NCBI GenBank assembly: GCA_963920765.1
Contig: OY987252.1
Span: 1,242,501-1,306,500, forward strand
Length of the DNA stretch: 64,000 bases
Reading direction: 5' to 3'
Source of the DNA: Ulota crispa
Taxonomy: Eukaryota; Streptophyta; Bryopsida; Orthotrichales; Orthotrichaceae
Positions 1 to 64,000 of the stretch are shown piece by piece. Position 1 is the first letter of the stretch. Each line of letters starts with the position of its first letter. The notes below the pieces were generated by a model, which was not told the DNA's origin, searched no databases, and saw nothing but the letters and a program-made list of their open reading frames with translations. The position numbers were made by a program, and so were the translations under genes.

Positions 1-1228
1 TGAATCTTATGGCAAAGAATTTAGATCCCACGTGTGGTTGGAAGCAACAACCGTTAGAATATAGAAGCTGTTTTTTCAGACAATTATACGCAGGTTTGAA
101 CTTGTTGCAACACATGGAAGTACCTCAATTATGGCTGGCAAGTGCAAATGCCAAATGAATGTGACTCATTCATGTTTTTTAATTGCATTAATGTCATCTA
201 TGTTTACATGGGTCAATGAAAAAACACTTTGTACTTACATTTGTACGTATGTTTAGAGTGTTGGAATAATATCTATAGAACCTATATAGCATGATAAATG
301 CACAAGTTATTAAATGAGGTGTTGTTATACTAAAGTTCAATTGGGTGGGAAGAAACAACTAAGGACAACAATAGATTATGTGTATTTAGATCATTTTTGA
401 GGTAATACAATACTGATATCTTCTGCATTCACATTTTCTCAACATTGCGTGCAGTGTAGACGACAGTTGGACATGATCAATTCCGTAGGTGTTCCTTTTA
501 ATAATTCTAATAATTTCTATGACGCATAGCAAATCCGTCAATAACCTCTAAGCTTGCGTATTTTAAATACCATGCAATTGTGGCATGACATTACCATGTT
601 GTTCAATTATACATTATCATGAATGTTTGCAAGAATATATTTGAATTACTTGTTTACGTATATATGTTTTTCTTTTTTCTGGTGTGTTGGTAGCGTAGGA
701 GATCAAGGGGGGCTAAGGTGATTAGCAAGTAGTGGATAGCTCTTAAGATGACAAAGGTTTTGATTCAAAGACGTTTCAAGCCAAACAGTTTAATTGATAA
801 AGGACTACCAAAACTTGATAATATTTGCATTAAGCAATGGGAGATACTAAAGATCCAATGAGCAATTGCTAAGGCTTGAAGGATCTCCAAACAAATGAAA
901 TCAATTTCACAAGGGAATGTGTCGAAGAGCACAGAGATGATGGGGCTGAAGGAAGTAGCTATTGCAAAGTTGGTGAGGATACATACTTGTCATATTCAAT
1001 TAAATTCATGACAAGTCTAGCATGTGTATGCTATCTTGTTGTTTATATGAACAAATAATCATTGTTAGTTACATTCTTCTTAATTAGAATTGCCATCACT
1101 GCAATCTTCATGCATTGGTGTGCTTGTATATGCTAAAGCAAATATGTGCACAGTCATCTATGATATTGTCATTTTGGTAGAGTGTACAACATCTACATAA
1201 ACCTGCACCTGCAGAGATCCAAACAAAG
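1..1228. other. Unassigned AT-rich sequence
   Basis: No recognisable coding, RNA or repeat feature was found. Short open frames here lack recognisable motifs. It may be the decayed flank of the coiled-coil frame that follows. Confidence 0.3.
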
Positions 1229-1884
1229 GTGGAGGTAGAGTATAAGCGACTAGAGGCCGCGAGAAGAAGATCATGGGGAGATTATAGCACAAATGTTTTG
1301 GAAATGGATGCAAGGATCTTGGAGCTTGAGGGGGTGGTTGCAAACTTGGTCTTCAAGATGGACGCAATACAAGTCCAAAAAGATGTCAAGATGAAGGAAT
1401 TCCAAAGTGCTTTTGGAGCAAATGTAATCGGTACCCCAACACCAAGAATGGGCACCTCACTAGCATTGAAAGAGAAGGTAGGAGTATGGCATGCTGAGTG
1501 TGAATGAGAAGAAATTAATTGACACTTTTAATGAATTGTTGGTTGCCAATACAGTGTGATGCAGAGAACCTCAAGGTAGAAGCCATTCAAAATAATGATA
1601 AGGGAGAAGATTTATACAATATCTACAAAGCAACAAGAGAGGAGGAGTTGGTTGGAGTGGGAGATGAGTCATTCAGAGGGAACAAAGGAGGGGACCAAGA
1701 AGGGGCCGACACCACAAGGAAGAATCTTCTCCTCTTAAGAGTGGATTGTGTTGAGACCGGCAATGACGTGGAGGGTTCAAATAAGGCGGATGCTTTCAGC
1801 AAAGGTAACTGCTTGCAAAGCACGCTTCTAAAGGTGATGACAGAGAAAACAGGCAATCATGAAGGCGCGGAGATGGCAAAATAG
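1229..1884 (+). pseudogene. Possible degraded transposon ORF with charged coiled-coil segment
   Basis: Two adjacent + frames (1229-1507 and 1519-1884, different frames) encode charged, Leu/Glu/Lys-rich peptides. The first has a heptad-like stretch (VLEMDARILELEGVV) and a basic region (AARRRS). The second is acidic and Lys-rich. Similar short coiled-coil frames lie near 39.96 kb and in the N-terminal parts of the DUF7869-like and RING ORFs elsewhere in the window, so a transposon accessory protein (TNPA-like or an N-terminal exon) is plausible. No catalytic motif is visible. A chance open frame cannot be excluded. Confidence 0.25.
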
Positions 1885-4313
1885 GTAGTTAGTGCTTATG
1901 GAAATTTTAAACCTACATATTAGTGTCTCGCTCACGTGATATAAAAAACCTGTATAGAAAATAAATGAATGTCATTGCTATCATTATATTCAGCATGTAT
2001 GTAACATTCTCTGGATTTTCCATATTTGGAAATGAAAACTACTGCATATATTCCATTGTCTAATGAAGCATACTAACTATTTTTGTAGTTGTTAATATGA
2101 AATTGAAGCAAAACATAAAAATGGTGGGTTTTCGATGCAAGTTGTAGCCTTTGTTGGTATGTTGTAAGCAAAAAGTGGGAAGGCAATTGTATAGTGTGTA
2201 AATGAAACAAGTGCAATGCATTGGTGTAGTAGTGAGAGTTTCATAACAGAGTTCATCACTCCTTCTGTGAATTTTGCGTGTAAATGTATTGTGAAATATC
2301 GCACAATTGTGTTAAACTATATGTGAAGCAGCTGCTAGAAACAAATCTCCCTTATGTAGTATGACTTGGCCGGAAGTCAAAGGCATTGCAAGTGTAGAAG
2401 GTGGTTAGAGCCCTAGCATCCTCAAAACATGACAAGGTGGACACGCTAATAGTGATAGGTAGTCATACAAGATCAGAGGCATAAAAGAGGAAATTATTCA
2501 ATTCTTGTATTTCAATAGGTGAGTGACTATATCTGGATGAGGGAGGTTTTATTCTTTTCATGCAATAGTTTTGTGTAAATCTTGGCATAAACTATGACAT
2601 AGCATTTGTGAATATGACAGTGTCGTGCATCATCTTCATCATAACTCATTTGTCTATTCCAATTGTTATCAAGAACATCACAAATTTGGGAGTTGAAGTA
2701 GGATTTAACAATCAAAGGGCAATTGTAGGCAACATTTACTAAGTTGTCAAATTTAATTCTGAAATTCTACTTGTACCTCATGACACTAAACCATATAAGT
2801 ATACCTTTGAAAATTTTCAGTATAAGAGGGTTGTAGGAATTAGAAGACAATAACATCAGTGTGCATGATTACCGATGGTATTTGTTGGGTTGTTATGATT
2901 GTGCCATTTGTTTGTACAGCTGTGTTGCAAGGATGAAGAAACCAAATTAAGTGTAGTCTAGTTCAAGGTATTGGAAGGGAGTTAAAGATGTGTTTGCAAT
3001 TCCATGTGTACATGGGAATGGTATGTGTAAATTTTTGGCCTAGTTTTTGAGGAGCACATACATTGGTAGCTATTTTGTACTAGAAGCCAGTTGGGCCATT
3101 TTTGAACTCCATATTGTATAGACTTGTTTGAGGAAGTAGCAGTCATGTTGTGTTCATGACAAGTAGCATGTATTGCTTGGTATAAATACAAGCATGAAGA
3201 ACTTTAGTGTTGCAATTTGTTTTGCAGTTAGATGACACTGAGTTTGAGCCTTGAGGTATACTATAACAAAGGTTGCTTCTATGTTCCGTAATTGCTTCTA
3301 TAGTATCATGTCATGTAGAAGAAGTGGAATGGGTATGTGAAAGTCTATTGTAAAGTAGGGTAGCATATAAATTGTAGAATTGAGTGTTGGCAACGCTTTT
3401 GAATAGACTAGGGCTTTTCATAAGCTTAAATAATAGGAGCATTGATTTAAGGCAAGACTATTGTATTATAGCACGTTTTCTGCTGCAACTAACTATTAAT
3501 AAAGATGTTTTTTAGAATGACTCTTGTCTATAGTAAAACATGTAGGGAAGCCTTGAGACATATGTTTTGTACTAGTCTCAACATTGTTAGTGCCATGTTT
3601 GGGAATGTTCAGCTTTAGTCATGGTGTCAATAACAACATTTATGTTAACATATAATTGTGGAGTGGTGCAAGACATCATGGATAAGTATAAAAATCTTAA
3701 ATTATGCTATTTTAAGCATTCCTATTGACAGCATCAAAATTCTTAGCAACGACACAAATGACTAGTTGAACATGCATTATTTATGAAGGTGTATACATCA
3801 ATGTTGCATTTGTCCACAAATTAAGAATTTCAGACAAATCTAAAGCATGAATGATATCTAGAGAAACAACTTTCCTAAATGTTGGACATGTTGCATCAAA
3901 CAAATTGATGTCCTATGAGATGTCTCAAAAAACGCGGTAGCTGCGGCAAGAAGAGCACAACATGTGCTGACTAGACCTGCTACATCGTCTTTTCAAGAAG
4001 CCTTGTCATGTTTTTGAATGTGTTCATGTTACGTGCCATGTCACTTGCCATGTTGAAAAGTAGGAGGATGAACAAAAACCTAACCGGATGATAAAGAAGC
4101 TAATGTGGCTGAGCCGCTATGTTCTAGGTGGCAGAGTTTTCTAACTCAATGAGCCTTGTTTTTTGAAACATTTGCAAAAAACATGGTCTTTTTTTGTAAT
4201 TTATACACATTTTTTCCTAATCAAACATAACGCATTTTTTGGATATCCACTTTTGCAAGTATAATGTCTACAGCAACAATTAGGACCGTGTCTCTTTACA
4301 CCAAAGACAATGC
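1885..4313. other. Unassigned AT-rich sequence upstream of the CACTA transposase
   Basis: No recognisable gene. By position it could hold the 5' part of the CACTA element whose TNP2 gene starts downstream, but I found no CACTA terminus here. Confidence 0.3.
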
Positions 4314-5657
4314 GTGCTCCTCCTAGTGATGGCAGAGAATTTTTTTACAAGGGCTAACAAAATTCACGAGAATGTTGGAGAGGATGAAGACTTGTTATTG
4401 GACTTTGAGAACCTCTCATCTGCTAAGGACAAAGTCATTGACACATTGTTTGTAGAAGCCTTACTTGAAGTCTCAATGCAGCTTTATTTCCAAGTTCTAC
4501 CACAACCTGTCTGCAATTTAGTATTTTGTTTATGTCCTTATGCACATTATATTCAAGAAGTCACCATTATCTAGATGAGATATTGAACTTTCTAGAACAA
4601 GATGTCCTACCTCCCAATAATAGATGCTCCAAAAATTTATATGTCCTTAGATCAATGTTTATGAAATTGGGTCTTTCCCATGAAACCATTCATTGTTGTA
4701 GGTGTGGAAAGACCTTGTTTTGGAAAGATAATTCTCACCTAAATATGTGTGCAAAATGCCCACACTCTAGATTTATAGAAGGATCTAAGAGAGTTCCCTT
4801 TTGGGTACTCAGGTCCTTCTCCATAGTTATGAGGCTATACAAACTACAAATGTCCAAAAATTGCTACTCTTCTTCAACGGCATGTTGGCAATCATTCAAA
4901 AGATGGGAGGATGAGATCCGTCGTACATAGCAAGCAATAGAGATTTGTTGAAGAGAAATACTCTAGCTTCACTAGTAATCCAAGAAACATTAGACTATTT
5001 TTGTCTCTTCATGGAGTAAACCTGTACAGTTTTCAATCTTCTAAATATTACATCTGGCTTGTACTCACAATAATGTACAACTTACCCTTTTATCTGCTAA
5101 CCAAATTTTTTTTCATAGCCCTCACCATGATCATTCTATGTCCAAATTCCCTAACATAGGATAACATTGATATTTTTTTACAACCCCTTCTGCACAAACT
5201 AAAGAATTTATGGGGAGAAGTTTCTGCATTGGATATGTCCATGGAAGTCGGAGAAAGTTAGAGTTTCAAACTGCGGGCAATGCTTTTTTGAATAGTAAAC
5301 AACTTTCCAACATATATGTTAGTTTCAAGTCAAACAAGAAAAGGCTTTGCAAGTTGTCCAATTTGTGGTGACAGCACATTTGCTGAGTACTACAGAGAAA
5401 CTAACAAGGTTGTATATCTAGATCATAGACATTGGTTGAGAGGAAACCATTGTTAGAGAAATGCTTGTGCAGCTTTCAATGGTCTACCTAACCATGACCC
5501 AGCTCCTCCCTGGCAATCTGGATGCACTATTGCACAACATGGAGCAATGCGATAGTTATGCCTAGAACTTGGCGAGCGACCAAACGCAAAGCATGACCCT
5601 CTGAAGACCACAAGTATTAAGAGCCTAAGTATTTTGTTTGAGCTTCCATATTGGGAG
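4314..5657 (+). pseudogene. CACTA (En/Spm) TNP2-type transposase, N-terminal exon
   Basis: The frames between about 4314 and 5657 match the N-terminal half of plant TNP2 (Transposase_21) proteins, the DNA-cutting transposase of CACTA elements. Visible blocks in order are the DEILNFLEQDVLPPNN segment, the LGLSHETIHCCRCGKTLFWK segment with its cysteines, the CAKC zinc pair, the PRNIRLFLSLHGVN block, the MYNLPF block, a degenerate LQPLL-K-LW block, the FPTYMLVSS...CPIC block, and finally the LFELPYW motif. The reading frame shifts near 4530 and several stops interrupt it (for example at 4928). The exon ends at a consensus donor, GAG|GTAAGT at 5655-5663, right after LPYWE. Assignment to TNP2 is strong; the gene cannot make a full protein. 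Confidence 0.85.
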
Positions 5658-6117
5658 GTAAGTGGTTGCTGTCATTATTTTAGTATTCTTTCACTGTTTA
5701 CAAAGTTGAATACCTTCTGCATTTTGAATATGTGTTGTCTCTATTCTCATGAGTATAGACTTGTAAACTTTATTAGTTAGGTTCTACTTGCCTATAGATT
5801 GTATTATGTGATTAAAAATATCATGTGGAAATTGCATACTTGATTTTATCGATTTACAAGGATCTTTTCATGGTTTTTAATTACCCATTGAGATGAACTA
5901 TTTGATTATAGTGCCTTCAATAGTTCTAGTATGAAAAATTTATTAGCATGTGGGTGTAGTTGAAATATAAAAACAAGAAAGATTTGTGATCAACGGTGTT
6001 CAAAATTTATTTGTGGATGATACATGATATCTTTGACACTAGTAAAGGAGTTGTTATAGTACACTCAGTGTATATTATGGTACTAAATCTTCATTGTGTG
6101 GCATTTTTTGAATTTAG
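5658..6117 (+). other. Intron of the TNP2 pseudogene
   Basis: This interval is bounded by GTAAGT after the LPYWE codons and by TTTAG before codons for ELPICHTLNTMHCEKNVC. In intact TNP2 proteins the SIFFELPYW block is followed directly by the RHNLDVMH-EKNVC block, so removing these 460 bases restores the expected order in phase 0. Confidence 0.7.
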
Positions 6118-7758
6118 GAACTTCCAATTTGTCACACGCTCAACACTATGCATTGTGAAAAAAATGTTTGTGGAAACCTTGTACTAACTTTATTTGGACA
6201 AAACGATGGCATCAAGTCGCAAGAAGACATGCACGTATGTAATAAGGTGATTGCAAGAAACACTTGTACTACATTTTGTCCCCTCCCCCTTAGGCAAGAG
6301 GTAATAGGCTTGTATCTTTTGCATAACAAGTTCAATTGACCTGAAATTTTAGAGTAGTGTGAACATCAAAGTTACCGATGCTCAATACTTTTTTGGTGTT
6401 TTTTAAAATTATTTTTCTGTTTATAAAGGGGCCCCAATTGCATGTCTACTTTGGTAGTTTTGGAGGATTTTAGTACTACATTGGATATGCAAAAGCAAGT
6501 TGCTACCACAAATTAGGGTAGTGGTTTAGGAAACTTCATTGCACAAATATGTTGACTAGTTTTACGAAACTCAAAAATCTTTGCCTTGCACATTGTCTCA
6601 AAGTGGGCATCTTTTCTCCCTCCATTGGTGAAAGACAAAAACTTTCCTCTAAAAAGTACTTGCATTAGTTCAAGCAAATGAGTGAAATCAAACATGGCTG
6701 TATTTTTTTTTATTTTTTTGAATTTTTTTTACTATTTTCTAAAAAGCAAAAAGGAAATTGTCTTTTAATTGATAATTTTTGTTCCTCTATTTTTGTGCAT
6801 AACTTTTAGTATAAATTTTTTCTAGGTCTGAATTTTCACAAATATGCTATTTTAAATGTGTTACAAATTGTCCATATTTTATTTTTATTTTTTTTAATTA
6901 TTTCAAATGCTCATAGTACTATCTAGTACTACTATTTTTAAGGGTGTTTGAGACAAAACTGTGAAGTGTTTCTTAAAACTACCCAACGTTCGACACCATT
7001 TGCATCTCCTAAACAATCTAGATGGACAAACATTCTTTATGTTGGATGCTCCTTATATTATGACCAGAAAACACCAAAAGCAATTTTTCACAACTCTATC
7101 AAAGCTAAAATTCCCTTCAAACTACATTTCATCTTTTATTCAAAAGATTAAGGATGGCAAATTGAAGGGGCTGAAAACCCACAACTACCACATATTGCTT
7201 TAGCAGGTACTACCATTGTGTCTTTGAAATATAGGAGATGAAGCATGTGTTAGTGCTATAATGCAGGTTTGCCAATTGTTACGTAAAATCTGTGCTAAGA
7301 TAGCGGATAATTCTCAAAAAGATGAACTATTGGAAGAAGTTGCAAAAACCTGTTTGTAGTTTAGAAAAAAAACTTCCACCATTTTTTGTTTGTTATTATG
7401 CTGCATTTGCAAATTCATTTGGTAGAAGAAATTTTGATTTGCGGGCCAATGCATACGCATTGGATGTACCCGTTTGAAATGTACATGAAGGTCTTAAAAA
7501 GGTATGTGAAAAGTAAAGCAAAGCCCAAAGGGAGCATGGTCTATGAGTATATGAGAGAGGAATCAATTGAATTCCTAACAAAATTCTTCTCTTAGTACAC
7601 TCCAACAACAAACAAGCAAGGGTTGAAGAAGAGGAGCTTGAAATGTTTGAAGAAGTGCCTGGCTATAGTAAACGCGATTGTCCAATGACACCAGCATTTC
7701 AAAAACTCATTCATGAGTTTGTTTTAGACAACACAATATGTATGGAGCCATAAAGGAG
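6118..7758 (+). pseudogene. TNP2 transposase, central exon with DUF4218 (split by a TIR element)
   Basis: The exon resumes with the histidine block MHCEKNVC (6148 on), characteristic of TNP2, and runs to about 6245, where a 730-bp TIR element interrupts it. Coding similarity continues after 6983 with NVRHHLHLLNNLDG, then DGKLKGLKTHNYHILL and QVLPLCL, one stop, and then the DUF4218-type block LQIHLVEEILICGPMHTHWMYPFEMYMK at 7405-7490. A further block (PAFQKLIHEFVLDNT) ends near 7745 before a possible donor, GAG|GTAATA, at 7756. Stops at 7201 and near 7593 and a frameshift before 7386 show decay. The host gene clearly predates the inserted element. Confidence 0.85.
6246..6983 (+). mobile_element. 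730-bp GGTGATTGC family TIR element, copy A
   Basis: This is one of five related elements in the window. It starts GGTGATTGCAAGAA and ends with the inverted counterpart near TTAAAACTACC. Shared internal landmarks are a GTACTAC...TGTCCCC block near the left end, the block around CTACTTTGGTAGTTTTGGAGG, a block around AAAGTGGGCATC, and TTTGAGACAAAACT near the right end. It has no coding capacity and is therefore non-autonomous. It sits inside a TNP2 exon. I could not read a clear target duplication for this copy. Confidence 0.7.
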
Positions 7759-9265
7759 GTAATATTCCAACCTTTTATTTGGTAAATTTCATATATCTAT
7801 ATATATTGTGTTATCAAGTAAATTAGGAAGATGTTAAAATGTTGGTATTTTTGCTTGGATATACTTGTAAATATTATTAAATGAATATTACTCATGGTGA
7901 AGAAAATTTAGAAGTTCTAAAAGTCTTTGTTGTCCAATATACTTAAAAGTGTTGTATTACTAAAGTAGTAGCATTGTACGTAAAATTATCAATTTATGAC
8001 TAGAATACTGTCATTTGTGCATGCCGTGAGAGTGTAAGATTTTGCTCATATAAGACATAGATAGAGGTCATAGGTATGGAAGTAAAATAGAATATTGCCA
8101 AGATTTGACACTTTTTAAATGTGGACTAAAATGTTGCATGGGCTGCATTGTTTAATCAGTGTGAAAATAAAAATACCAAATATTTTAATAATTGGTCCAA
8201 GACTTTTTCACACTACAAATTTAACTCTTAAAGGATCATAGGGCATAGTATATATGTTGCCATTTAACTTGCATTTGCTACCAAAAAGAAGTTTTAATTT
8301 GGGACTTTTGATGGCTCACTGAAATGGCTTTGATCTATTCTCCAATTTCTTTGTTGATCTCAAATGTAGTAAAGGTGTGAATTTAATCCACATACAAGAA
8401 AAACACCTCATCTTCTACTGGTTGCAACAGCACGCTATGTCCTTTAGAGATGAATGCGATTCTGATTCATTGTTTGTATATGAAAAATAATAGGTAATAC
8501 TAGTCAGTGACTTTAGGTGTTGTGTCTAATATAATAAATTTATTGTGGTTTTTAGTAATGACTAAAGAGAATATGTATCTTTCAAATTGTAGGTTAATGC
8601 TTTAAATTATTTTCTTTGAAAATGAGTGATGTCAGAATTCCAATTTCAATACAAGTATCATGCCTTTTGTTTTGGAATCTGATTAATAATCTTGCTATTA
8701 GAGTATTTGTCAGAAGCAATCAAATAAGACGTGCATTGTAATCAATATTGAATCAATATATGGACTAATTTAGTGACTGGACTGTAATTACACAAACTAT
8801 TGCTCAAGCTTATTAATTGGAATTACTCTACATAAGTTTTGCTCTTGAATTCATTGCCCCATACTTGAACATAAAATTTAGTTGATGATATTTGTCACTA
8901 TACAATAGTATTGTAGTATTACACTAATGCCACATGTTTATAGATTTTATTTCTCTCCTATGGCGGATTAGGTGAAATTTTGACTTATTATATTGTTTGC
9001 ATGAAAATATGTTCACTTCTGATGGTAGTCTAATATGAGAGGTACATTTTGATCATTGTTATCAAGCTTGCAAAACCAATCTAGCGCCATGCACATACTG
9101 GTTCTCACAACTTATAAGTTGTTGTGGTTACTACAAGAGATATGACACAGCTGTACAGGAGCACAGTGCAAGAGGGTGAATACATGGTTGAGTTGTTCAA
9201 AAACATGACAAACTATAAAAAATTGCACATACACTCAATTTTCAAATGCCTAAACGATAAGTTAG
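7759..9265 (+). other. Probable intronic/unassigned part of the CACTA element
   Basis: The interval is mostly AT-rich and non-coding. A short translation near 8400-8490 (WLQQHAMSFRDE) resembles the conserved W-LQ-HA segment that follows DUF4218 in TNP2 proteins and may be a small exon. A 60-codon frame at 9124-9306 has no recognised motif. Confidence 0.3.
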
Positions 9266-9269
9266 AAAT

Positions 9270-10790
9270 TTTCAAAAAAAGAAAGAAAGTCTATTGCAAT
9301 GACTAAAGCTTTATTGTAACTACAATAATGTTGTTCATTTTCTTTTTTGGCATTTTATGGAGGTGTGCAAGACTTTTGAAAAAACATGAAAGTGACATTT
9401 TAGTTGTTTGCAAGTTTTTCAAGGATTTTTTAAAGATGGTTTAGTTACCTAAAAGAAGATAAAGGACTATGTTTCTAGTGGGTATCTAGGTAAAATTTTA
9501 AGAAATCATAATCTTGTTTTGTAAATGTGTATTGAATGTTTGCAAAGGATTTTTTAATGCCTTTTTTAACCTTGGATCTTCCAAAATCTTTTTCTCCTTT
9601 ATCTTTTATTTTTTTCCTATATTTTTTTAACTTGAATATGTTTCTAAGTTCTAGAGGTGCTTCTTGCAATAAGGACTTTTTGAATAACTTTGATTGATTT
9701 AAAAATCTAAGCCCTAGAAGGTGATTGCAAGAAAGTCTTCATGTTTTTGTCTCAAAATGCCGCTTTTTGAGTGTAGTACTGGCTTTACTTCTGGTACTGC
9801 AAGTACTATGTAACATCTTTGCAGTGGAAATCTAAACCGTCCCTTCCATCCCAAATCTATTAAAAACAAGGCAAGTGGCATGTCATTTAGGCAGGCCAGC
9901 TATCAATAATGGCAATTCAATGAATGGATGAAAAAAAAATCACATCCTTAGATGATGTTAGTGGTTAGTGGTACTATGTAGTGCTAGTTAATGGAGGGGA
10001 GTACTATGCAGGCATGTGGAGCTGAAATAACCAGAATTTCTAGGCTGCCATGTTTTCAATTTCAGTAATTACAAAAAAAACCCAAAAAATAAAACAAAAA
10101 AGGGCCATTTTGTTCTATTTAAGACACTTGAATTGATGAAATTATTTTTTTGGGGAAGTTTGTGTTCTTTCTCCAATGCTTGACAAAAGGATGCCCACTT
10201 TGAGAGCATGTGGAAGGCAGAGAATTCACAATTTCCTAAGACCCTTCTACAAATCTATGTAATGCTCTATGATGAACAACTTTTTTGATTTGTGGCATGA
10301 GATTTGCTTTTTTGGACCAAAAATAGCACTAAAAATTCCCAAAATGGCCAAGGTAGACACCTATTTGGGGGTTGTTTAAAAATAATAAAGTAATTTTTAA
10401 AAAATTGCAAAAATTATAGAAGGTCTATAACTATGATATGTACCTTCTTTTGAAATTTTAGCTCAAAAGAATTTTTTGAGCAAAACTTACAAGTCAAAAA
10501 GCACCTCCAAAAGTGCAAGGAGATACAAAATAGTACAAGTATTTCTTGCAATCACCCTAGAACATAGCATGGAGTTTGTAATTTGAAAAAAAAAACGGAT
10601 TCAAAAACATTGGGCCATTCACTAAGTTTATAAGTCCATTATAGACATGAAGAGGTCACTAGGCGCCCACACACTTGATACAATTACTAATAAACACTTC
10701 AATCAAAATCCTTAAAACCCACTTAAGGGACTTTGAGAATAGGGACTTTTGCCAAATTGAGCCACTCAACCTTGCATTGACTTCTTGAAG
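9270..10790 (+). repeat. Repeat R, copy 1 (interrupted by a 730-bp element)
   Basis: Outside the inserted element at 9720-10556, this region is the inverted copy of 47380-48030. Shared stretches include the words around TTATTGTAACTACAATAATG, the block around GGGACTTTTGCCAAATTGAG and the CCCTAGAACATAGC junction. A related 26-bp piece lies at 12431-12456. R has no coding content that I can identify. Confidence 0.6.
9720..10556 (-). mobile_element. GGTGATTGC family TIR element, copy E (with empty site elsewhere)
   Basis: It starts GGTGATTGCAAG at 9720 and ends CTTGCAATCACC at 10556, in the opposite internal orientation to copy A (the GTCTCAAA side comes first). It is flanked by CTAGAA on both sides. 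The homologous R copy at 47.6 kb carries a single uninterrupted CCCTAGAACATAGC, which is the empty site. The direct repeat is 6 bp with symmetrical ends. Because CC also precedes the left CTAGAA, an 8-bp reading (CCCTAGAA) is possible. Confidence 0.75.
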
Positions 10791-10929
10791 GGATAGTTTT
10801 AGAAGGGAGCACCGTAGACGAGGAAGACATAATCATTTTGCTTTTCTAAAAGAATTGTAGACGTTACCTTCATTTGCTAATTGGGCAGTTTAAGAAGTAA
10901 GGCGAGATGAGGAGGCAAGGCACAACGTG

Positions 10930-11562
10930 GATGCAAATGTTATTGACACAGCTAGAGGGCTGTTATCTCTAGCAACATTGTACAATTTGATGGTTGCTAA
11001 TAGCACTCATTTCTGTATATTAAGCAGCAAGCAATCTTTCAAAACTGCAAATAGCAATGTTGCAGCTACCTTTGAGTAGGTTTGTTGAAATGGAAGGCAA
11101 TAAACAAACCAAGGACATGCTCAAGTGGAGTATATTTGTCACGTTGAAGAGATACTGGAACTAAACTATTGAAGTCTCAGTTTGATTGTATTTGTATGTG
11201 ACTTTGTGAAAGCAAATTATATAAGGGACAATGCTACAATTAAGAAAGACAAGTGGGGCTTTACCCTAGCCAATTACAATAAACAACCATGGCATATATG
11301 CTGTGATAGTTTTCCATTCCCAAGCCAATGTGAGCAAGTTATTTACTTGAAAGCAGGTGAAGGGTCTGGTTGAAGAGTGGTCTTGAGAATAGAAATATGG
11401 GAGAAGCAATTTTTGGCAAGCAAAAACAAGGATGCAAATTTGGATAACCCCTTGTTCCAGATGGGCGCAAATAATGATTTTGTTGGTCTAAGACCTAATC
11501 TAGAAGTTGAAGAAGGCCCAATTACTGTTGCTTTGATGGAGCAAAATGAATTCATGAACTAG
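10930..11562 (+). pseudogene. TNP2 C-terminal region with DUF4216-like domain
   Basis: In frame from about 10940 I see DTARGLLSLATLYN, a VEYICHVEEILELNY block, then VFVCDFVKANY, then DKWGFTLANYN and SQCEQVIYLKAGEGSG, a stop, and VVLRIEIWEKQF. This order matches the DUF4216 segment found at the end of TNP2 proteins (YYGVIEEI-EL-Y, LF-CDW, GFT-VN, Q-QV-Y, W-VVL). It lies on the same strand as, and 3' of, the exons at 4.3-7.8 kb, so it is most simply the last exon of the same gene. Stops break it and the upstream splice site is not defined. Confidence 0.7.
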
Positions 11563-12409
11563 GTTTTAGTAGCTGGTTGGATTTGATGGAGGAAGGTGAG
11601 CAAAGGAGGAGATTCTCAAATTTCATAAAGCATGCAAAGAGGACGTGCAGAAGGGGGTAGAGGAGTGCGATGTGCAGTGTTGTGGAAGACAGACAAGAAA
11701 TATCAGACCACGTCAAGGACATGCTAAAGTAGGAGGACTACAAATGAGCAGTACCTCTGACAAAGCTAAGGAATCGGAGTGACACTCTTTGCATTGCAAA
11801 ATTTCTTACAGTCTTGTAAGAATTTGTAGAAGCAATAAGAATGCAATAGCAATTGATCAATGTAGAATTGTCTTGAATAAGCCCGTGCTTGCAAGAGTCT
11901 TCAACATCAACATAAATAATCCGGACAATAATTGAGAGAACATGCCATATAGTTCTGTCCATAGGAGCTTATTTTAGAAAATTTCTAATTCAAGCTAGGA
12001 TATGTGGCAGAGGCGATGTCTTTCCGTGTTTGCCAATTCATTGTGAAATGTATGCTAACTATGTTGCTACTGGTTTCATAAAAATTATTGCAAGATTTTG
12101 AAGTTTACCTTTATAATGTTTGAAATGTAACATCTCACCACGGCTGCCAAATGGCATGCTAGATTTAACCATGACACCACAAAGTGAATCTCCACGTGTT
12201 CCCATGGATTATTCAGCTTTGTAATTCAATTTAGAAGTTATCTTTATGGCCATGCACATGCTTTATATAGACAAAAATCTTGCTGTAATGTGGGCTCTCA
12301 TGATTAATGTGTACTTGTATTAGATAGCCAAAGGAAAAAATGACAACAGATGGCTGAAAATTGCCCATTTGTCAAGTGGATCAGAAATTTGTCAACTTTG
12401 TGTCAGCTA
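11563..12409. other. Unassigned sequence 3' of the TNP2 pseudogene
   Basis: No convincing coding motif. By position this could be the 3' non-coding or TNPA-bearing part of the CACTA element that may end at 12430. Confidence 0.3.
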
Positions 12410-12430
12410 ACACCATCTTTTCCTATAGTG
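12410..12430 (+). repeat. Candidate CACTA terminus (3' end)
   Basis: The sequence CTTTTCCTATAGTG ends at 12430. Read on the other strand it begins CACTATAGGAAAAG, the form expected for a CACTA TIR, and it resembles the end at 17090 (CCTTTTCCTTGTAGTG). It is a plausible right end of the TNP2-bearing element, but no matching left end was found in the window. Confidence 0.4.
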
Positions 12431-12456
12431 AGTGTCTAAGCGACTAAGTGGCCTCT

Positions 12457-13046
12457 CACTATAACAAAAAGGGCTCCTAATTGGCATGAAGTTGACATAA
12501 ATTTTTTCAAAGTGACACTACGACACATTTGCTTCCTTCTTTGTGTCAATTTTTGAGATTTTCACAAATTTGTGTCAATTTTTTGTTGATTACCTCAATG
12601 TTGAAATTACATCTTTCAATGTAAAAAAATCATCCATCCAACACTGATATCATTTGTCTACAAGCTCAAGATGAAAAGAGGAAAAAAAAATTTACTTGAC
12701 CTAGTTCTTCTCCTCAACCCTTCTCCAAAACTGTACCTTGTTCCTTGCTGCCACAACACAAGCATGAGTGTTGCAGTATTTGTAGCAACTTTCATCATTG
12801 CTGTGTTCCTTGTGTTTTTCTTTAACAATTTACATTTCTCGCTGCTTCTTTGCCTTTCAACAAGTTTATTTGCTTCCAATTCAATAAGCTTTCTCCCAAG
12901 GCCAATTCTTTGCTCTCTGCCTAGGGTTTGCTCTCTGAGCAATACTTTCTTCCGCGGCTATTCCTCCTTGTTTGATTTAGGGTTTGCTAGCTCCGCTTAG
13001 ATTTGGACTCTGCGCTTGCTTTGCTTAGGTATGCTCTCTGCCACAT
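12457..13046 (+). repeat. Left arm of the long inverted repeat
   Basis: Inverted copy of 16434-17090. Both arms carry an open frame encoding a hydrophobic, Phe/Leu-rich peptide read inward from the ends (here 12671-13000; on the right arm 16750-16517 on minus). Similarity of the two peptides (CC-NTSM-VA-FV, LHF-LLL, ASNSISF) follows from the DNA similarity and is not by itself evidence for a gene. The hydrophobic stretch would be membrane-like if translated. Confidence 0.65.
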
Positions 13047-13771
13047 GATCTAGAATGTTTTGATGCCGGCTAAGTTATGTTGTAAGAGTTTGTGTTTATA
13101 TTTGATCACAGATTGGTAAATTTCTCCAAGAACTAGGACAAGATTGCCCCTTTTCATGGAAAATTCCTTAACCTATATGAAGGAGAGAAAACAAGCTTGT
13201 AATCTCAATTACAATGTTGATAAGCTTTCTTTTAGCAAAGTCCACTATGAATGTAATGCACTGTTTGTAGTTTTTATTAGAATGTGATTATGCAATTGTA
13301 AGTTGAAATTGTAAGTGTATTGTGAACATAGGGAAGTATTTTCAATGTTCTATCTTGTACTTAAGTGATCATGTAAATCGCAAAATCTGAGTAGTTTTGA
13401 TTGTGATATTGAACAGTCTGCCTATCACACCCTCTTGTTTTTGGATGGGTTTTGTAAGTACTACAAATAGTTTTTATTAGCAAGAGGATTTTTGCCTAAT
13501 GCCATCTTTTTGGGTTGCTCAACTAAAACTAACCTTTGGAATGGATATTGTACCCTCTATAGAGAATAGTTGTTTTTATCTTACTTGATGATGTTGGAAT
13601 GCAATATGCTAAAGATCAGATGAACTTAGTGGAGCTCAGGCATTGGATGGCAAAGCTACCTCCAATTTCTCTACAATAACAGAATACATATGAAGTATGT
13701 AGCAATCCTTTTACTTTATTATTGCTATTTTATTATACCTGTAATACTTGCCACCTGATGTAACATGTTGA
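13047..13771. other. Unassigned interior of the CACTA-ended element
   Basis: AT-rich sequence with no recognised gene or repeat. Confidence 0.3.
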
Positions 13772-13779
13772 TCATGTTG

Positions 13780-13925
13780 ATTGCACAATCACTTTGCGTC
13801 TAGAATTTGCAGCAATTACAATCACTTTGCCTCTGAATTTTAGAGCAATCACTTTGCACTTGGATTTTGCAGCAATCACTTTGAGTTTTACAGCAACTTT
13901 GTGTTTGGATTTTATAGTGATTACT
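13780..13925. repeat. ~35-bp degenerate tandem repeat (CAATCACTTTG)
   Basis: The word CAATCACTTTG recurs four times with an interval of roughly 35 bp, separated by variants of TGGATTTTGCAG. The minus-strand open frame over this array (repeating KVIA/KSK) is a by-product of the repeat. Confidence 0.6.
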
Positions 13926-14230
13926 CTATAGGTTTTGTAATAGAATTTGTTGACATTCACTCTACTTTGTGCATTCTACTTTGTCTAAGTTTTGCAAATG
14001 CAATAGGTTTTGCAAGCCTAATACTACAATTGGTAATTTTTGGAACCCTCTATACATAATCAATTCTTGCAAAATGCCGCCTAAGTTATAAACATCTTTT
14101 TTTAAATTCCAACATGTTGTGGTGGTAAAGATTATAATCACAAGGTGTTGCAAAGCAGAGATTGGCTCTTTTGGTAACCCTAAACACAGCAGACAGCTGG
14201 AATGGGGTCCCAAAAGCTTCTAGTTGTGCA

Positions 14231-14383
14231 CACTACAAGGAGAATATGGTCCTAATTGACGCAAAGTTGACATAATTGTATCAATTGTTGTGTTGATTAG
14301 GATGTGGTGATTAAGACCTCCTATTTGACATAAATTATGTCAATTTTGTGTTGATAGTTGACATGCTCCTACCAAGTTTATAG
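14231..14383 (+). repeat. Short CACTA-ended repeat, copy 1
   Basis: Begins CACTACAAGGAGAATATGG and shares about 120-150 bp with 19285-19430 (the GGTCCTAATTGAC, GTTGACATAATTGT and TCAATTGTTGTGTTG blocks). The last bases, TTTATAGTG, could be a weak inverted end, giving a ~153-bp MITE. Confidence 0.45.
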
Positions 14384-15400
14384 TGCACTTGTGAATCATG
14401 GCCAATACAGTTGCCAATTTAGGTCTCCCATGCGTGCTGTTTGCAAGTACATGAATTTCATGAAGGATCCATTCAAGAGTGCTCTTGTTCCAAACTAAAA
14501 AGCATTGTGCTACACAGCTGCAACTCTATAGGCAGTGCACTTCTAAAAAAATAAACCCTTGTTCCATATGCAATGAGCAAAGACAATCTTGTATTACACG
14601 GACTACATAAAATGTCACAATGTCCATTTTTGCACACAAGTAGCACTTGCAAGTACAGTGACTATATTTAACAAATTGTTTCTTCTTTATTCACTTTTTG
14701 GATTTCATGTATCACACATACATGTAGTAGACAACACAAATATTTGTGCAGTGAAAAAGCATACAAAATTGACAATTCCTCTACACACAATTACAACTAC
14801 TGACACTTACAAAAACTGAAATAAGCATGTAAATACAACTACATACTCTATCTTTGACCTTTAGCTGCTAGAAATTTGCTGGATAATCCCATCATTGATT
14901 GAGCAACTCTATCAAGGTTATCAATTCTCATACCAATCTACTTTGTATGACACAGATGGTCTCTTGAAATCATAAGAACATAGAGAGAAGAACTTACTAG
15001 TAGCTAACTTTACAACGATAGATAAAAATTTGATCTAAAAAACCTTTTGATTCTGTTAGAAAATACTTTGCTGTCAGTACCTTGTATATGAGGCTATCAG
15101 CCGTGACTTTAAAACTGACATGAACTTGTGCATTATTTAGTCAAATGGCCAACTTACCACCAATCATTTTAATTTTTTGTATAGAAAAGAGGTAGCCATT
15201 GATTGAAAAATAACATGGTTGTACAAGGGCGAGAGTATTTAGCGCTACATGAATGAAGGCTTGAACCACTAATACATGTCTTATGATTGGAACATACAAA
15301 GAAAATAGACAAACACCATATTACATAAATTGAGAAAATCAAAGGAACCATTTTGTACTCCACTTTAATCTTACATATAGTAAATGTAGGCATAGCTATA
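14384..15400. other. Unassigned interior sequence
   Basis: No recognised gene; short open frames only. Confidence 0.3.
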
Positions 15401-15654
15401 AACACAATATTTGTTAATTTGGGAAAAATGGTACATTTTGGGAATGTTAGAAGTTTGAGGTGATCACCTCAAACCAAGCTCAATGTTTTTTTTTGTACAC
15501 ATGTCCTCACTTGAGAGGAGGGATTTGCAAGGGAAAAAATCTTAGTGGTTCAAACTAAATTTGATACCTTTGAATCTGGTTGAAAGTACTTTTTTGGATT
15601 TGAGTGGATAACAAAGTAGGACACTTGTTTTCCCAAATTAACAAATATTGTGTT
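15401..15654. mobile_element. 254-bp MITE with near-perfect TIRs, flanked by TATA
   Basis: The left end AACACAATATTTGTTAATTT continues into GGGAAAA. The right end is its exact inverted copy, so the TIR is about 27 bp (about 31 bp counting the flanking TATA). TATA lies immediately outside both ends, giving a TA or TATA target duplication that is ambiguous because it is palindromic. A 14-bp palindrome, GAGGTGATCACCTC, lies inside. Confidence 0.75.
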
Positions 15655-15794
15655 TATAACTCAAAGTTGAAATTATCTGAAATTCTTGGAGGCAATCACT
15701 AGGACTTCACTATCGTACAAGAAAATGCACTCTTGATTTTTTGTAATATGCTAAACTATACACAATGACAGAAATAGTGAAAGTCCTAGAATGT

Positions 15795-15830
15795 ACCATT
15801 TTTCCCAATTTACCTAATAAAGTGTTGATA
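15795..15830. repeat. Isolated end of the same MITE family
   Basis: Read on the minus strand, this stretch contains AATTGGGAAAAATGGTACAT, matching the subterminal part of the 15401 MITE. It is likely a truncated copy. Confidence 0.4.
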
Positions 15831-16167
15831 GGTTTTAAGAATTTAAGTTCAATGAAGTGAGGTAGTTGCAAGATCAATGGAAGCAAATACTTGTAAGCAT
15901 TAGTACAGTTTTGAGTCTTCCAAGAGCCCCCTCTAAAACACCAAAAATGGTCCCAAGGCATGTACTTCTTACAACAAACAAATCACTAATCCCCTATTTT
16001 CGCTCCTATTTGAGTGCAATGCAATCATGAAAACTATACTATTATGTTATCTCTATTGGACAAAATCTATGTGTACAAATGTACAATAAGACCATAAATT
16101 CTACTTTACTCTACTTGAATAGATGAGTGAAGTATTTGGATAGTGAGTAGTGAGTACATTTACATAT

Positions 16168-16433
16168 AACACCATATTTGTTAAATTGGAAGAACAATAC
16201 ATTTTGGAAATTCTAAAATTTTAGGTGATCACCTAAGACCGTAGCTTGCAGCATTGTTTTTGGAACACATGCCCTCATTTGAGAGGAGGAATTTGCAACA
16301 AAAAAAATCTTAGTGGCTCAGACAAAATTTGATACCTTCAAATCTGGTTTAGGGTAACTTTTTGGGTCTAAGGTGGAGTACAAAATGGTACCTCCATTTT
16401 TCCAAATTTAACAAATAATGCATTTTGTGTGGT
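16168..16433. mobile_element. Diverged relative of the 254-bp MITE
   Basis: It shares order and content with 15401-15654: ATATTTGTTAAATTGG at the left, a GGTGATCACC core, GAGAGGAGG(G/A)ATTTGCAA, TTTGATACCTT(T/C)(G/A)AATCTGG, and the inverted end near TCCAAATTTAACAAATAATG. The TIRs are imperfect, so it is an older copy. Confidence 0.6.
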
Positions 16434-17090
16434 AGAGAGCAAACCTTAGCGGATCAAGCATGAAGAGCAAACCTTAGCAAATTTGAGCAAAGCAAGCAGA
16501 GTGTAGAGGAACAGCCTTAAGAGAAAGTATAACGCAAAGAGCAAATCCTAGGCGAAGTGCTAAGGAATAGCCACAAGAAAAAGCTAATTGAATTGGAAGC
16601 AACTTGGCCTAATGTCAAGCGTAAAAGCAGCAAAAAATGTAAAGTGTCAGAAAAAAACACAAGCAAAAGAGCAATGAGGAGAGCTACTACAAATATTGCA
16701 ACAGTCATGCTTGTGTTGTAGCAGCAAGGAGCAATGTAGGTTTTTGGCAAATGACTGCAGGGAGCAAGGTAGGGTTTTGGAGAATGGCAACAAAGAACAA
16801 GGTAGGGTTTTGGAGAAGAGTTGAAGAGAATAACAAGGTCAAGTAATTTTTCTTTTTTTTCTTCTTTTCATTCCAAGCTTGTAGACAAATGAAATTAGTG
16901 TTGGATGGATGACTTTTTTAACAAACATTAACGAATGTTATTTCAACATTGAGGTAATAGACAAAAAATTAACACGGATTTGCGAAAATCTAAAAAATTT
17001 ACACAATGAGGGAACCAAATGTGTTATAGTGTCACTTTGGAAAATTTTATGTCAACTTTTTGTCTATTAGGAGCCCTTTTCCTTGTAGTG
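16434..17090 (-). repeat. Right arm of the long inverted repeat
   Basis: Inverted partner of 12457-13046, ending in CCTTTTCCTTGTAGTG. It contains two or three copies of a word around AAGGTAGGGTTTTGG that are reduced in the left arm. Confidence 0.65.
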
Positions 17091-17229
17091 AGTGACTACA
17101 TAACAATATATCTGACTAAGCAAGAATCGTGGCATGACTGGAGCTAGTCACAATATGACTATCATCAATCAAATTCTAGGACATATCAGTCTATACAATC
17201 TCTATATCTCCGGTTATGAATCAAAATTA

Positions 17230-17750
17230 AAGCCAATGAGATCACCAAGCAAAATACTAAGCATCAGGAGTCATCACCAAAGCTTAGCATCTTTGAAACT
17301 TTGTTGCCCAAATAAAAAATATATAAATAAAAAACTTGAAGGTTGATTCTAGTTGCTCGCTTAGAGTAGCTCACGACCTTGCATCATGCGGACAAGAGCT
17401 AGCATTGCATCACCAAATCACCAAACTACCAAGTCAAAAAAAAAAAACTTGAAAACATTGAGCCAATCCTAAGTGCTTAAGCGAGCAGCTCATGGCCCTG
17501 CATCACAGACAAGCTAGCATAGCCTCACCAAATTGTCAAATATTCCAAGTCAAATAAAAATTGAAAATGCATAGACAAGTCTAGCTCTTCGCTTGGAGCT
17601 ACTCAAGGCCTTAGTCACATGGACAAGCTAGCATAGCATCACCAAAACACCAAAATATCAAGTAAAAAAAAAATGGAAAATGTAGAGAGCCAATTCTAGC
17701 TGCACAATTGGAGCAACTCACGGCCCAGCATCACCAATGCTAACTAGCAA
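17230..17750 (+). repeat. ~115-bp tandem repeat, about 4 units
   Basis: Units share the order AGCTAGCAT(T/A)GCATCACCAAA, an AAGTCAAAAAA tract, a GAAAA(C/T) segment, then GCGAGCAGCTCA-like words. Unit boundaries fall near 17351, 17471 and 17582. It begins shortly after the CACTA-ended element. Confidence 0.6.
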
Positions 17751-19284
17751 TATTGGTACATGAGAACTCATCACCAAAAACAAGAAAATTGTAGGACCAC
17801 CACCTTAGATTTGAAGACTCACCTTTTGCTTTAAGATTCAAATGGCGGCGCTTCTTTATTAGGAATGATCCTTAATCCTTGAACTGCTTCTTGGAGGTGC
17901 GGGATGGTGAGATCTAGTGCCGCCCTTACAACCTTCCCACATATTAGACAATGCTGAAGACGTAAAGTTCAAAACTTCACCAAAGATTGGCAACAGCATT
18001 GCAATTTTTTGGAGTGATTCTATTACCTTTCAGTCTCTTAAGTTTGCTATGACAGTGATCATGTTCTCTATTCAAAAATCTATTGGTGCACCTCCTATCT
18101 AAAGCTAAGAGTTTAGTACGTACACTATGCAAGCGCAAGGAGCTTTGGTGCGTTGTTGTCTTTAACTAAGCCCCTCTAAACTTGGTAAGCATAATCCATG
18201 CATCTTGTTTTTGTTTTGTTTCATGTTTTTGTCCCTAAGTTGTTCACACTACAAAGTCAATGCCCTAAAGTTGATTTGTGGATGAGCTAGTTTGAAAAGA
18301 CTCAAAGAACTGGAGTCCACTGCTCCTGCTTAGGTACATGTAGATCAAATTAGCATAGGACGACGTAGAGCAAGTAGAATCTGGAACTTTTAAATTTGGT
18401 ACCCCCTTTAACCCTAAACTTGCCTCACAACAGCTTTGCAATCCAAACCTCCAAAGTAGTATCCTAGCCAGCAGTCCTCCCGTCCAAGCAATGTTGTTTT
18501 CCAAAATTCGCCGCTATCTTAGCTTAAAAGTGCAGAGCAAGTTGCACCTTGCGTCTTCTTTGTGCACCAATCTTCCGCACTCCCACTCACCTCCTCTCCA
18601 ACAAGTGACTTTAAATTCTTTGTCTTGTGTGATTTGCGTAGGGCTTGCTCCACTTCTTTGCTCCAGCAATAGAATGTAGCAACTTGCCCTTACTAGCAAT
18701 GTCATGGATGTTGCAACTACGCTTTGCGCCTAGAGCTTGGTCCAATGCAAAATAAGACTAGAAAAAATCTTGCTACTAACTCACAAAATCTATGTTCACT
18801 CTATGCGTTGGCAGTTCTGCAAAACAACAACTTCTATTCCAAGCAAATGTTGCTCACCAACCTCCTCAGCCCAATGCAACAATAACAGCGTCTCTTGCTT
18901 CCTCACTTCAATATAAATCTGAGTCTCTCCTCCCGCCTCATCTCTCTCCCGTCTTCTCCAAGCTTGTTGCAACATCTAACTGATGGCTTACCTAATAGTG
19001 CAAAAGCATCCAATTTCTAGTTGACCGGATCATGCAAGCTTTTGGAGACTTGAGAGTTGCTACAACTGCATGGCCCAATTCTAAGGTACCTCATGCCAAT
19101 TTTTTTTCTTCCTTCTAGTATATTATCCAATGATTATGTGGCATTGCTATAAATGGTTGTAGCTTGGGAGCTCTTTCTTTATTTTGGTTGGAGTTCTGAG
19201 TGGCCCTTATGCATAAATTACCATTGCCTAATGGGCAATTTTTTATAGACAAAGTATTGTAATTGCCAATTAGGTGAAATTATC
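17751..19284. other. Unassigned sequence
   Basis: Somewhat less AT-rich than its surroundings, with several 60-80 codon frames on both strands but no recognised motif. Confidence 0.3.
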
Positions 19285-19430
19285 ACTACAAGTAGAATGT
19301 GGTCCTAATTGACACAAAGTTGACATAATTGTGTCAATTGTTGTGTTGTTTAGAATGTGGTGATTAGGACGTCTTTTTTGACCAAAAAATATGTCAATTT
19401 TCACAAGAAAGTTGACATAATTATGTATTT
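19285..19430 (+). repeat. Short CACTA-ended repeat, copy 2
   Basis: Begins CACTACAAGTAGAATGTGG and parallels 14231-14383. It is followed by CACTAGTAGAAAA at 19433, a further CACTA-like word. Confidence 0.45.
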
Positions 19431-20129
19431 ACACTAGTAGAAAATTTAATAAAAAATAAATTGTTTTTCTATTTTTTTTGTTATTTTTTTCTTAATATTT
19501 TTTTTTGAAAAAAAAATCTATACGTGAAGAAATACAGCTCTAGGCTTGGCCAGGGAATGTGGCCGCGACTCAATCCATGGTCAAGGCATTAGTCCAAAGC
19601 ACGGGAGGCAAGGTTCAAACTTCAAACTTTAATGTTAAGATTCTACCACCTTAAACCATGACCACATACCACTGGACTACTTACATTTGCACATGCACTT
19701 CTAGGAATAATAATGAATTTTTACTCTACACATGAATGTTATTGTTACTTTGCAAAGCCAATAGACTTTGAAGGCTATTTCGGCTTTGTAAAGGATTTTT
19801 TTTCAAGAAACTCAATATTACAAAAAGTTGGTTTATGTAGTCTACTTTCACTTCCAACAATATTTTTTGGATTTTAATCTTTTAATCTTTTAATCAAAAG
19901 TGCAAAAATCATAGAAGATGTACATGAGTTTTAAGAAAGGTTTTTATTTTCACCCTTTTGATTTCTATTATAGGTTTTGATTGGAATACATAGATCTCAA
20001 AAGTAATATTGCAAGTGAAATTTGATTTTGGTTTTAATTTTTGTAGTTCTAATTTATTTGAAAAAACCCCCTTAATAAGTAAAAATAGCCTATAGTTTGT
20101 TGGCTTTTAACACTAGTAAAAATTAGATT
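19431..20129. other. Unassigned AT-rich sequence
   Basis: Long A/T tracts; no gene recognised. Confidence 0.3.
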
Positions 20130-21320
20130 CCTATTTGACTAATACAAATGACTAAAAAATGAGTCATTTCTTGTAGATTGATTGTATCATGATTGATCTC
20201 ATTTGGTTGCAATTTAATCATTTTTTAGTTGTTTAGTAGTCTTTGTCATTCAATCATTTAGGACATTATAGTATCTCATCCTTTACGTCTTGCGGGTTGT
20301 CTTTACTAGGGAGAAAGAGTTATTCTCACTTTCTTGAACCTAGCTACCCCTTCTTTCTTGAGGGCATTTAAATTTTCCCAATTCCTAAGGATGCCGTTAG
20401 TTTCCACTGACAAAATCAAATGACGCACTTTGTGCAACTTGTCTTGATCTTAGAAACTATAGGGTCCACATTTGTTATTGTTAGTTGACATTTAGTAATG
20501 GATAAATGGCCACATAGTTCTCATTCAATCATATACTAGTCATTTTGTAGTTCCAAGTCAAGGTGCCATGCTGCTCAAGTAAGCAACTGCATTCATTTTG
20601 AAAATCATATGGTACTTGGTTAGTTGTTTTCTAATTGTTTCTAGTGGTATTATGCAAAACTAGTGTAGTCATTTGCACATTCCACTCAATTGTAGTTTAG
20701 TCATTCTTAAGTTGATTACTCTTCCACTTAGTCATAGTTTAGTCACTTTTATGTTGGTTACTGTTTGGTTTCAAGGTATCATGATTTTCAAGGTTTTGTA
20801 ATAGTCACCACACAATCATAAACTAGTTTGAAGCTAGATGACATTAGTTACCAAATAGTCTTAATCTAGTTGTAAGCAATAAATCTACTTTAATAGTATA
20901 TCAATCAGTACAGTCACAAGAGAGTAAAGATGAAGCAAAATAACAAAGTCACCAAACAGTCACAGCAAGTTTTGGCTTCACCATGCAAAAACTTTTTCAG
21001 CATAGTATAATCACAAACCAATCACAAAATCATACAAATTATAGTCAAAAACCAATCACAAATAACTTAGTATAGAATCACAGAGAAGTCACAAAGCAGT
21101 CACATACCATTCACAGATGCAGACACCATTTTGCAAACTCTAATTAGACATTACAGAGTCACAATATAGTCTCACCACCCAATCAAATTGATGTCACTCT
21201 ACAGTGATTATGAAGTCGTTTTACAGTGAAGACACATTATACTACAATGAAGATACAATCAAAATTTGTTTGCAATGTAGCCAAGGCAAAGCCACCATGT
21301 AGTCACAATGCAATTGAATT
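20130..21320. repeat. Segment dense in AGTCA / TCACA words
   Basis: Between about 20890 and 21310 I count roughly 14 occurrences of TCACA-type words (CAGTCACA, AATCACAA, AAGTCACAA). The left part has AGTCATT/TTAGTCA words instead. Spacing is irregular (10-60 bp). This resembles a subterminal motif array. No coding motif was found. Confidence 0.4.
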
Positions 21321-21335
21321 CCAGTAGCTGTTCAG

Positions 21336-22063
21336 GGTGATTGCAAGAATGACATGTACTACGTTATGTCCCCATCACCTTCTGAGGCTTGTTTTTTGCT
21401 TGTAACTTTTGCAAAAGAAGCCATATTGACTTGTCCTTTTAGGGTAAATTGAACATGCAAGTTATTGACGTTTAGTGATTTTTTGGTGTTTTTTAAAATT
21501 ATTTTGCTATTTTTAAGCAACCTCCAAATGGGTGTCTACCTTGGCCATTTTGGGGGGTTTTAGTACTATTTTGGTTCCAAAAAAGCTTTTCTAAGGCTAT
21601 AAATCAAGGATGTTGTTTATGGAGCATGCTTACATGCAATTCTAGAAGGGTTTTGCAAAATCATAAATTCCATGGCATCTACATTGTCTCAAAGTGGGCA
21701 TCCTATCTCCCTTCATTGGCAAAATATGAAGAAATTCCTCAGCAAAGCAAATGCACCATGTAAATGTGTTTAATGGGTTCTCAAATGGCCAATTTTTATA
21801 TTATTTTATTGAATTATTTTACTATTTTCTAAAAAGAAAGAAAGAAATTGGCTTTTTAAGGTGATTTTGTTTTGTGCATAACTTTTAGAATACAACTTTC
21901 CTAGGTCTGAATTTTCACAAGTATGCTATTTTAAGTGCTTTATAAATTGTCCATATTTTATTTTATTTAAAAAAAATTATTTCAAGAGCTCATAGTACTT
22001 CAAAATACTACATAGTACTAAGGATGTTTGAGACAAAACTAACAGGTCATTCTTGCAACCACC
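21336..22063 (+). mobile_element. GGTGATTGC family TIR element, copy B
   Basis: It starts GGTGATTGCAAGAATGACA and ends TCATTCTTGCAACCACC. The internal blocks match copy A in the same orientation. Flanks share TTCA on both sides, consistent with a decayed short target duplication. No coding capacity. Confidence 0.75.
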
Positions 22064-22458
22064 TTTCAATCACAAATTAGTGCATACTCCTTGTAAACTA
22101 TAGATAAGTGGTTCATGGTCAATCAAAATCTCATAATGTACCCACTACTTAATTAGCAATTACAAACTATCACACATCATTTTCTATACCCATTGAACAT
22201 CATGTGCACACATTTGCAATTCCATATATACAATGAAGCAAAATCCAAAAATTAGTTATAATGTAGTAGCTAGAGAGATGATGTTTGAGGTTTAGAGTCC
22301 ACCTCCCAATTCTAAAGTTCAAAAATCTATTTGTAATTGCAACCATGGACTGTACTACTCCAATTGAAAGGATTGTACCACTACTTTGTTTGACAGGGAT
22401 TATATTGCTGTGCCTTACAGTGAACACACATAAAACAAAACTTGGCAATTTCATGTAG
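22064..22458. other. Spacer between copy B and the TNP1-like fragment
   Basis: No feature recognised. The minus frame at 22454-22200 lies downstream of the TNP1-like segment and is interrupted by stops. Confidence 0.3.
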
Positions 22459-22776
22459 AGGTTTTCACATACTTTTCCTCCTAAACCATGTTTCCACTAT
22501 ATCATCTTCCACAACAAGCTAATCACTTTTAGAATTTGGCCTCATCAGTGATACATCCAAATGTAGGGCCTCAATGACTTTCATTTTGCACCACCCTTGA
22601 GGATTCACATCAAAGTGGATAGTATGTCTTCCAAAATCACTAATAGATCCTATGGCCACCACCTTTTGTCTTCCAACTTTTGGGTTATAGAGGCACATCT
22701 TTTGCCCCATTGTAAAATGCATCAACAAAACAACAAAATAAACAAAACAATTTAATTTATGAAATTTTGAATTCAA
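22459..22776 (-). pseudogene. TNP1/En/Spm-like domain fragment, copy 1
   Basis: The minus frame from 22776 encodes GQKMCLYNPK, VVAIGSISDFG, then G-CKMKVIEALHLDVSLMRPN. This fits the small TNP1/En/Spm-like (Transposase_23) domain of plant CACTA accessory proteins: G-V-L, VA-G-I, V-V, L-RP. Past a stop near 22520, VEDDIVETWFRRK parallels IEDIVNAVTMWEKRF of the second copy at 43.7 kb. The two copies are clearly homologous to each other. The family name is my inference from motif order. Confidence 0.5.
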
Positions 22777-22799
22777 TACTTAGCCTCCATTCATAATGT

Positions 22800-24185
22800 T
22801 AGAATCTCACCTTCTTCCCTTTATGCTCTTGTCCTTTCTTTGCAACCGGTTTAACCCCTAAAGGACTAAGCCTTTTATTATTGCCAAAATCAATAAAAAC
22901 TGCCACTTTTAGGAGGTTTAGAAAAAAGAGATTTTATATTTTGTTCTTTGCAAATTCAACCATAGGATCTTGCCCTAGACTAGAAGAGGTACTTGCAGGA
23001 AAAAAGACAACTCATTCCAAATGGGGAGAAGTGAGATATATACATCTAAAGTGAAAAAAAAAAAAATTCTATGTTGCTCAAAAATTTCAAAAGCCTTTGA
23101 CCACTCTTATAACAAAAAAGTTGTTCTACCAAAAGGTGCGCTTTATTTTTTCATGTAGAAGATCAAGTTATGTATGTGTGGAAGAATTTTCAAATCAATT
23201 GGAACTTTACAAGACATAGGAAAAAATAGTAAATAAAAAAAAGTAGAGAATGAGTCAAAACACTAAATTGTTAAGAACTTAATTACGGAAATGAAAAATG
23301 TAAATCCAAACAATGATAATGCTGTGATTAACAATCTACTTCTTTTGCTTTAATTGTTTTTCCAATATATTGAAAATTGAGTAAAATAAAGGACCTCAAA
23401 GTTTATTTTAGAATAGAGAATCCATAACTGCCCGCAAACAAAAACTCCTCGTAACTTTCATCTCATTGATTGAAATTGAATGATTCACAGCTTCTCACAT
23501 AAAAAAATCTAAAGAACCAATTTTGAATTTGTATAAAAAAAAACTAATTTTTAAGGAAGTTTTTCAGCTGCCCAAACGAGCAGTCTTTCCCAAATTTTCA
23601 TTAATTCAAGCATAACTTCTTTATGAAATGTTGAAATGAAGAAATAATTAGATGCTCACGTAGATTTTTGAATTCCCCACTTTCAATAAAAGTTTCAAAA
23701 AATCATACAAAGTAGTTTAGTCATAGGTACATGCCCAAAGTCCAACCTGTCCCTTGAAGGGACAATGGTTCTTTAGAGGTTAGTAGGTTTTTTCTTGTTG
23801 TGCTTCTGCTTCAAATAAGAGAGGTAATTTGTCAAACAAAATGAGACTTCAATGTCAACTCCAACACTACAAACTCAAATTTCAATCTTGCCTTACCAGC
23901 GGATTAATAGCCGCATGTTTGCCCTTGTGGTTTTGCACACACGCATGGTCACTAGTGTAGCCATTTGTTGTGATCCGATGCTGGTAATATTTTGTGGAGA
24001 AATCAATGATGGTACTGCAATGCATAAATCCTTGCAATTGGAGCCATAAAGAGGTTTTCAAATATGCATAGTTGTCTGCTAGATGAGTCAACTCCTTTGC
24101 AAAGAAGGCTAAAGGCACTATGATGTTAACTAGATAGTTGGTTTTAAGTTTTGTCCAATTTGAGTCTACAATCATGGTATTGTTT
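22800..24185. other. Unassigned AT-rich sequence
   Basis: No recognised gene. Two overlapping frames near 23.85-24.2 kb have no motif and mirror each other on opposite strands. Confidence 0.3.
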
Positions 24186-24188
24186 GTG

Positions 24189-24917
24189 GGTAGTTGCAAG
24201 AATGACCTATCTGTTTTGTCTCAAATAGCTTTAATTCAAGTAGTACTAATAGTACTACTGAGCTTTTGGAATAATTTTTATTTAAACAAAATAAAATTTG
24301 GACAATTTATAAAGCACTTAAAATAGCATACTTGTGAAAATTCAGACCTAGAAAAATTTTATTCTAAAAGTTATGCACAAAACAAAATCACCTTAAAAAG
24401 CCAATTTCTTTCTTTCTTTTTAGAAAATAGTAAAATCATTCAAAAAAATAATATAAAAATTGGCCATTTGAGAACCCATTAAACACATTTACATGGTACA
24501 ATTGCTTTACTGATGAATTTCTTCATATTTTGCCAATGAAGGGAGATAGGATGCCCACTTTGAGACAATGTAGATGCCATGGAATTTATGATTTTGCAAA
24601 ACCCTTCTAGAATTGCATGTAAGCATGCTCCATAAACAACATACCTTATTTATAGCCCTAGATAAGCTTTTTTGGACCCAAAATAGTACTAAAACCCCCC
24701 AAAACGGCCAAGGTAGACACCCATTTGGAGGTTGCTTAAAAATAGCATAATAATTTTAAAAAACACCAAAAAAATCACTAAATGTCAAAAGCTTGCATGT
24801 TCATGTTACCCTAAAAGGACAAGTCAATATGACTTTTTTTGCAAAAGTTACAAGCAAAAAACAAGCAATACAAGGTGAGGGAGACAGAATGTAGTACAGG
24901 TCATTCTTGCAATCACT
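24189..24917 (-). mobile_element. GGTGATTGC family TIR element, copy C
   Basis: It starts GGTAGTTGCAAGAATGACC and ends GGTCATTCTTGCAATCACT, in the opposite internal orientation to copy B, to which it is closely similar through the whole length. TTGT lies outside both ends. Confidence 0.75.
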
Positions 24918-25893
24918 CTTGTATTCTAGTGTGGCCATGTACTAAAATCCTTGTGTAGTGCCTTCTCTTGTAGTGGCTTGTCCCATAAAGATGTCACTGT
25001 TTCTATTTCATAGTTACTCCAACAAAAGGCCAAGGTGCTATGTATTCCTTTCAACCGTTGCATCAAAGCACCAACTACATCTGCCACGTACGGTGCAGTG
25101 AGGGAATACCAAAACTCAACTATGAATATCAAGAGACACATACAAAGGAACTCCAGTAACCATGGACAATAAAAAATCCTCTTGAGCACATTTGGAATGA
25201 AGGCTCACAAATCTTATACTTAGGGCTCAACTCATGGTCATAGTCAATCAGGGTTGCATACAACCCAAATATCCCTAGCTTCTTTTCTTTGCCACCCAAA
25301 CATGGTAAAACGGAATTAAGTCTCACCTAATTAGTAGTTGTATCTTCTTCTATTACCATGGAGGATAGTGGTGGCGGAAGTGGTTCCAAAGGGACCAATA
25401 CTAGAGGGACCATTGCTAGAGGGTCCAATGCTAGAGAGACCTCTACTAGAAGGATTGCACCCTTGTCAATATGTCTCACCCTCCCTGGCAACTTTGCCCT
25501 TACTTCTTCCAAATAATAGAAATTCAATTTAACATCATCCATTAGTCCAAGCTACCATCAACTTGTACAAACCAATAATTGAATAAGTACAAAGTGAAAC
25601 ACTCCAATACCATTTGACAAGTGGTAAAGTATCAGGTTGGTAGGTCCATATGACTAAATGACTATGACTAGATGACCACAAAACAACTAGTATATGACTA
25701 CAGGCCCACTATATTATTGGAATTGGATAAATGATACAACTTTTAAATGACTTTATAATTAATATTGCAATGGGCATCACACACAAACAATTTGCAACAT
25801 TACATAATGACTACCTCTTCTACAAGAGTGATGATATCAATTGCCTTGGATTTAGTTCTAGATAGGACAATGAAGGGTGTCTTTAAGGAGAAG
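24918..25893. other. Unassigned sequence with a 15-bp tandem repeat
   Basis: No gene identified. Contains the minisatellite at 25391-25450 and AT-rich flank up to the retrotransposon LTR. Confidence 0.3.
25391..25450 (+). repeat. 15-bp tandem repeat, 4 units
   Basis: Four consecutive 15-mers of the form GGGACCAATACTAGA are directly readable, with 0-5 changes per unit. Open frames on both strands here are repeat artefacts. Confidence 0.8.
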
Positions 25894-26141
25894 TGTTAGA
25901 GACCTTACTTCGGAACATTCCGTTTTCTTTTACTTTTGACTTTAGAATATCTTTTACTTTAGATTTTTTTCACTTTAGATCAAAGTATATATATAAGGAT
26001 CAAGACTGAAGTGTTATTCATACTTGACAACACATCTCTTTGAGCCATCGCTCACCTCCTTTGATATTTGTTTCCTCATCTTTGAATCCAAGTTCATTCC
26101 TAGTTCTTTTTTATTATCTTTCTATTTCTATGTCCGCGACA
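25894..26141 (+). repeat. 5' LTR
   Basis: Starts TGTTAGAGACC and ends near CCGCGACA. It contains AGTATATATATAAGG at about 25984, a plausible TATA box. Aligns with 30909-31154. Confidence 0.8.
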
Positions 26142-26554
26142 GTTTGTCGTGTCTTACTGCACTTGAGTATCAAGGCCCTTGTTAGAAGTTACGGTTTACC
26201 CCCTCTAATTTGATATCTCACTCATTACAATGTTTGTATCTTATTCTTCTTATGAGAATTGCAGACATCTTCTCTCTTTGAAGATTTGAAGGTTTAGAGG
26301 TTTTGGTTTATTCCCTCTAAACCAATATTTTGTTTTATTTTATAAACCTTGTTATTTTCCGTCTCCTAGTATGACAAAACCTCAAGATTTTGTCATGCAC
26401 GAAGCTGTAGAGTCTAAAGTAGAAGCCATCTTCAATGCTATCACCACATTATCAAATTAGATTACAATGATTGAAAGAGTTATTGGTGGTCTTCAACAAT
26501 GCCAACCTTCCGTCAATGCAGAGAGATGAGCTCCACTTGTGATTCAATAAAATG

Positions 26555-27365
26555 TACCACCATCACTACAACAAAAAGAACCTTGTGTTAGTCTTCATGA
26601 GAAATTCAATGGCACGCGCTCCAAATTTCAAGGATTTGTCAATCAAATTCGATTGATAATTGCCTTACAATTGAGATGCTATTCAACTTAAGAATCACGA
26701 GTTGGATTGATTGGAACTTTATTTATAAGACAAGCTTTATCATGGTTTGCTCTTTTGTTCAAAAAATGCTCACCTATATTGAGCAATTTTAATACTTTTC
26801 TTGAAGCTTTTGCAGAAGCATTTAGTGAATATGATAAGGTTCGTTGGGCAACTACAAAAATCTGGTCTTTACAACAAAGGACACGTTCTGCATTGGTTTA
26901 CTCCTTGGACTTTTGACATTTTGCGTGCAACATCAATTGGGATGAAGCAGCCCTCATGAGCCAATTCAATTGGAAATTAATGGATTCTGTGAAAGATTTA
27001 TATTTATCATTTTCTAATCCACAGACATTGAATGAGGCAATTAATCAAGCGATTAAATGTGACAACCAATTTTTCCAACGCCGTCTAGACCAGATTCCAC
27101 CGAAGGAACAAACGACTCGTCTTATCTCATCTCATCCACAAATAATCAAATTTTGCATTTAGAAACTACGGACATGCAAATCAACATAATATGTATCAAG
27201 CATTTCATTCCGGAAGAAAAAAAGCGTAGCATGAAAGAAAAACTATGCTTGTGTTTTACCGAGAGAGGCCACAAAGTTTTCAACCGCCCAAAAAAGTCAA
27301 GTCAATGTATTGTTAAGTCCAAAGCTGTCATTGTTCAGAAAAACAAAGATACTCAGCTACAATAG
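26555..27365 (+). pseudogene. gag: gag (capsid) with degenerate zinc knuckle
   Basis: Frame 1 encodes the capsid core: KFNGTRSKFQGFVNQ, then ALSWFALLF, FLEAFAEAFSEYDKVRWATTKI, LQQRTRSALVY, a stop at 26914, and NWDEAALMSQF followed by DLYLSF and LNEAINQAIKCDNQFFQRR. This order is typical of Ty3/Gypsy gag. Near 27246-27295 a zinc-knuckle-like LCLCFTERGHKVFNRP is visible, but the last cysteine is replaced by Arg (CCHC broken). Capsid packages the RNA in the cytoplasm. Stops near 26690 and 26914 prevent a full product. Confidence 0.85.
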
Positions 27366-27464
27366 GAACCATGCGGCTGAATAATGCAATTTCATAACAA
27401 CATTTTCTGCTCATCTTGCCCTTTACTTTATCGTTGCTTTATCCGTTTGTCATTAGAAACTTAA

Positions 27465-27756
27465 AACCACTGCTCTATTAGATTCAAAAGCATCTGCTTG
27501 ATTTTTAGATGAAGAATTTGTTAAAAGTTACAAACTTTCTTTAGTTTAAAAATCTCAGCCTATAAATGTAAAAGTGATAGATGGACAAGCTTTGTTTTTT
27601 GACAGTGTCACACACAAAACAATACTTTTAGAGGTGACATTCAAAGGCTATAATAGCCAAATTATCTTCAATGCCATCAAAACTCCGTCAAATCTTGTTA
27701 TTCTTGGTCTTTTGTGGTTAGAAGAGTACAATCCGTCAATAAACTGGAAGTTATGA
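27465..27756 (+). pseudogene. Aspartic protease region
   Basis: The active-site segment at 27469-27500 reads LLDSKASA followed by a stop: the DSG triad characteristic of retropepsins has Gly replaced by Lys. Downstream, VTFKGYNSQIIFNAI and NLVILGLLWLEEYNPSINW match the flap and the ILG-WL block of Ty3/Gypsy proteases. The enzyme would be dead from both the stop and the active-site change. Confidence 0.75.
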
Positions 27757-27858
27757 AAGATGGTTTTTTTCAAAAGTCATCTAGCCAATAAACTTGTTAT
27801 ATAACATGTTGAAAAACCTATTGAGAAACTCGTTAGCAAACAAACTAGCAAACTGCAA

Positions 27859-28880
27859 ATGAAGAAATTCATGTTCATTGGAGTAAAGGCATTTATAAAA
27901 ATAACCAAACAAGATACACCATTTGTTATCTATGTGGCTCTAACTAGTGAAGAGAAGATCACAATAGCTAGTATCTTAGAGCAATGTGAAGATTTTGAAG
28001 ATGTCTTTTTGAAAAAGAATGCCGACATATTATCGGAGCACCAACCATACAATTGTGTTATAGACTTGGAAGAAAGAGCACAATCTCATTTTGATCCAAT
28101 TTATAACCTATTACAAACAGAGTTGGCAAAATTACGGAATTACATTGACAAAAATTTGACCAAGAACTTCATTCGTCACTCTAAATCGCCTGCTGGAGTT
28201 CCTATTTTATTTGTGAAAAAAAATGATGGCTCTTTACAAATGTACGTGGACTATCAAAGTTTCAATAAGGTGATAAAGAAGAATCGCTGTTCATTACCTT
28301 TGATCTCTGGACTTTTAGATCAACTCGAAAGTGCAAAGATCTTTATCAAAATCAACTTACGCAGAGCTTATAATCTCGTACGAATTAAAGAAAGAGATAA
28401 ATAGAAGACGGCATTGTGTACAGATATGGCCATTTTAAACATAATGTCATGCCTTTTGGTCTTATAGATGCTCCAGCAGTCTTTCAACACATGATAAATG
28501 ACATCTTTCGAGAGCATCTTGATAATTTTGTTGTTATCTACATAGATGTCATTTTGGTATTCTCTAAAAATATAGAAGATCATACAAAATAAGTTTATTT
28601 GGTCCATGACAAATTATGCAAACGAGGACTTTATGCCAAACCAGAGAAGTATTTATTTCACCAAATTGAGATGGAGTTTATGAGATTCATTGCAACTATA
28701 GAAGGCTTGAAGATGGATTTCAAAAAAGTTGAAACTATCTTGTTTTAGAAAGTTCCAAAGACTATTAGAAACATACAATGTTTTCTTGGTTTTACTAACT
28801 TTTATTGGGTTGTCATCAAAAGCTATTATCAAGTTGCTGCTCTGCTCACTTGGTTAACAAGCAAGGACAAACTTGACTAA
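27859..28880 (+). pseudogene. Reverse transcriptase
   Basis: Blocks in order: GFIRHSKSPAG-like segment, ILFVKKNDGSL, VDYQSFNKV, LISGLLDQL, then INLRRAYNLVRI. A TGG-to-TAG stop follows at 28402. A one-base deletion near 28418 then shifts the frame into the GHFKHNVMPFGL block. The catalytic box at 28539-28550 reads YIDV, so the second Asp of Y-DD is lost. ILVFSKN and the FLGFTNFY-like thumb follow with further stops (28591, 28747). Activity is ruled out by the missing catalytic Asp alone. Confidence 0.85.
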
Positions 28881-29370
28881 AGACCACTAGTGAAAAAAAA
28901 ATTTCAGGATATAAAGATCGTATTCACTACAGCTCCAATTTTAGTACACTTGAATTTTTCAAATGCATTCTATTTGGAAACCGATGCTTCAAATTTTGCT
29001 TTGAGAGTTGTATTTTTACAACTAGAGGAAGACCAGAAGCTTCATCCCATAGCCTTCTACTCTCGAAAATTTTCTGTTGTCGAGATCAATTGTGAGATTA
29101 ACGATAAGGAACTTCTTGCTATTGTGGATTCTTTTCAATAGTGGCGCCATTTCTTTGAAGAAGCTATGCACTCGGTGGCTGTTTATGCATATCACAAGAA
29201 TTTAAAGTATTTTATGTCATCTTGTGTTTTAAATCAACATCAAATTTGATGGAATATGTCTCTATCTCGGTTTGACTTTATTATCACATATTCACTAAGG
29301 AAGCAACAAGGACTAATTGAAGTTTTATCAAGAAGGTCATATTTTGCGCCGAAAGCTGGAGAAATAACAT
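28881..29370 (+). pseudogene. RNase H domain
   Basis: Encodes TAPILVHLNFSNAFYLETDASNFALRVVFLQ (first catalytic Asp in TDAS), HPIAFYSRKFS, NCEINDKELLAIV (Glu of the active site in the DKELLA block), a stop near 29141, then the MSLSRFDFIITY-like block with changes. It follows the reverse transcriptase directly, as expected in the Ty3/Gypsy polyprotein. Confidence 0.8.
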
Positions 29371-29390
29371 TTGATCAATAGTATAAAATT

Positions 29391-30520
29391 TTGTTGAAGC
29401 TAGAATTATTTTGTTTTTACGCTACAGTTATACCATCACCTATAATTGGGGATTTCTTCAACCAAGTGCGCATTGCAACTATTGGAGATTGTGTAACCCT
29501 CGACATCAAGCGTCGCATTGGTGAAGAAGACAATTTTAAGGTGGATGGAAATTTGTTATATTTTGAAGAATGTTTGTTCATTCTAGAAGATCCAACACAA
29601 TTTTGCATTATTCAATTCCGTCATGTCTTCTCAACCGCGGGTCATTTTAGACACAATAAGATTTTGAAACTAATTTCTAGAGATTTTTAGTGGCCTCAAA
29701 TATAGAAGAATGTGAAGGATTTTGTTACCTCTTGTGACATTTGTTCAAGATCTAAAAATCCTCGGCATTATTTTTATGGATTTTTGCAATTGTTGTCTAT
29801 TCCACGTCGGCTATGGTTTTCAGTTTTTATGGATTTTATCACGGATTTGCCACCATCAGATTCATTCAACAGCATCTTTGTTGTGATGGATTGGTTTACA
29901 AAAATGACATACTTTGTCCTTTGCAAGAAGATTTCATTAAGTGAAGATACAGCAAGACTATTTCTTGATAATGTGTATCGATATCACAGTTTATCAGACA
30001 ATATTGTATCAAATTGAGTACCTCAAATTGTATCAAAGTTTTGGAGATATCTTTTTGAGATATTGGAGGTAGAGATCAATCTCACTTCAGCTTTTCGTCT
30101 TCAAACTGATGGTCAAATAGAACGGGTTAATCAAGTCTTTGAGCAATATTTACAATGTAGTATTAATTATCAGCAAAACAACTGAACAACATATTTGCCA
30201 TTAGCGGAGTTTACATACAATAATATTTTTCATGCTTCAACTCAACAAATACCATTTTATTTCAATTATGGCTATCATCCAAAGCTTGATTTGTTAAGTT
30301 CACCAGCAAATAATAACCCGGCAGCTGACAACTTTGCAAGGCAATTATCGCAAATTCAAGATATTTTGAAGCTCCAATTACAATCCGCCCAAAAGTCTTA
30401 CAAGACAACTGCGGACAAATATCACAATCAAGCACCTGATTTTCAAATCGGAGATAAGGTATGGCTTATTCAACAGAATATTAAAACCAAGCAGCCATGT
30501 GACAAATTAGACTTCCGGAG
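29391..30520 (+). pseudogene. Integrase
   Basis: The zinc-binding region spans 29600-29770: FRHVFSTAGHF provides the two His and SCDICSRSKNPRH the two Cys, with a stop between. The core follows: first Asp in VFMDFITDLP (~29830), second position altered because the SD-RG motif reads SN then stop at ~30010-30017, and Glu retained in TDGQIERVNQVF (~30105-30140). PLAEFTYNN and GYHPKLD follow. The DD35E triad is therefore incomplete. Integrase would join cDNA to the chromosome in the nucleus; this copy cannot. Confidence 0.85.
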
Positions 30521-30908
30521 ATTAGAACCATTTGTCATTCTAAAGCAGATCAACCCAGTGGCATACCGTTTGGAGCTACCAGCTTCTATAAAAATACATC
30601 CAATTTTTCATGTATCTCTTTTAGAACCTTATTGGCAGTCACATTTTCCAAAAAGAATACAACCGCCACCGCCAAGTGTCGAAATTGAGAATCACGATGA
30701 ATATGAGGTAGAACAGGTATTAGACTTATGACAAAGGTGGAGCAAAGTAGAGTATTTGGTACATTAGAGCGGTTATAATATCAACAAGCAAACGTGGGAA
30801 CCAGCCAAAAATCTTGTAAATGCACCAGAAATGGTACAAGACTTTTATCAACTTTATCCGGATACGCATAGGACTCCTCTTGGGACTTGTCGCTTGAGAA
30901 GGGGATAA
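30520..30908 (+). pseudogene. Integrase C-terminal tail and chromodomain
   Basis: The GPY-like tail (LEPFVILKQINPVAYRLELP, then HPIFHVSLLEPY) is followed by EYEVEQVLDL, a stop at 30729, VEYLVH, a TGG-to-TAG stop at 30765, SGYNINKQTWEPA and NAPEMVQDFYQLYP. This is a canonical chromodomain (YLVHW-GY, TWEP, L-NA, FY) and defines the element as a chromovirus; such domains direct integration to particular chromatin. Both aromatic-cage candidates remain except the Trp lost to a stop. Confidence 0.85.
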
Positions 30909-31154
30909 TATTAGGGACATTACTATGGAACATTCTGTTTTTTTCACTTTTGACTTTAGAATAATTTTTACTTTAGATTTCTTTCACTTTAGATTAGAGT
31001 ATATATAGAGGTCTAGGCCAAAGTGTTGTTTGGATTCGACAATATGTTTTTAGAAGCCATTGCTCACCTTCTTTGATATTTGTTTCTTCATCTTTAAATC
31101 CAAGTTCATTCCTAGATCTTATTGATTATTTTTCTATTTCTATATTCGTGACGA
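30909..31154 (+). repeat. 3' LTR
   Basis: Starts TATTAGGGACATT, homologous to the 5' LTR throughout, including AGTATATATAGAGG. The last recognisable homology is ATTCGTGACG. Confidence 0.8.
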
Positions 31155-31258
31155 TTTTGGATGACAAAGTGTTGTCTTTGGGTCACAGCTACGACAGGTT
31201 TTGAATGTCTAACGTCAGTACTTATGGTTGCTTTAAACTTGCAGATCAATCCAATTCA

Positions 31259-31271
31259 TGGTGTCAGAGGC
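31259..31271 (+). other. Primer-binding-site-like sequence
   Basis: TGGTGTCAGAGGC resembles the plant initiator-Met primer site TGGTATCAGAGC and is preceded by TTCA, as after an LTR. It lies about 105 bp past the 3' LTR, so it would belong to a different, otherwise unrecognised LTR element. Short and imperfect. Confidence 0.25.
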
Positions 31272-33290
31272 CAATATCCTCTTTTGTGATTGGATATAAA
31301 GATGAAATCAGCCCCAACCTGTTTACACCTAAAGTATGAGCCAGTTTCATAGAACAAATATTTTATTCAACAAAGATAAGATCTAATATGGCCCACGCTC
31401 ACTGAATTGGGCGCACCAAAAAGGAGAGGCCAATTCTTAGTCTTTGAGCCAATGTCTATTTTCATTAAAAAAATATAATTTTTCATAAAATCTTGTTTTT
31501 TTCCAAATCAAATCCTTTATTCCAAAACCTAAAAGGCATGAGAGAGGGCACAAGGGACATGGAGGGCATGGTGTTGCGTACCTCCCACAATATGTAACAT
31601 AAATCATCCAAATACTCAAATAAATAACAATCTACACGTAACACAATAATCAATAAAATATGTGAAGGAGCTAATTCACCCAACCATGGAGAGAAATTAA
31701 TTCCCACTAAGAATTAATCTCCTCACCCTTTGAGCCCCATCTTACACTATCAATCCTTTTATAAAAATAAGATTACTATAACTATTTTTATCTTTTCATC
31801 TCCAACTCTTTGCTAAGGTAAAACTCTTAAAAATATTCTAAATATAACTCATATCATCTTATTTTTTACTTGGAGTTATGTAGTTCCAAGTTTTAATTCT
31901 TTGTCTTATCATCAAGTGTACATCATATACATTTGTCATCTATGGTTCATCCTGACACTTATCATCCAATGTTCATCTTCATAGTTTTCATCCATTGTTC
32001 ATCCTAACACTTGTCAATAGTGTACATCATATTCACTAGCCCTTAGAAGTACATTTCATACCCTTCTCATCAAGTTTACATTATGTACAGTCATTTGTTA
32101 TCCACGTGGAGTTGTCTAACTCCAATGCATAAATCCATCATCCAAAGATGTCATCCTTCTAGTTTTGACATCTTAACTACTACTTCACAATTTATAGTAA
32201 ATTAATTCCTCACCGATTGTTTTAGTTACTAATTCACAATTCATTATGAATTAGTTCATCCCTTAATCAATCATCCTTTAATCAATCATCCATCAAGGGT
32301 CATGACACATGGGGGGCATGGGGGGCATGGGGTATTTAGCTTGCTAAACTACTTCTCATGTGTATGAAAAACTCTAGGCTTGTATATTTTGTATGTACTT
32401 GCTAATCTTTTTTTCATTCTATGCTTCTCATGAAGCTTTTATATAAACCTTGCATGTGTTGATATGTTGATTTTTTCTTCTATCAACTTTTAAGCAAGAT
32501 ACTCTTGATGATTTAGAAGTCATAGTATTTATTATGCTAGATAGTAATTGCAAAAAACTTGATTTTCAAAAGACCTAGTTAATATGCAAAAATCTTATAA
32601 ATGCTTTGTGGTTGATAAAAAGAAAATAAATGAATGAAATTGGTATAATATACCTTGATGATGTAAACAAAAAACTTAAGAGTTTATTTCAAAATTCATA
32701 TTTAGGGTTCATGCAACTTTTGGCAATGACCCCTTCTATCCAACTCTATTTTTTTAGTCTCTGTCATCATGTCATTGTATTTTAAAAAATGAAATGCTAA
32801 AAGTAAAAATTGAAGAAATTAATTTAGTGAAAAAACAATTGTGGCCAATTCTCACTTTACATTGTAACAAGAAGCCATTATCTCCAAAGGCTAGCATTTT
32901 CAAAACAAGCCATGGCCCATATGAGATTTTTGTCACAACTTCACACCTCTACTATAAAGATGGCTTAACTTTATTGAATTGGCTTCAATCCTTTGCCTTA
33001 AGGCCTTCACATAATAGACAATTGGCCCATACAATAATCTAATTTTAATTAGTAGTGGAGGCCAACCTTAGGCAAAATGTGGGTTGACATTTGAGGCAAT
33101 TGACCCCAAGCCGGATTGGCTTGGCTTCCAAATGATAAGTGGTCCTAAAGAACTCATGAAAATTGTATATTGACCGTATAAACACACTAAAGACATCTCC
33201 TACACAAAATTAACAATTTTTAATATTTAAAAGTTTGAAAATACTTTGTGAACAAATTATTGCAATTTGAACTTTTAAATTGATGCCAAT
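31272..33290. other. Unassigned AT-rich sequence with CATC-rich stretches
   Basis: From 31920 to 32300 short words such as TCATCCA, GTTCATC and ATCAATCATCC recur, and GGGGGGCATGGGG is duplicated near 32310. An 82-codon + frame at 32794 has no recognised motif. Confidence 0.35.
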
Positions 33291-33298
33291 ATTTTAAT

Positions 33299-33709
33299 TG
33301 GGAATTGATACATGTACCACCTCTTCTTCACTATTCTACCACATCCTACTATATATTGTCAATATTGCAATATTAAAATAAGTGTAGGCCACAAAGAAAA
33401 CATCACTAATTTGAAAATTCAACTTCACATAGAAGTTGCAATTTTTTTTAGCTCTTAATCTTGCTCATAATATCAATTATAAAACATTAAAATTAAACTT
33501 AACCTAATTTAGCTTTTTTAATTGATATTATGAGCAAGATCTGAACCTAAAAAACACAACTAAAGTTGCAACTTCTATGTGAAGTTGTATTTTCAAATTA
33601 GAAATGTTTTTCTTGTAGTCCACACCTATTTTAGTATTGTAAATATTGACCATATATAGTAGAGTGTGGTAGAATAGTCAAGAAGGGGTGGTACATGTAT
33701 CAATTCCCA
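33299..33709. mobile_element. 411-bp foldback MITE with TTTTAAT target duplication
   Basis: The two halves are inverted copies of each other over most of their length: GGGAATTGATACATGTACCA at the left against its complement at the right, then matching blocks for the CTACCACA, TGTCAATATT, TTTGAAAATT/CAACTTC and AAGTTGCAA regions. TTTTAAT occurs just outside both ends (33292-33298 and 33710-33716). No coding capacity. Confidence 0.8.
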
Positions 33710-33719
33710 TTTTAATTAC

Positions 33720-34849
33720 TTCTTTCTAACTTGACACTACTCTTTCCAAACTTCATTCACTAATTTACTTGCTGAAAACCTTGAAACTCACGCTTCACTT
33801 CATCCATTCCAATTAATCCCCCTAAGCCCTCAACATTGGATTCTCATAATCCTATTGGGCTAGGATTGACGTGTCTCCTCCCCTACATTGTCACGCGCAT
33901 GACCCAAAACTTTGCAGATATTCCCTTGGAAAATTGGCGATATTGATCTTGCATTAGAAGTGAAGGGCTGAGATCACCTTGCCCACAGCTAGGATCCAAG
34001 AGACTTGCTGTCATGTAGTGAAGAGGCTTCCGCCATCACACAAATAGATAAATGCGTTGAAGTCTCTGACACTTTCATACCAAAAAAAAAATCTGTAGCC
34101 AAGAATATGAGAACTTTTGTTAAAAGTTCAGAATATTGTAGTGACAGTTTGACGAAAGGAACATCACTTTTGGAAAGAGAATGCCATTTCTGAAGATCTG
34201 GAAAGGTTGATTTCATTACTTAAAATACTTTTTTTGCACATATTTTTAGGAGATACAAATTTGGCCATTCAAATTTTCCGCCACACCTTGTGTTCTTTTG
34301 TATTGTAATGCATCTCCCAACTTCTTAGTTTTGGTTTCACAATAGCCTTGTTGTTGTTGTCTTCACTCATTTTTTCTTTGTCATTGCTTGCTCCAACCGC
34401 AGGCCTTCCTTGTTGCAATGCAGCGTGCATGTACCATAGCTTGGTGGCATCCCTTCTCATTTTAGGAATTGACCTTTAGGTGGACAACGTGAATATTACA
34501 GGTTGATTTGCACTATTGTCGCAGCCCAGTGAAGGCGTTTCATATTATTTTGTTATTACCTAGCATTTCAATTGTTTGTTTTGCTGGCAGCAAATCATGA
34601 TTAGTTTTAGGGGGTGATATGGTCATTTTCTAAATTGCAAGGATGTAATTTTCAAGTTGTCTAGAACAATGCATGTTGTTTTCTGCATTCTAGTGCTGCT
34701 GTTTTTTATATCAACTGTATTGGAATTTCTATGGCGGTGACATTGGTAGCATGTGTAATTTGTGAAATGCTTTTGACTATTGCAATGGATATTACAAAAT
34801 TCTTTCTATTGATTGGTTTTTAAAATATTGATGCCATTGCACGTGAAGC
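33720..34849. other. Unassigned sequence upstream of the palindrome array
   Basis: Short frames on both strands (34005-34193 +, 34460-34269 -) show no recognised domain. Part of this may be the 5' region of the DUF7869-like element. Confidence 0.3.
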
Positions 34850-35717
34850 AGTTCAACTTGATTTGAGTTGAACTACCAATGGAATCTACTATGGAAAAAA
34901 TATTGGTAGTGAACTAAATATGATCTAATGCATCATATGAAATTGGGAGATACATCAGAAGATATTTGTATTGCACCAAAACAACTATTTAACTCAATTT
35001 GAGTTAAATTAACCCTCTGATATGAACGGTGATAACCAAACAAGCTAATAACTACATCCATTACTTGCAAACATTGTCATTGTCTCATCCAAATCAAAAT
35101 TAATTTTGATGTTTTATTTTAATTCAAGTCACATTAAACAAAGTTTGACAATAACGTCAAAGTATACCCTACGTACATATCAGACAACCCACCTATGAAA
35201 TGTCATAAATTAATCTAAGAGTTACATATTTTAGAGCAATGATAAACTCACTACTGAGCATTCTAATTAGTCAACTTTGTCCAAGTAGCATTCCAGCGTA
35301 TAATAGACCAATTTAACGCAAGTCAAGTTGATCATGCGATTCACAGTGTCAGAAAGTCTCTTGGAAATTTAATTTTCTAGCCATCTCCAAAAACATACAT
35401 GACACTCTAAATCGATTATACCAAAGTCTGTGTTTTTTGTGGGTGGTGACCATTTGTATCATACTAACCCATTTGAGTTGAATTTTGTCATTTCATAGAC
35501 CTATTTAACTTGAGGCGAGTTGAATGTGAGGTTCATCGATTGATACAGTCTATTATATAAATATCCTTTCTGGCACTAGCGTTGGGCATAAACGTGAATA
35601 TTATTGTAGTCTAACCCGATACTACAATCATTAATTTGTAAGCCTTTGCATAGTTCAACTCTATCTGATTTTAATTGCAGCATCACACGCATTGATTTAA
35701 CTTGAGTCTAGTTGAAT
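34850..35717. repeat. Array of ~23-bp palindromes upstream of DUF7869-like copy 1
   Basis: The most perfect member, 34987-35009, is ATTTAACTCAA, one central base, then its exact complement. Related sites: 34850-34874 (9-bp arms AGTTCAACT), 35117-35139, 35311-35333, 35461-35483, 35503-35525, 35695-35717, and a weak one at 35653-35675. Four main sites lie 194, 192 and 192 bp apart, and secondary sites precede two of them by 42 bp. This suggests a degenerate ~192-bp higher-order repeat. The gene start candidate at 35792 follows 75 bp later. Candidate protein-binding sites or subterminal transposon repeats. Confidence 0.65.
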
Positions 35718-35791
35718 CATAGATCTGATTGACATATCAGTACTCAATGATGTGATTATGTTTGAGTTCTTCACTATGGACTTTTGCTGAC

Positions 35792-38700
35792 ATGGAATTC
35801 TCTCATTTGCAAGATATGAGCACCTCATTTGCGCTAAGAATGGAGTACTCTTCTGATGAGGATATCATCTAGAGTGTGCCAATGGATATTTTTGAGATGC
35901 CTGACTGCAAAAGTATTCTTCAACATCATTGGATTATAAGCGTTGTCATCCTTCAAAATGAGTTTGGTGTTTTTGTTGCCAAAAGCATATGTTACAGTAT
36001 TAACTTTGAAGCTGTTGTTGGAAGTAGTGGTCCTGTGGGTGATTCCAAAGTCGCAGTCTAGATTTCAAAGAGTTTATTTGTTGCCCATATACAAAAGGAG
36101 TGGAAATACTCCATGTTTGCTTGGCCAATTGAGAGGGTTTACTTGAATGGTGCAAGTCTTTGAGATCACAAAGTTTGGTATGAGTACAATCTTCAGCAAG
36201 CCAATTTGTCTCAGCCATCTTCTGAAGGTTCCAAACCATACAATACTTCTGTCAAAGTTCCTCCACCACACGTTTCTATGAAAGGCAAAGAACTTCTCAC
36301 ACAAGATTCAATCCTACTTGTTTCAAGCAATGTTTGTTGCTCCAGCAACTATGTACAACCATTTCCAAGGGAAAAAATCAAGGCATTTTGAGAGCGTGTG
36401 TACAACAAGACAACTTTTGAATTTTGATACCATATGAAGTTGGATGTTCATCAACAAATACACCAGAATTTTGAAGGGAAGAATGTGGTCACTACCAACG
36501 AGATTGACATATGTCTTATAGCATGGAGGCCTATTTTTGGTGTCCCAGAATCTATCTTCCATCGGTTTCAAGGATATGCAAATTTGGGAGGACGTGCTCA
36601 ACCTCATGGCAATATAAGGATGCAGAAAACCAAGAAGCATTTTTTGCAAGCCATTGCACCTTTGAGGTGCATGCTGGACAAGTCAGCAAGCCATATGCCT
36701 CAAAAAATTGGACAATACTTTCTGGTGAGAAACTCGTTTGTAGGGTTTTGCCAGCTATATTCAAATGGATGGACACCATTCTTGAGATTAATGCAGTGAA
36801 TGCTGTGTTTGGGTTGAAAGGAGTTTCTCCTTCTAATGTCAATACAACTAGGAAAAGGAATTTCCTAGAGTTCAATGCAAAGAAACCAGGAGACAATTTT
36901 GCGCGCTGCTCAAAATGTAATCATCTAAAAACCCTTAAAATGAACTCTAGTATTCAATTGAAAATAAAATGGAAAGATACTTTAGACAAGCATTTGGCTC
37001 TAGCACAATCACATTGTGACCTTTATTATTCAAACCAATATAGATCCAAGGCATTTCCTCACAAAGTTTTGGCAATCATACATGACAAAATGGATCATGC
37101 AAAAACTGCTTCTCCGTTGTTTTCACATAAGAGCAAGCAATTAGATGGGCTCTTTAAATTTTCGATGTCAATGACAGGTACAATTGCTCATGGGCATGGT
37201 GATGTGCAATATGTGCATTACGGTCTAGACATCTATCCTCACAACTCAAATTATATAGTAGAATCACTTGCAAAACTTTTGTGTGACCTTGAGCTACCTC
37301 CAAAATACTCATCAAGGGATTTATTTGTAGGGTCTAGATCTGCTCCTCTTTTTAAAGCTACGTTAGAAAGCAAAAACATTTGCAATCATTCTTTACACCC
37401 ATCTCTAGCAATCCCAGTTCTAGCCACCCATTTACCCCTAATTTTAAATATTCAAATGGATAATGCCACTGGAGACAACAAGAATAGATGTGTATTTTCT
37501 CTTTCGTCTCTTTTTGTTACAAAAAATATAATTTGAGAGGTATATGTGAGTTTCATGTTGGTAGGGCACACACATGACGACATTGATGCTTTGTTTGGGA
37601 GATGGAGCATGAATTTGAAAAAGGACAATTTTTCAACCATGTCACCTCTCATGAAATCATTCATGGATGTGGACCCTATGTTAGTGATTCCACATCTCAT
37701 TGAAGAAGTGCTAGATTTCAAAACCTTTAAAGAAGATCATCTTTTATAAGGTGATGATGCACTTGTTGGCATGGTTGTTACATTGGGTTGCCCGTTTGCC
37801 TGCCTGCTCGTACGCCCAAAATGTCTAATTGAGGTCACAATCCGTCCGATGAAGTCAACTCATAGTTGACTTTAAAAAATTATTGAAAGTGATAAAAAAA
37901 CTTACTTCATACATGCTAGTGACACTCATTGTTGCCATCATGAAGTCAAAATGGGGATTCAAAGCCATATCATGTGATATAAATGAAAATTTATAATTTG
38001 ATATTTCCATTTTTAGGTCAAAAATCCTAAAAATGCCCTAATTAGCCTGTTTGGTCTAATTTGTCTACCCGTACTGTCTGATTTGTTTGCCAGTCCGTGT
38101 TGTCCAACAACCTCAACTTGTGTGAAGTAACAACCCTGCTTGTTGGCCATACCAAGGCACAACAGTTCAAATTTTATGTAGATTCTACATGGTGTCCAGT
38201 CATGAAATATAAGAACTATTGCACTGACAAGGATTGATTGCTATAAGAAAATATAGGAATAAAATTGTGGAGAGAGGATTTTCAAAGACAAAGTTTATGG
38301 CTGTGCGGAGTGCCAATGCTTGTTGCCCACGTTCAAATGCATAGCATAGAAGAAGACATTTTGGAAGGATTGTCTGGGTTTATCAATTACTGGGAAACAA
38401 TGCCACAATGCTAAAAGCAGAGAGTATCGGCGACGCCACAAGCATTTGATATTCTATTAGTGAGCAATGGAAGTGACCTTGCAAGAGCCAATTGAACCAG
38501 GTACTTTGTTGAATGACGGCTTCTGGCCCTCTACTCAACTAGAGGAGTCTAATGATGACCAATTAGTTGAAAACGGTGAGAGTTGGGAAGAGTTTGCTGA
38601 AGATGAAACTTATGTGGGAACACTATGCAATCGCTCACAGTAGTCATTTTGTGTGGCACAAGATGTTTATGAAGGCTATTTCTTTGCTAATTGACCAGAA

Positions 38701-39027
38701 GACGGTGATACAAGGTTCGTGTGGATTGCTAGAGCTTTATCTTATCCTTACAGGAACCCAGAACACCCTACTTATGTGTTCATTCAATACTTTTGTCCTA
38801 GTGTACGAGAGGTGAATGTTCAAGAATTTTACACTGGATGGAACTCTGTCAAAGGATTGCATTGGAGAGTGGACAAGACTCAATATCCTATTTGGAAAGA
38901 AGCAAATACTCTCATGACTGCATGGAAGTCTAATGTTAAGAAAGACAATGTTGAATGTGTCTTCAAAATTCCATTTGCACAAATAGATGTTATAAATGGA
39001 AGCTTGGCTTCATATAGTTTTAATTGA
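35792..39027 (+). pseudogene. DUF7869-like gene, copy 1 (candidate transposase), decayed
   Basis: An ATG at 35792 opens frame 2. With stops at 35870, 36060, 36164, 36389 and 36425 it continues to a frameshift near 36720; frame 1 then runs to 37749. Blocks in order: VSSNVCCSSN...PFPRE; ICLIAWRPIFGVPESIF; MLDKSASHMPQ; a Cys pair ARCSKC; HDKMDHAKT; AHGHGDVQYVHY; QMDNATGDNKNR; stop at 37534; LVGHTHDDIDALFGRW; IPHLIEEV; (MITE 37770-38138); AQQFKFYVD; GFINYWE; and a C-terminal block VWIARALSYP ... WKSNVKKD to 39027. MDN-x3-NKNR and VGHT-x4-D are the signature of DUF7869 proteins. Conserved Asp/His residues in these blocks suggest an RNase H-like metal site, so a transposase role is my inference. 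About 950 codons once insertions are discounted. Confidence 0.75.
37770..38138. mobile_element. 369-bp hAT-like MITE inserted in DUF7869-like copy 1
   Basis: Ends are CATGGTTGTTAC and, inverted, CAGGGTTGTTAC (11 of 12 match). CTTGTTGG is present immediately on both sides (37762-37769 and 38139-38146), an 8-bp target duplication. Short CA-GG TIRs with 8-bp duplications are typical of hAT elements. Deleting the insert and one duplication joins the DUF7869 frame exactly (GDDALVG to HTKAQQFKFYVD). No coding capacity. Confidence 0.85.
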
Positions 39028-39519
39028 CATGCAAAGAAGAGAGAAGTTTCTTTGTATGGTTAAAGTTTCTTTAGATAGTTTTTATTGAATCTACTTTTTC
39101 ATAGAAATGTTTTGTTATGCAAGCAGTTTTATAAAACAACTTATATTGTAAATGATATAAACTAGGTTTTGTGATTTGATTTTATAAATTAATTATGGAA
39201 AACATAGATGAAGTGTATATTTGCATTGCAAAGCAATTGATACTATGTTGTTATCACTGTAATTATATTTTATTATATTTTATAAACTTTTTTGTGCCAA
39301 AAATATACATGATTTTCAAGTGTTTGACAATATATAATTGATTTTTAAATTAACTATAATTTAAAAAGTTAGTGGTGAACAAAGACCGCTTTTTTGTTTT
39401 GTAAGCGCAAAAAGCACTTGTTACAGTTTTTGGAGGCTGCTTGGTTGTTACAACTTTCCTGCCTGCCAGGCTCATTTAGCAGCACCAAATTATGAATATC
39501 TAGAACTAGACTTTTGTAT
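39028..39519. other. 3' flank of DUF7869-like copy 1
   Basis: AT-rich. At 39436-39466, TTGGTTGTTACAAC followed by CCTGCCTGCC resembles the left end of the hAT-like MITE (37770) and of 55637, a possible truncated copy. Confidence 0.35.
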
Positions 39520-39600
39520 AGGTTTGACGAGAATTGAACCCAAACCACCTAATAGATATTAGCAGCGTCTTATAACCAACCACTCTGCTCATAACTTGGC
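39520..39600 (-). pseudogene. tRNA-Ser(GCU)-like sequence (tRNA relic or SINE head)
   Basis: On the minus strand, an A-box-like GAGCAGAGTGGTTGG, an anticodon-loop candidate CTGCTAA (anticodon GCT) and a B box GGGTTCAATTC occur with normal tRNA-Ser spacing over 81 nt. The T stem has four pairs (two wobble), the anticodon stem is imperfect and the acceptor halves pair poorly, so it is unlikely to be a working tRNA. The A/B boxes would suit a tRNA-derived SINE head; no SINE tail was demonstrated. Confidence 0.5.
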
Positions 39601-39955
39601 GTTCAATAGAACACACAATATCTAATATATACAAAATCATTATCATTACATCAAACAATAGTTGATATAAGCATTCTTAGAAATAGACACTCTCATTTTA
39701 ATGGAAATTTCAAGTAATTTTCACTCAAATTAAATTAAATTGATCCTATACTTTGAAGTTTTTCTTCTATTTTAAAGATTAAAATCTGGATGGGGTATAT
39801 TTGAGAGGTTTGGAAACTCCCATTTTAATGAATATGGTGTTAGAAGTGCAATTAGTCATCTATAATACCAATAGTGAGAGACCATAAAGGAACATACTAG
39901 TTAAAATTTGCAGATGTCTTGTTTTGATGGAATGTAAATTTTAATTCAATGACAT

Positions 39956-40174
39956 TTGCTTTGTGAATGCAAGCAGGCACAATCAAGTCAAACTAGGGTA
40001 GGTGAGCTTGAGGAGAGGCATTTTGTGTTGGAAACAAAGGTAAGCGGATTAGATGAGAAGTTAACCATGGTAATTATAAACACCAACGGCACAAGCTTTG
40101 CAATGTCAAAGATGAAGGCTCTCTCGCCGCGGACATGGAGAAACAGAAAGGCCCACATGATCGTTGTTGGGTAG
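39956..40174 (+). pseudogene. Short coiled-coil-like frame
   Basis: The frame encodes GELEERHFVLETKVSGLDEKL, a heptad-like charged helix, then a basic segment ending in a stop. It resembles in style the N-terminal coiled coils of the transposon ORFs here (just upstream of 52465 and in 57785-57450 on minus). May be an exon remnant of an unrecognised element. Confidence 0.25.
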
Positions 40175-40314
40175 AAAAGAGCATGTTTTGGGAATACGCG
40201 GGGTATTTGACTGCAACTTAGTGTACTTGGATTTTTCAATTGCGAGGTTCTAATAAGAGTTTTAGAGAACACTTGCTCTTTAGAATAGCCTCCAACTATT
40301 ACAAACTCTCTATA

Positions 40315-40500
40315 AAATTTCTAGAGACAATGTTCTCTCTAGAATGGGCACGGTTGTCTACTTCAAAATCTAGATGGAAATTCTAGAAATAATCTTGTCT
40401 CTCAAATGGGTACGGTTGTCTATTTTAAAGTTCCAAACTCTAAATCAAAATTCTAGACACAACATTGTCTCTAAAATGGATGCAATTGTCTATTTCAACC
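40315..40500 (+). repeat. ~62-73-bp tandem repeat, 3 degenerate units
   Basis: Units share TTGTCTCT(C/A)(A)AAATGG(G)(T/C)ACGGTTGTCTA-like cores at about 40330, 40395 and 40465, separated by TCTAGAAATTCTAGA-like words. Confidence 0.55.
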
Positions 40501-41849
40501 AAAACCTCTAAATCTCACTTCAAACTATACCACTATCCAAAATTGAAAGGAAACAAAGTGGGGTTTCTTTTTTTTCTTATGCAAACCAACCACTGCCCTT
40601 TTGAAGCTCTATAACTTTTGTTTTATAGCATTGAAACACAAATGTAATAGCAATTTAGAAAGTTGACACTATCAAGTACAATACAAAAATATTTCACTCA
40701 AATCTGAGACTCTGTCCAAAAGTTATAGCAAATCAAACTTTGGATATCTTAGTTGAAAAAGACACCAAACTTTTCAACATCTTTAGATCATAATTTACTC
40801 AAAAATCCTCCAAATGATTTGAGTGATAACAATCTAGAAAGCCAATTCAACAAGCTATAATCCACAGAAATTCCAAAAGAAAATCCAAAGAAGCCAACAA
40901 TTATGGCTCATCAAAGTTGCGGCATTCTTCTTGTAAAAAAGAAACTTCCATTCAACATAACTTTTTCAATAATCCTTCAAAAACTCTTAAGACAGCAATT
41001 TGAAGAGATAATTTTACAAGCTATCACTTTTGTGAACTTCAAAAGAAAATATCAATTTGACAAGTAGTTATGACTCTTCAAAGTTACGGCCTCTCTTTCA
41101 CCAAAGATATGTAATATCCAAGATTTTGCCCTTCCATATTTTTTTCCTCAAAGCTCAAATTTGTAAGTTTGATAGCTTTTTAGAAAACTTATATAATGAT
41201 CTTCACTCCCTAAAATTTATGTAGCAAACTAACAAGCTGTCTAATTTCTATGGTTGATCAAAATCTCCACCCCTTCACTTGGGAGGCAACAGACTTTCCC
41301 CCACTCAAACAAGCACAATTTTTGAATGCTATTTCCAAATCAAGCAAGCATAGAATTTTTGGAAACTTTACATAAAGGTACACAAGCTCAACAAATCTCA
41401 TTTTATAATTCAACATACATAATGAGTTATGGCTCTTGTCACATTTGCATCTTTTCCCCCAACTCTCCACTATACTCCAAAAGCTTTGGAAACTTCCTAA
41501 AATGCTTTGAGCACATGGATCAACCCATACCCCTCTCACTTGGGTGGACCTACTCCCATTGGAGCCCAAAACTTATCCTTATCATTATCTTAAGGATATT
41601 CCACCTTAAATTTTAGATTCAGGGCAAACTACCCTAGGATTTTTCTCAAACTACTTCCACCATAGATATCTACTTCATTTCCTTTCACTTTTTTCTAATA
41701 AAAAAGAACAAAGATAAAACAAATACCATCATAAGGTGGCCACGGGTCCACAACTTGTGGACATACAAAAGCGCTAAAAATTTATTTTCAGTCGCCAAGT
41801 TGTGAACTTGGTTGATTGCAGAAGCGGTGGTCTTGAGCAGCCACTTTTA
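40501..41849. other. Unassigned sequence
   Basis: No gene recognised. Frames at 41258-41569 (-) and 41326-41616 (+) are mutual shadows without motifs. Confidence 0.3.
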
Positions 41850-41935
41850 CTTCAACTCTTTATTTATTGAAATCCAAACCAAATTAAATAATAAATGTAT
41901 ATCTACTTGATGGAGTCATCTCCATCAAGACACTG
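41850..41935 (+). repeat. Diverged ~90-bp repeat, copy 1 of 2
   Basis: Pairs with 46360-46455: ACTCTTT(A/G)TTTATT, TAATAA, ATCTCCATCAAGACAC(T/C)G in the same order and orientation 4.5 kb apart. It could be the ends of a decayed LTR pair, but no LTR element was recognised between the copies. Confidence 0.4.
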
Positions 41936-43640
41936 TACCCTCCCAAAAAGCACGCTTGACTTCTACAACAATTTCAATACCCTATGCTATGGAATATTCA
42001 ACAACAGTGGTTTACAGAACTTTGGTATTATCCATTTGCATGAGTATAAAGAGGGTGCAAATATTGACAAGGAATTAGTTTATTGTTTTGTTGATGATGT
42101 TTTTGGTAAGGAAAAAAAGAATCTTCAGAGCATTTGAGAAGTGAAAAGTATAGGGTGCAGTTGGAGAGGGTGCACGTAGAGATAAGTCAAAGATCTCCAC
42201 AAATACTAATGCAAAAGATTGCCCTTACCGTATGGATATGGCTAATGCCCTCGCCCACAAATCTAATGCCACGCTCATGCAAGTAAAGGAGATTTCTCCC
42301 ATGGTTATAGTTACCCTTGGCGCTTCAATAAAAGAGACAAATCAAAATCTTCTATAGGAGGTAATTTTCAATGTATTCTTGCTGCAAAGAACTTAGCAAT
42401 GCATGCCTAGATCCTTTTACTGCTTTGTTGGTCAGCTACGAGGCCAGCACATGATTTCCTAGAAAGTATAGGGGTTTAAAGAGGGCTTGAGATTGTTGTA
42501 CTTTGGTTTTTTTTTCTTATGGTATGGCAATGGGTTAAGATAAAGGGCAATACGGTTTACACTGGATCAAACTCAACACGGTAGAGGGAAGAAGAGTAAT
42601 CTATGTATTTAGTGTAGTTACTAGTGCTCTTAGGATATTGGGTAGTGTTTCAACATTTGATTTCTCTCTTGCTGCTTTGAAGTTTGGTATAGTGCGCAGC
42701 CGCGAGGAACTAACGGTCTTAGTCAGAGGTAGTTGTCGTAATTGTATAGTAATGTTGTAGTCGTAGCGTGATAGCGACACGTTTCCAAAACTGCTAGACA
42801 TGTAGTCGTTGTGCAATTGCAAGGTTGTATTACTTTGCGCATAGCAGTTGCCAATTAGTTGTTCCAATAGAATACGAACATACCATGAAAGGCTGGATCA
42901 CTATGATAGTAAAACTACATAACAACAACTAGAGAATTACTGATTTACAATTTTGTAGTTGTTCAATAGTTAATATGATGTAGTTGTTTATGGCATGTTC
43001 TTCTTATGGTTATCACCACTCAACGTACATAGTACTCAAGAGGCAGTTACCAAAAGAAATGTTAAATTTAAACATGCAAAAGCAACAACCATTGCTATGT
43101 GAATGCCGTAAGGTGAGGTTGAAAAGATTATGCTACCAGCCTTCTAAATATTGGTAGAGTATATGCAAAATTTGTGGCAGGCTTCCATTGTATCAGCCAA
43201 CTTTGCAATTACAAAAGCTGTGCGCAAGACCAAAGACATGCCAAGGAAACCAATTGTTCCAACCATGAAGAGACGGTCTATAGTTGAGGTGAGTGATCAT
43301 GGTGCACTCTAGTTGCATGACATCTCAATGGCACTTGACTTAGAGGAAGTAGTTGTTTTTCAAATTGAGAAGATGTAGATGGATTACTAGGATCCTTCTA
43401 ATGGAGAGTAGTTTTTGTAGGACCTAGTCTAAGAGGGCATACAATAGATCCATTTCCTACTAAATATGTTGGATTCTAAAACTTGTTTTCCTTATAATGT
43501 AAGGGTGCAAGTAAAAGGACAAATAGGAAATAAGGGATAAGGGCTATTTTGAAAAAAATAGCAAATCAAGGAGTAGCAAAGGTGACAAAACTGTTCTACG
43601 CATTTTCAATTGCAATAGGAGAGCTTCAATTATGACATTC
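41936..43640. other. Unassigned, possibly decayed CACTA accessory gene
   Basis: Only isolated peptide-like stretches (for example YRMDMANALAHKSNATLMQVKE near 42230) are seen. By position it may be the upstream part of the TNP1-like fragment that follows. Confidence 0.25.
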
Positions 43641-43943
43641 TGAAATGTTGGACATTCATGGGTGCAAGTTGCAAGGGGGCAGAAAGGGGATAAAATCTGG
43701 CTCATGAATTCGAACAATTCAAATGAGAATGTTGCAGTGGCAAGAATCTCTGGTTTGGGTGGAGTGGACCAGGCACATCTGAAGTCCATCCCGGAAAACT
43801 GTTTCAAAGTAGACGTCTTAGAAGCCCTACAACTAGATTGTGCTCTCATGCACTCCAATAAGGCAAGTGACCAATTCAAGATTGAAGATATTGTGAATGC
43901 AGTTACTATGTGGGAGAAGAGGTTTGTAAAGAGTGCAGCTTGA
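43632..43943 (+). pseudogene. TNP1/En/Spm-like domain fragment, copy 2
   Basis: Encodes ARGQKGDKIWLMNS, VAVARISGLGG, CFKVDVLEALQLDCALMHSN and KIEDIVNAVTMWEKRFV to a stop at 43943. It is homologous to the minus-strand fragment at 22.5-22.8 kb over the whole domain and is longer and cleaner. The pattern fits the small TNP1/En/Spm-like domain of CACTA accessory proteins. A long minus-strand frame (44071-43544) over the same place is a shadow. Confidence 0.5.
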
Positions 43944-44088
43944 AACATCATGTAGGCCTTTTGTGTATGGTATAGGAAGACCCTAAACCTAGCCTCCAAT
44001 TTTTGTTTTGGTTGCTGCCCTTTTGCATCTAGCGTTGCTGATGTACTATTTATGTACAGGCAAAGCCACATATATATATGTTTTGATG

Positions 44089-44823
44089 GGTAGTTGCAAG
44101 AAATACTTCACAATTTTGTTTCAAACACCCTTAAAATCGGTAGTACTAGGTTACTATGAGCTTTTGAAATATATATTTTTTAAATTAAAAAAAATATGGA
44201 CAATTTGTAAAGCACTTAAAATAGCATACTTGTAAAAATTCAGACCTAGAAATTTTTTATTCTAAAAGTCATGCACAAAAATAGAAGGCCAATAATTATC
44301 AACAAAAAGACAATTTTTTTTTTCTTTTTAGAAGTTAGTAAAAAAACTTAAAAGAATAAAACAAAAAATGGCCATTTTTGATATCTTTGAGTAGCTTCAC
44401 CTGATGCAGGTGGTTTTTGTAGGAAGTTTTTTTATTTTACCAAACATTTGAGAAAGGATGCCCATTGTAAGGATGTGTGCACGGCATGGAATGTAGAATT
44501 TTATGAAATCCTTCTAGACATCCATGTAAGATTCTATGGTGAACAACTTCCCTAATTTGTGGCATGAGATTTGCTTTTTTGGACCCAAAATAGTACTAAA
44601 AACCCCCAAAATGGCCAAGGTAGACACATGTTTGGGGGCTGTTCAAAAATAGTAAAATAATTTTAAAAAAACCACAAAAATTACAAAAGGTTTGTAACTA
44701 TGACGTTTAACTTCCTCTAATATTTCAGCTCAAAATAACTTGCTGCGCAAAAGTTACAAGCCATAAAGCACCTGCAAGAGGTGAAGGGGACAAAAAATAG
44801 TACAAGTGTTTCTTGCAATCACC
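44089..44823 (-). mobile_element. GGTGATTGC family TIR element, copy D
   Basis: It starts GGTAGTTGCAAGAAATACTT and ends GTGTTTCTTGCAATCACC, oriented like copies C and E. TTGATG lies before it and TTGAAG after it, compatible with a 6-bp target duplication with one change. Internal blocks match the family. Confidence 0.75.
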
Positions 44824-44829
44824 TTGAAG

Positions 44830-46359
44830 AAGGGCAAAACTTTTTGGTTGACATACTTTAGAGCAAGTGGGGAACTACTCTTCAGCGGCAAGTAATGAAG
44901 AGAGGAATTTAGTCAGAACTATGTGTTGCTTAGCTGCAAGTTGCACGGCATGCCACTGTGTTGCAAATATACCTTCACTATAAACTAGACTCTATGGTGA
45001 CTTACTTACAACTGAGTTGTGACTTTGGAAATAATGTATTGATGGTTAGTATTGACTATTTTCCAAATGAGATGCAACTTTGTTTGTATGCAGTCACTGA
45101 TTTACGACTCTATTGTAATTGCACATGAAATTTAGGGCGACAATTTGTTGCAGCTTTGCCACAGTTCTCTACGTAATTTTAGATGAATGCTTGGATATTT
45201 AGCTAGTGCTCCATAGCAATGATGTGCGGGCAATGTCTTTTTAGAGGAAATAGATTTGGTAGGTTGTTCCATCTCCTATTTTATTTGCCGGTTGATGCTA
45301 ACAACATTGCTACTTTCTTGTATGTGTACATATTTACATCAGACATTAGCACAGCAATGCTTGAGGGAGAACATGTTTGCTATGTTGAAATGTTCCTTCC
45401 AGAATAGTGCAACTTAGTCACAACTTAAAATTAACTAGAGGAAAGGAGCTTCTACATCAACAGTTGTATAAATGTAGTTCAGTGTAGCACTAGTGCAGTA
45501 TTGCTTGTAAGATATTGGAGGACATAGTTGCATCTCCTTAGCAAAGAAACTAGAGAACAACTGTATGATGCTAAGAAACTATTACTTGACTTCTCACTTT
45601 GATTCTGCCACTTTCATAAATACCGTACAAAACTCTATGTCGACTAAAATACGATTGCACCACAACTGTACTGCACGGAAGCATTTTTTAAACTGCAATA
45701 TACAATTGGCTACAATTACATCAGTGCAAACATTATAGAACGGGATTTCATTGAACAAAAACCAACGCTTGGTATAGGAAATTGAAAAAGCCGTCCTAAA
45801 AGAGTGTATGCAAAGCTTTCTACAATTTTTCTTTTGTGAGATCCGGGCGTTTGGGTTGGGCAACCCATCAAAAAAAATTGGCCTGATAGAAAAAATAGGG
45901 CATCTATTGCGCCAAACCCTCAGAAAAAAATATTTACTAATACAAATGAATTAGTTTGTGTATCAAAGAGATGATTTTGCATAGATGGCTATTACTATCT
46001 GACATGACCACTTCAACTAGTTTAAATTGACTGTAGGTTCACTATGAATAGTGCACTGATATTGCAATGGTTTGTGCCCTAAACCATTGAGAATATAGTC
46101 TTTTATTGAATTGTTTTTTCCACGTTTTCTTCTAATTGCTGAAGAAATAGTCGTCTTTGGATACCCGCTGGTTTGGATTTGAAACCAAACAGACTTGTCA
46201 AGCATTGATGGCGGCTCACAACTTAACACGCTAGTGAGGCAAAAAATTAACCCAACCAACTTGCTACCTACCCCTTTTGAGCTGTGCATGTGATAAGATG
46301 CTGTCGCGCCTTGATATCAACGGCCATTGCGTTGTCATCAAATTGTGGTTCTCACTACA
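44830..46359. other. Unassigned AT-rich sequence
   Basis: No recognised gene or repeat beyond short open frames. Confidence 0.3.
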
Positions 46360-46455
46360 ACCACCTCTTTTGCCTTTACTCTTTGTTTATTCAAAGCTAA
46401 ATAGATTTAGATAATAAGCATATATATACATGATGGGAGCATCTCCATCAAGACA
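46360..46455 (+). repeat. Diverged ~90-bp repeat, copy 2 of 2
   Basis: See 41850-41935; shares the ATCTCCATCAAGACAC core and surrounding A/T blocks. Confidence 0.4.
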
Positions 46456-47375
46456 CCGTTCTTTTATGCTTTAATATGACATTCAGAGTTTCCTTGCATG
46501 AATAATATCAGCCGTGCTTATGTTACACATGCTTATATAAATCATACCACATAGATTTCACAGTATAAAAGAGTGTTAATTTCTTTCATACAATGCAATC
46601 TCACAATATGCAACTATTACAACAAGATTATGTTATGTCCTGTACATCCAATCCACAACAACGAGTGCAATATCCAAAAAAATTCACAATTTTTTTGTGC
46701 AAACCTTTCTATCAAAATGAGCATTCACAAAAAAATTAATTCATACTCAAGCATTGGCAACAAGATTTCATATTTCTACTGAATTAATGGCATGACACCA
46801 TTGCAAAATTGTACAATAGTACAAGCAAGCATTTCACTTTTGTTATATGTTCCTGCACAAACTAATGAACATACAACTTTATAATTGATGTGATATTGTC
46901 TATGCCATTTTAGTAGTACAGATATTCCCTATCAGCTATATTTAATGTTTACATTTGGCAAATGAAAACTATGTTGTGACATATCTCTTCTATCAAACAT
47001 ATTTTCTTGAAAAATCATGTTTAGATGAAATGCTACAGCAGTCACGTATTATTACTCACAAATGTACGCTGAAAATCTTTATTTTAGTACTTTGTAAGAA
47101 CTTGTTTTGCAAATGTAATACATATAAATTGGTTGGTAAGATTTATGACCACAGCCATGGCCTTCATGCTAGTTTTTCACGTTACAAAAAAAACTGCATG
47201 CAGTGAATACCTTCCAAGAGACATACTTAATATGCACAAAATCTACCTGTGAAGGGAGACCCTCTCTTCCAATTACTGTCATGTTTAATAAAAGCCATGA
47301 AATCTTCATATGCTTATCAATTTTCTCAAAAAACTAAGGCACCAACATAATCGTCTAAGCATGCCATTTTCAACA
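46456..47375. other. Unassigned AT-rich sequence
   Basis: No feature recognised. Confidence 0.3.
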
Positions 47376-47379
47376 AAGA

Positions 47380-48030
47380 CATTGGCATAATGCAAAGTTG
47401 AGTGGCTCAATTTGGCAAAAAGTCCCTATTTTCAAAGTCCTTTAAGTGAATATAAGGATTTTGATTCCAGTATTTATTTGTAATTACATCAAGTGTCTAG
47501 GCGGCTAAGTGACCTCTCATGTCTAGAATGGACCCATAAACTTAGCCAATGGCCTAACGTTTTCAGATTTTGTTCTTTTTCAAATTATAAACTGCAAGCT
47601 ATGTTCTAGGGTTTAGACTTAAATGAATTAAAGTTATTCAAAAAGTCCTGATTGCTAAAGCACCTCTAGAACTTAGAACATATTCAAGTTGAAAAAAAAA
47701 GTAGGAAAGAGTAAAAGATAGAGGAGAAAAAGACTTTGTAAGATCCAAGGTTAAAAAAGGCATCAAAAAATCCTTTGCAAGCATTCAATACACATTTAAA
47801 AAACAAAATTATAATTTCTTCAAACTTTACCGAAATACCCACTAGAAACATGGTCCTTTGTATTCTCTTAAATAACTAAATCATCTTTAAAAAGTCCTTG
47901 AAAAACTTGCAGACATTAGAAATGTCACACTTTTTTTTTTTCAAAAGTCCACACTTCCATAAAATGCCAAAAACAAATTTGAACAACATTATTGTAGTTA
48001 CAATAAAGTTTTAGTCTTTGCAATGGACTT
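47380..48030 (-). repeat. Repeat R, copy 2 (uninterrupted)
   Basis: Inverted copy of 9270-10790 without the 837-bp insertion. The junction near 47605 reads TTCTAGGGTTTAGA, that is CCCTAGAA present once, and is the empty site for element copy E. It ends immediately left of the palindrome region of DUF7869-like copy 2. Confidence 0.65.
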
Positions 48031-48080
48031 TCATGCCATATTCAACTATTTTTGGACTATGGCAAGTCTAGAAATAATAA

Positions 48081-48320
48081 ATACCAAAAATCCCCCAATG
48101 CAATGGATCAAGAGATTTCCAATGGTTAGAGCATACTAGAGTCTTGTACACTTGTTCCTTGGTTGTGCATCAACAGATACAACTATATTGGGGGATATTT
48201 CCATTGTAAATTGCAAAATCCAATGTTGGAAAATGAACCATTGGATGTGTACAACATCAATTTCATTTGTATCGAGAGATCCTCTGACGTTATCCCACTA
48301 GACATCTCCCAATGTATCCA
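48081..48320. repeat. Degenerate outlying palindromes
   Basis: 48270-48289 (TATCGAGAGATCCTCTGACG) is a diverged site of the CATTGGGGGATCCCCCAATG family. 48091-48100 retains only the right half TCCCCCAATG, and 48304-48314 a half-like ATCTCCCAATG. Confidence 0.45.
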
Positions 48321-48792
48321 AGGAGACCCAAAGGAAATCTGCGGATGTATAAAGCCACTACTACTTGGCTATTCCTTTTGGCATTTTTGGAGTCAATGGT
48401 GATGGAAATTTGTTGAGCTTGGAATACACAAATAATAACATGATTAAAAGATTGTACAAAGCTTGCAACCTCCCAAAGAAGAAAATAATGAAGAATTCAC
48501 AATCATTATGAGAAATTAAGAATGACTACATTGCTATAGAAAAAACCTTGTCAAATGACCACATGCATTTGTACATCACAATTAAACTTCAATAGCAAGG
48601 GATAGGCATAAGTGAAAGGTCTCAACACAATAGACAACAACCTCACAGACATAACAAAGGGTACAATCAGTGATTACCAAGATAGTTTTATTGGCTTTTC
48701 CAATTCGAGTGTCCATTGAACAAGTCCTTAAAAGAATTGAATAAAATGAAATCTAAAGTAACCTTGACAATCAATGTACAATGAACACTGGG

Positions 48793-49005
48793 CCACAATC
48801 CCTAAAGCCTAAGGAAACATTGGGGATCTCCCGATGAAAGTGAATCCCTGACACCACAACCTAGGTAATCATTGGGGGATCCTCCAATGACAATGAGACC
48901 CAGACACCAGAACTTGAGGAATCATCAAGGGATCCCTCGATGAAAGTTCACCCCTGACACCACAACCTAAGGAATCATTGGGAAATCCCTAGTTGAAAAT
49001 GAAAC
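48793..49005 (+). repeat. 53-bp tandem repeat carrying one palindrome per unit
   Basis: Four units with exact 53-bp steps (the word CCC(T/A)GACACC at 48846, 48899 and 48952). Each contains one palindrome: 48818-48836, 48870-48889 (CATTGGGGGATCCTCCAATG), 48923-48942 (CATCAAGGGATCCCTCGATG) and 48976-48995. The palindromic part is conserved while the spacer also repeats, so these arose by tandem duplication. The array lies just past the C-terminal end of the DUF7869-like gene on minus. Confidence 0.85.
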
Positions 49006-50948
49006 AATAAAGCCCGATACTTGATCAAGGATCTACTTTGTTGAACTTATTTAAATTCACTAATGCAGCTTCACGGCATTTCCTAGAAATCATCCGCGTC
49101 TTTGGATTCACGATCTTAGACCATTTGGAATATACTATAGAACTTCCATCCACCCAAGTGGAAGAACTATTTTCAACTATCCATATTTCAAACCAGTAGT
49201 TACGATATTGTTGTTGAAGACTACTTTCAGAGTTATTTGGTTGCCAGTATTAAAGAAGCAACTTCCCGTTATTCTCATCTCCCTCCACTCTGTAGACAGT
49301 GGCAAGAGCTCTTCCTAACCACATAGCACATAGCATGGGGTTCTTAGGTATGAGAAGAACCCACAAGCCAGGTTAGATATTGAGCCAAGGATTAAAGCAT
49401 TGCCGTGGTGCTTCATTTGCAGGGCCGCAATAAGGTTTCGGCTCTTCTTCTTCATGGATGACATCCATTGGATTAACCGTTCTCCTTGGGCAAGAGATAT
49501 ACAGCCTCCAATTGTGTTTTGGCTAGAAGCCTTCTACCAAGCCAAATGGATTGTCAAATAGTGGCCCCTTGAGCTCACTCAGCACACGATTCCAATATTC
49601 TACATATGGTCCAAATACAATAGCAAAGGCTTTACTTCTTGACATACCATTCTTCTAGAAATCAATGTACTTCTCCACTCCTACTAACATGAAACTCTTG
49701 TTCAGTGTAGCTTTGCAAACCAATTCCATAGCCTTGTCTTGGTTTCCTGTAGCCTTAGGAACTTTGCTGCCTCAAATGTGCTTGAATGGAACAAGTTTTG
49801 GATTCCTTGGTGGAAGCATAGACCTGCCGTTGCTGTCTCTCTTCTAAAGGCAAGTAGAAGGCTTATCAGCTAGAAGCCAATGTGAATCAACAACTAACTT
49901 CTTGTATCTCATAACTAGCACCGCCTCATTGTCTACATAGAATTGGAAGAGGTGCATTTCACCCAACCCAATTAATCTGGAGGATCCGCTGCTTATGTAA
50001 CCCTTTACATACGATTTGAAGTCCCCAACCTCCTATGCAATCTTTGACATGACTGCCACTTCTTGCGATTGCATGAAGGCTTGCATCAAATCAGCAAGTA
50101 CAAAAGTGTTTTTGCTCTTCAAAGCTTTAGAGAGATGACTGAAATAAGGGTCAATGTCCTTGTGAGTGTGTCCAACCAATAGAATTCCAACTTGGATTTC
50201 TTTGAAGACATCTTGAGCAGTGAGAAGGGACAAGAATGCCATCAAATACTAGTTCTTGTTGTCCTTGGTAGAATTGTCAAGCTGAAGGTATAATATTCTA
50301 GGCAATGGTGCACTTCCTAAACAAGCTCTCGGTTCAGTCAAATTCAAACTATTGATAAACCTAGACTTTCCATGGAGACGAGCATCTAACAATAGATTTG
50401 CTAGCAAATATGGAAAAATGCCGCCTGTTTCACGTATTGGAGGTCCCTCCAATCAGCTAATTAATCTAGCTACCAAAAAAACAGTAAGTTTGAATCACTT
50501 GGCCAACAAGAAGGAGCATAATGAGTGTATGCACCATCACCGTGACCATGTACTACCATACCAATTATGCTAATGGGAAGCTGCCCAAGACCTTGTGTAC
50601 TTTTTGCTATCAATCGCATTTTCAGGAGAGTGATTTTTGCTGTGTCCATCTTGTCGTGCTCACACAAAGAATTTCCCTTGGGTTCCGTTTGGACTCCTCA
50701 TACCAAGAATAATACAGCATATGGCACAAATTTTGGTGATTGAGATGTGCAGTACGCTATATCATGAATTCCATGTACTTTGGACTCCCTTTTGGAGTTT
50801 TTAAAAGGAACCGTTGAAGCTGGTTGCAAGTACTACACTTTGCAAATGTGCTTCCAAGAGGCTTAATAGAGACATTATTGAAGAGTTCCTTCTTAATTTG
50901 ATTGATAGTAAACTGTCTCATAGGAGGAAGCCCATAATCTACGTGTAA

Positions 50949-51199
50949 CTGTAAAACCAAATAGACATGAATTCAGCATTGAAATCAAATGGAACAAAGG
51001 AAAACGTAGAACAAAAGGTATAGCAAAAAAGGTTGCTCATTAGCACTTTATAAGATAATTAGTCACCCAAATATCCTATTGGGGGATCCTCCAATAAAAT
51101 GCAGCAGAGTACATAAAATGAGAGCCAAACACTCCAAATAACATATTGGAGGATCCCCTAATGACTCGTAGCAACGCGAGAGTAGGGAAGCGGAACTAC
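50949..51199 (-). other. Phase-0 intron of DUF7869-like copy 2, containing two palindromes
   Basis: On minus the exon ends AATGAG|GTAGTT and resumes after GGTTTTACAG with TTACACGTAGAT. The exon frames before and after (…CADVNE and LHVDYGLPPM…) join in phase 0 and match the uninterrupted frame of copy 1. Two palindromes sit in the intron: 51077-51096 (TATTGGGGGATCCTCCAATA) and 51144-51163 (TATTGGAGGATCCCCTAATG), 67 bp apart. Confidence 0.75.
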
Positions 51200-52081
51200 C
51201 TCATTAACATCAGCACAAACGCGCTTCCAGTTATTCCTAGCTGGAAGATATTTTAGAGTATCCATTCTTTTGTTATTGATGCTGCGCATTTGGTGGGGCA
51301 TTTGATTGGCGCTCTTGTCAATGATTGCTTTCATGGTTCCCATGACCAGAGCAGTTGCAATCCTAGGACATTTAATCCCTTTATTTCCATGGGTCCTAGA
51401 TATGACGCTGGCCTTGTACAATTTGATGTAATCATGATACATTGACTTCAAAATTCCGTGTATTTTATGCCACACCACCATGCACACCTCAGCTCCATCA
51501 ACTGTGATGAACTTGCAATTTCTTATCCCGTCGATGTTATGAATCTGCCCACCCGCAGCAATCTCGTATTCCTAGCAGTCTTCAAATGACCTGAGATTAA
51601 AATTTTGTCTGACCTTCAAAGACAATTCTTGAGGGAAAATTTGACAACACTGACTTTTGTAGCACTTCAGAGAGCTAACATTCCAAATTTGTTCTTCTTG
51701 AGTTTTAATAACATACTAGGAGTCTTTGTTGCAGAGACTTGGCTTTTGCACAATGAAATGATACGGTGCATTCAACCGTCCACCGAGATATGCTAGGGGA
51801 TCTTGAACAACTAGTATAGCTGAGAAATGTTCCAATGTCTCTAGTAAGGAATGTCCATCAAGGAACCAACATGAAGATACTGACCACCAAGAGTGAGTCA
51901 TAATAGCATCCTTATTTCCCAAAAAAACATCAAGGACAGTCACTCCTATGACATCTTTACCTAAAACTCCCCCGTGGAAATGATTGTCTGGCCTGTAGCA
52001 ATTTACTCTGCCTAAAGACAAAAGCTGTCCCTTTGCATCCTTCCAGTGGACTTCAAGGCCTACCATAAAAGGATACAAGTC

Positions 52082-52101
52082 CATCCGGGGATCCCCCAAT
52101 G
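52082..52101. repeat. Palindrome site inside the coding exon
   Basis: CATCCGGGGATCCCCCAATG differs from the consensus at two left-half bases. On minus it is read in frame as part of the peptide KSLGDPRMD within the N-terminal exon of DUF7869-like copy 2. Confidence 0.7.
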
Positions 52102-52644
52102 ATTTCACAACACCAAATATCCGCCATAATATAGTTTGGTCTACAACATCCCCTAGCATCCTCAAATCCCTTTGACAAGGGTCAAAAGACAAAGTACGAG
52201 CAACTGCCACTATAGATAAGGGTCGGGCAAGAATGAACATCCAGGATTGCAATGTAATGATCAGCCCAAGCCATTGACCCATAGGACAAGCTTCCACAAC
52301 ATGACCCTGACCAACTTCCCTGAATCCAGCAATGAATAGGTTGATGGCATCTCCATTACAAGTTGATTTTGAATTGTCATTGGAATTCTGAGATTCCTAC
52401 TCGGAGGGCGGGATAACTCCAATGGGCACTACAGCATGTACAATTGATTTGTTGAAGGAATCCATGTTGCTTGCCACAATTTAGATTTGTGCACTAATAA
52501 GGGTGACCTCCAAAATCAAGAATCTCAGCTTGCACAGTGCATAGTAGTCGTAAATTAATTGTTGCCCAAAGGTCAAATTAAGCCTTCAAGATTGAAGAAA
52601 ACATCAACAACAGTGGATTCATTAAGTCAAATACCACCAACCTC

Positions 52645-53303
52645 TATCTGGGGATCCTCCAATACCAAATTTCTAAAATCACAAAAATAAGAATCAACTA
52701 CAAGGGAGTGCAAAGAAAGCATTACTTTGCAATGTAATCAAATACCAACTTGTATCAGGGGATCTCTTGATGAATTGATTCATATGATTGAACAAGACAT
52801 ATGTTTATTGGGGGATCCCCTAATAATGATATTTCCAAGTTTGGGCAAGACATAGGTTTGGAGGGATGGCGGTGGTGTAGTGATGCTCAACAATGAGCAG
52901 GACCCATTGGGGGATCTCCCGATGCAATGTTGCCCATAAATGAGCAATGCATCTGGGGATCCCCCAATGTTAAGGTTTTAATAAAGTTGAAAGACCTACA
53001 TCTAGCGGCAGATCCCCGAATGCAGAGTGGCAAACAAATGAGGTAGACAGATCCTAGAGTAGCCAATGAAGTGTATTAAGAAAGACGTATTGAGGTATCC
53101 CTTGATGAAGTGGTGCCCATAACTAACAATGACCTATCAAAGGATCCCCCAATGCAATTGCTCTTAATATGTAGGAAGAGTGTCATTATAGAGGGATCCG
53201 CCTATGCTACTAAAGAATCCACCAATTCCTAAAGTGATTTGTGAAAGTCCCACATATTTTCAAAAATTCATCAGAGTAGTCTGTATCGAGGGATCCCCCA
53301 ATG
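52645..53303. repeat. Upstream array of 10 palindromes (CATTGGGGGATCCCCCAATG family)
   Basis: Sites at 52645-52664, 52753-52772, 52806-52825, 52905-52924, 52950-52969, 53003-53022, 53088-53107, 53135-53154, 53187-53206 and 53284-53303. Spacings are 108, 53, 99, 45, 53, 85, 47, 52 and 97, that is about one or two ~50-bp steps. The spacers do not obviously repeat, so the palindrome itself appears conserved. The GATC centre and the half-site CCCCAATG are the best-kept parts. The array lies upstream of the DUF7869-like start on minus (52465). Candidate binding sites for the encoded protein or subterminal repeats. Confidence 0.85.
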
Positions 53304-54749
53304 AGGTCAATTTATCAAAGTAGAACAATTATATGGAGCCCTTATCAATTTACTGGAGTGTACAACATAGAGATGCCAAGTACTGTCCCATATCTACTGT
53401 GCAACAGTCCTTACCCTGATGAATTTACATTTTACAGTGAACATGTATGCAAATACATGACTTAGAAGAAGTTTGTGAACCCTCATTAGTCCGTATAGAG
53501 GAGGACAATACCCAATGACACATGCAGCTCATATTTACTTATCCTAAAGATATACGGACATATCAACACGTGCTGAAAGATTTTCATTGATTTCTATAAT
53601 TGCATTCATTGGTACTTCATAATCAAAATTCCTTGCATAATGTGCTTGTCCATTACATCTCAGTGTGTGAGCACCACAGCAACTACCAATTTAATGCACC
53701 TTACAAAAAGAAAACTGATTGTGTGAGCCTCTTTGCACGCCTGCAGTAGATCTAGTGCATCCTACAATTACAAGGGGGCAATGCATTTAATCATCTACTG
53801 CAAAGTGTTGAATATCTGATGCAAGTTTAACTGAAGTATTTGAATCCGACAAGGCGCAAATTATCACGAGCAGATATCCAGTGAAAATTATGGACAACCT
53901 TGATGCTTTCCTCCTCGCCAGTCTTCAACGTGATCTACAGAGCAACTATGCCCAAAAGCGCTGCTCCTATTCAATTGCAAAATAGGATGCACCTCCTCTT
54001 CTTTTCTAAATCTACCTAATTGATTCCAGACTACAAAACTGCAAAGTGAAGACTAAGTTTACTGATTCTTGGCTTGATAATGCAACAAATCCCTTGGCCA
54101 CAATAAAGTCTATAGGCTGCATGAAACACAACAATGCAAAGCGCTATCAATGACGCATAGAAAGCAAGCAAAGAGCAATATCAAATAAGGGAGCATAGCA
54201 TTATGGAAGTAGGATTCTTGATTTTGGACGCGAGGTGGGAATCCCGCCAGAATTTTTTTGAGGAAGTTCTTGATTTTCAAATTCAATCCCGCCATTCAAA
54301 TTTCAAATTTCAAATTGGTCTTGCAGCTGTTGCTATCCATGATTGATGAACTATAGTCATGGATAATTTCCTATACGGTAACTTTGAATAAGTGTGTAGC
54401 CATTCATTATTCTCTGCCAACTAAATAATGATTGTAATAATTTATAGGAACAAGTTAATCGACTTGAATTAAGCACCATTCACAGTATGCATTCACAATA
54501 ATTCATTCATTGAAACAAAATTCAAATGTCTTGAGAAACTTGATCATGTTTACTGTGAATCATGTCACATGGAAGTCACTGATGTATATGAGTATTTATT
54601 AAACACAATGAAAATTGATTTGCTTAATCTAGTTTGCCATAAACACCAAAATCACATAAATCCTTGCATAAAACATACTTAAAGAAGATTAAAATCTCAT
54701 CATAAGGGTTAGTGGGTCAACACTACCTTTTTGTAGAATAATTCTCCAA
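53304..54749. other. Unassigned sequence beyond the palindrome array
   Basis: No palindromes of the family and no recognised gene. The outer boundary of the copy 2 element presumably lies here, but no TIR was found. Confidence 0.3.
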
Positions 54750-55036
54750 GTTTCACCCCATTCCAAATGTTTTTGCTATTCTATTTGATTGAACTTGCCA
54801 ATCTCTTTAATTAAATAGTGTAGGGTAAAGGGGGTCACCATTCATTTCATGTCATTTAACTCCACAAAAATTCCACAACGTCCCTTAGGATACAATTAGC
54901 ATGTGCTGCAAGTTTCACCCCATTCCAAATGTTTTTGCTATTCTATTTGACTGAACCCCCCCAATCTCCTTAATTTGAAAAGTGTAGGGTAAAGGGGGTC
55001 ACCATTCATTTCATGTCAATTAACTCCACAAACAAA
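54750..55036 (+). repeat. Direct duplication, ~125 bp, offset 162 bp
   Basis: GTTTCACCCCATTCCAAATG through GGTAAAGGGGGTCACCATTC and TTAACTCCACAAA occurs at 54750-54873 and again at 54912-55036 with few changes. Confidence 0.8.
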
Positions 55037-55636
55037 TGAATGTGTTTTATGCTTCCCTAAACATAAGGTGCAAATGTCCACTCCATTCTTATTGAATCTT
55101 TAAACTACCTATACTTTTGTTTTGAATGAGATTTTGAGTTATGCATATTATCTTTATGAACCAAAGTGATATGTTCAGACTATATGTCAAAATTCTAAAT
55201 ACACTCTTTATTGTGAACAATATTGGTTAATTGCCCTCTAATCTAATTTTTTTAATCTGGAAAATCATGTACACTTAGTGAGTGTTAATAGAAGGATAAG
55301 CTCCATTCAATTATGTCCATTGCTAGAGTACTACCCGGCCATGGTAATGTGAAAGGATGCTTTCATTACAATCATTATGATAGTAACCCCACCCAAAACT
55401 AGAATTCTCAGTAACAACCATTATGAGGTGGAATAGCGGCTAGACAATGATGGCGCTCCCAGCCGGGAACTCTAGCCCGTTTCTAGAAAGGAAACTTCAA
55501 TTGTCTTTTCCCCCTGGTTCGGCTTTCAAGAGTCATTCTCTCCCTCCAATGTTCTTGCAAAAGCGCTGCGTGAGCGTTGCGTTTGTAAGCATTGAGCATT
55601 GTCTACAAGATTTGTGTGAGGTTTTGTTGCGGCGCA
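55037..55636. other. Unassigned sequence
   Basis: No gene recognised. GTAACAACCAT at 55411-55421 is the inverted form of the hAT-like end that appears at 55637. Confidence 0.3.
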
Positions 55637-55745
55637 TATGGTTGTTACATCAAGCCGCTTGTCCGCTAGCCTGCTTGCCTGCCTGAAGTGCCCGATTGAG
55701 CTCATATCTATCCAATGTGGTCAACAAATAGTTGATTTCAAGAAT
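55637..55745 (+). mobile_element. Left-end fragment related to the hAT-like MITE
   Basis: TATGGTTGTTACAT, then the GCCTGCTTGCCTGCC, AATTGAG-like and AATAGTTGA(T/C)TT blocks follow the order of 37770-37880. No right end was found, so this is either a truncated MITE or the left end of a larger element that includes the following module. Confidence 0.5.
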
Positions 55746-55910
55746 AGGGTAAAAGGGAAGGACGTGGAGTTACCTGTGTAGTCGTTGGCTGGCGGGTGTA
55801 CATGCTAGCAGGCGGGAGAGGAGGTTGGGCGCCAACGCAAAAGGGAAGGGCACCAATGCGGCAAAGGCAAAGGAGGAGGGTGCCACGCACATGCGGTCGC
55901 CGAGGTAGAC

Positions 55911-56100
55911 GCGGACAAAGGTTCGAAGGGCACGGACGAAGGTTTGGAGGGCGCTGATGAAGGTTTGGAGGGCGTGGACAAAGGTTTGGAGGGCGTAGAT
56001 GAAGGTTTGTAGGGCACAAACAAAGGTTTGAAGGGCGCGGACATTTGGCCTAGGCGCGGGTAGAGGTCTGCAGGGTGCCGACGCTTGGCTAGGGTGCGGA
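55911..56100 (+). repeat. 21-bp CpG-rich minisatellite
   Basis: Five consecutive exact-length 21-mers (55930, 55951, 55972, 55993, 56014) of the form GCGTGGACAAAGGTTTGGAGG, followed by degenerate units to about 56100. It encodes PSKPxSx heptapeptides on minus as a by-product. CpG-rich in an otherwise AT-rich window. Confidence 0.85.
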
Positions 56101-56561
56101 AATGGCTGAGATAGAAAGTTCTTTCAATTGTAAATTTGTAATGAGTAGCTGAAAAATAGAATGCAACATGATAAATAAAATTATACACCTTGAAGGAACA
56201 CACTGAGCAGGGTAAATTGGTAACTATAATATTAGCATAATTGTATGTTCATGTTGCTAAACTTTATATCAAAAATTTGAAGTGAAATATCAAAAATAGC
56301 ATAGCTTCTATAATTTTGACAATATTGACTATTGACTAAACAAAAGTTACGGTTACATATAAAGCATATCTTGTGGAAATATTAATCATCATTGCTATCT
56401 GATGAGATTACCATTGGATCATCATCGTGTGTTCCACTTGGTCCAGCTTCATTGTCATTAGTTCCTTGTGGATGTTGTTGCATGGATAGTGGAAGATTCA
56501 TATACAAGTTGCTCCATGTCACTAGTCCATCCACTCCAATCTTTTGATCTTCAATCATGGC
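56101..56561. other. Spacer between minisatellite and RING-finger ORF
   Basis: AT-rich with no recognised feature; 3' flank of the minus-strand ORF. Confidence 0.3.
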
Positions 56562-58768
56562 CTACAGAAATCTTGTTTCTTGAAATGCCAACATTGCGTG
56601 ATGAACTTGTGGGGTGACCTCTTCCAGCAAAAGGTCAATGGCTTCCTTCACGAACGCACTTGTCGACTCATCACATGAAAGTTTGACATTGTGATATGGA
56701 TTTGGGACTTCAATCTCAAATTCATCTTCTTCATAGTCTGGTCTCCCATTTGGGCGGAACAAGTCGCCTTCCTTTGACCAACAAAACTGTTGTGGATGTT
56801 CTATAAACTTAAAACACCCGTCCGTGGGACTGTAATGGCCACCAAAACATTGATAGAAGAATTGTCTTCTCCCCATAAGTTTAGGTCTTGGTCGCACTAG
56901 TTTCTTGCAAACTCTAACAATCTCCCTGGCATTTCTTTCCCACCCATGTCTCTTGCTTCTCAAGACTTTTTCCTGAGCATAATCATTCATCCGCCAACTC
57001 CAAACTACATCTTGCCCCTAGAATTTTGGATGGTGTGAAACAATAGATTCATTCATCTCCTAGCATGGCGGCATGCAATGGGTCAAGTTGAACATTTGAT
57101 ACAATCTAGGGTGGAAGGGTGCCTTGCATGCTACGCACCACATATGCATCACCATTAGGCTTATTAAACACTATGGATGGTACATGTGTGTGCATGTGCC
57201 TAACATTATTCCACCTTCTAGGCCAAATCCCTTGTAGCAAATATGGCACTTTGTATTGTCTTCAATGAAGGGAGTTGGATTTGGCCACAACTTCATCCTC
57301 TCATACTCGTACCTATAGAATGACAATGCATTCTCATAATCCCAACCATTCCTTGGCTAATTGATGACATTGTCCATGGTCCTCAAGGCCTTTGTTACTA
57401 ATTTGTCACTGTCAAATAGCTCATCCATGAAGGCCCGTGAAGTTATCCCTTAATTTTGTGATTTTCTTGAGTCAAAATACTCTTTTGAGATTTTGTCAAT
57501 CTTTGTCGCCATTTGACGGTTGATGTCCACATAGAGAAGGCAACCTAATTTACAGCTATACATTTGCTCCACAAGATTTGAAATGTCCTTCTTTGATGTG
57601 TCCTCCAAAGCTACAAATTTGGCTTGTGGTTCATTGTTTCTTGTGAATTGAGCATTCAATGTTTCTGTTCTATCCGGCACTTCTTTGCGTACACCTTCTA
57701 CCATAGTAAGTTCTAATATAATTGCATCTAGTGCCACGGTAGCTTCCTCCAATTCTTTGTGGAGCTTCTCAATTTCACCTTGCAATAGTAATATAGTATA
57801 CTGCTCTCTTCACGAAGTCTTTGTAAAGTCACATTTTCAGCTCATAACATATGCATTTCATTGCTCACTACATCTGCCATGGATGTTGCATTGCTGTCCA
57901 TGTATACCACATGTGGAATTGCTGGTACTGGATGTAATGGGCTATTTGGTGCTGACGCCACTCCCATGTCATTGTCACTATCATTTCCATCTAGTAGGGC
58001 GTTTGTGCTAGGCCCAGCTGCAGCTAAAACTAAATCTGAAACTAATGTAGGCACCTGCCGGACTTGCTGTCTTCCAGCATTAATTGCATCTGCAAGTAAT
58101 CTAGGCACTTGCACATCTTGGAACTGTTGTCTTTGACTTGTATTATTTGTATTGTTGTTTAGGATTCTAGGCTTTCTAGGCCTAGGTGGAGTGTGAGTCC
58201 CATTGGAATCGTCATCCAAAGAAGACGGCGGCTCATAAGGTGGTACATGATCATGCGCTTTTGATCTAGTTTCACTCAAACCGCCATTAGGAAACTTCCT
58301 CATTTCCATAGGTATGAATCCATTTTGGGGGGGGTGGAACAATCATATTAGGCTTTGACCTTTGACAGTTGACCAATCTACTTGTTTGTGAAATTTAAAC
58401 TCTGCCCATACGCCCCTACAAATGAAAAGTGCAACTTTGTTTTGACTTACAAATGCACTGTCATACATGACTTGATACACTTCAATACAATGCTCCTTGA
58501 ATGCCTTGTCCGTGCAATACTTCAACTTTCCTTTACTCAAATGTCAATTAAAATAGTGCCGATCTTTTGTGAAATCTTTATTGATGTGGCACCATTTGAC
58601 GTAATCTGGGCAAACATCGTAGGTCTATGGATCTTCAACATCTTTGTATCCTCAAAACCTAATCTTAGCAGGGTTTTCATATACATGAAGACACCTCTTT
58701 TGGAGCATCCTTCTTTGTTTTCTGGTTTTGTCTTTAGCTTGTTTCCTCCAAGCTGCTTCCGTTGCCAT
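56562..58768 (-). pseudogene. Unknown transposon-like ORF with coiled coil and RING-type finger
   Basis: From an ATG at 58768 (MATEAAWRKQAKDK, very basic) one frame continues with stops through YVKWCHINKDFTKDRHYF, then CTDKAFKEHCIEVYQVMYD, a Pro/Ser-rich acidic linker (58342-57842), a frameshift near 57800 and a coiled coil (IEKLHKELEEATVALDAIILEL, 57780-57715). At about 57261-57125 comes a cysteine/histidine cluster: CHIC, then C-T-H-x3-H, a stop, C, and finally WCVAC. This spacing (C-x2-C-x12-C-x-H-x3-H-x2-C-x10-C-x2-C) fits a RING-H2 finger. A 142-codon tail ends at 56562. RING domains usually act in ubiquitin transfer or protein contact. The family is not recognised. About 735 codons; five or more stops. 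Confidence 0.5.
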
Positions 58769-58979
58769 CTTACGAATTTACCAAAAACATATGGAACATG
58801 GGAAGTGTGGGTGTGACATTCGTGATTTGGTAAAAGTTACCAAAGGTGGTAAGTGTTTGTACGCAAGCTGTACATCCCACCAGCTCTAGCCAACCAGCTT
58901 GCAAGAAGTGGAGGAGAGAAGAACTAGTGAGGTAATGAGTAAGGGCGCAGACCCTCCTTAAATATGAGCAAAGTTCTAG

Positions 58980-59790
58980 CGGGTTTAGGGGCGCCAATCA
59001 TCCGCGCAGTAATCACGGATAGGCGCCAATGCTATTGGCTGGGGCACAAATGGCCAGACCGAAGGCGCGGACACAGCCAGCTCAGGTGACCAACCAACAT
59101 AGATGAAGTGGAGGTGAAAGGGAGCAAGCAAGGTAACAATGGTAGGGGCGTGGACCTCTACATGTACGTGCGAGGTTGCCAAGTCGGAAGAATTGAGGGT
59201 GCAGACGTTTTGAGTCTAGGCGCAAACAAGCTAATGCTGGGCAAAGATGCTAATATTTGAGGCACAAATGCTTATAATTGGGGCGCGGACACAGCGTATC
59301 AAGGCACGGACACCACGCGGGCACAAGAGGCGCAGATGTTCGATGTAGAATCCCATAAACAAGGCGCATACACCAAGGATTGGTGCGTTAACCTAAGACA
59401 CCGCGGACTTTAGGTGTTGGGGCGTGGACGCTTTCTACAGGGACGTTGACGGTATTACTAGGGCACGGACAACTTCTACAAGGGAGTGGACGACTACTCT
59501 CGAGGCGCGGAGCACTGCTGCTACAACGCTAATATGGGATATAGGGGCGCAAACAATGGATGGAAGGGCGCAGATGGATGGTACCTAGGTACAGACAGGT
59601 ATGGTACATGGGCACAAACGTATTAGGTACCCTGGAGTGGACATTTGACATACCAGGGCGCAAGCATTTGAGGTACTAGGGTGCCGACACTTGGTACCTG
59701 TTTGCAGACGGGTGGTACAAGGGCGCAAATGCTCAATACTAGGGCATTAACTCCAGGTCTTGGAGTGCGGAGCATTGTTGGTATAAGCGC
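58980..59790 (+). repeat. Degenerate ~21-bp minisatellite (GGGCGCGGAC) between divergent genes
   Basis: Words of the type GGGCGC(G/A)(G/A)AC recur about 25 times, many at 20-22 bp steps (for example around 59400-59530 and 59620-59760). Same orientation and core as the array at 55911. It occupies the interval between the start of the minus-strand RING ORF and the start of the plus-strand ORF, so it may be the shared promoter region. Open frames across it are artefacts. Confidence 0.75.
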
Positions 59791-60000
59791 CAACACGTGT
59801 GTATGGGCACGGACGCACCTTTCCAAGATTATAAAAACCTCACCTTCCCATTCTGAAGTCACTTTGCACCCCTCTCGATGCCCCAAGTGTCAGCTTGCTT
59901 GCGGCCTGAAGTTAGTGGCTTTGAAGGATTTGGGTGCTTGGCGCTTTGGTGGTGGGAGAGTTATTGAATTTTTTTTTGAGATTTTTGTGTAATTCTAAAC

Positions 60001-61566
60001 ATGTCAACGTTTGGGAGTGCCTTGTCTGGCAAGCAACTTGTTTATGAAGATTTGGATTTGTCTGAAGAAACTATAGTGCCTGCAACAAATCCCTCCATGG
60101 CTTTAGGATCTTCTACTCCTATAGCTGGTAGTACCAAGAAAAAAGCAAAGGTTGTAAACCCTAATTGGCCTACATTACCATACACTCACAAATGCTGGTC
60201 AATTGCAATTGATTTCTATTAAACATGCAGCATTTGCGATTTGGAGAGGGCATTTTTCAAGGATAGAGAAGTTGGCTACCTCAGACTCATACAAGAATTA
60301 GAAGAAGCTGTAGAAAGGCTTGAAGGAATAGAGGAGTTCAACAATTACACAGACTTTTGTCTTTCTTATGAATGGTTGCATAGTATTGTGACGCAGACTA
60401 CCACAAACATTGTGGAATTTTGGAAATATTTGATGAAGAAAGATCCAAAAGACCCAAACTTGACAGTTGAGGAGAAAAACTTGATCACAGTCTTAAAGTT
60501 TGTACAAGATAATAGTCAATTACACTCCAAGTCTCGCAACAAGTGGCCTGCTTAGATGCACACTAAGGAAAAAGATCTTGTAGAGCAAGGAGTGAGAGGT
60601 CATGTGGGGTATCTACCTTTAACGGTGAAAGTTAAACTCATGGCGGGATAGGTTTTGGAAGGAGCGTATGGGACAATCCAAAAAGTGAGAATTATACATC
60701 CTCAATTTATCCTTGAAAATCTTGATTTCATGGGGAAGAATTTGAAGATCAAAAAGAAAAAAGACAAAAAGCGAGAAGTGTGGGTGGAGTGCATGACATG
60801 TCTTGTGTCACATGTAGGCATCATTTGGCCTATTTTCATCAATCTAAGGTCAATGGAGGCATATTTGCTTTGGTGGAGTGGTGGATCACTATAATATTTT
60901 TGGAAGAAATATGACTCAAAAGTCCCCAAAACTTTACACCTCAATGAAGTTTGGGAAGACACAACTTCTAAGCTAAACTAATTCAAGTTGGATTATTTTT
61001 ATTGCTATTAGAAGAAACGTATGAACTTGGCATTATCCTTGTTGATTATAGTTTTGACATGCCATGTGTATAGATACATGCACAACAACCTCTCTCTTTT
61101 AAATGTATTATTATACTTTGATACTTGGAAGGACGACACCGCATACATTGGATTATGTGATTGGAGCATATCTAGCCGCATCATTGAGTACAAGCCGTTT
61201 AAGTACAGATACCCTAATATGGAAATGCTAAAGGAAGAGCGATTGAAACAGCCATTTGGTGCTCCGGAGTTGTTCTACGTCTACAGTGCACAGAATAGCA
61301 AAGAATCACTTGACATTGTACAACAGAGGCACTTGTATTCTACTGCAAAAGAGTTGTACTTGGCAGGCTAGGTAGCTGCACAAATTTGGCAAGATGATTA
61401 TGATGCAAATTACTTCAGAAAGAACTGTATCCATATTTAGCAATTCATTTCAGCATTAGCAAGCTTGCAAGATCCAGATCCTAGACAAAGGGCTATAGTC
61501 ATAGACATTGTAGATACAATGATGAAAGCGCCATACAATTGGGATATGCCCAGCTGGTGTTTTTGA
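60001..61566 (+). pseudogene. Unknown transposon-like ORF, divergent partner of the RING ORF
   Basis: An ATG at 60001 opens frame 1, which is followed without frameshift to a TGA at 61564-61566, about 521 codons, with stops at 60220, 60553, 60649, 60892 and several others between 60979 and 61440. N-terminus is Ser/Thr-rich with a basic patch (STKKKAKVVNP). Next come an acidic coiled-coil-like segment (LIQELEEAVERLEGIEEF), FWKYLMKKDPKDPN, a basic cluster GKNLKIKKKKDKKREVWVE, and a C-terminal region with EYKPFKYRYPNMEMLKEERL and YSTAKELYLAG. I do not recognise the family. The single retained frame suggests it was under coding constraint until recently. Confidence 0.5.
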
Positions 61567-61974
61567 CTTTCATAGTGCACATGAGTCTATCATATGCATG
61601 GATGTACCTCCATTTCACAAATTAATTTGAATGGAGTAGTTAGGATTGTAATTTGATACAACAACTCTTGTAGGACTTGTATGGCAGCTTTGTTGTTTGA
61701 GGTTTAATCACTTGTGTTTTTTTGTGAAATCTATACCTAATTGATTGATTATATTTGTGTCATTTGCATTTCATGTACTTTACAAATGAATATACCTTTC
61801 TATAATCCCTAGTGGTTAAAACTTAACAATCATGAATATGTAATATTCTTTCCAAAAGTTGTAGAGAACAATATAATGATACTTAAAATAATTACTGTAA
61901 TACATATAACTTTGAATGAACCGGTTGCTTTGCTAACATAGGGCCTTGAGCCTTTCAAGCCATTTGGGGGTTAA
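61567..61974. other. 3' flank of the plus-strand ORF
   Basis: AT-rich, no recognised feature. Confidence 0.3.
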
Positions 61975-62345
61975 CTATTGCGCCCCAAATTCATTCATTG
62001 CGCTCCTCCTTAAGCGTCCGCGCACCTACATTACCGTTCATGCCCCTCCTTATATGTTTGCGCCCCTTCTTTGGTGACTGCGTCCCTCCTTAGGCAACCG
62101 CACCCCTTGTGAAAAGAAATTGGTCCTCCTATGAGACCGCGTCTTTGTCAATGCGGTCGCGGCTGTTTAGAAAACACCACGCCCAACCAAGAGAGTATTT
62201 GGACCACCCTCTGCTATCGCGCTCTTGCTGCATCCTCGCACCTCTTGCGTCCACGCACTTGGTCCGTCCACGCTCTTGCTACGTCCACGCACTCGGTCCA
62301 TCCACGCACATGCTGTGGCACCTCTCGCGGCGTCAGCACCCAACA
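61975..62345 (-). repeat. ~21-bp minisatellite, inverted orientation
   Basis: GCGCCCC/GCGCTCC(T/C)-type words recur at about 20-bp steps. On minus they read as the GGGGCGC core of the arrays to the left. Orientation is opposite to 55911-56100 and 58980-59790. Confidence 0.7.
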
Positions 62346-62709
62346 TTCCAATAGCGAGCCACTGTCAGTGTTGGGTAGCTGAAGCAGTGTGGCTCTGCCA
62401 AAGATTCAGCGCTATAATGACGTCCTCCACGCCCACAGCATCCGCACCCTCCCTTTGTATTGCTTGCTTTGTAGAGTATAGCCGTACTATTGGGCACGCA
62501 ACCCCCTCTCATTATCTAGTTGCGGACTTGTGTATTTGCCATTAAAATAGAAAAGCAAAACCCTAAGCGACTCTTGTACTATCTAGTGAAACCATGAACT
62601 GCACAGTAACCCTGAATAATAAACCAAGAGTCAAATACCCTATATCCTAATCTCTAGGTTTGTTTAGTAAAACAAACTTTTCTTTTATATCTAGACCATT
62701 ACCATACGA
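62346..62709. other. Unassigned sequence
   Basis: No feature recognised. Confidence 0.3.
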
Positions 62710-62995
62710 CTTGTGAAATCAATGAATTAAATCAACAAGTGGAACAGTTACATGTAAAAAGAAATAAATTTATTCGATCAGTTCATATAGCGCTTGGGAA
62801 ATCAAGGAATTTAATTAAGAAGTGGAACAACTACATCAAAGAACATATAAATTTATTTGATGAGTTCATATAGCACTTGTGAAATCAATGAATGAAATCA
62901 AGGAGTGCATCAAATTACATGTAAAAACAAATAAATATATTTGATGACTTCAAATAGCACTTGTCAAATCAATGAATCAAATCAAGAAGTAGATC
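62710..62995 (+). repeat. 83-bp tandem repeat, ~3.5 units
   Basis: The word ACTTGTGAAATCAATGAAT and relatives start at 62710, 62793, 62876 and 62960 (steps 83, 83, 84), followed in each unit by AA(A/T)TCAA-GAAGTGGAAC, ATAAATTTATT(T/C)GAT and TTCATATAGC-like words. Confidence 0.85.
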
Positions 62996-63429
62996 CATGG
63001 AAGCCAACCCAATTTTAGGAGTGGTAATTTTTTTTTCATCAATATCAGATATGTGCCTTCAGCTTTTCCTAAGAAACATAATAATGAAAATAAAAGGAAT
63101 ACAATGTACTGGTAGTTTTTTGAGAAAATCCTATTTTAATTTATGTGTTGCTCATGCTTACTACAAATCTCCATTGTTTCCCAACAAGGATCTACTATTT
63201 TAGCACTAGCACAAGAAATGATAGTTCATGGTTGTGCTTACCGCCGAAAAACACATTTTAGCGCCCAACCAGTGGGCTCCAACTCTTGTGTGATTTTGTC
63301 AAGCTCCACTTCTCACAGTGTTGTCAGGCCTTGTTTGAAATGGCCCCCCCTTTTTGAAGGCGTCCTTCCATTGTTGGTACCCAATAGGCCTCCATTCTTA
63401 TGCTCCTTTGAAATGTCTATCTGCGCCCC
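62996..63429. other. Unassigned sequence before the last minisatellite
   Basis: AT-rich then increasingly C-rich; no gene recognised. Confidence 0.3.
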
Positions 63430-64000
63430 TACCTTCTTAGCGCGTGCCCCTCCCTTGTGTGGGCGCGCCATTATCCTCTCCATGCGCGACCTCCTTTCTC
63501 CATGCGCGCCCTCCCCTCTCCACTAGCGCCATTGTCTTACGGGTCTGTGGCATGTGTGCCTCCCATCCGACTACAAGATGTTTCCCTCTACATGTGCACC
63601 ATTCCCCTCGGAATTTGCGCCCTTGTCCTATGAGTCCAAGCCCCTTTGTTCTTTGTGCACGTCCTTCCATACACCATGTACAAGCCTTTGCATAATCCGT
63701 GTACGTGCCCGTCCCAGCAAAGTGCGCGCCTGTCCCCTTTGTGTGCACGCCCTTGCTCTTAGCATGCCCGCCCTTTGTGCTTACGTGCGCGCCATTTCCT
63801 TTTGTTTGAGTGCTATTGTTCCTCGCCTTTGCGGACTTGCCTTGCGTTTGCCCTTAAATCGTCAGTGTTTGCACCCGTGTCATCTGTGTCCGCCCTTCCC
63901 ATCTGTGCGCGCGCCCTTGCCTAAGGCTTGTGCGCGCTTCTTCCAGCGCAACATGCAGCATTAAACCGCACGCATGCCATTCCCATTAGGGTGCGTGCCC
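63430..64000 (-). repeat. CpG-rich minisatellite, inverted orientation, runs off the window
   Basis: GCGCGCC(C/A)TT(G/C)C-type words recur roughly every 20-25 bp. Overlapping frames on both strands are repeat artefacts. It continues past the window end. Confidence 0.65.

What the first reader, a model, noticed from the sequence alone, without database searches (positions are those of the whole stretch)
48270..53303. At least 18 copies of a 20-bp perfect-palindrome consensus surround a DUF7869-like gene
The consensus CATTGGGGGATCCCCCAATG equals its own reverse complement. I read 18 sites by eye: one outlier at 48270, four in a 53-bp tandem array at the 3' side of the gene, two in its intron, one in an exon, and ten at its 5' side. 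Spacing at the 5' side falls near 50 or 100 bp although spacers do not obviously repeat, which points to the motif itself being maintained. Dense subterminal motif arrays are known as transposase-binding sites in CACTA and hAT elements, but I know of none with a 20-bp palindrome centred on GGATCC linked to this gene family.
Basis: partly seen in the sequence, partly recalled or inferred. Interest (0 to 1): 0.88.

Follow-up and report, generated by a model that had tools for sequence, protein, structure and literature searches.

The report
Transposon family with coevolving palindrome arrays
A large two-gene jumping element carries many copies of its own 20-letter mirror-image DNA motif, and related elements carry altered versions that changed symmetrically across their sites, which suggests that each lineage makes a protein that recognises its own kind.

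Summary
The palindrome array is real. It belongs to a large DNA transposon of which the window holds only the left part. The element has 26-bp terminal inverted repeats (ATGCCATATTTAACTACTTTTGGACT) and 4-bp target duplications (exact in 6 of 9 end pairs, 0 of 72 mispaired ends). It carries a DUF7869 gene (a relative is predicted to have an RNase-H/DDE-like fold) and a divergent large gene 2. The window's copy runs from 48033 past the window end to C11:1377138, swollen by insertions.

Sites lie in both promoters, in introns, 3' of gene 1 and in an exon. They go with one DUF7869 subfamily (30 of 30 fetched loci), not with the others (0 of 25 at 5 mismatches or fewer).

Key result: one well-supported clade of six elements has changed the symmetric pair 6/15 to T/A at most sites (both letters in 26 of 33, against 0 of 217 in 24 other elements), including an orthologous intron site and 21 sites in stretches not used to find the change. 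Four other, mutually related DUF7869 loci carry four further palindromes. Best reading: cognate sites of an element-encoded dimeric protein, working like VANDAL/VANC self-recognition. Binding and function are inferred, not shown.

The parts
48033..48058 (+). left terminal inverted repeat, preceded by the 4-bp target duplication TTTC (48029-48032); the right end lies outside the window at about C11:1377114-1377138
   Evidence: pattern search; ends and duplication
48033..64000 (.). part of the element that lies in the window; 48033-54898 and 55184-55637 are homologous to the C4 copy, the rest up to the window end is mostly other DNA lying between the element's two ends
   Evidence: blastn of copies; end pair
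48817..48995 (.). 3' array: four palindrome sites at 53-bp spacing
49247..52471 (-). gene 1 (DUF7869 gene, broken copy): coding pieces 52471-51185, 50951-50661, 50653-49865, 49861-49247
   Evidence: tblastn with pieces of the C2 copy
49895..50314 (-). DUF7869 domain (PF25273), 120.6 bits, two TAG stops inside
   Evidence: C11:1292395-1292814
51077..51163 (.). two palindrome sites in the gene-1 intron (51077-51096, 51144-51163)
52082..52101 (.). palindrome site in exon 1, kept at the same place in 15 of 24 clade-A copies
50435..50454 (.). weak palindrome site in coding sequence (6 mismatches)
52645..53303 (.). 5' array: ten palindrome sites upstream of gene 1, spacing mostly near 50 or 100 bp

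Best explanation
The palindromes are cognate binding sites of a homodimeric DNA-binding protein encoded by the element itself. The element is a large two-gene DNA transposon: TIRs, 4-bp target duplication, a DUF7869 gene as likely transposase, and a divergent gene 2. By binding sites spread over its promoters, introns and 3' region, the protein marks copies of its own lineage and keeps them expressed against host silencing or controls its own genes, much as VANC does for VANDAL elements. Protein and sites change together, so lineages diverge in the motif. Shown: the element's structure, the confinement of the sites to the subfamily, and the lineage-specific symmetric change across sites. Inferred: that a protein binds, which gene encodes it (N-terminal part of gene 1, or gene 2), and that the effect is anti-silencing or activation.
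For: Sites in 30 of 30 fetched subfamily loci (29 of 30 with two or more) and in 0 of 25 others at 5 mismatches or fewer; none of the 50 listed best sites within 10 kb of 102 other DUF7869 loci; no site in the flank held outside the element ends in the C4, C7 and C2 copies. TIRs and exact 4-bp duplications in 6 of 9 pairs against 0 of 72 mispaired ends. Clade of six elements (support 100/99, one change on the tree, 0 of 500 shuffles) with T/A at pair 6/15 in 26 of 33 sites against 0 of 217 in the other 24. The orthologous intron site is T/A in 6 of 6 clade-B copies and purine/pyrimidine in all 11 clear clade-A copies. Of the 50 listed sites of the T/A form, 40 lie in those six elements, 21 of these in stretches not used to find the change, largely around gene 2 (tally by hand). 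Four mutually related DUF7869 loci carry four other palindromes. Dense arrays lie upstream of both genes in the C4 copy. VANC motifs lie in introns, intergenic and terminal noncoding regions and diverge between subgroups (PMC5735166).
Against: No binding or expression data. Between the window copy and the C4 copy the 5' sites are less alike than the spacers (0.78 of 197 against 0.87 of 517 bases; 3' array 0.80/0.80; intron 0.84/0.75), so no purifying selection is seen there. Only pair 6/15, and slightly 4/17, covaries beyond its marginals. Sites were counted by likeness to the clade-A consensus with a fixed GATC centre, which limits what variants can be seen. 21 of 25 non-subfamily loci show no repeated palindrome in the about 3 kb held.
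Confidence: 0.55

Rival explanations
1. The sites serve transposition itself: the transposase or an accessory protein binds the arrays to assemble the transposition complex, as recalled for TnpA of En/Spm or subterminal hAT motifs.
For: The motif follows the lineage of the DUF7869 gene; sites also occur near the left end.
Against: Sites lie in promoters, introns and an exon through the element. Three DUF7869 loci outside the subfamily lie within 15 kb of the same TIR (1 mismatch or fewer) but far from these palindromes, so end recognition and palindrome look separable.
Confidence: 0.25
2. A host DNA-binding protein, for example a silencer or activator, reads the sites.
For: Sites are in promoter positions; no element protein has been shown to bind.
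Against: One host factor would favour one motif; here the motif differs by element lineage.
Confidence: 0.1
3. The palindromes act as DNA or RNA structure (cruciform or hairpin), or are only a by-product of tandem duplication.
For: The consensus is self-complementary; part of the sites lie in 53-bp tandem units.
Against: A hairpin would accept any complementary pair, but variation is confined to certain letters (where the GATC centre was a condition). A scattered intron site carries the same change as the arrays. No Rfam match in the window.
Confidence: 0.06

Closest known systems
VANDAL transposons with VANC anti-silencing proteins, Arabidopsis (PMC5735166: abstract, part 1 of the results and section 9 read; PMC10398659: abstract and outline seen)
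   Same: A mobile element with repeated short motifs in introns, upstream and terminal noncoding regions; motifs in tandem units; related subgroups carry different motif versions that change together.
   Different: Here a 20-bp palindrome instead of the 9-base YAGTATTAY (the word palindrome does not occur in that paper's main text); DUF7869 gene instead of a MULE transposase; 4-bp target duplication; binding and anti-silencing not tested.
Sola DNA transposons (PMC10741241, one passage seen)
   Same: 4-bp target duplication, TIRs, DDD-type transposase, some elements over 15 kb, reported from a moss.
   Different: No sequence comparison with Sola transposases was possible; palindrome arrays are not mentioned in the passage.
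CACTA (En/Spm) and hAT elements with subterminal motifs (recalled)
   Same: Repeated binding motifs carried by the element.
   Different: Sites spread through promoters and introns; long palindrome; TIR and target duplication differ.

Membership tests
DNA transposon with terminal inverted repeats | terminal inverted repeats with a target site duplication | tested here: met
   26-bp TIR at both ends of 9 end pairs read; exact 4-bp duplication in 6 of 9, 0 of 72 mispaired ends; the three others: AAAA/AAGA, altered left end, none
DNA transposon with terminal inverted repeats | transposase with RNase-H/DDE-like fold | tested here: inconclusive
Sola | 4-bp target site duplication | tested here: met
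   6 of 9 pairs
Sola | sequence relationship to Sola transposases | not testable with these tools
   no Repbase or Sola profile at hand
VANDAL/VANC | MULE-type transposase and VANC domain (DUF1985) | tested here: not met
   Pfam scans of gene-1 and gene-2 pieces gave DUF7869 and only weak others
VANDAL/VANC | motif arrays in noncoding regions that diverge between related elements | tested here: met
VANDAL/VANC | element protein binds the motif and removes silencing | not testable with these tools
   needs binding and methylation experiments
CACTA (En/Spm) | ends beginning CACTA, 3-bp duplication (recalled) | tested here: not met
   ends begin ATGCC, 4-bp duplication
hAT | 8-bp target duplication (recalled) | tested here: not met
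   4-bp duplication; no pair matches at 5 or 6 bp
ParB-parS-like | ParB N-terminal domain in gene 2 | tested here: inconclusive
   PHROG ParB-like match E 0.011 in 1 of 8 homologs; no ParB family in Pfam, none in PDB by sequence, none against SopB alone; model too poor, pLDDT 44.5; PF02195 genome search did not complete

The most novel reading that the evidence does not exclude
DUF7869 transposons have evolved their own self-recognition code, each lineage pairing a dimeric protein with its own 20-bp palindrome; gene 2, with a possible ParB/sulfiredoxin-like region (motif reading recalled), loads at the palindromes and spreads along the element to keep it open, a eukaryotic transposon analogue of ParB-parS.
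Probability: 0.07. Interest if true: 0.95.

Novelty: new variant of a known kind. Interest (0 to 1): 0.77.

Why it matters
If true, one genome holds a natural series of protein-palindrome pairs: two versions inside one subfamily that follow the gene tree, and four more in another DUF7869 lineage. How a transposon tells its own copies from others, and how a DNA-binding protein changes specificity together with many scattered sites, becomes directly testable. It would also mean that a VANDAL/VANC-like strategy arose in an unrelated transposon group, and it gives DUF7869, a Pfam domain of unknown function, a likely role as a transposase.

Tried and rejected
Chance array or neighbouring satellite: rejected. 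One palindrome for all DUF7869 genes: rejected. Conservation of sites above spacers between two copies: not found. RNA family in the window: none. ParB reading of gene 2: weak, not confirmed; tblastn of one gene-2 homolog each against plasmids and phages gave no match; the fold search with the poor gene-2 model gave nothing usable. Subfamily gene-1 protein in the protein database: no hit at E 0.001, although another DUF7869 query gave 140. NCBIfam: no hit for two gene-1-type pieces or four gene-2 homologs. PDB by sequence: nothing usable. Palindrome TTTTAGTTGATCAACTAAAA genome-wide: of 18 sites at 0-1 mismatch 14 cluster at C2:7.40-7.45M and C5:0.54-0.58M, but the listed 2-mismatch sites are mostly a dispersed repeat. 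Palindrome ATTATGTTGATCAACATAAT: of 27 sites at 2 mismatches or fewer, 4 lie in 321 bp beside L053; most others are single copies of ATTAAGTTGATCAACTTAAT. Papers: DUF7869 occurs in no held paper; searches on VANC, Sola, subterminal or palindromic arrays and moss elements listed no paper that, by title and abstract start, describes this system; I did not open most of them.
Full report
OBSERVATION. The 20-bp palindrome occurs as described: 17 sites with 6 mismatches or fewer, all between 48817 and 53303, 8 of them with 3 or fewer where 100 shuffles give none. The site at 48270 is weak (8 mismatches). Genome-wide there are 219 sites with 3 mismatches or fewer, against 3 for the reversed pattern. 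That it is a plant, perhaps a moss, is my guess and was not tested.

CO-LOCATION. A search with gene-1 exon 1 (226 aa) gave 59 pieces, merged by me into 36 loci. All 30 loci fetched hold at least one site at 6 mismatches or fewer, 29 of them two or more. Of the 30 DUF7869 loci fetched in the family search, 5 belong to the same subfamily; of the other 25 none has a site at 5 mismatches or fewer and one has a single 6-mismatch site. One search lists 50 of the 219 sites: 45 lie within 20 kb of a subfamily gene 1 (chance about 0.5%), 2 more near a gene-2 piece, none within 10 kb of 102 other DUF7869 loci. Of the 3 left, C1:40297291 and C1:40298374 lie 1-2 kb from a DUF7869 match at C1:40299402; C4:20536758 stands alone.

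THE ELEMENT. Comparison of the window with four other copies showed homology beyond the reported coordinates, a common left boundary and a second gene in divergent orientation. Its N-terminal piece gives 36 matches, 33 after I merged pieces of one locus; 28 of the 33 lie within 45 kb of a subfamily gene 1, 27 of them divergent (5.6 to 37 kb), and 5 have none nearby. A later piece of gene 2 resembles NIF/FCP1-type phosphatases below the curated cut-off (E 0.056) and gives 36 matches. The left boundary used as a pattern gives 281 and 272 matches on the two strands, control 1 and 2. Inverted pairs bracket gene 1 and gene 2, for example C4:8624367/8640868 (16.5 kb) and, for the window's own element, C11:1290535/1377114 (86.6 kb). 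Nine end pairs were read: the TIR is ATGCCATATTTAACTACTTTTGGACT, with an exact 4-bp duplication in 6 of 9 pairs and 0 of 72 mispaired ends. Three pairs do not fit exactly: C11:1754673 (AAAA/AAGA), C2:1447609 (altered left end) and C6:352869 (none). In the C4, C7 and C2 copies no site lies in the flank held outside the element. Of 79 TIRs with 1 mismatch or fewer, 40 lie within 5 kb of a DUF7869 or gene-2 match, and 36 lie near neither at 20 kb; these may be shorter relatives.

WHERE THE SITES SIT. In the C4 copy (35 sites at 6 mismatches or fewer in the 15.6 kb held; joined coordinates) they lie near the left end (4603), 3' of gene 1 (5158-5315), in the gene-1 intron (7420, 7485), exon 1 (8429), upstream of gene 1 (8990-9627, ten), upstream of gene 2 (12974-13611, eleven) and further along the gene-2 region (16799-19522, six) (gene bounds; total). 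Over 40 loci the commonest spacing is 52-54 bp (88 of 273), with 106-107 (15), 81 (11) and 156 (9). 53 bp is about five helical turns.

THE COGNATE CHANGE. From 251 distinct sites with a GATC centre and 7 mismatches or fewer, the profile is close to YATYGRGG-GATC-CCYCRATR on both halves; pair 6/15 covaries (paired 0.586, expected 0.415), pair 4/17 slightly (0.490, 0.430), the rest no more than their marginals predict. The T/A state at 6/15 belongs to six elements that form one clade in the gene-1 exon-1 tree of 30 elements (FastTree 0.998; IQ-TREE 100/99; one change, 0 of 500 shuffles). I named the clade after seeing the tree with the motif counts. Clade B: 6T in 30, 15A in 29, both in 26 of 33 sites. 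The other 24 elements (A): 2, 2 and 0 of 217. The orthologous intron site is T/A in 6 of 6 clade-B copies. Of 24 clade-A rows, 11 have a clear site, all purine/pyrimidine at 6/15; 2 are doubtful alignments (C11_1.55, C8_12.9); 11 gave no site, in part because the fixed offset misses loci whose match starts late. The exon-1 site is kept in 15 of 24 clade-A rows and in no clade-B row with its GATC centre. A genome search for the T/A form gave 146 sites, control 3; 50 are listed (0-1 mismatch). By my tally 40 lie in the six elements, 21 of these in stretches not used to find the change; 7 lie in the C6:272-286k element, whose DUF7869 score equals that of the clade-B copy at C6:355k but which was not in the tree; 3 lie at C11:5.337M beside a gene 2 without gene 1, clade unknown. 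Of the 50 sites listed for the A form, two lie in a clade-B element, both hybrid.

OTHER LINEAGES. Among the 25 non-subfamily loci four (L050, L052, L053, L056) have 5, 6, 7 and 5 sites of one palindrome each, where 1,200 shuffles of the 30 loci never exceed 3: ATTTAGGTGCGCACCTAAAT, TTTTAGTTGATCAACTAAAA, ATTATGTCGATCGACATAAT, ATGTACATGATCATGTACAT. L050, L053 and L056 are 73, 70 and 69% identical to L052 over 141 aa of the domain. The other 21 show at most 3 sites of any palindrome in the about 3.4 kb held, which reaches only 1.5 kb beyond the domain.

MECHANISM. A symmetric, lineage-bound change at scattered sites points to a trans-acting dimeric reader that changed with its sites. Placement in promoters and introns resembles VANC targets, where a transposon protein binds such motifs and removes methylation (PMC5735166). 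I favour self-recognition for anti-silencing or own-gene control, with transposition-complex assembly as main rival. Against a simple conservation story, the 5' sites differ more than the spacers between the window and C4 copies (0.78 of 197 and 0.87 of 517 bases alike); decay of GC-rich sites after insertion is a guess. Gene-2 homologs exist elsewhere (8 proteins), with at most weak ParB-like (E 0.011, 1 of 8) and DUF6551 (E 0.011 at best, 2 of 8) signals.

KNOWN OR NEW. No held paper mentions DUF7869, and the searches named under Tried and rejected listed no paper on such a system. The 4-bp duplication and size fit Sola (PMC10741241, passage), but membership could not be tested. I rate it a new variant of a known kind.

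Noticed in passing
window 36508-37536 (+): A second DUF7869 gene (PF25273, E 2e-13) without this palindrome; a different palindrome-like sequence (TAGAGAGAACGTTCTCTCTA, 2-5 mismatches) recurs at 39037, 40263, 40322 and 40454, too few to judge.
   Followed up: partly
contig C11 (6.3 Mb, 2.3% of the genome): Holds 31 of the 141 DUF7869 loci tallied and 13 of the 36 subfamily loci, a strong enrichment on a small contig.
   Followed up: no
L065:4012-4367 and L069:8277-8450: Large imperfect hairpins (arms 133 and 85 nt) right at or near the gene-1 3' side of two copies; they look like inserted foldback elements.
   Followed up: no
genome-wide: Dispersed single-copy palindromes TTTTAGGTGATCACCTAAAA and ATTAAGTTGATCAACTTAAT, apparently from other repeats.
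   Followed up: no
C6:288986 and C6:354832: Two DUF7869 matches of equal score (122 bits) and equal open-frame length in opposite orientation, about 66 kb apart; perhaps a recent duplication.
   Followed up: no
L065+L066 joined 18227-18508: Gene 2 contains a stretch resembling NIF/FCP1-type phosphatases (PF03031, E 0.056, below cut-off), unusual for a transposon gene.
   Followed up: partly
window 55738-56123 (-): Short repeats that read as proline-rich repeats in several frames, inside the DNA between the element's ends.
   Followed up: no
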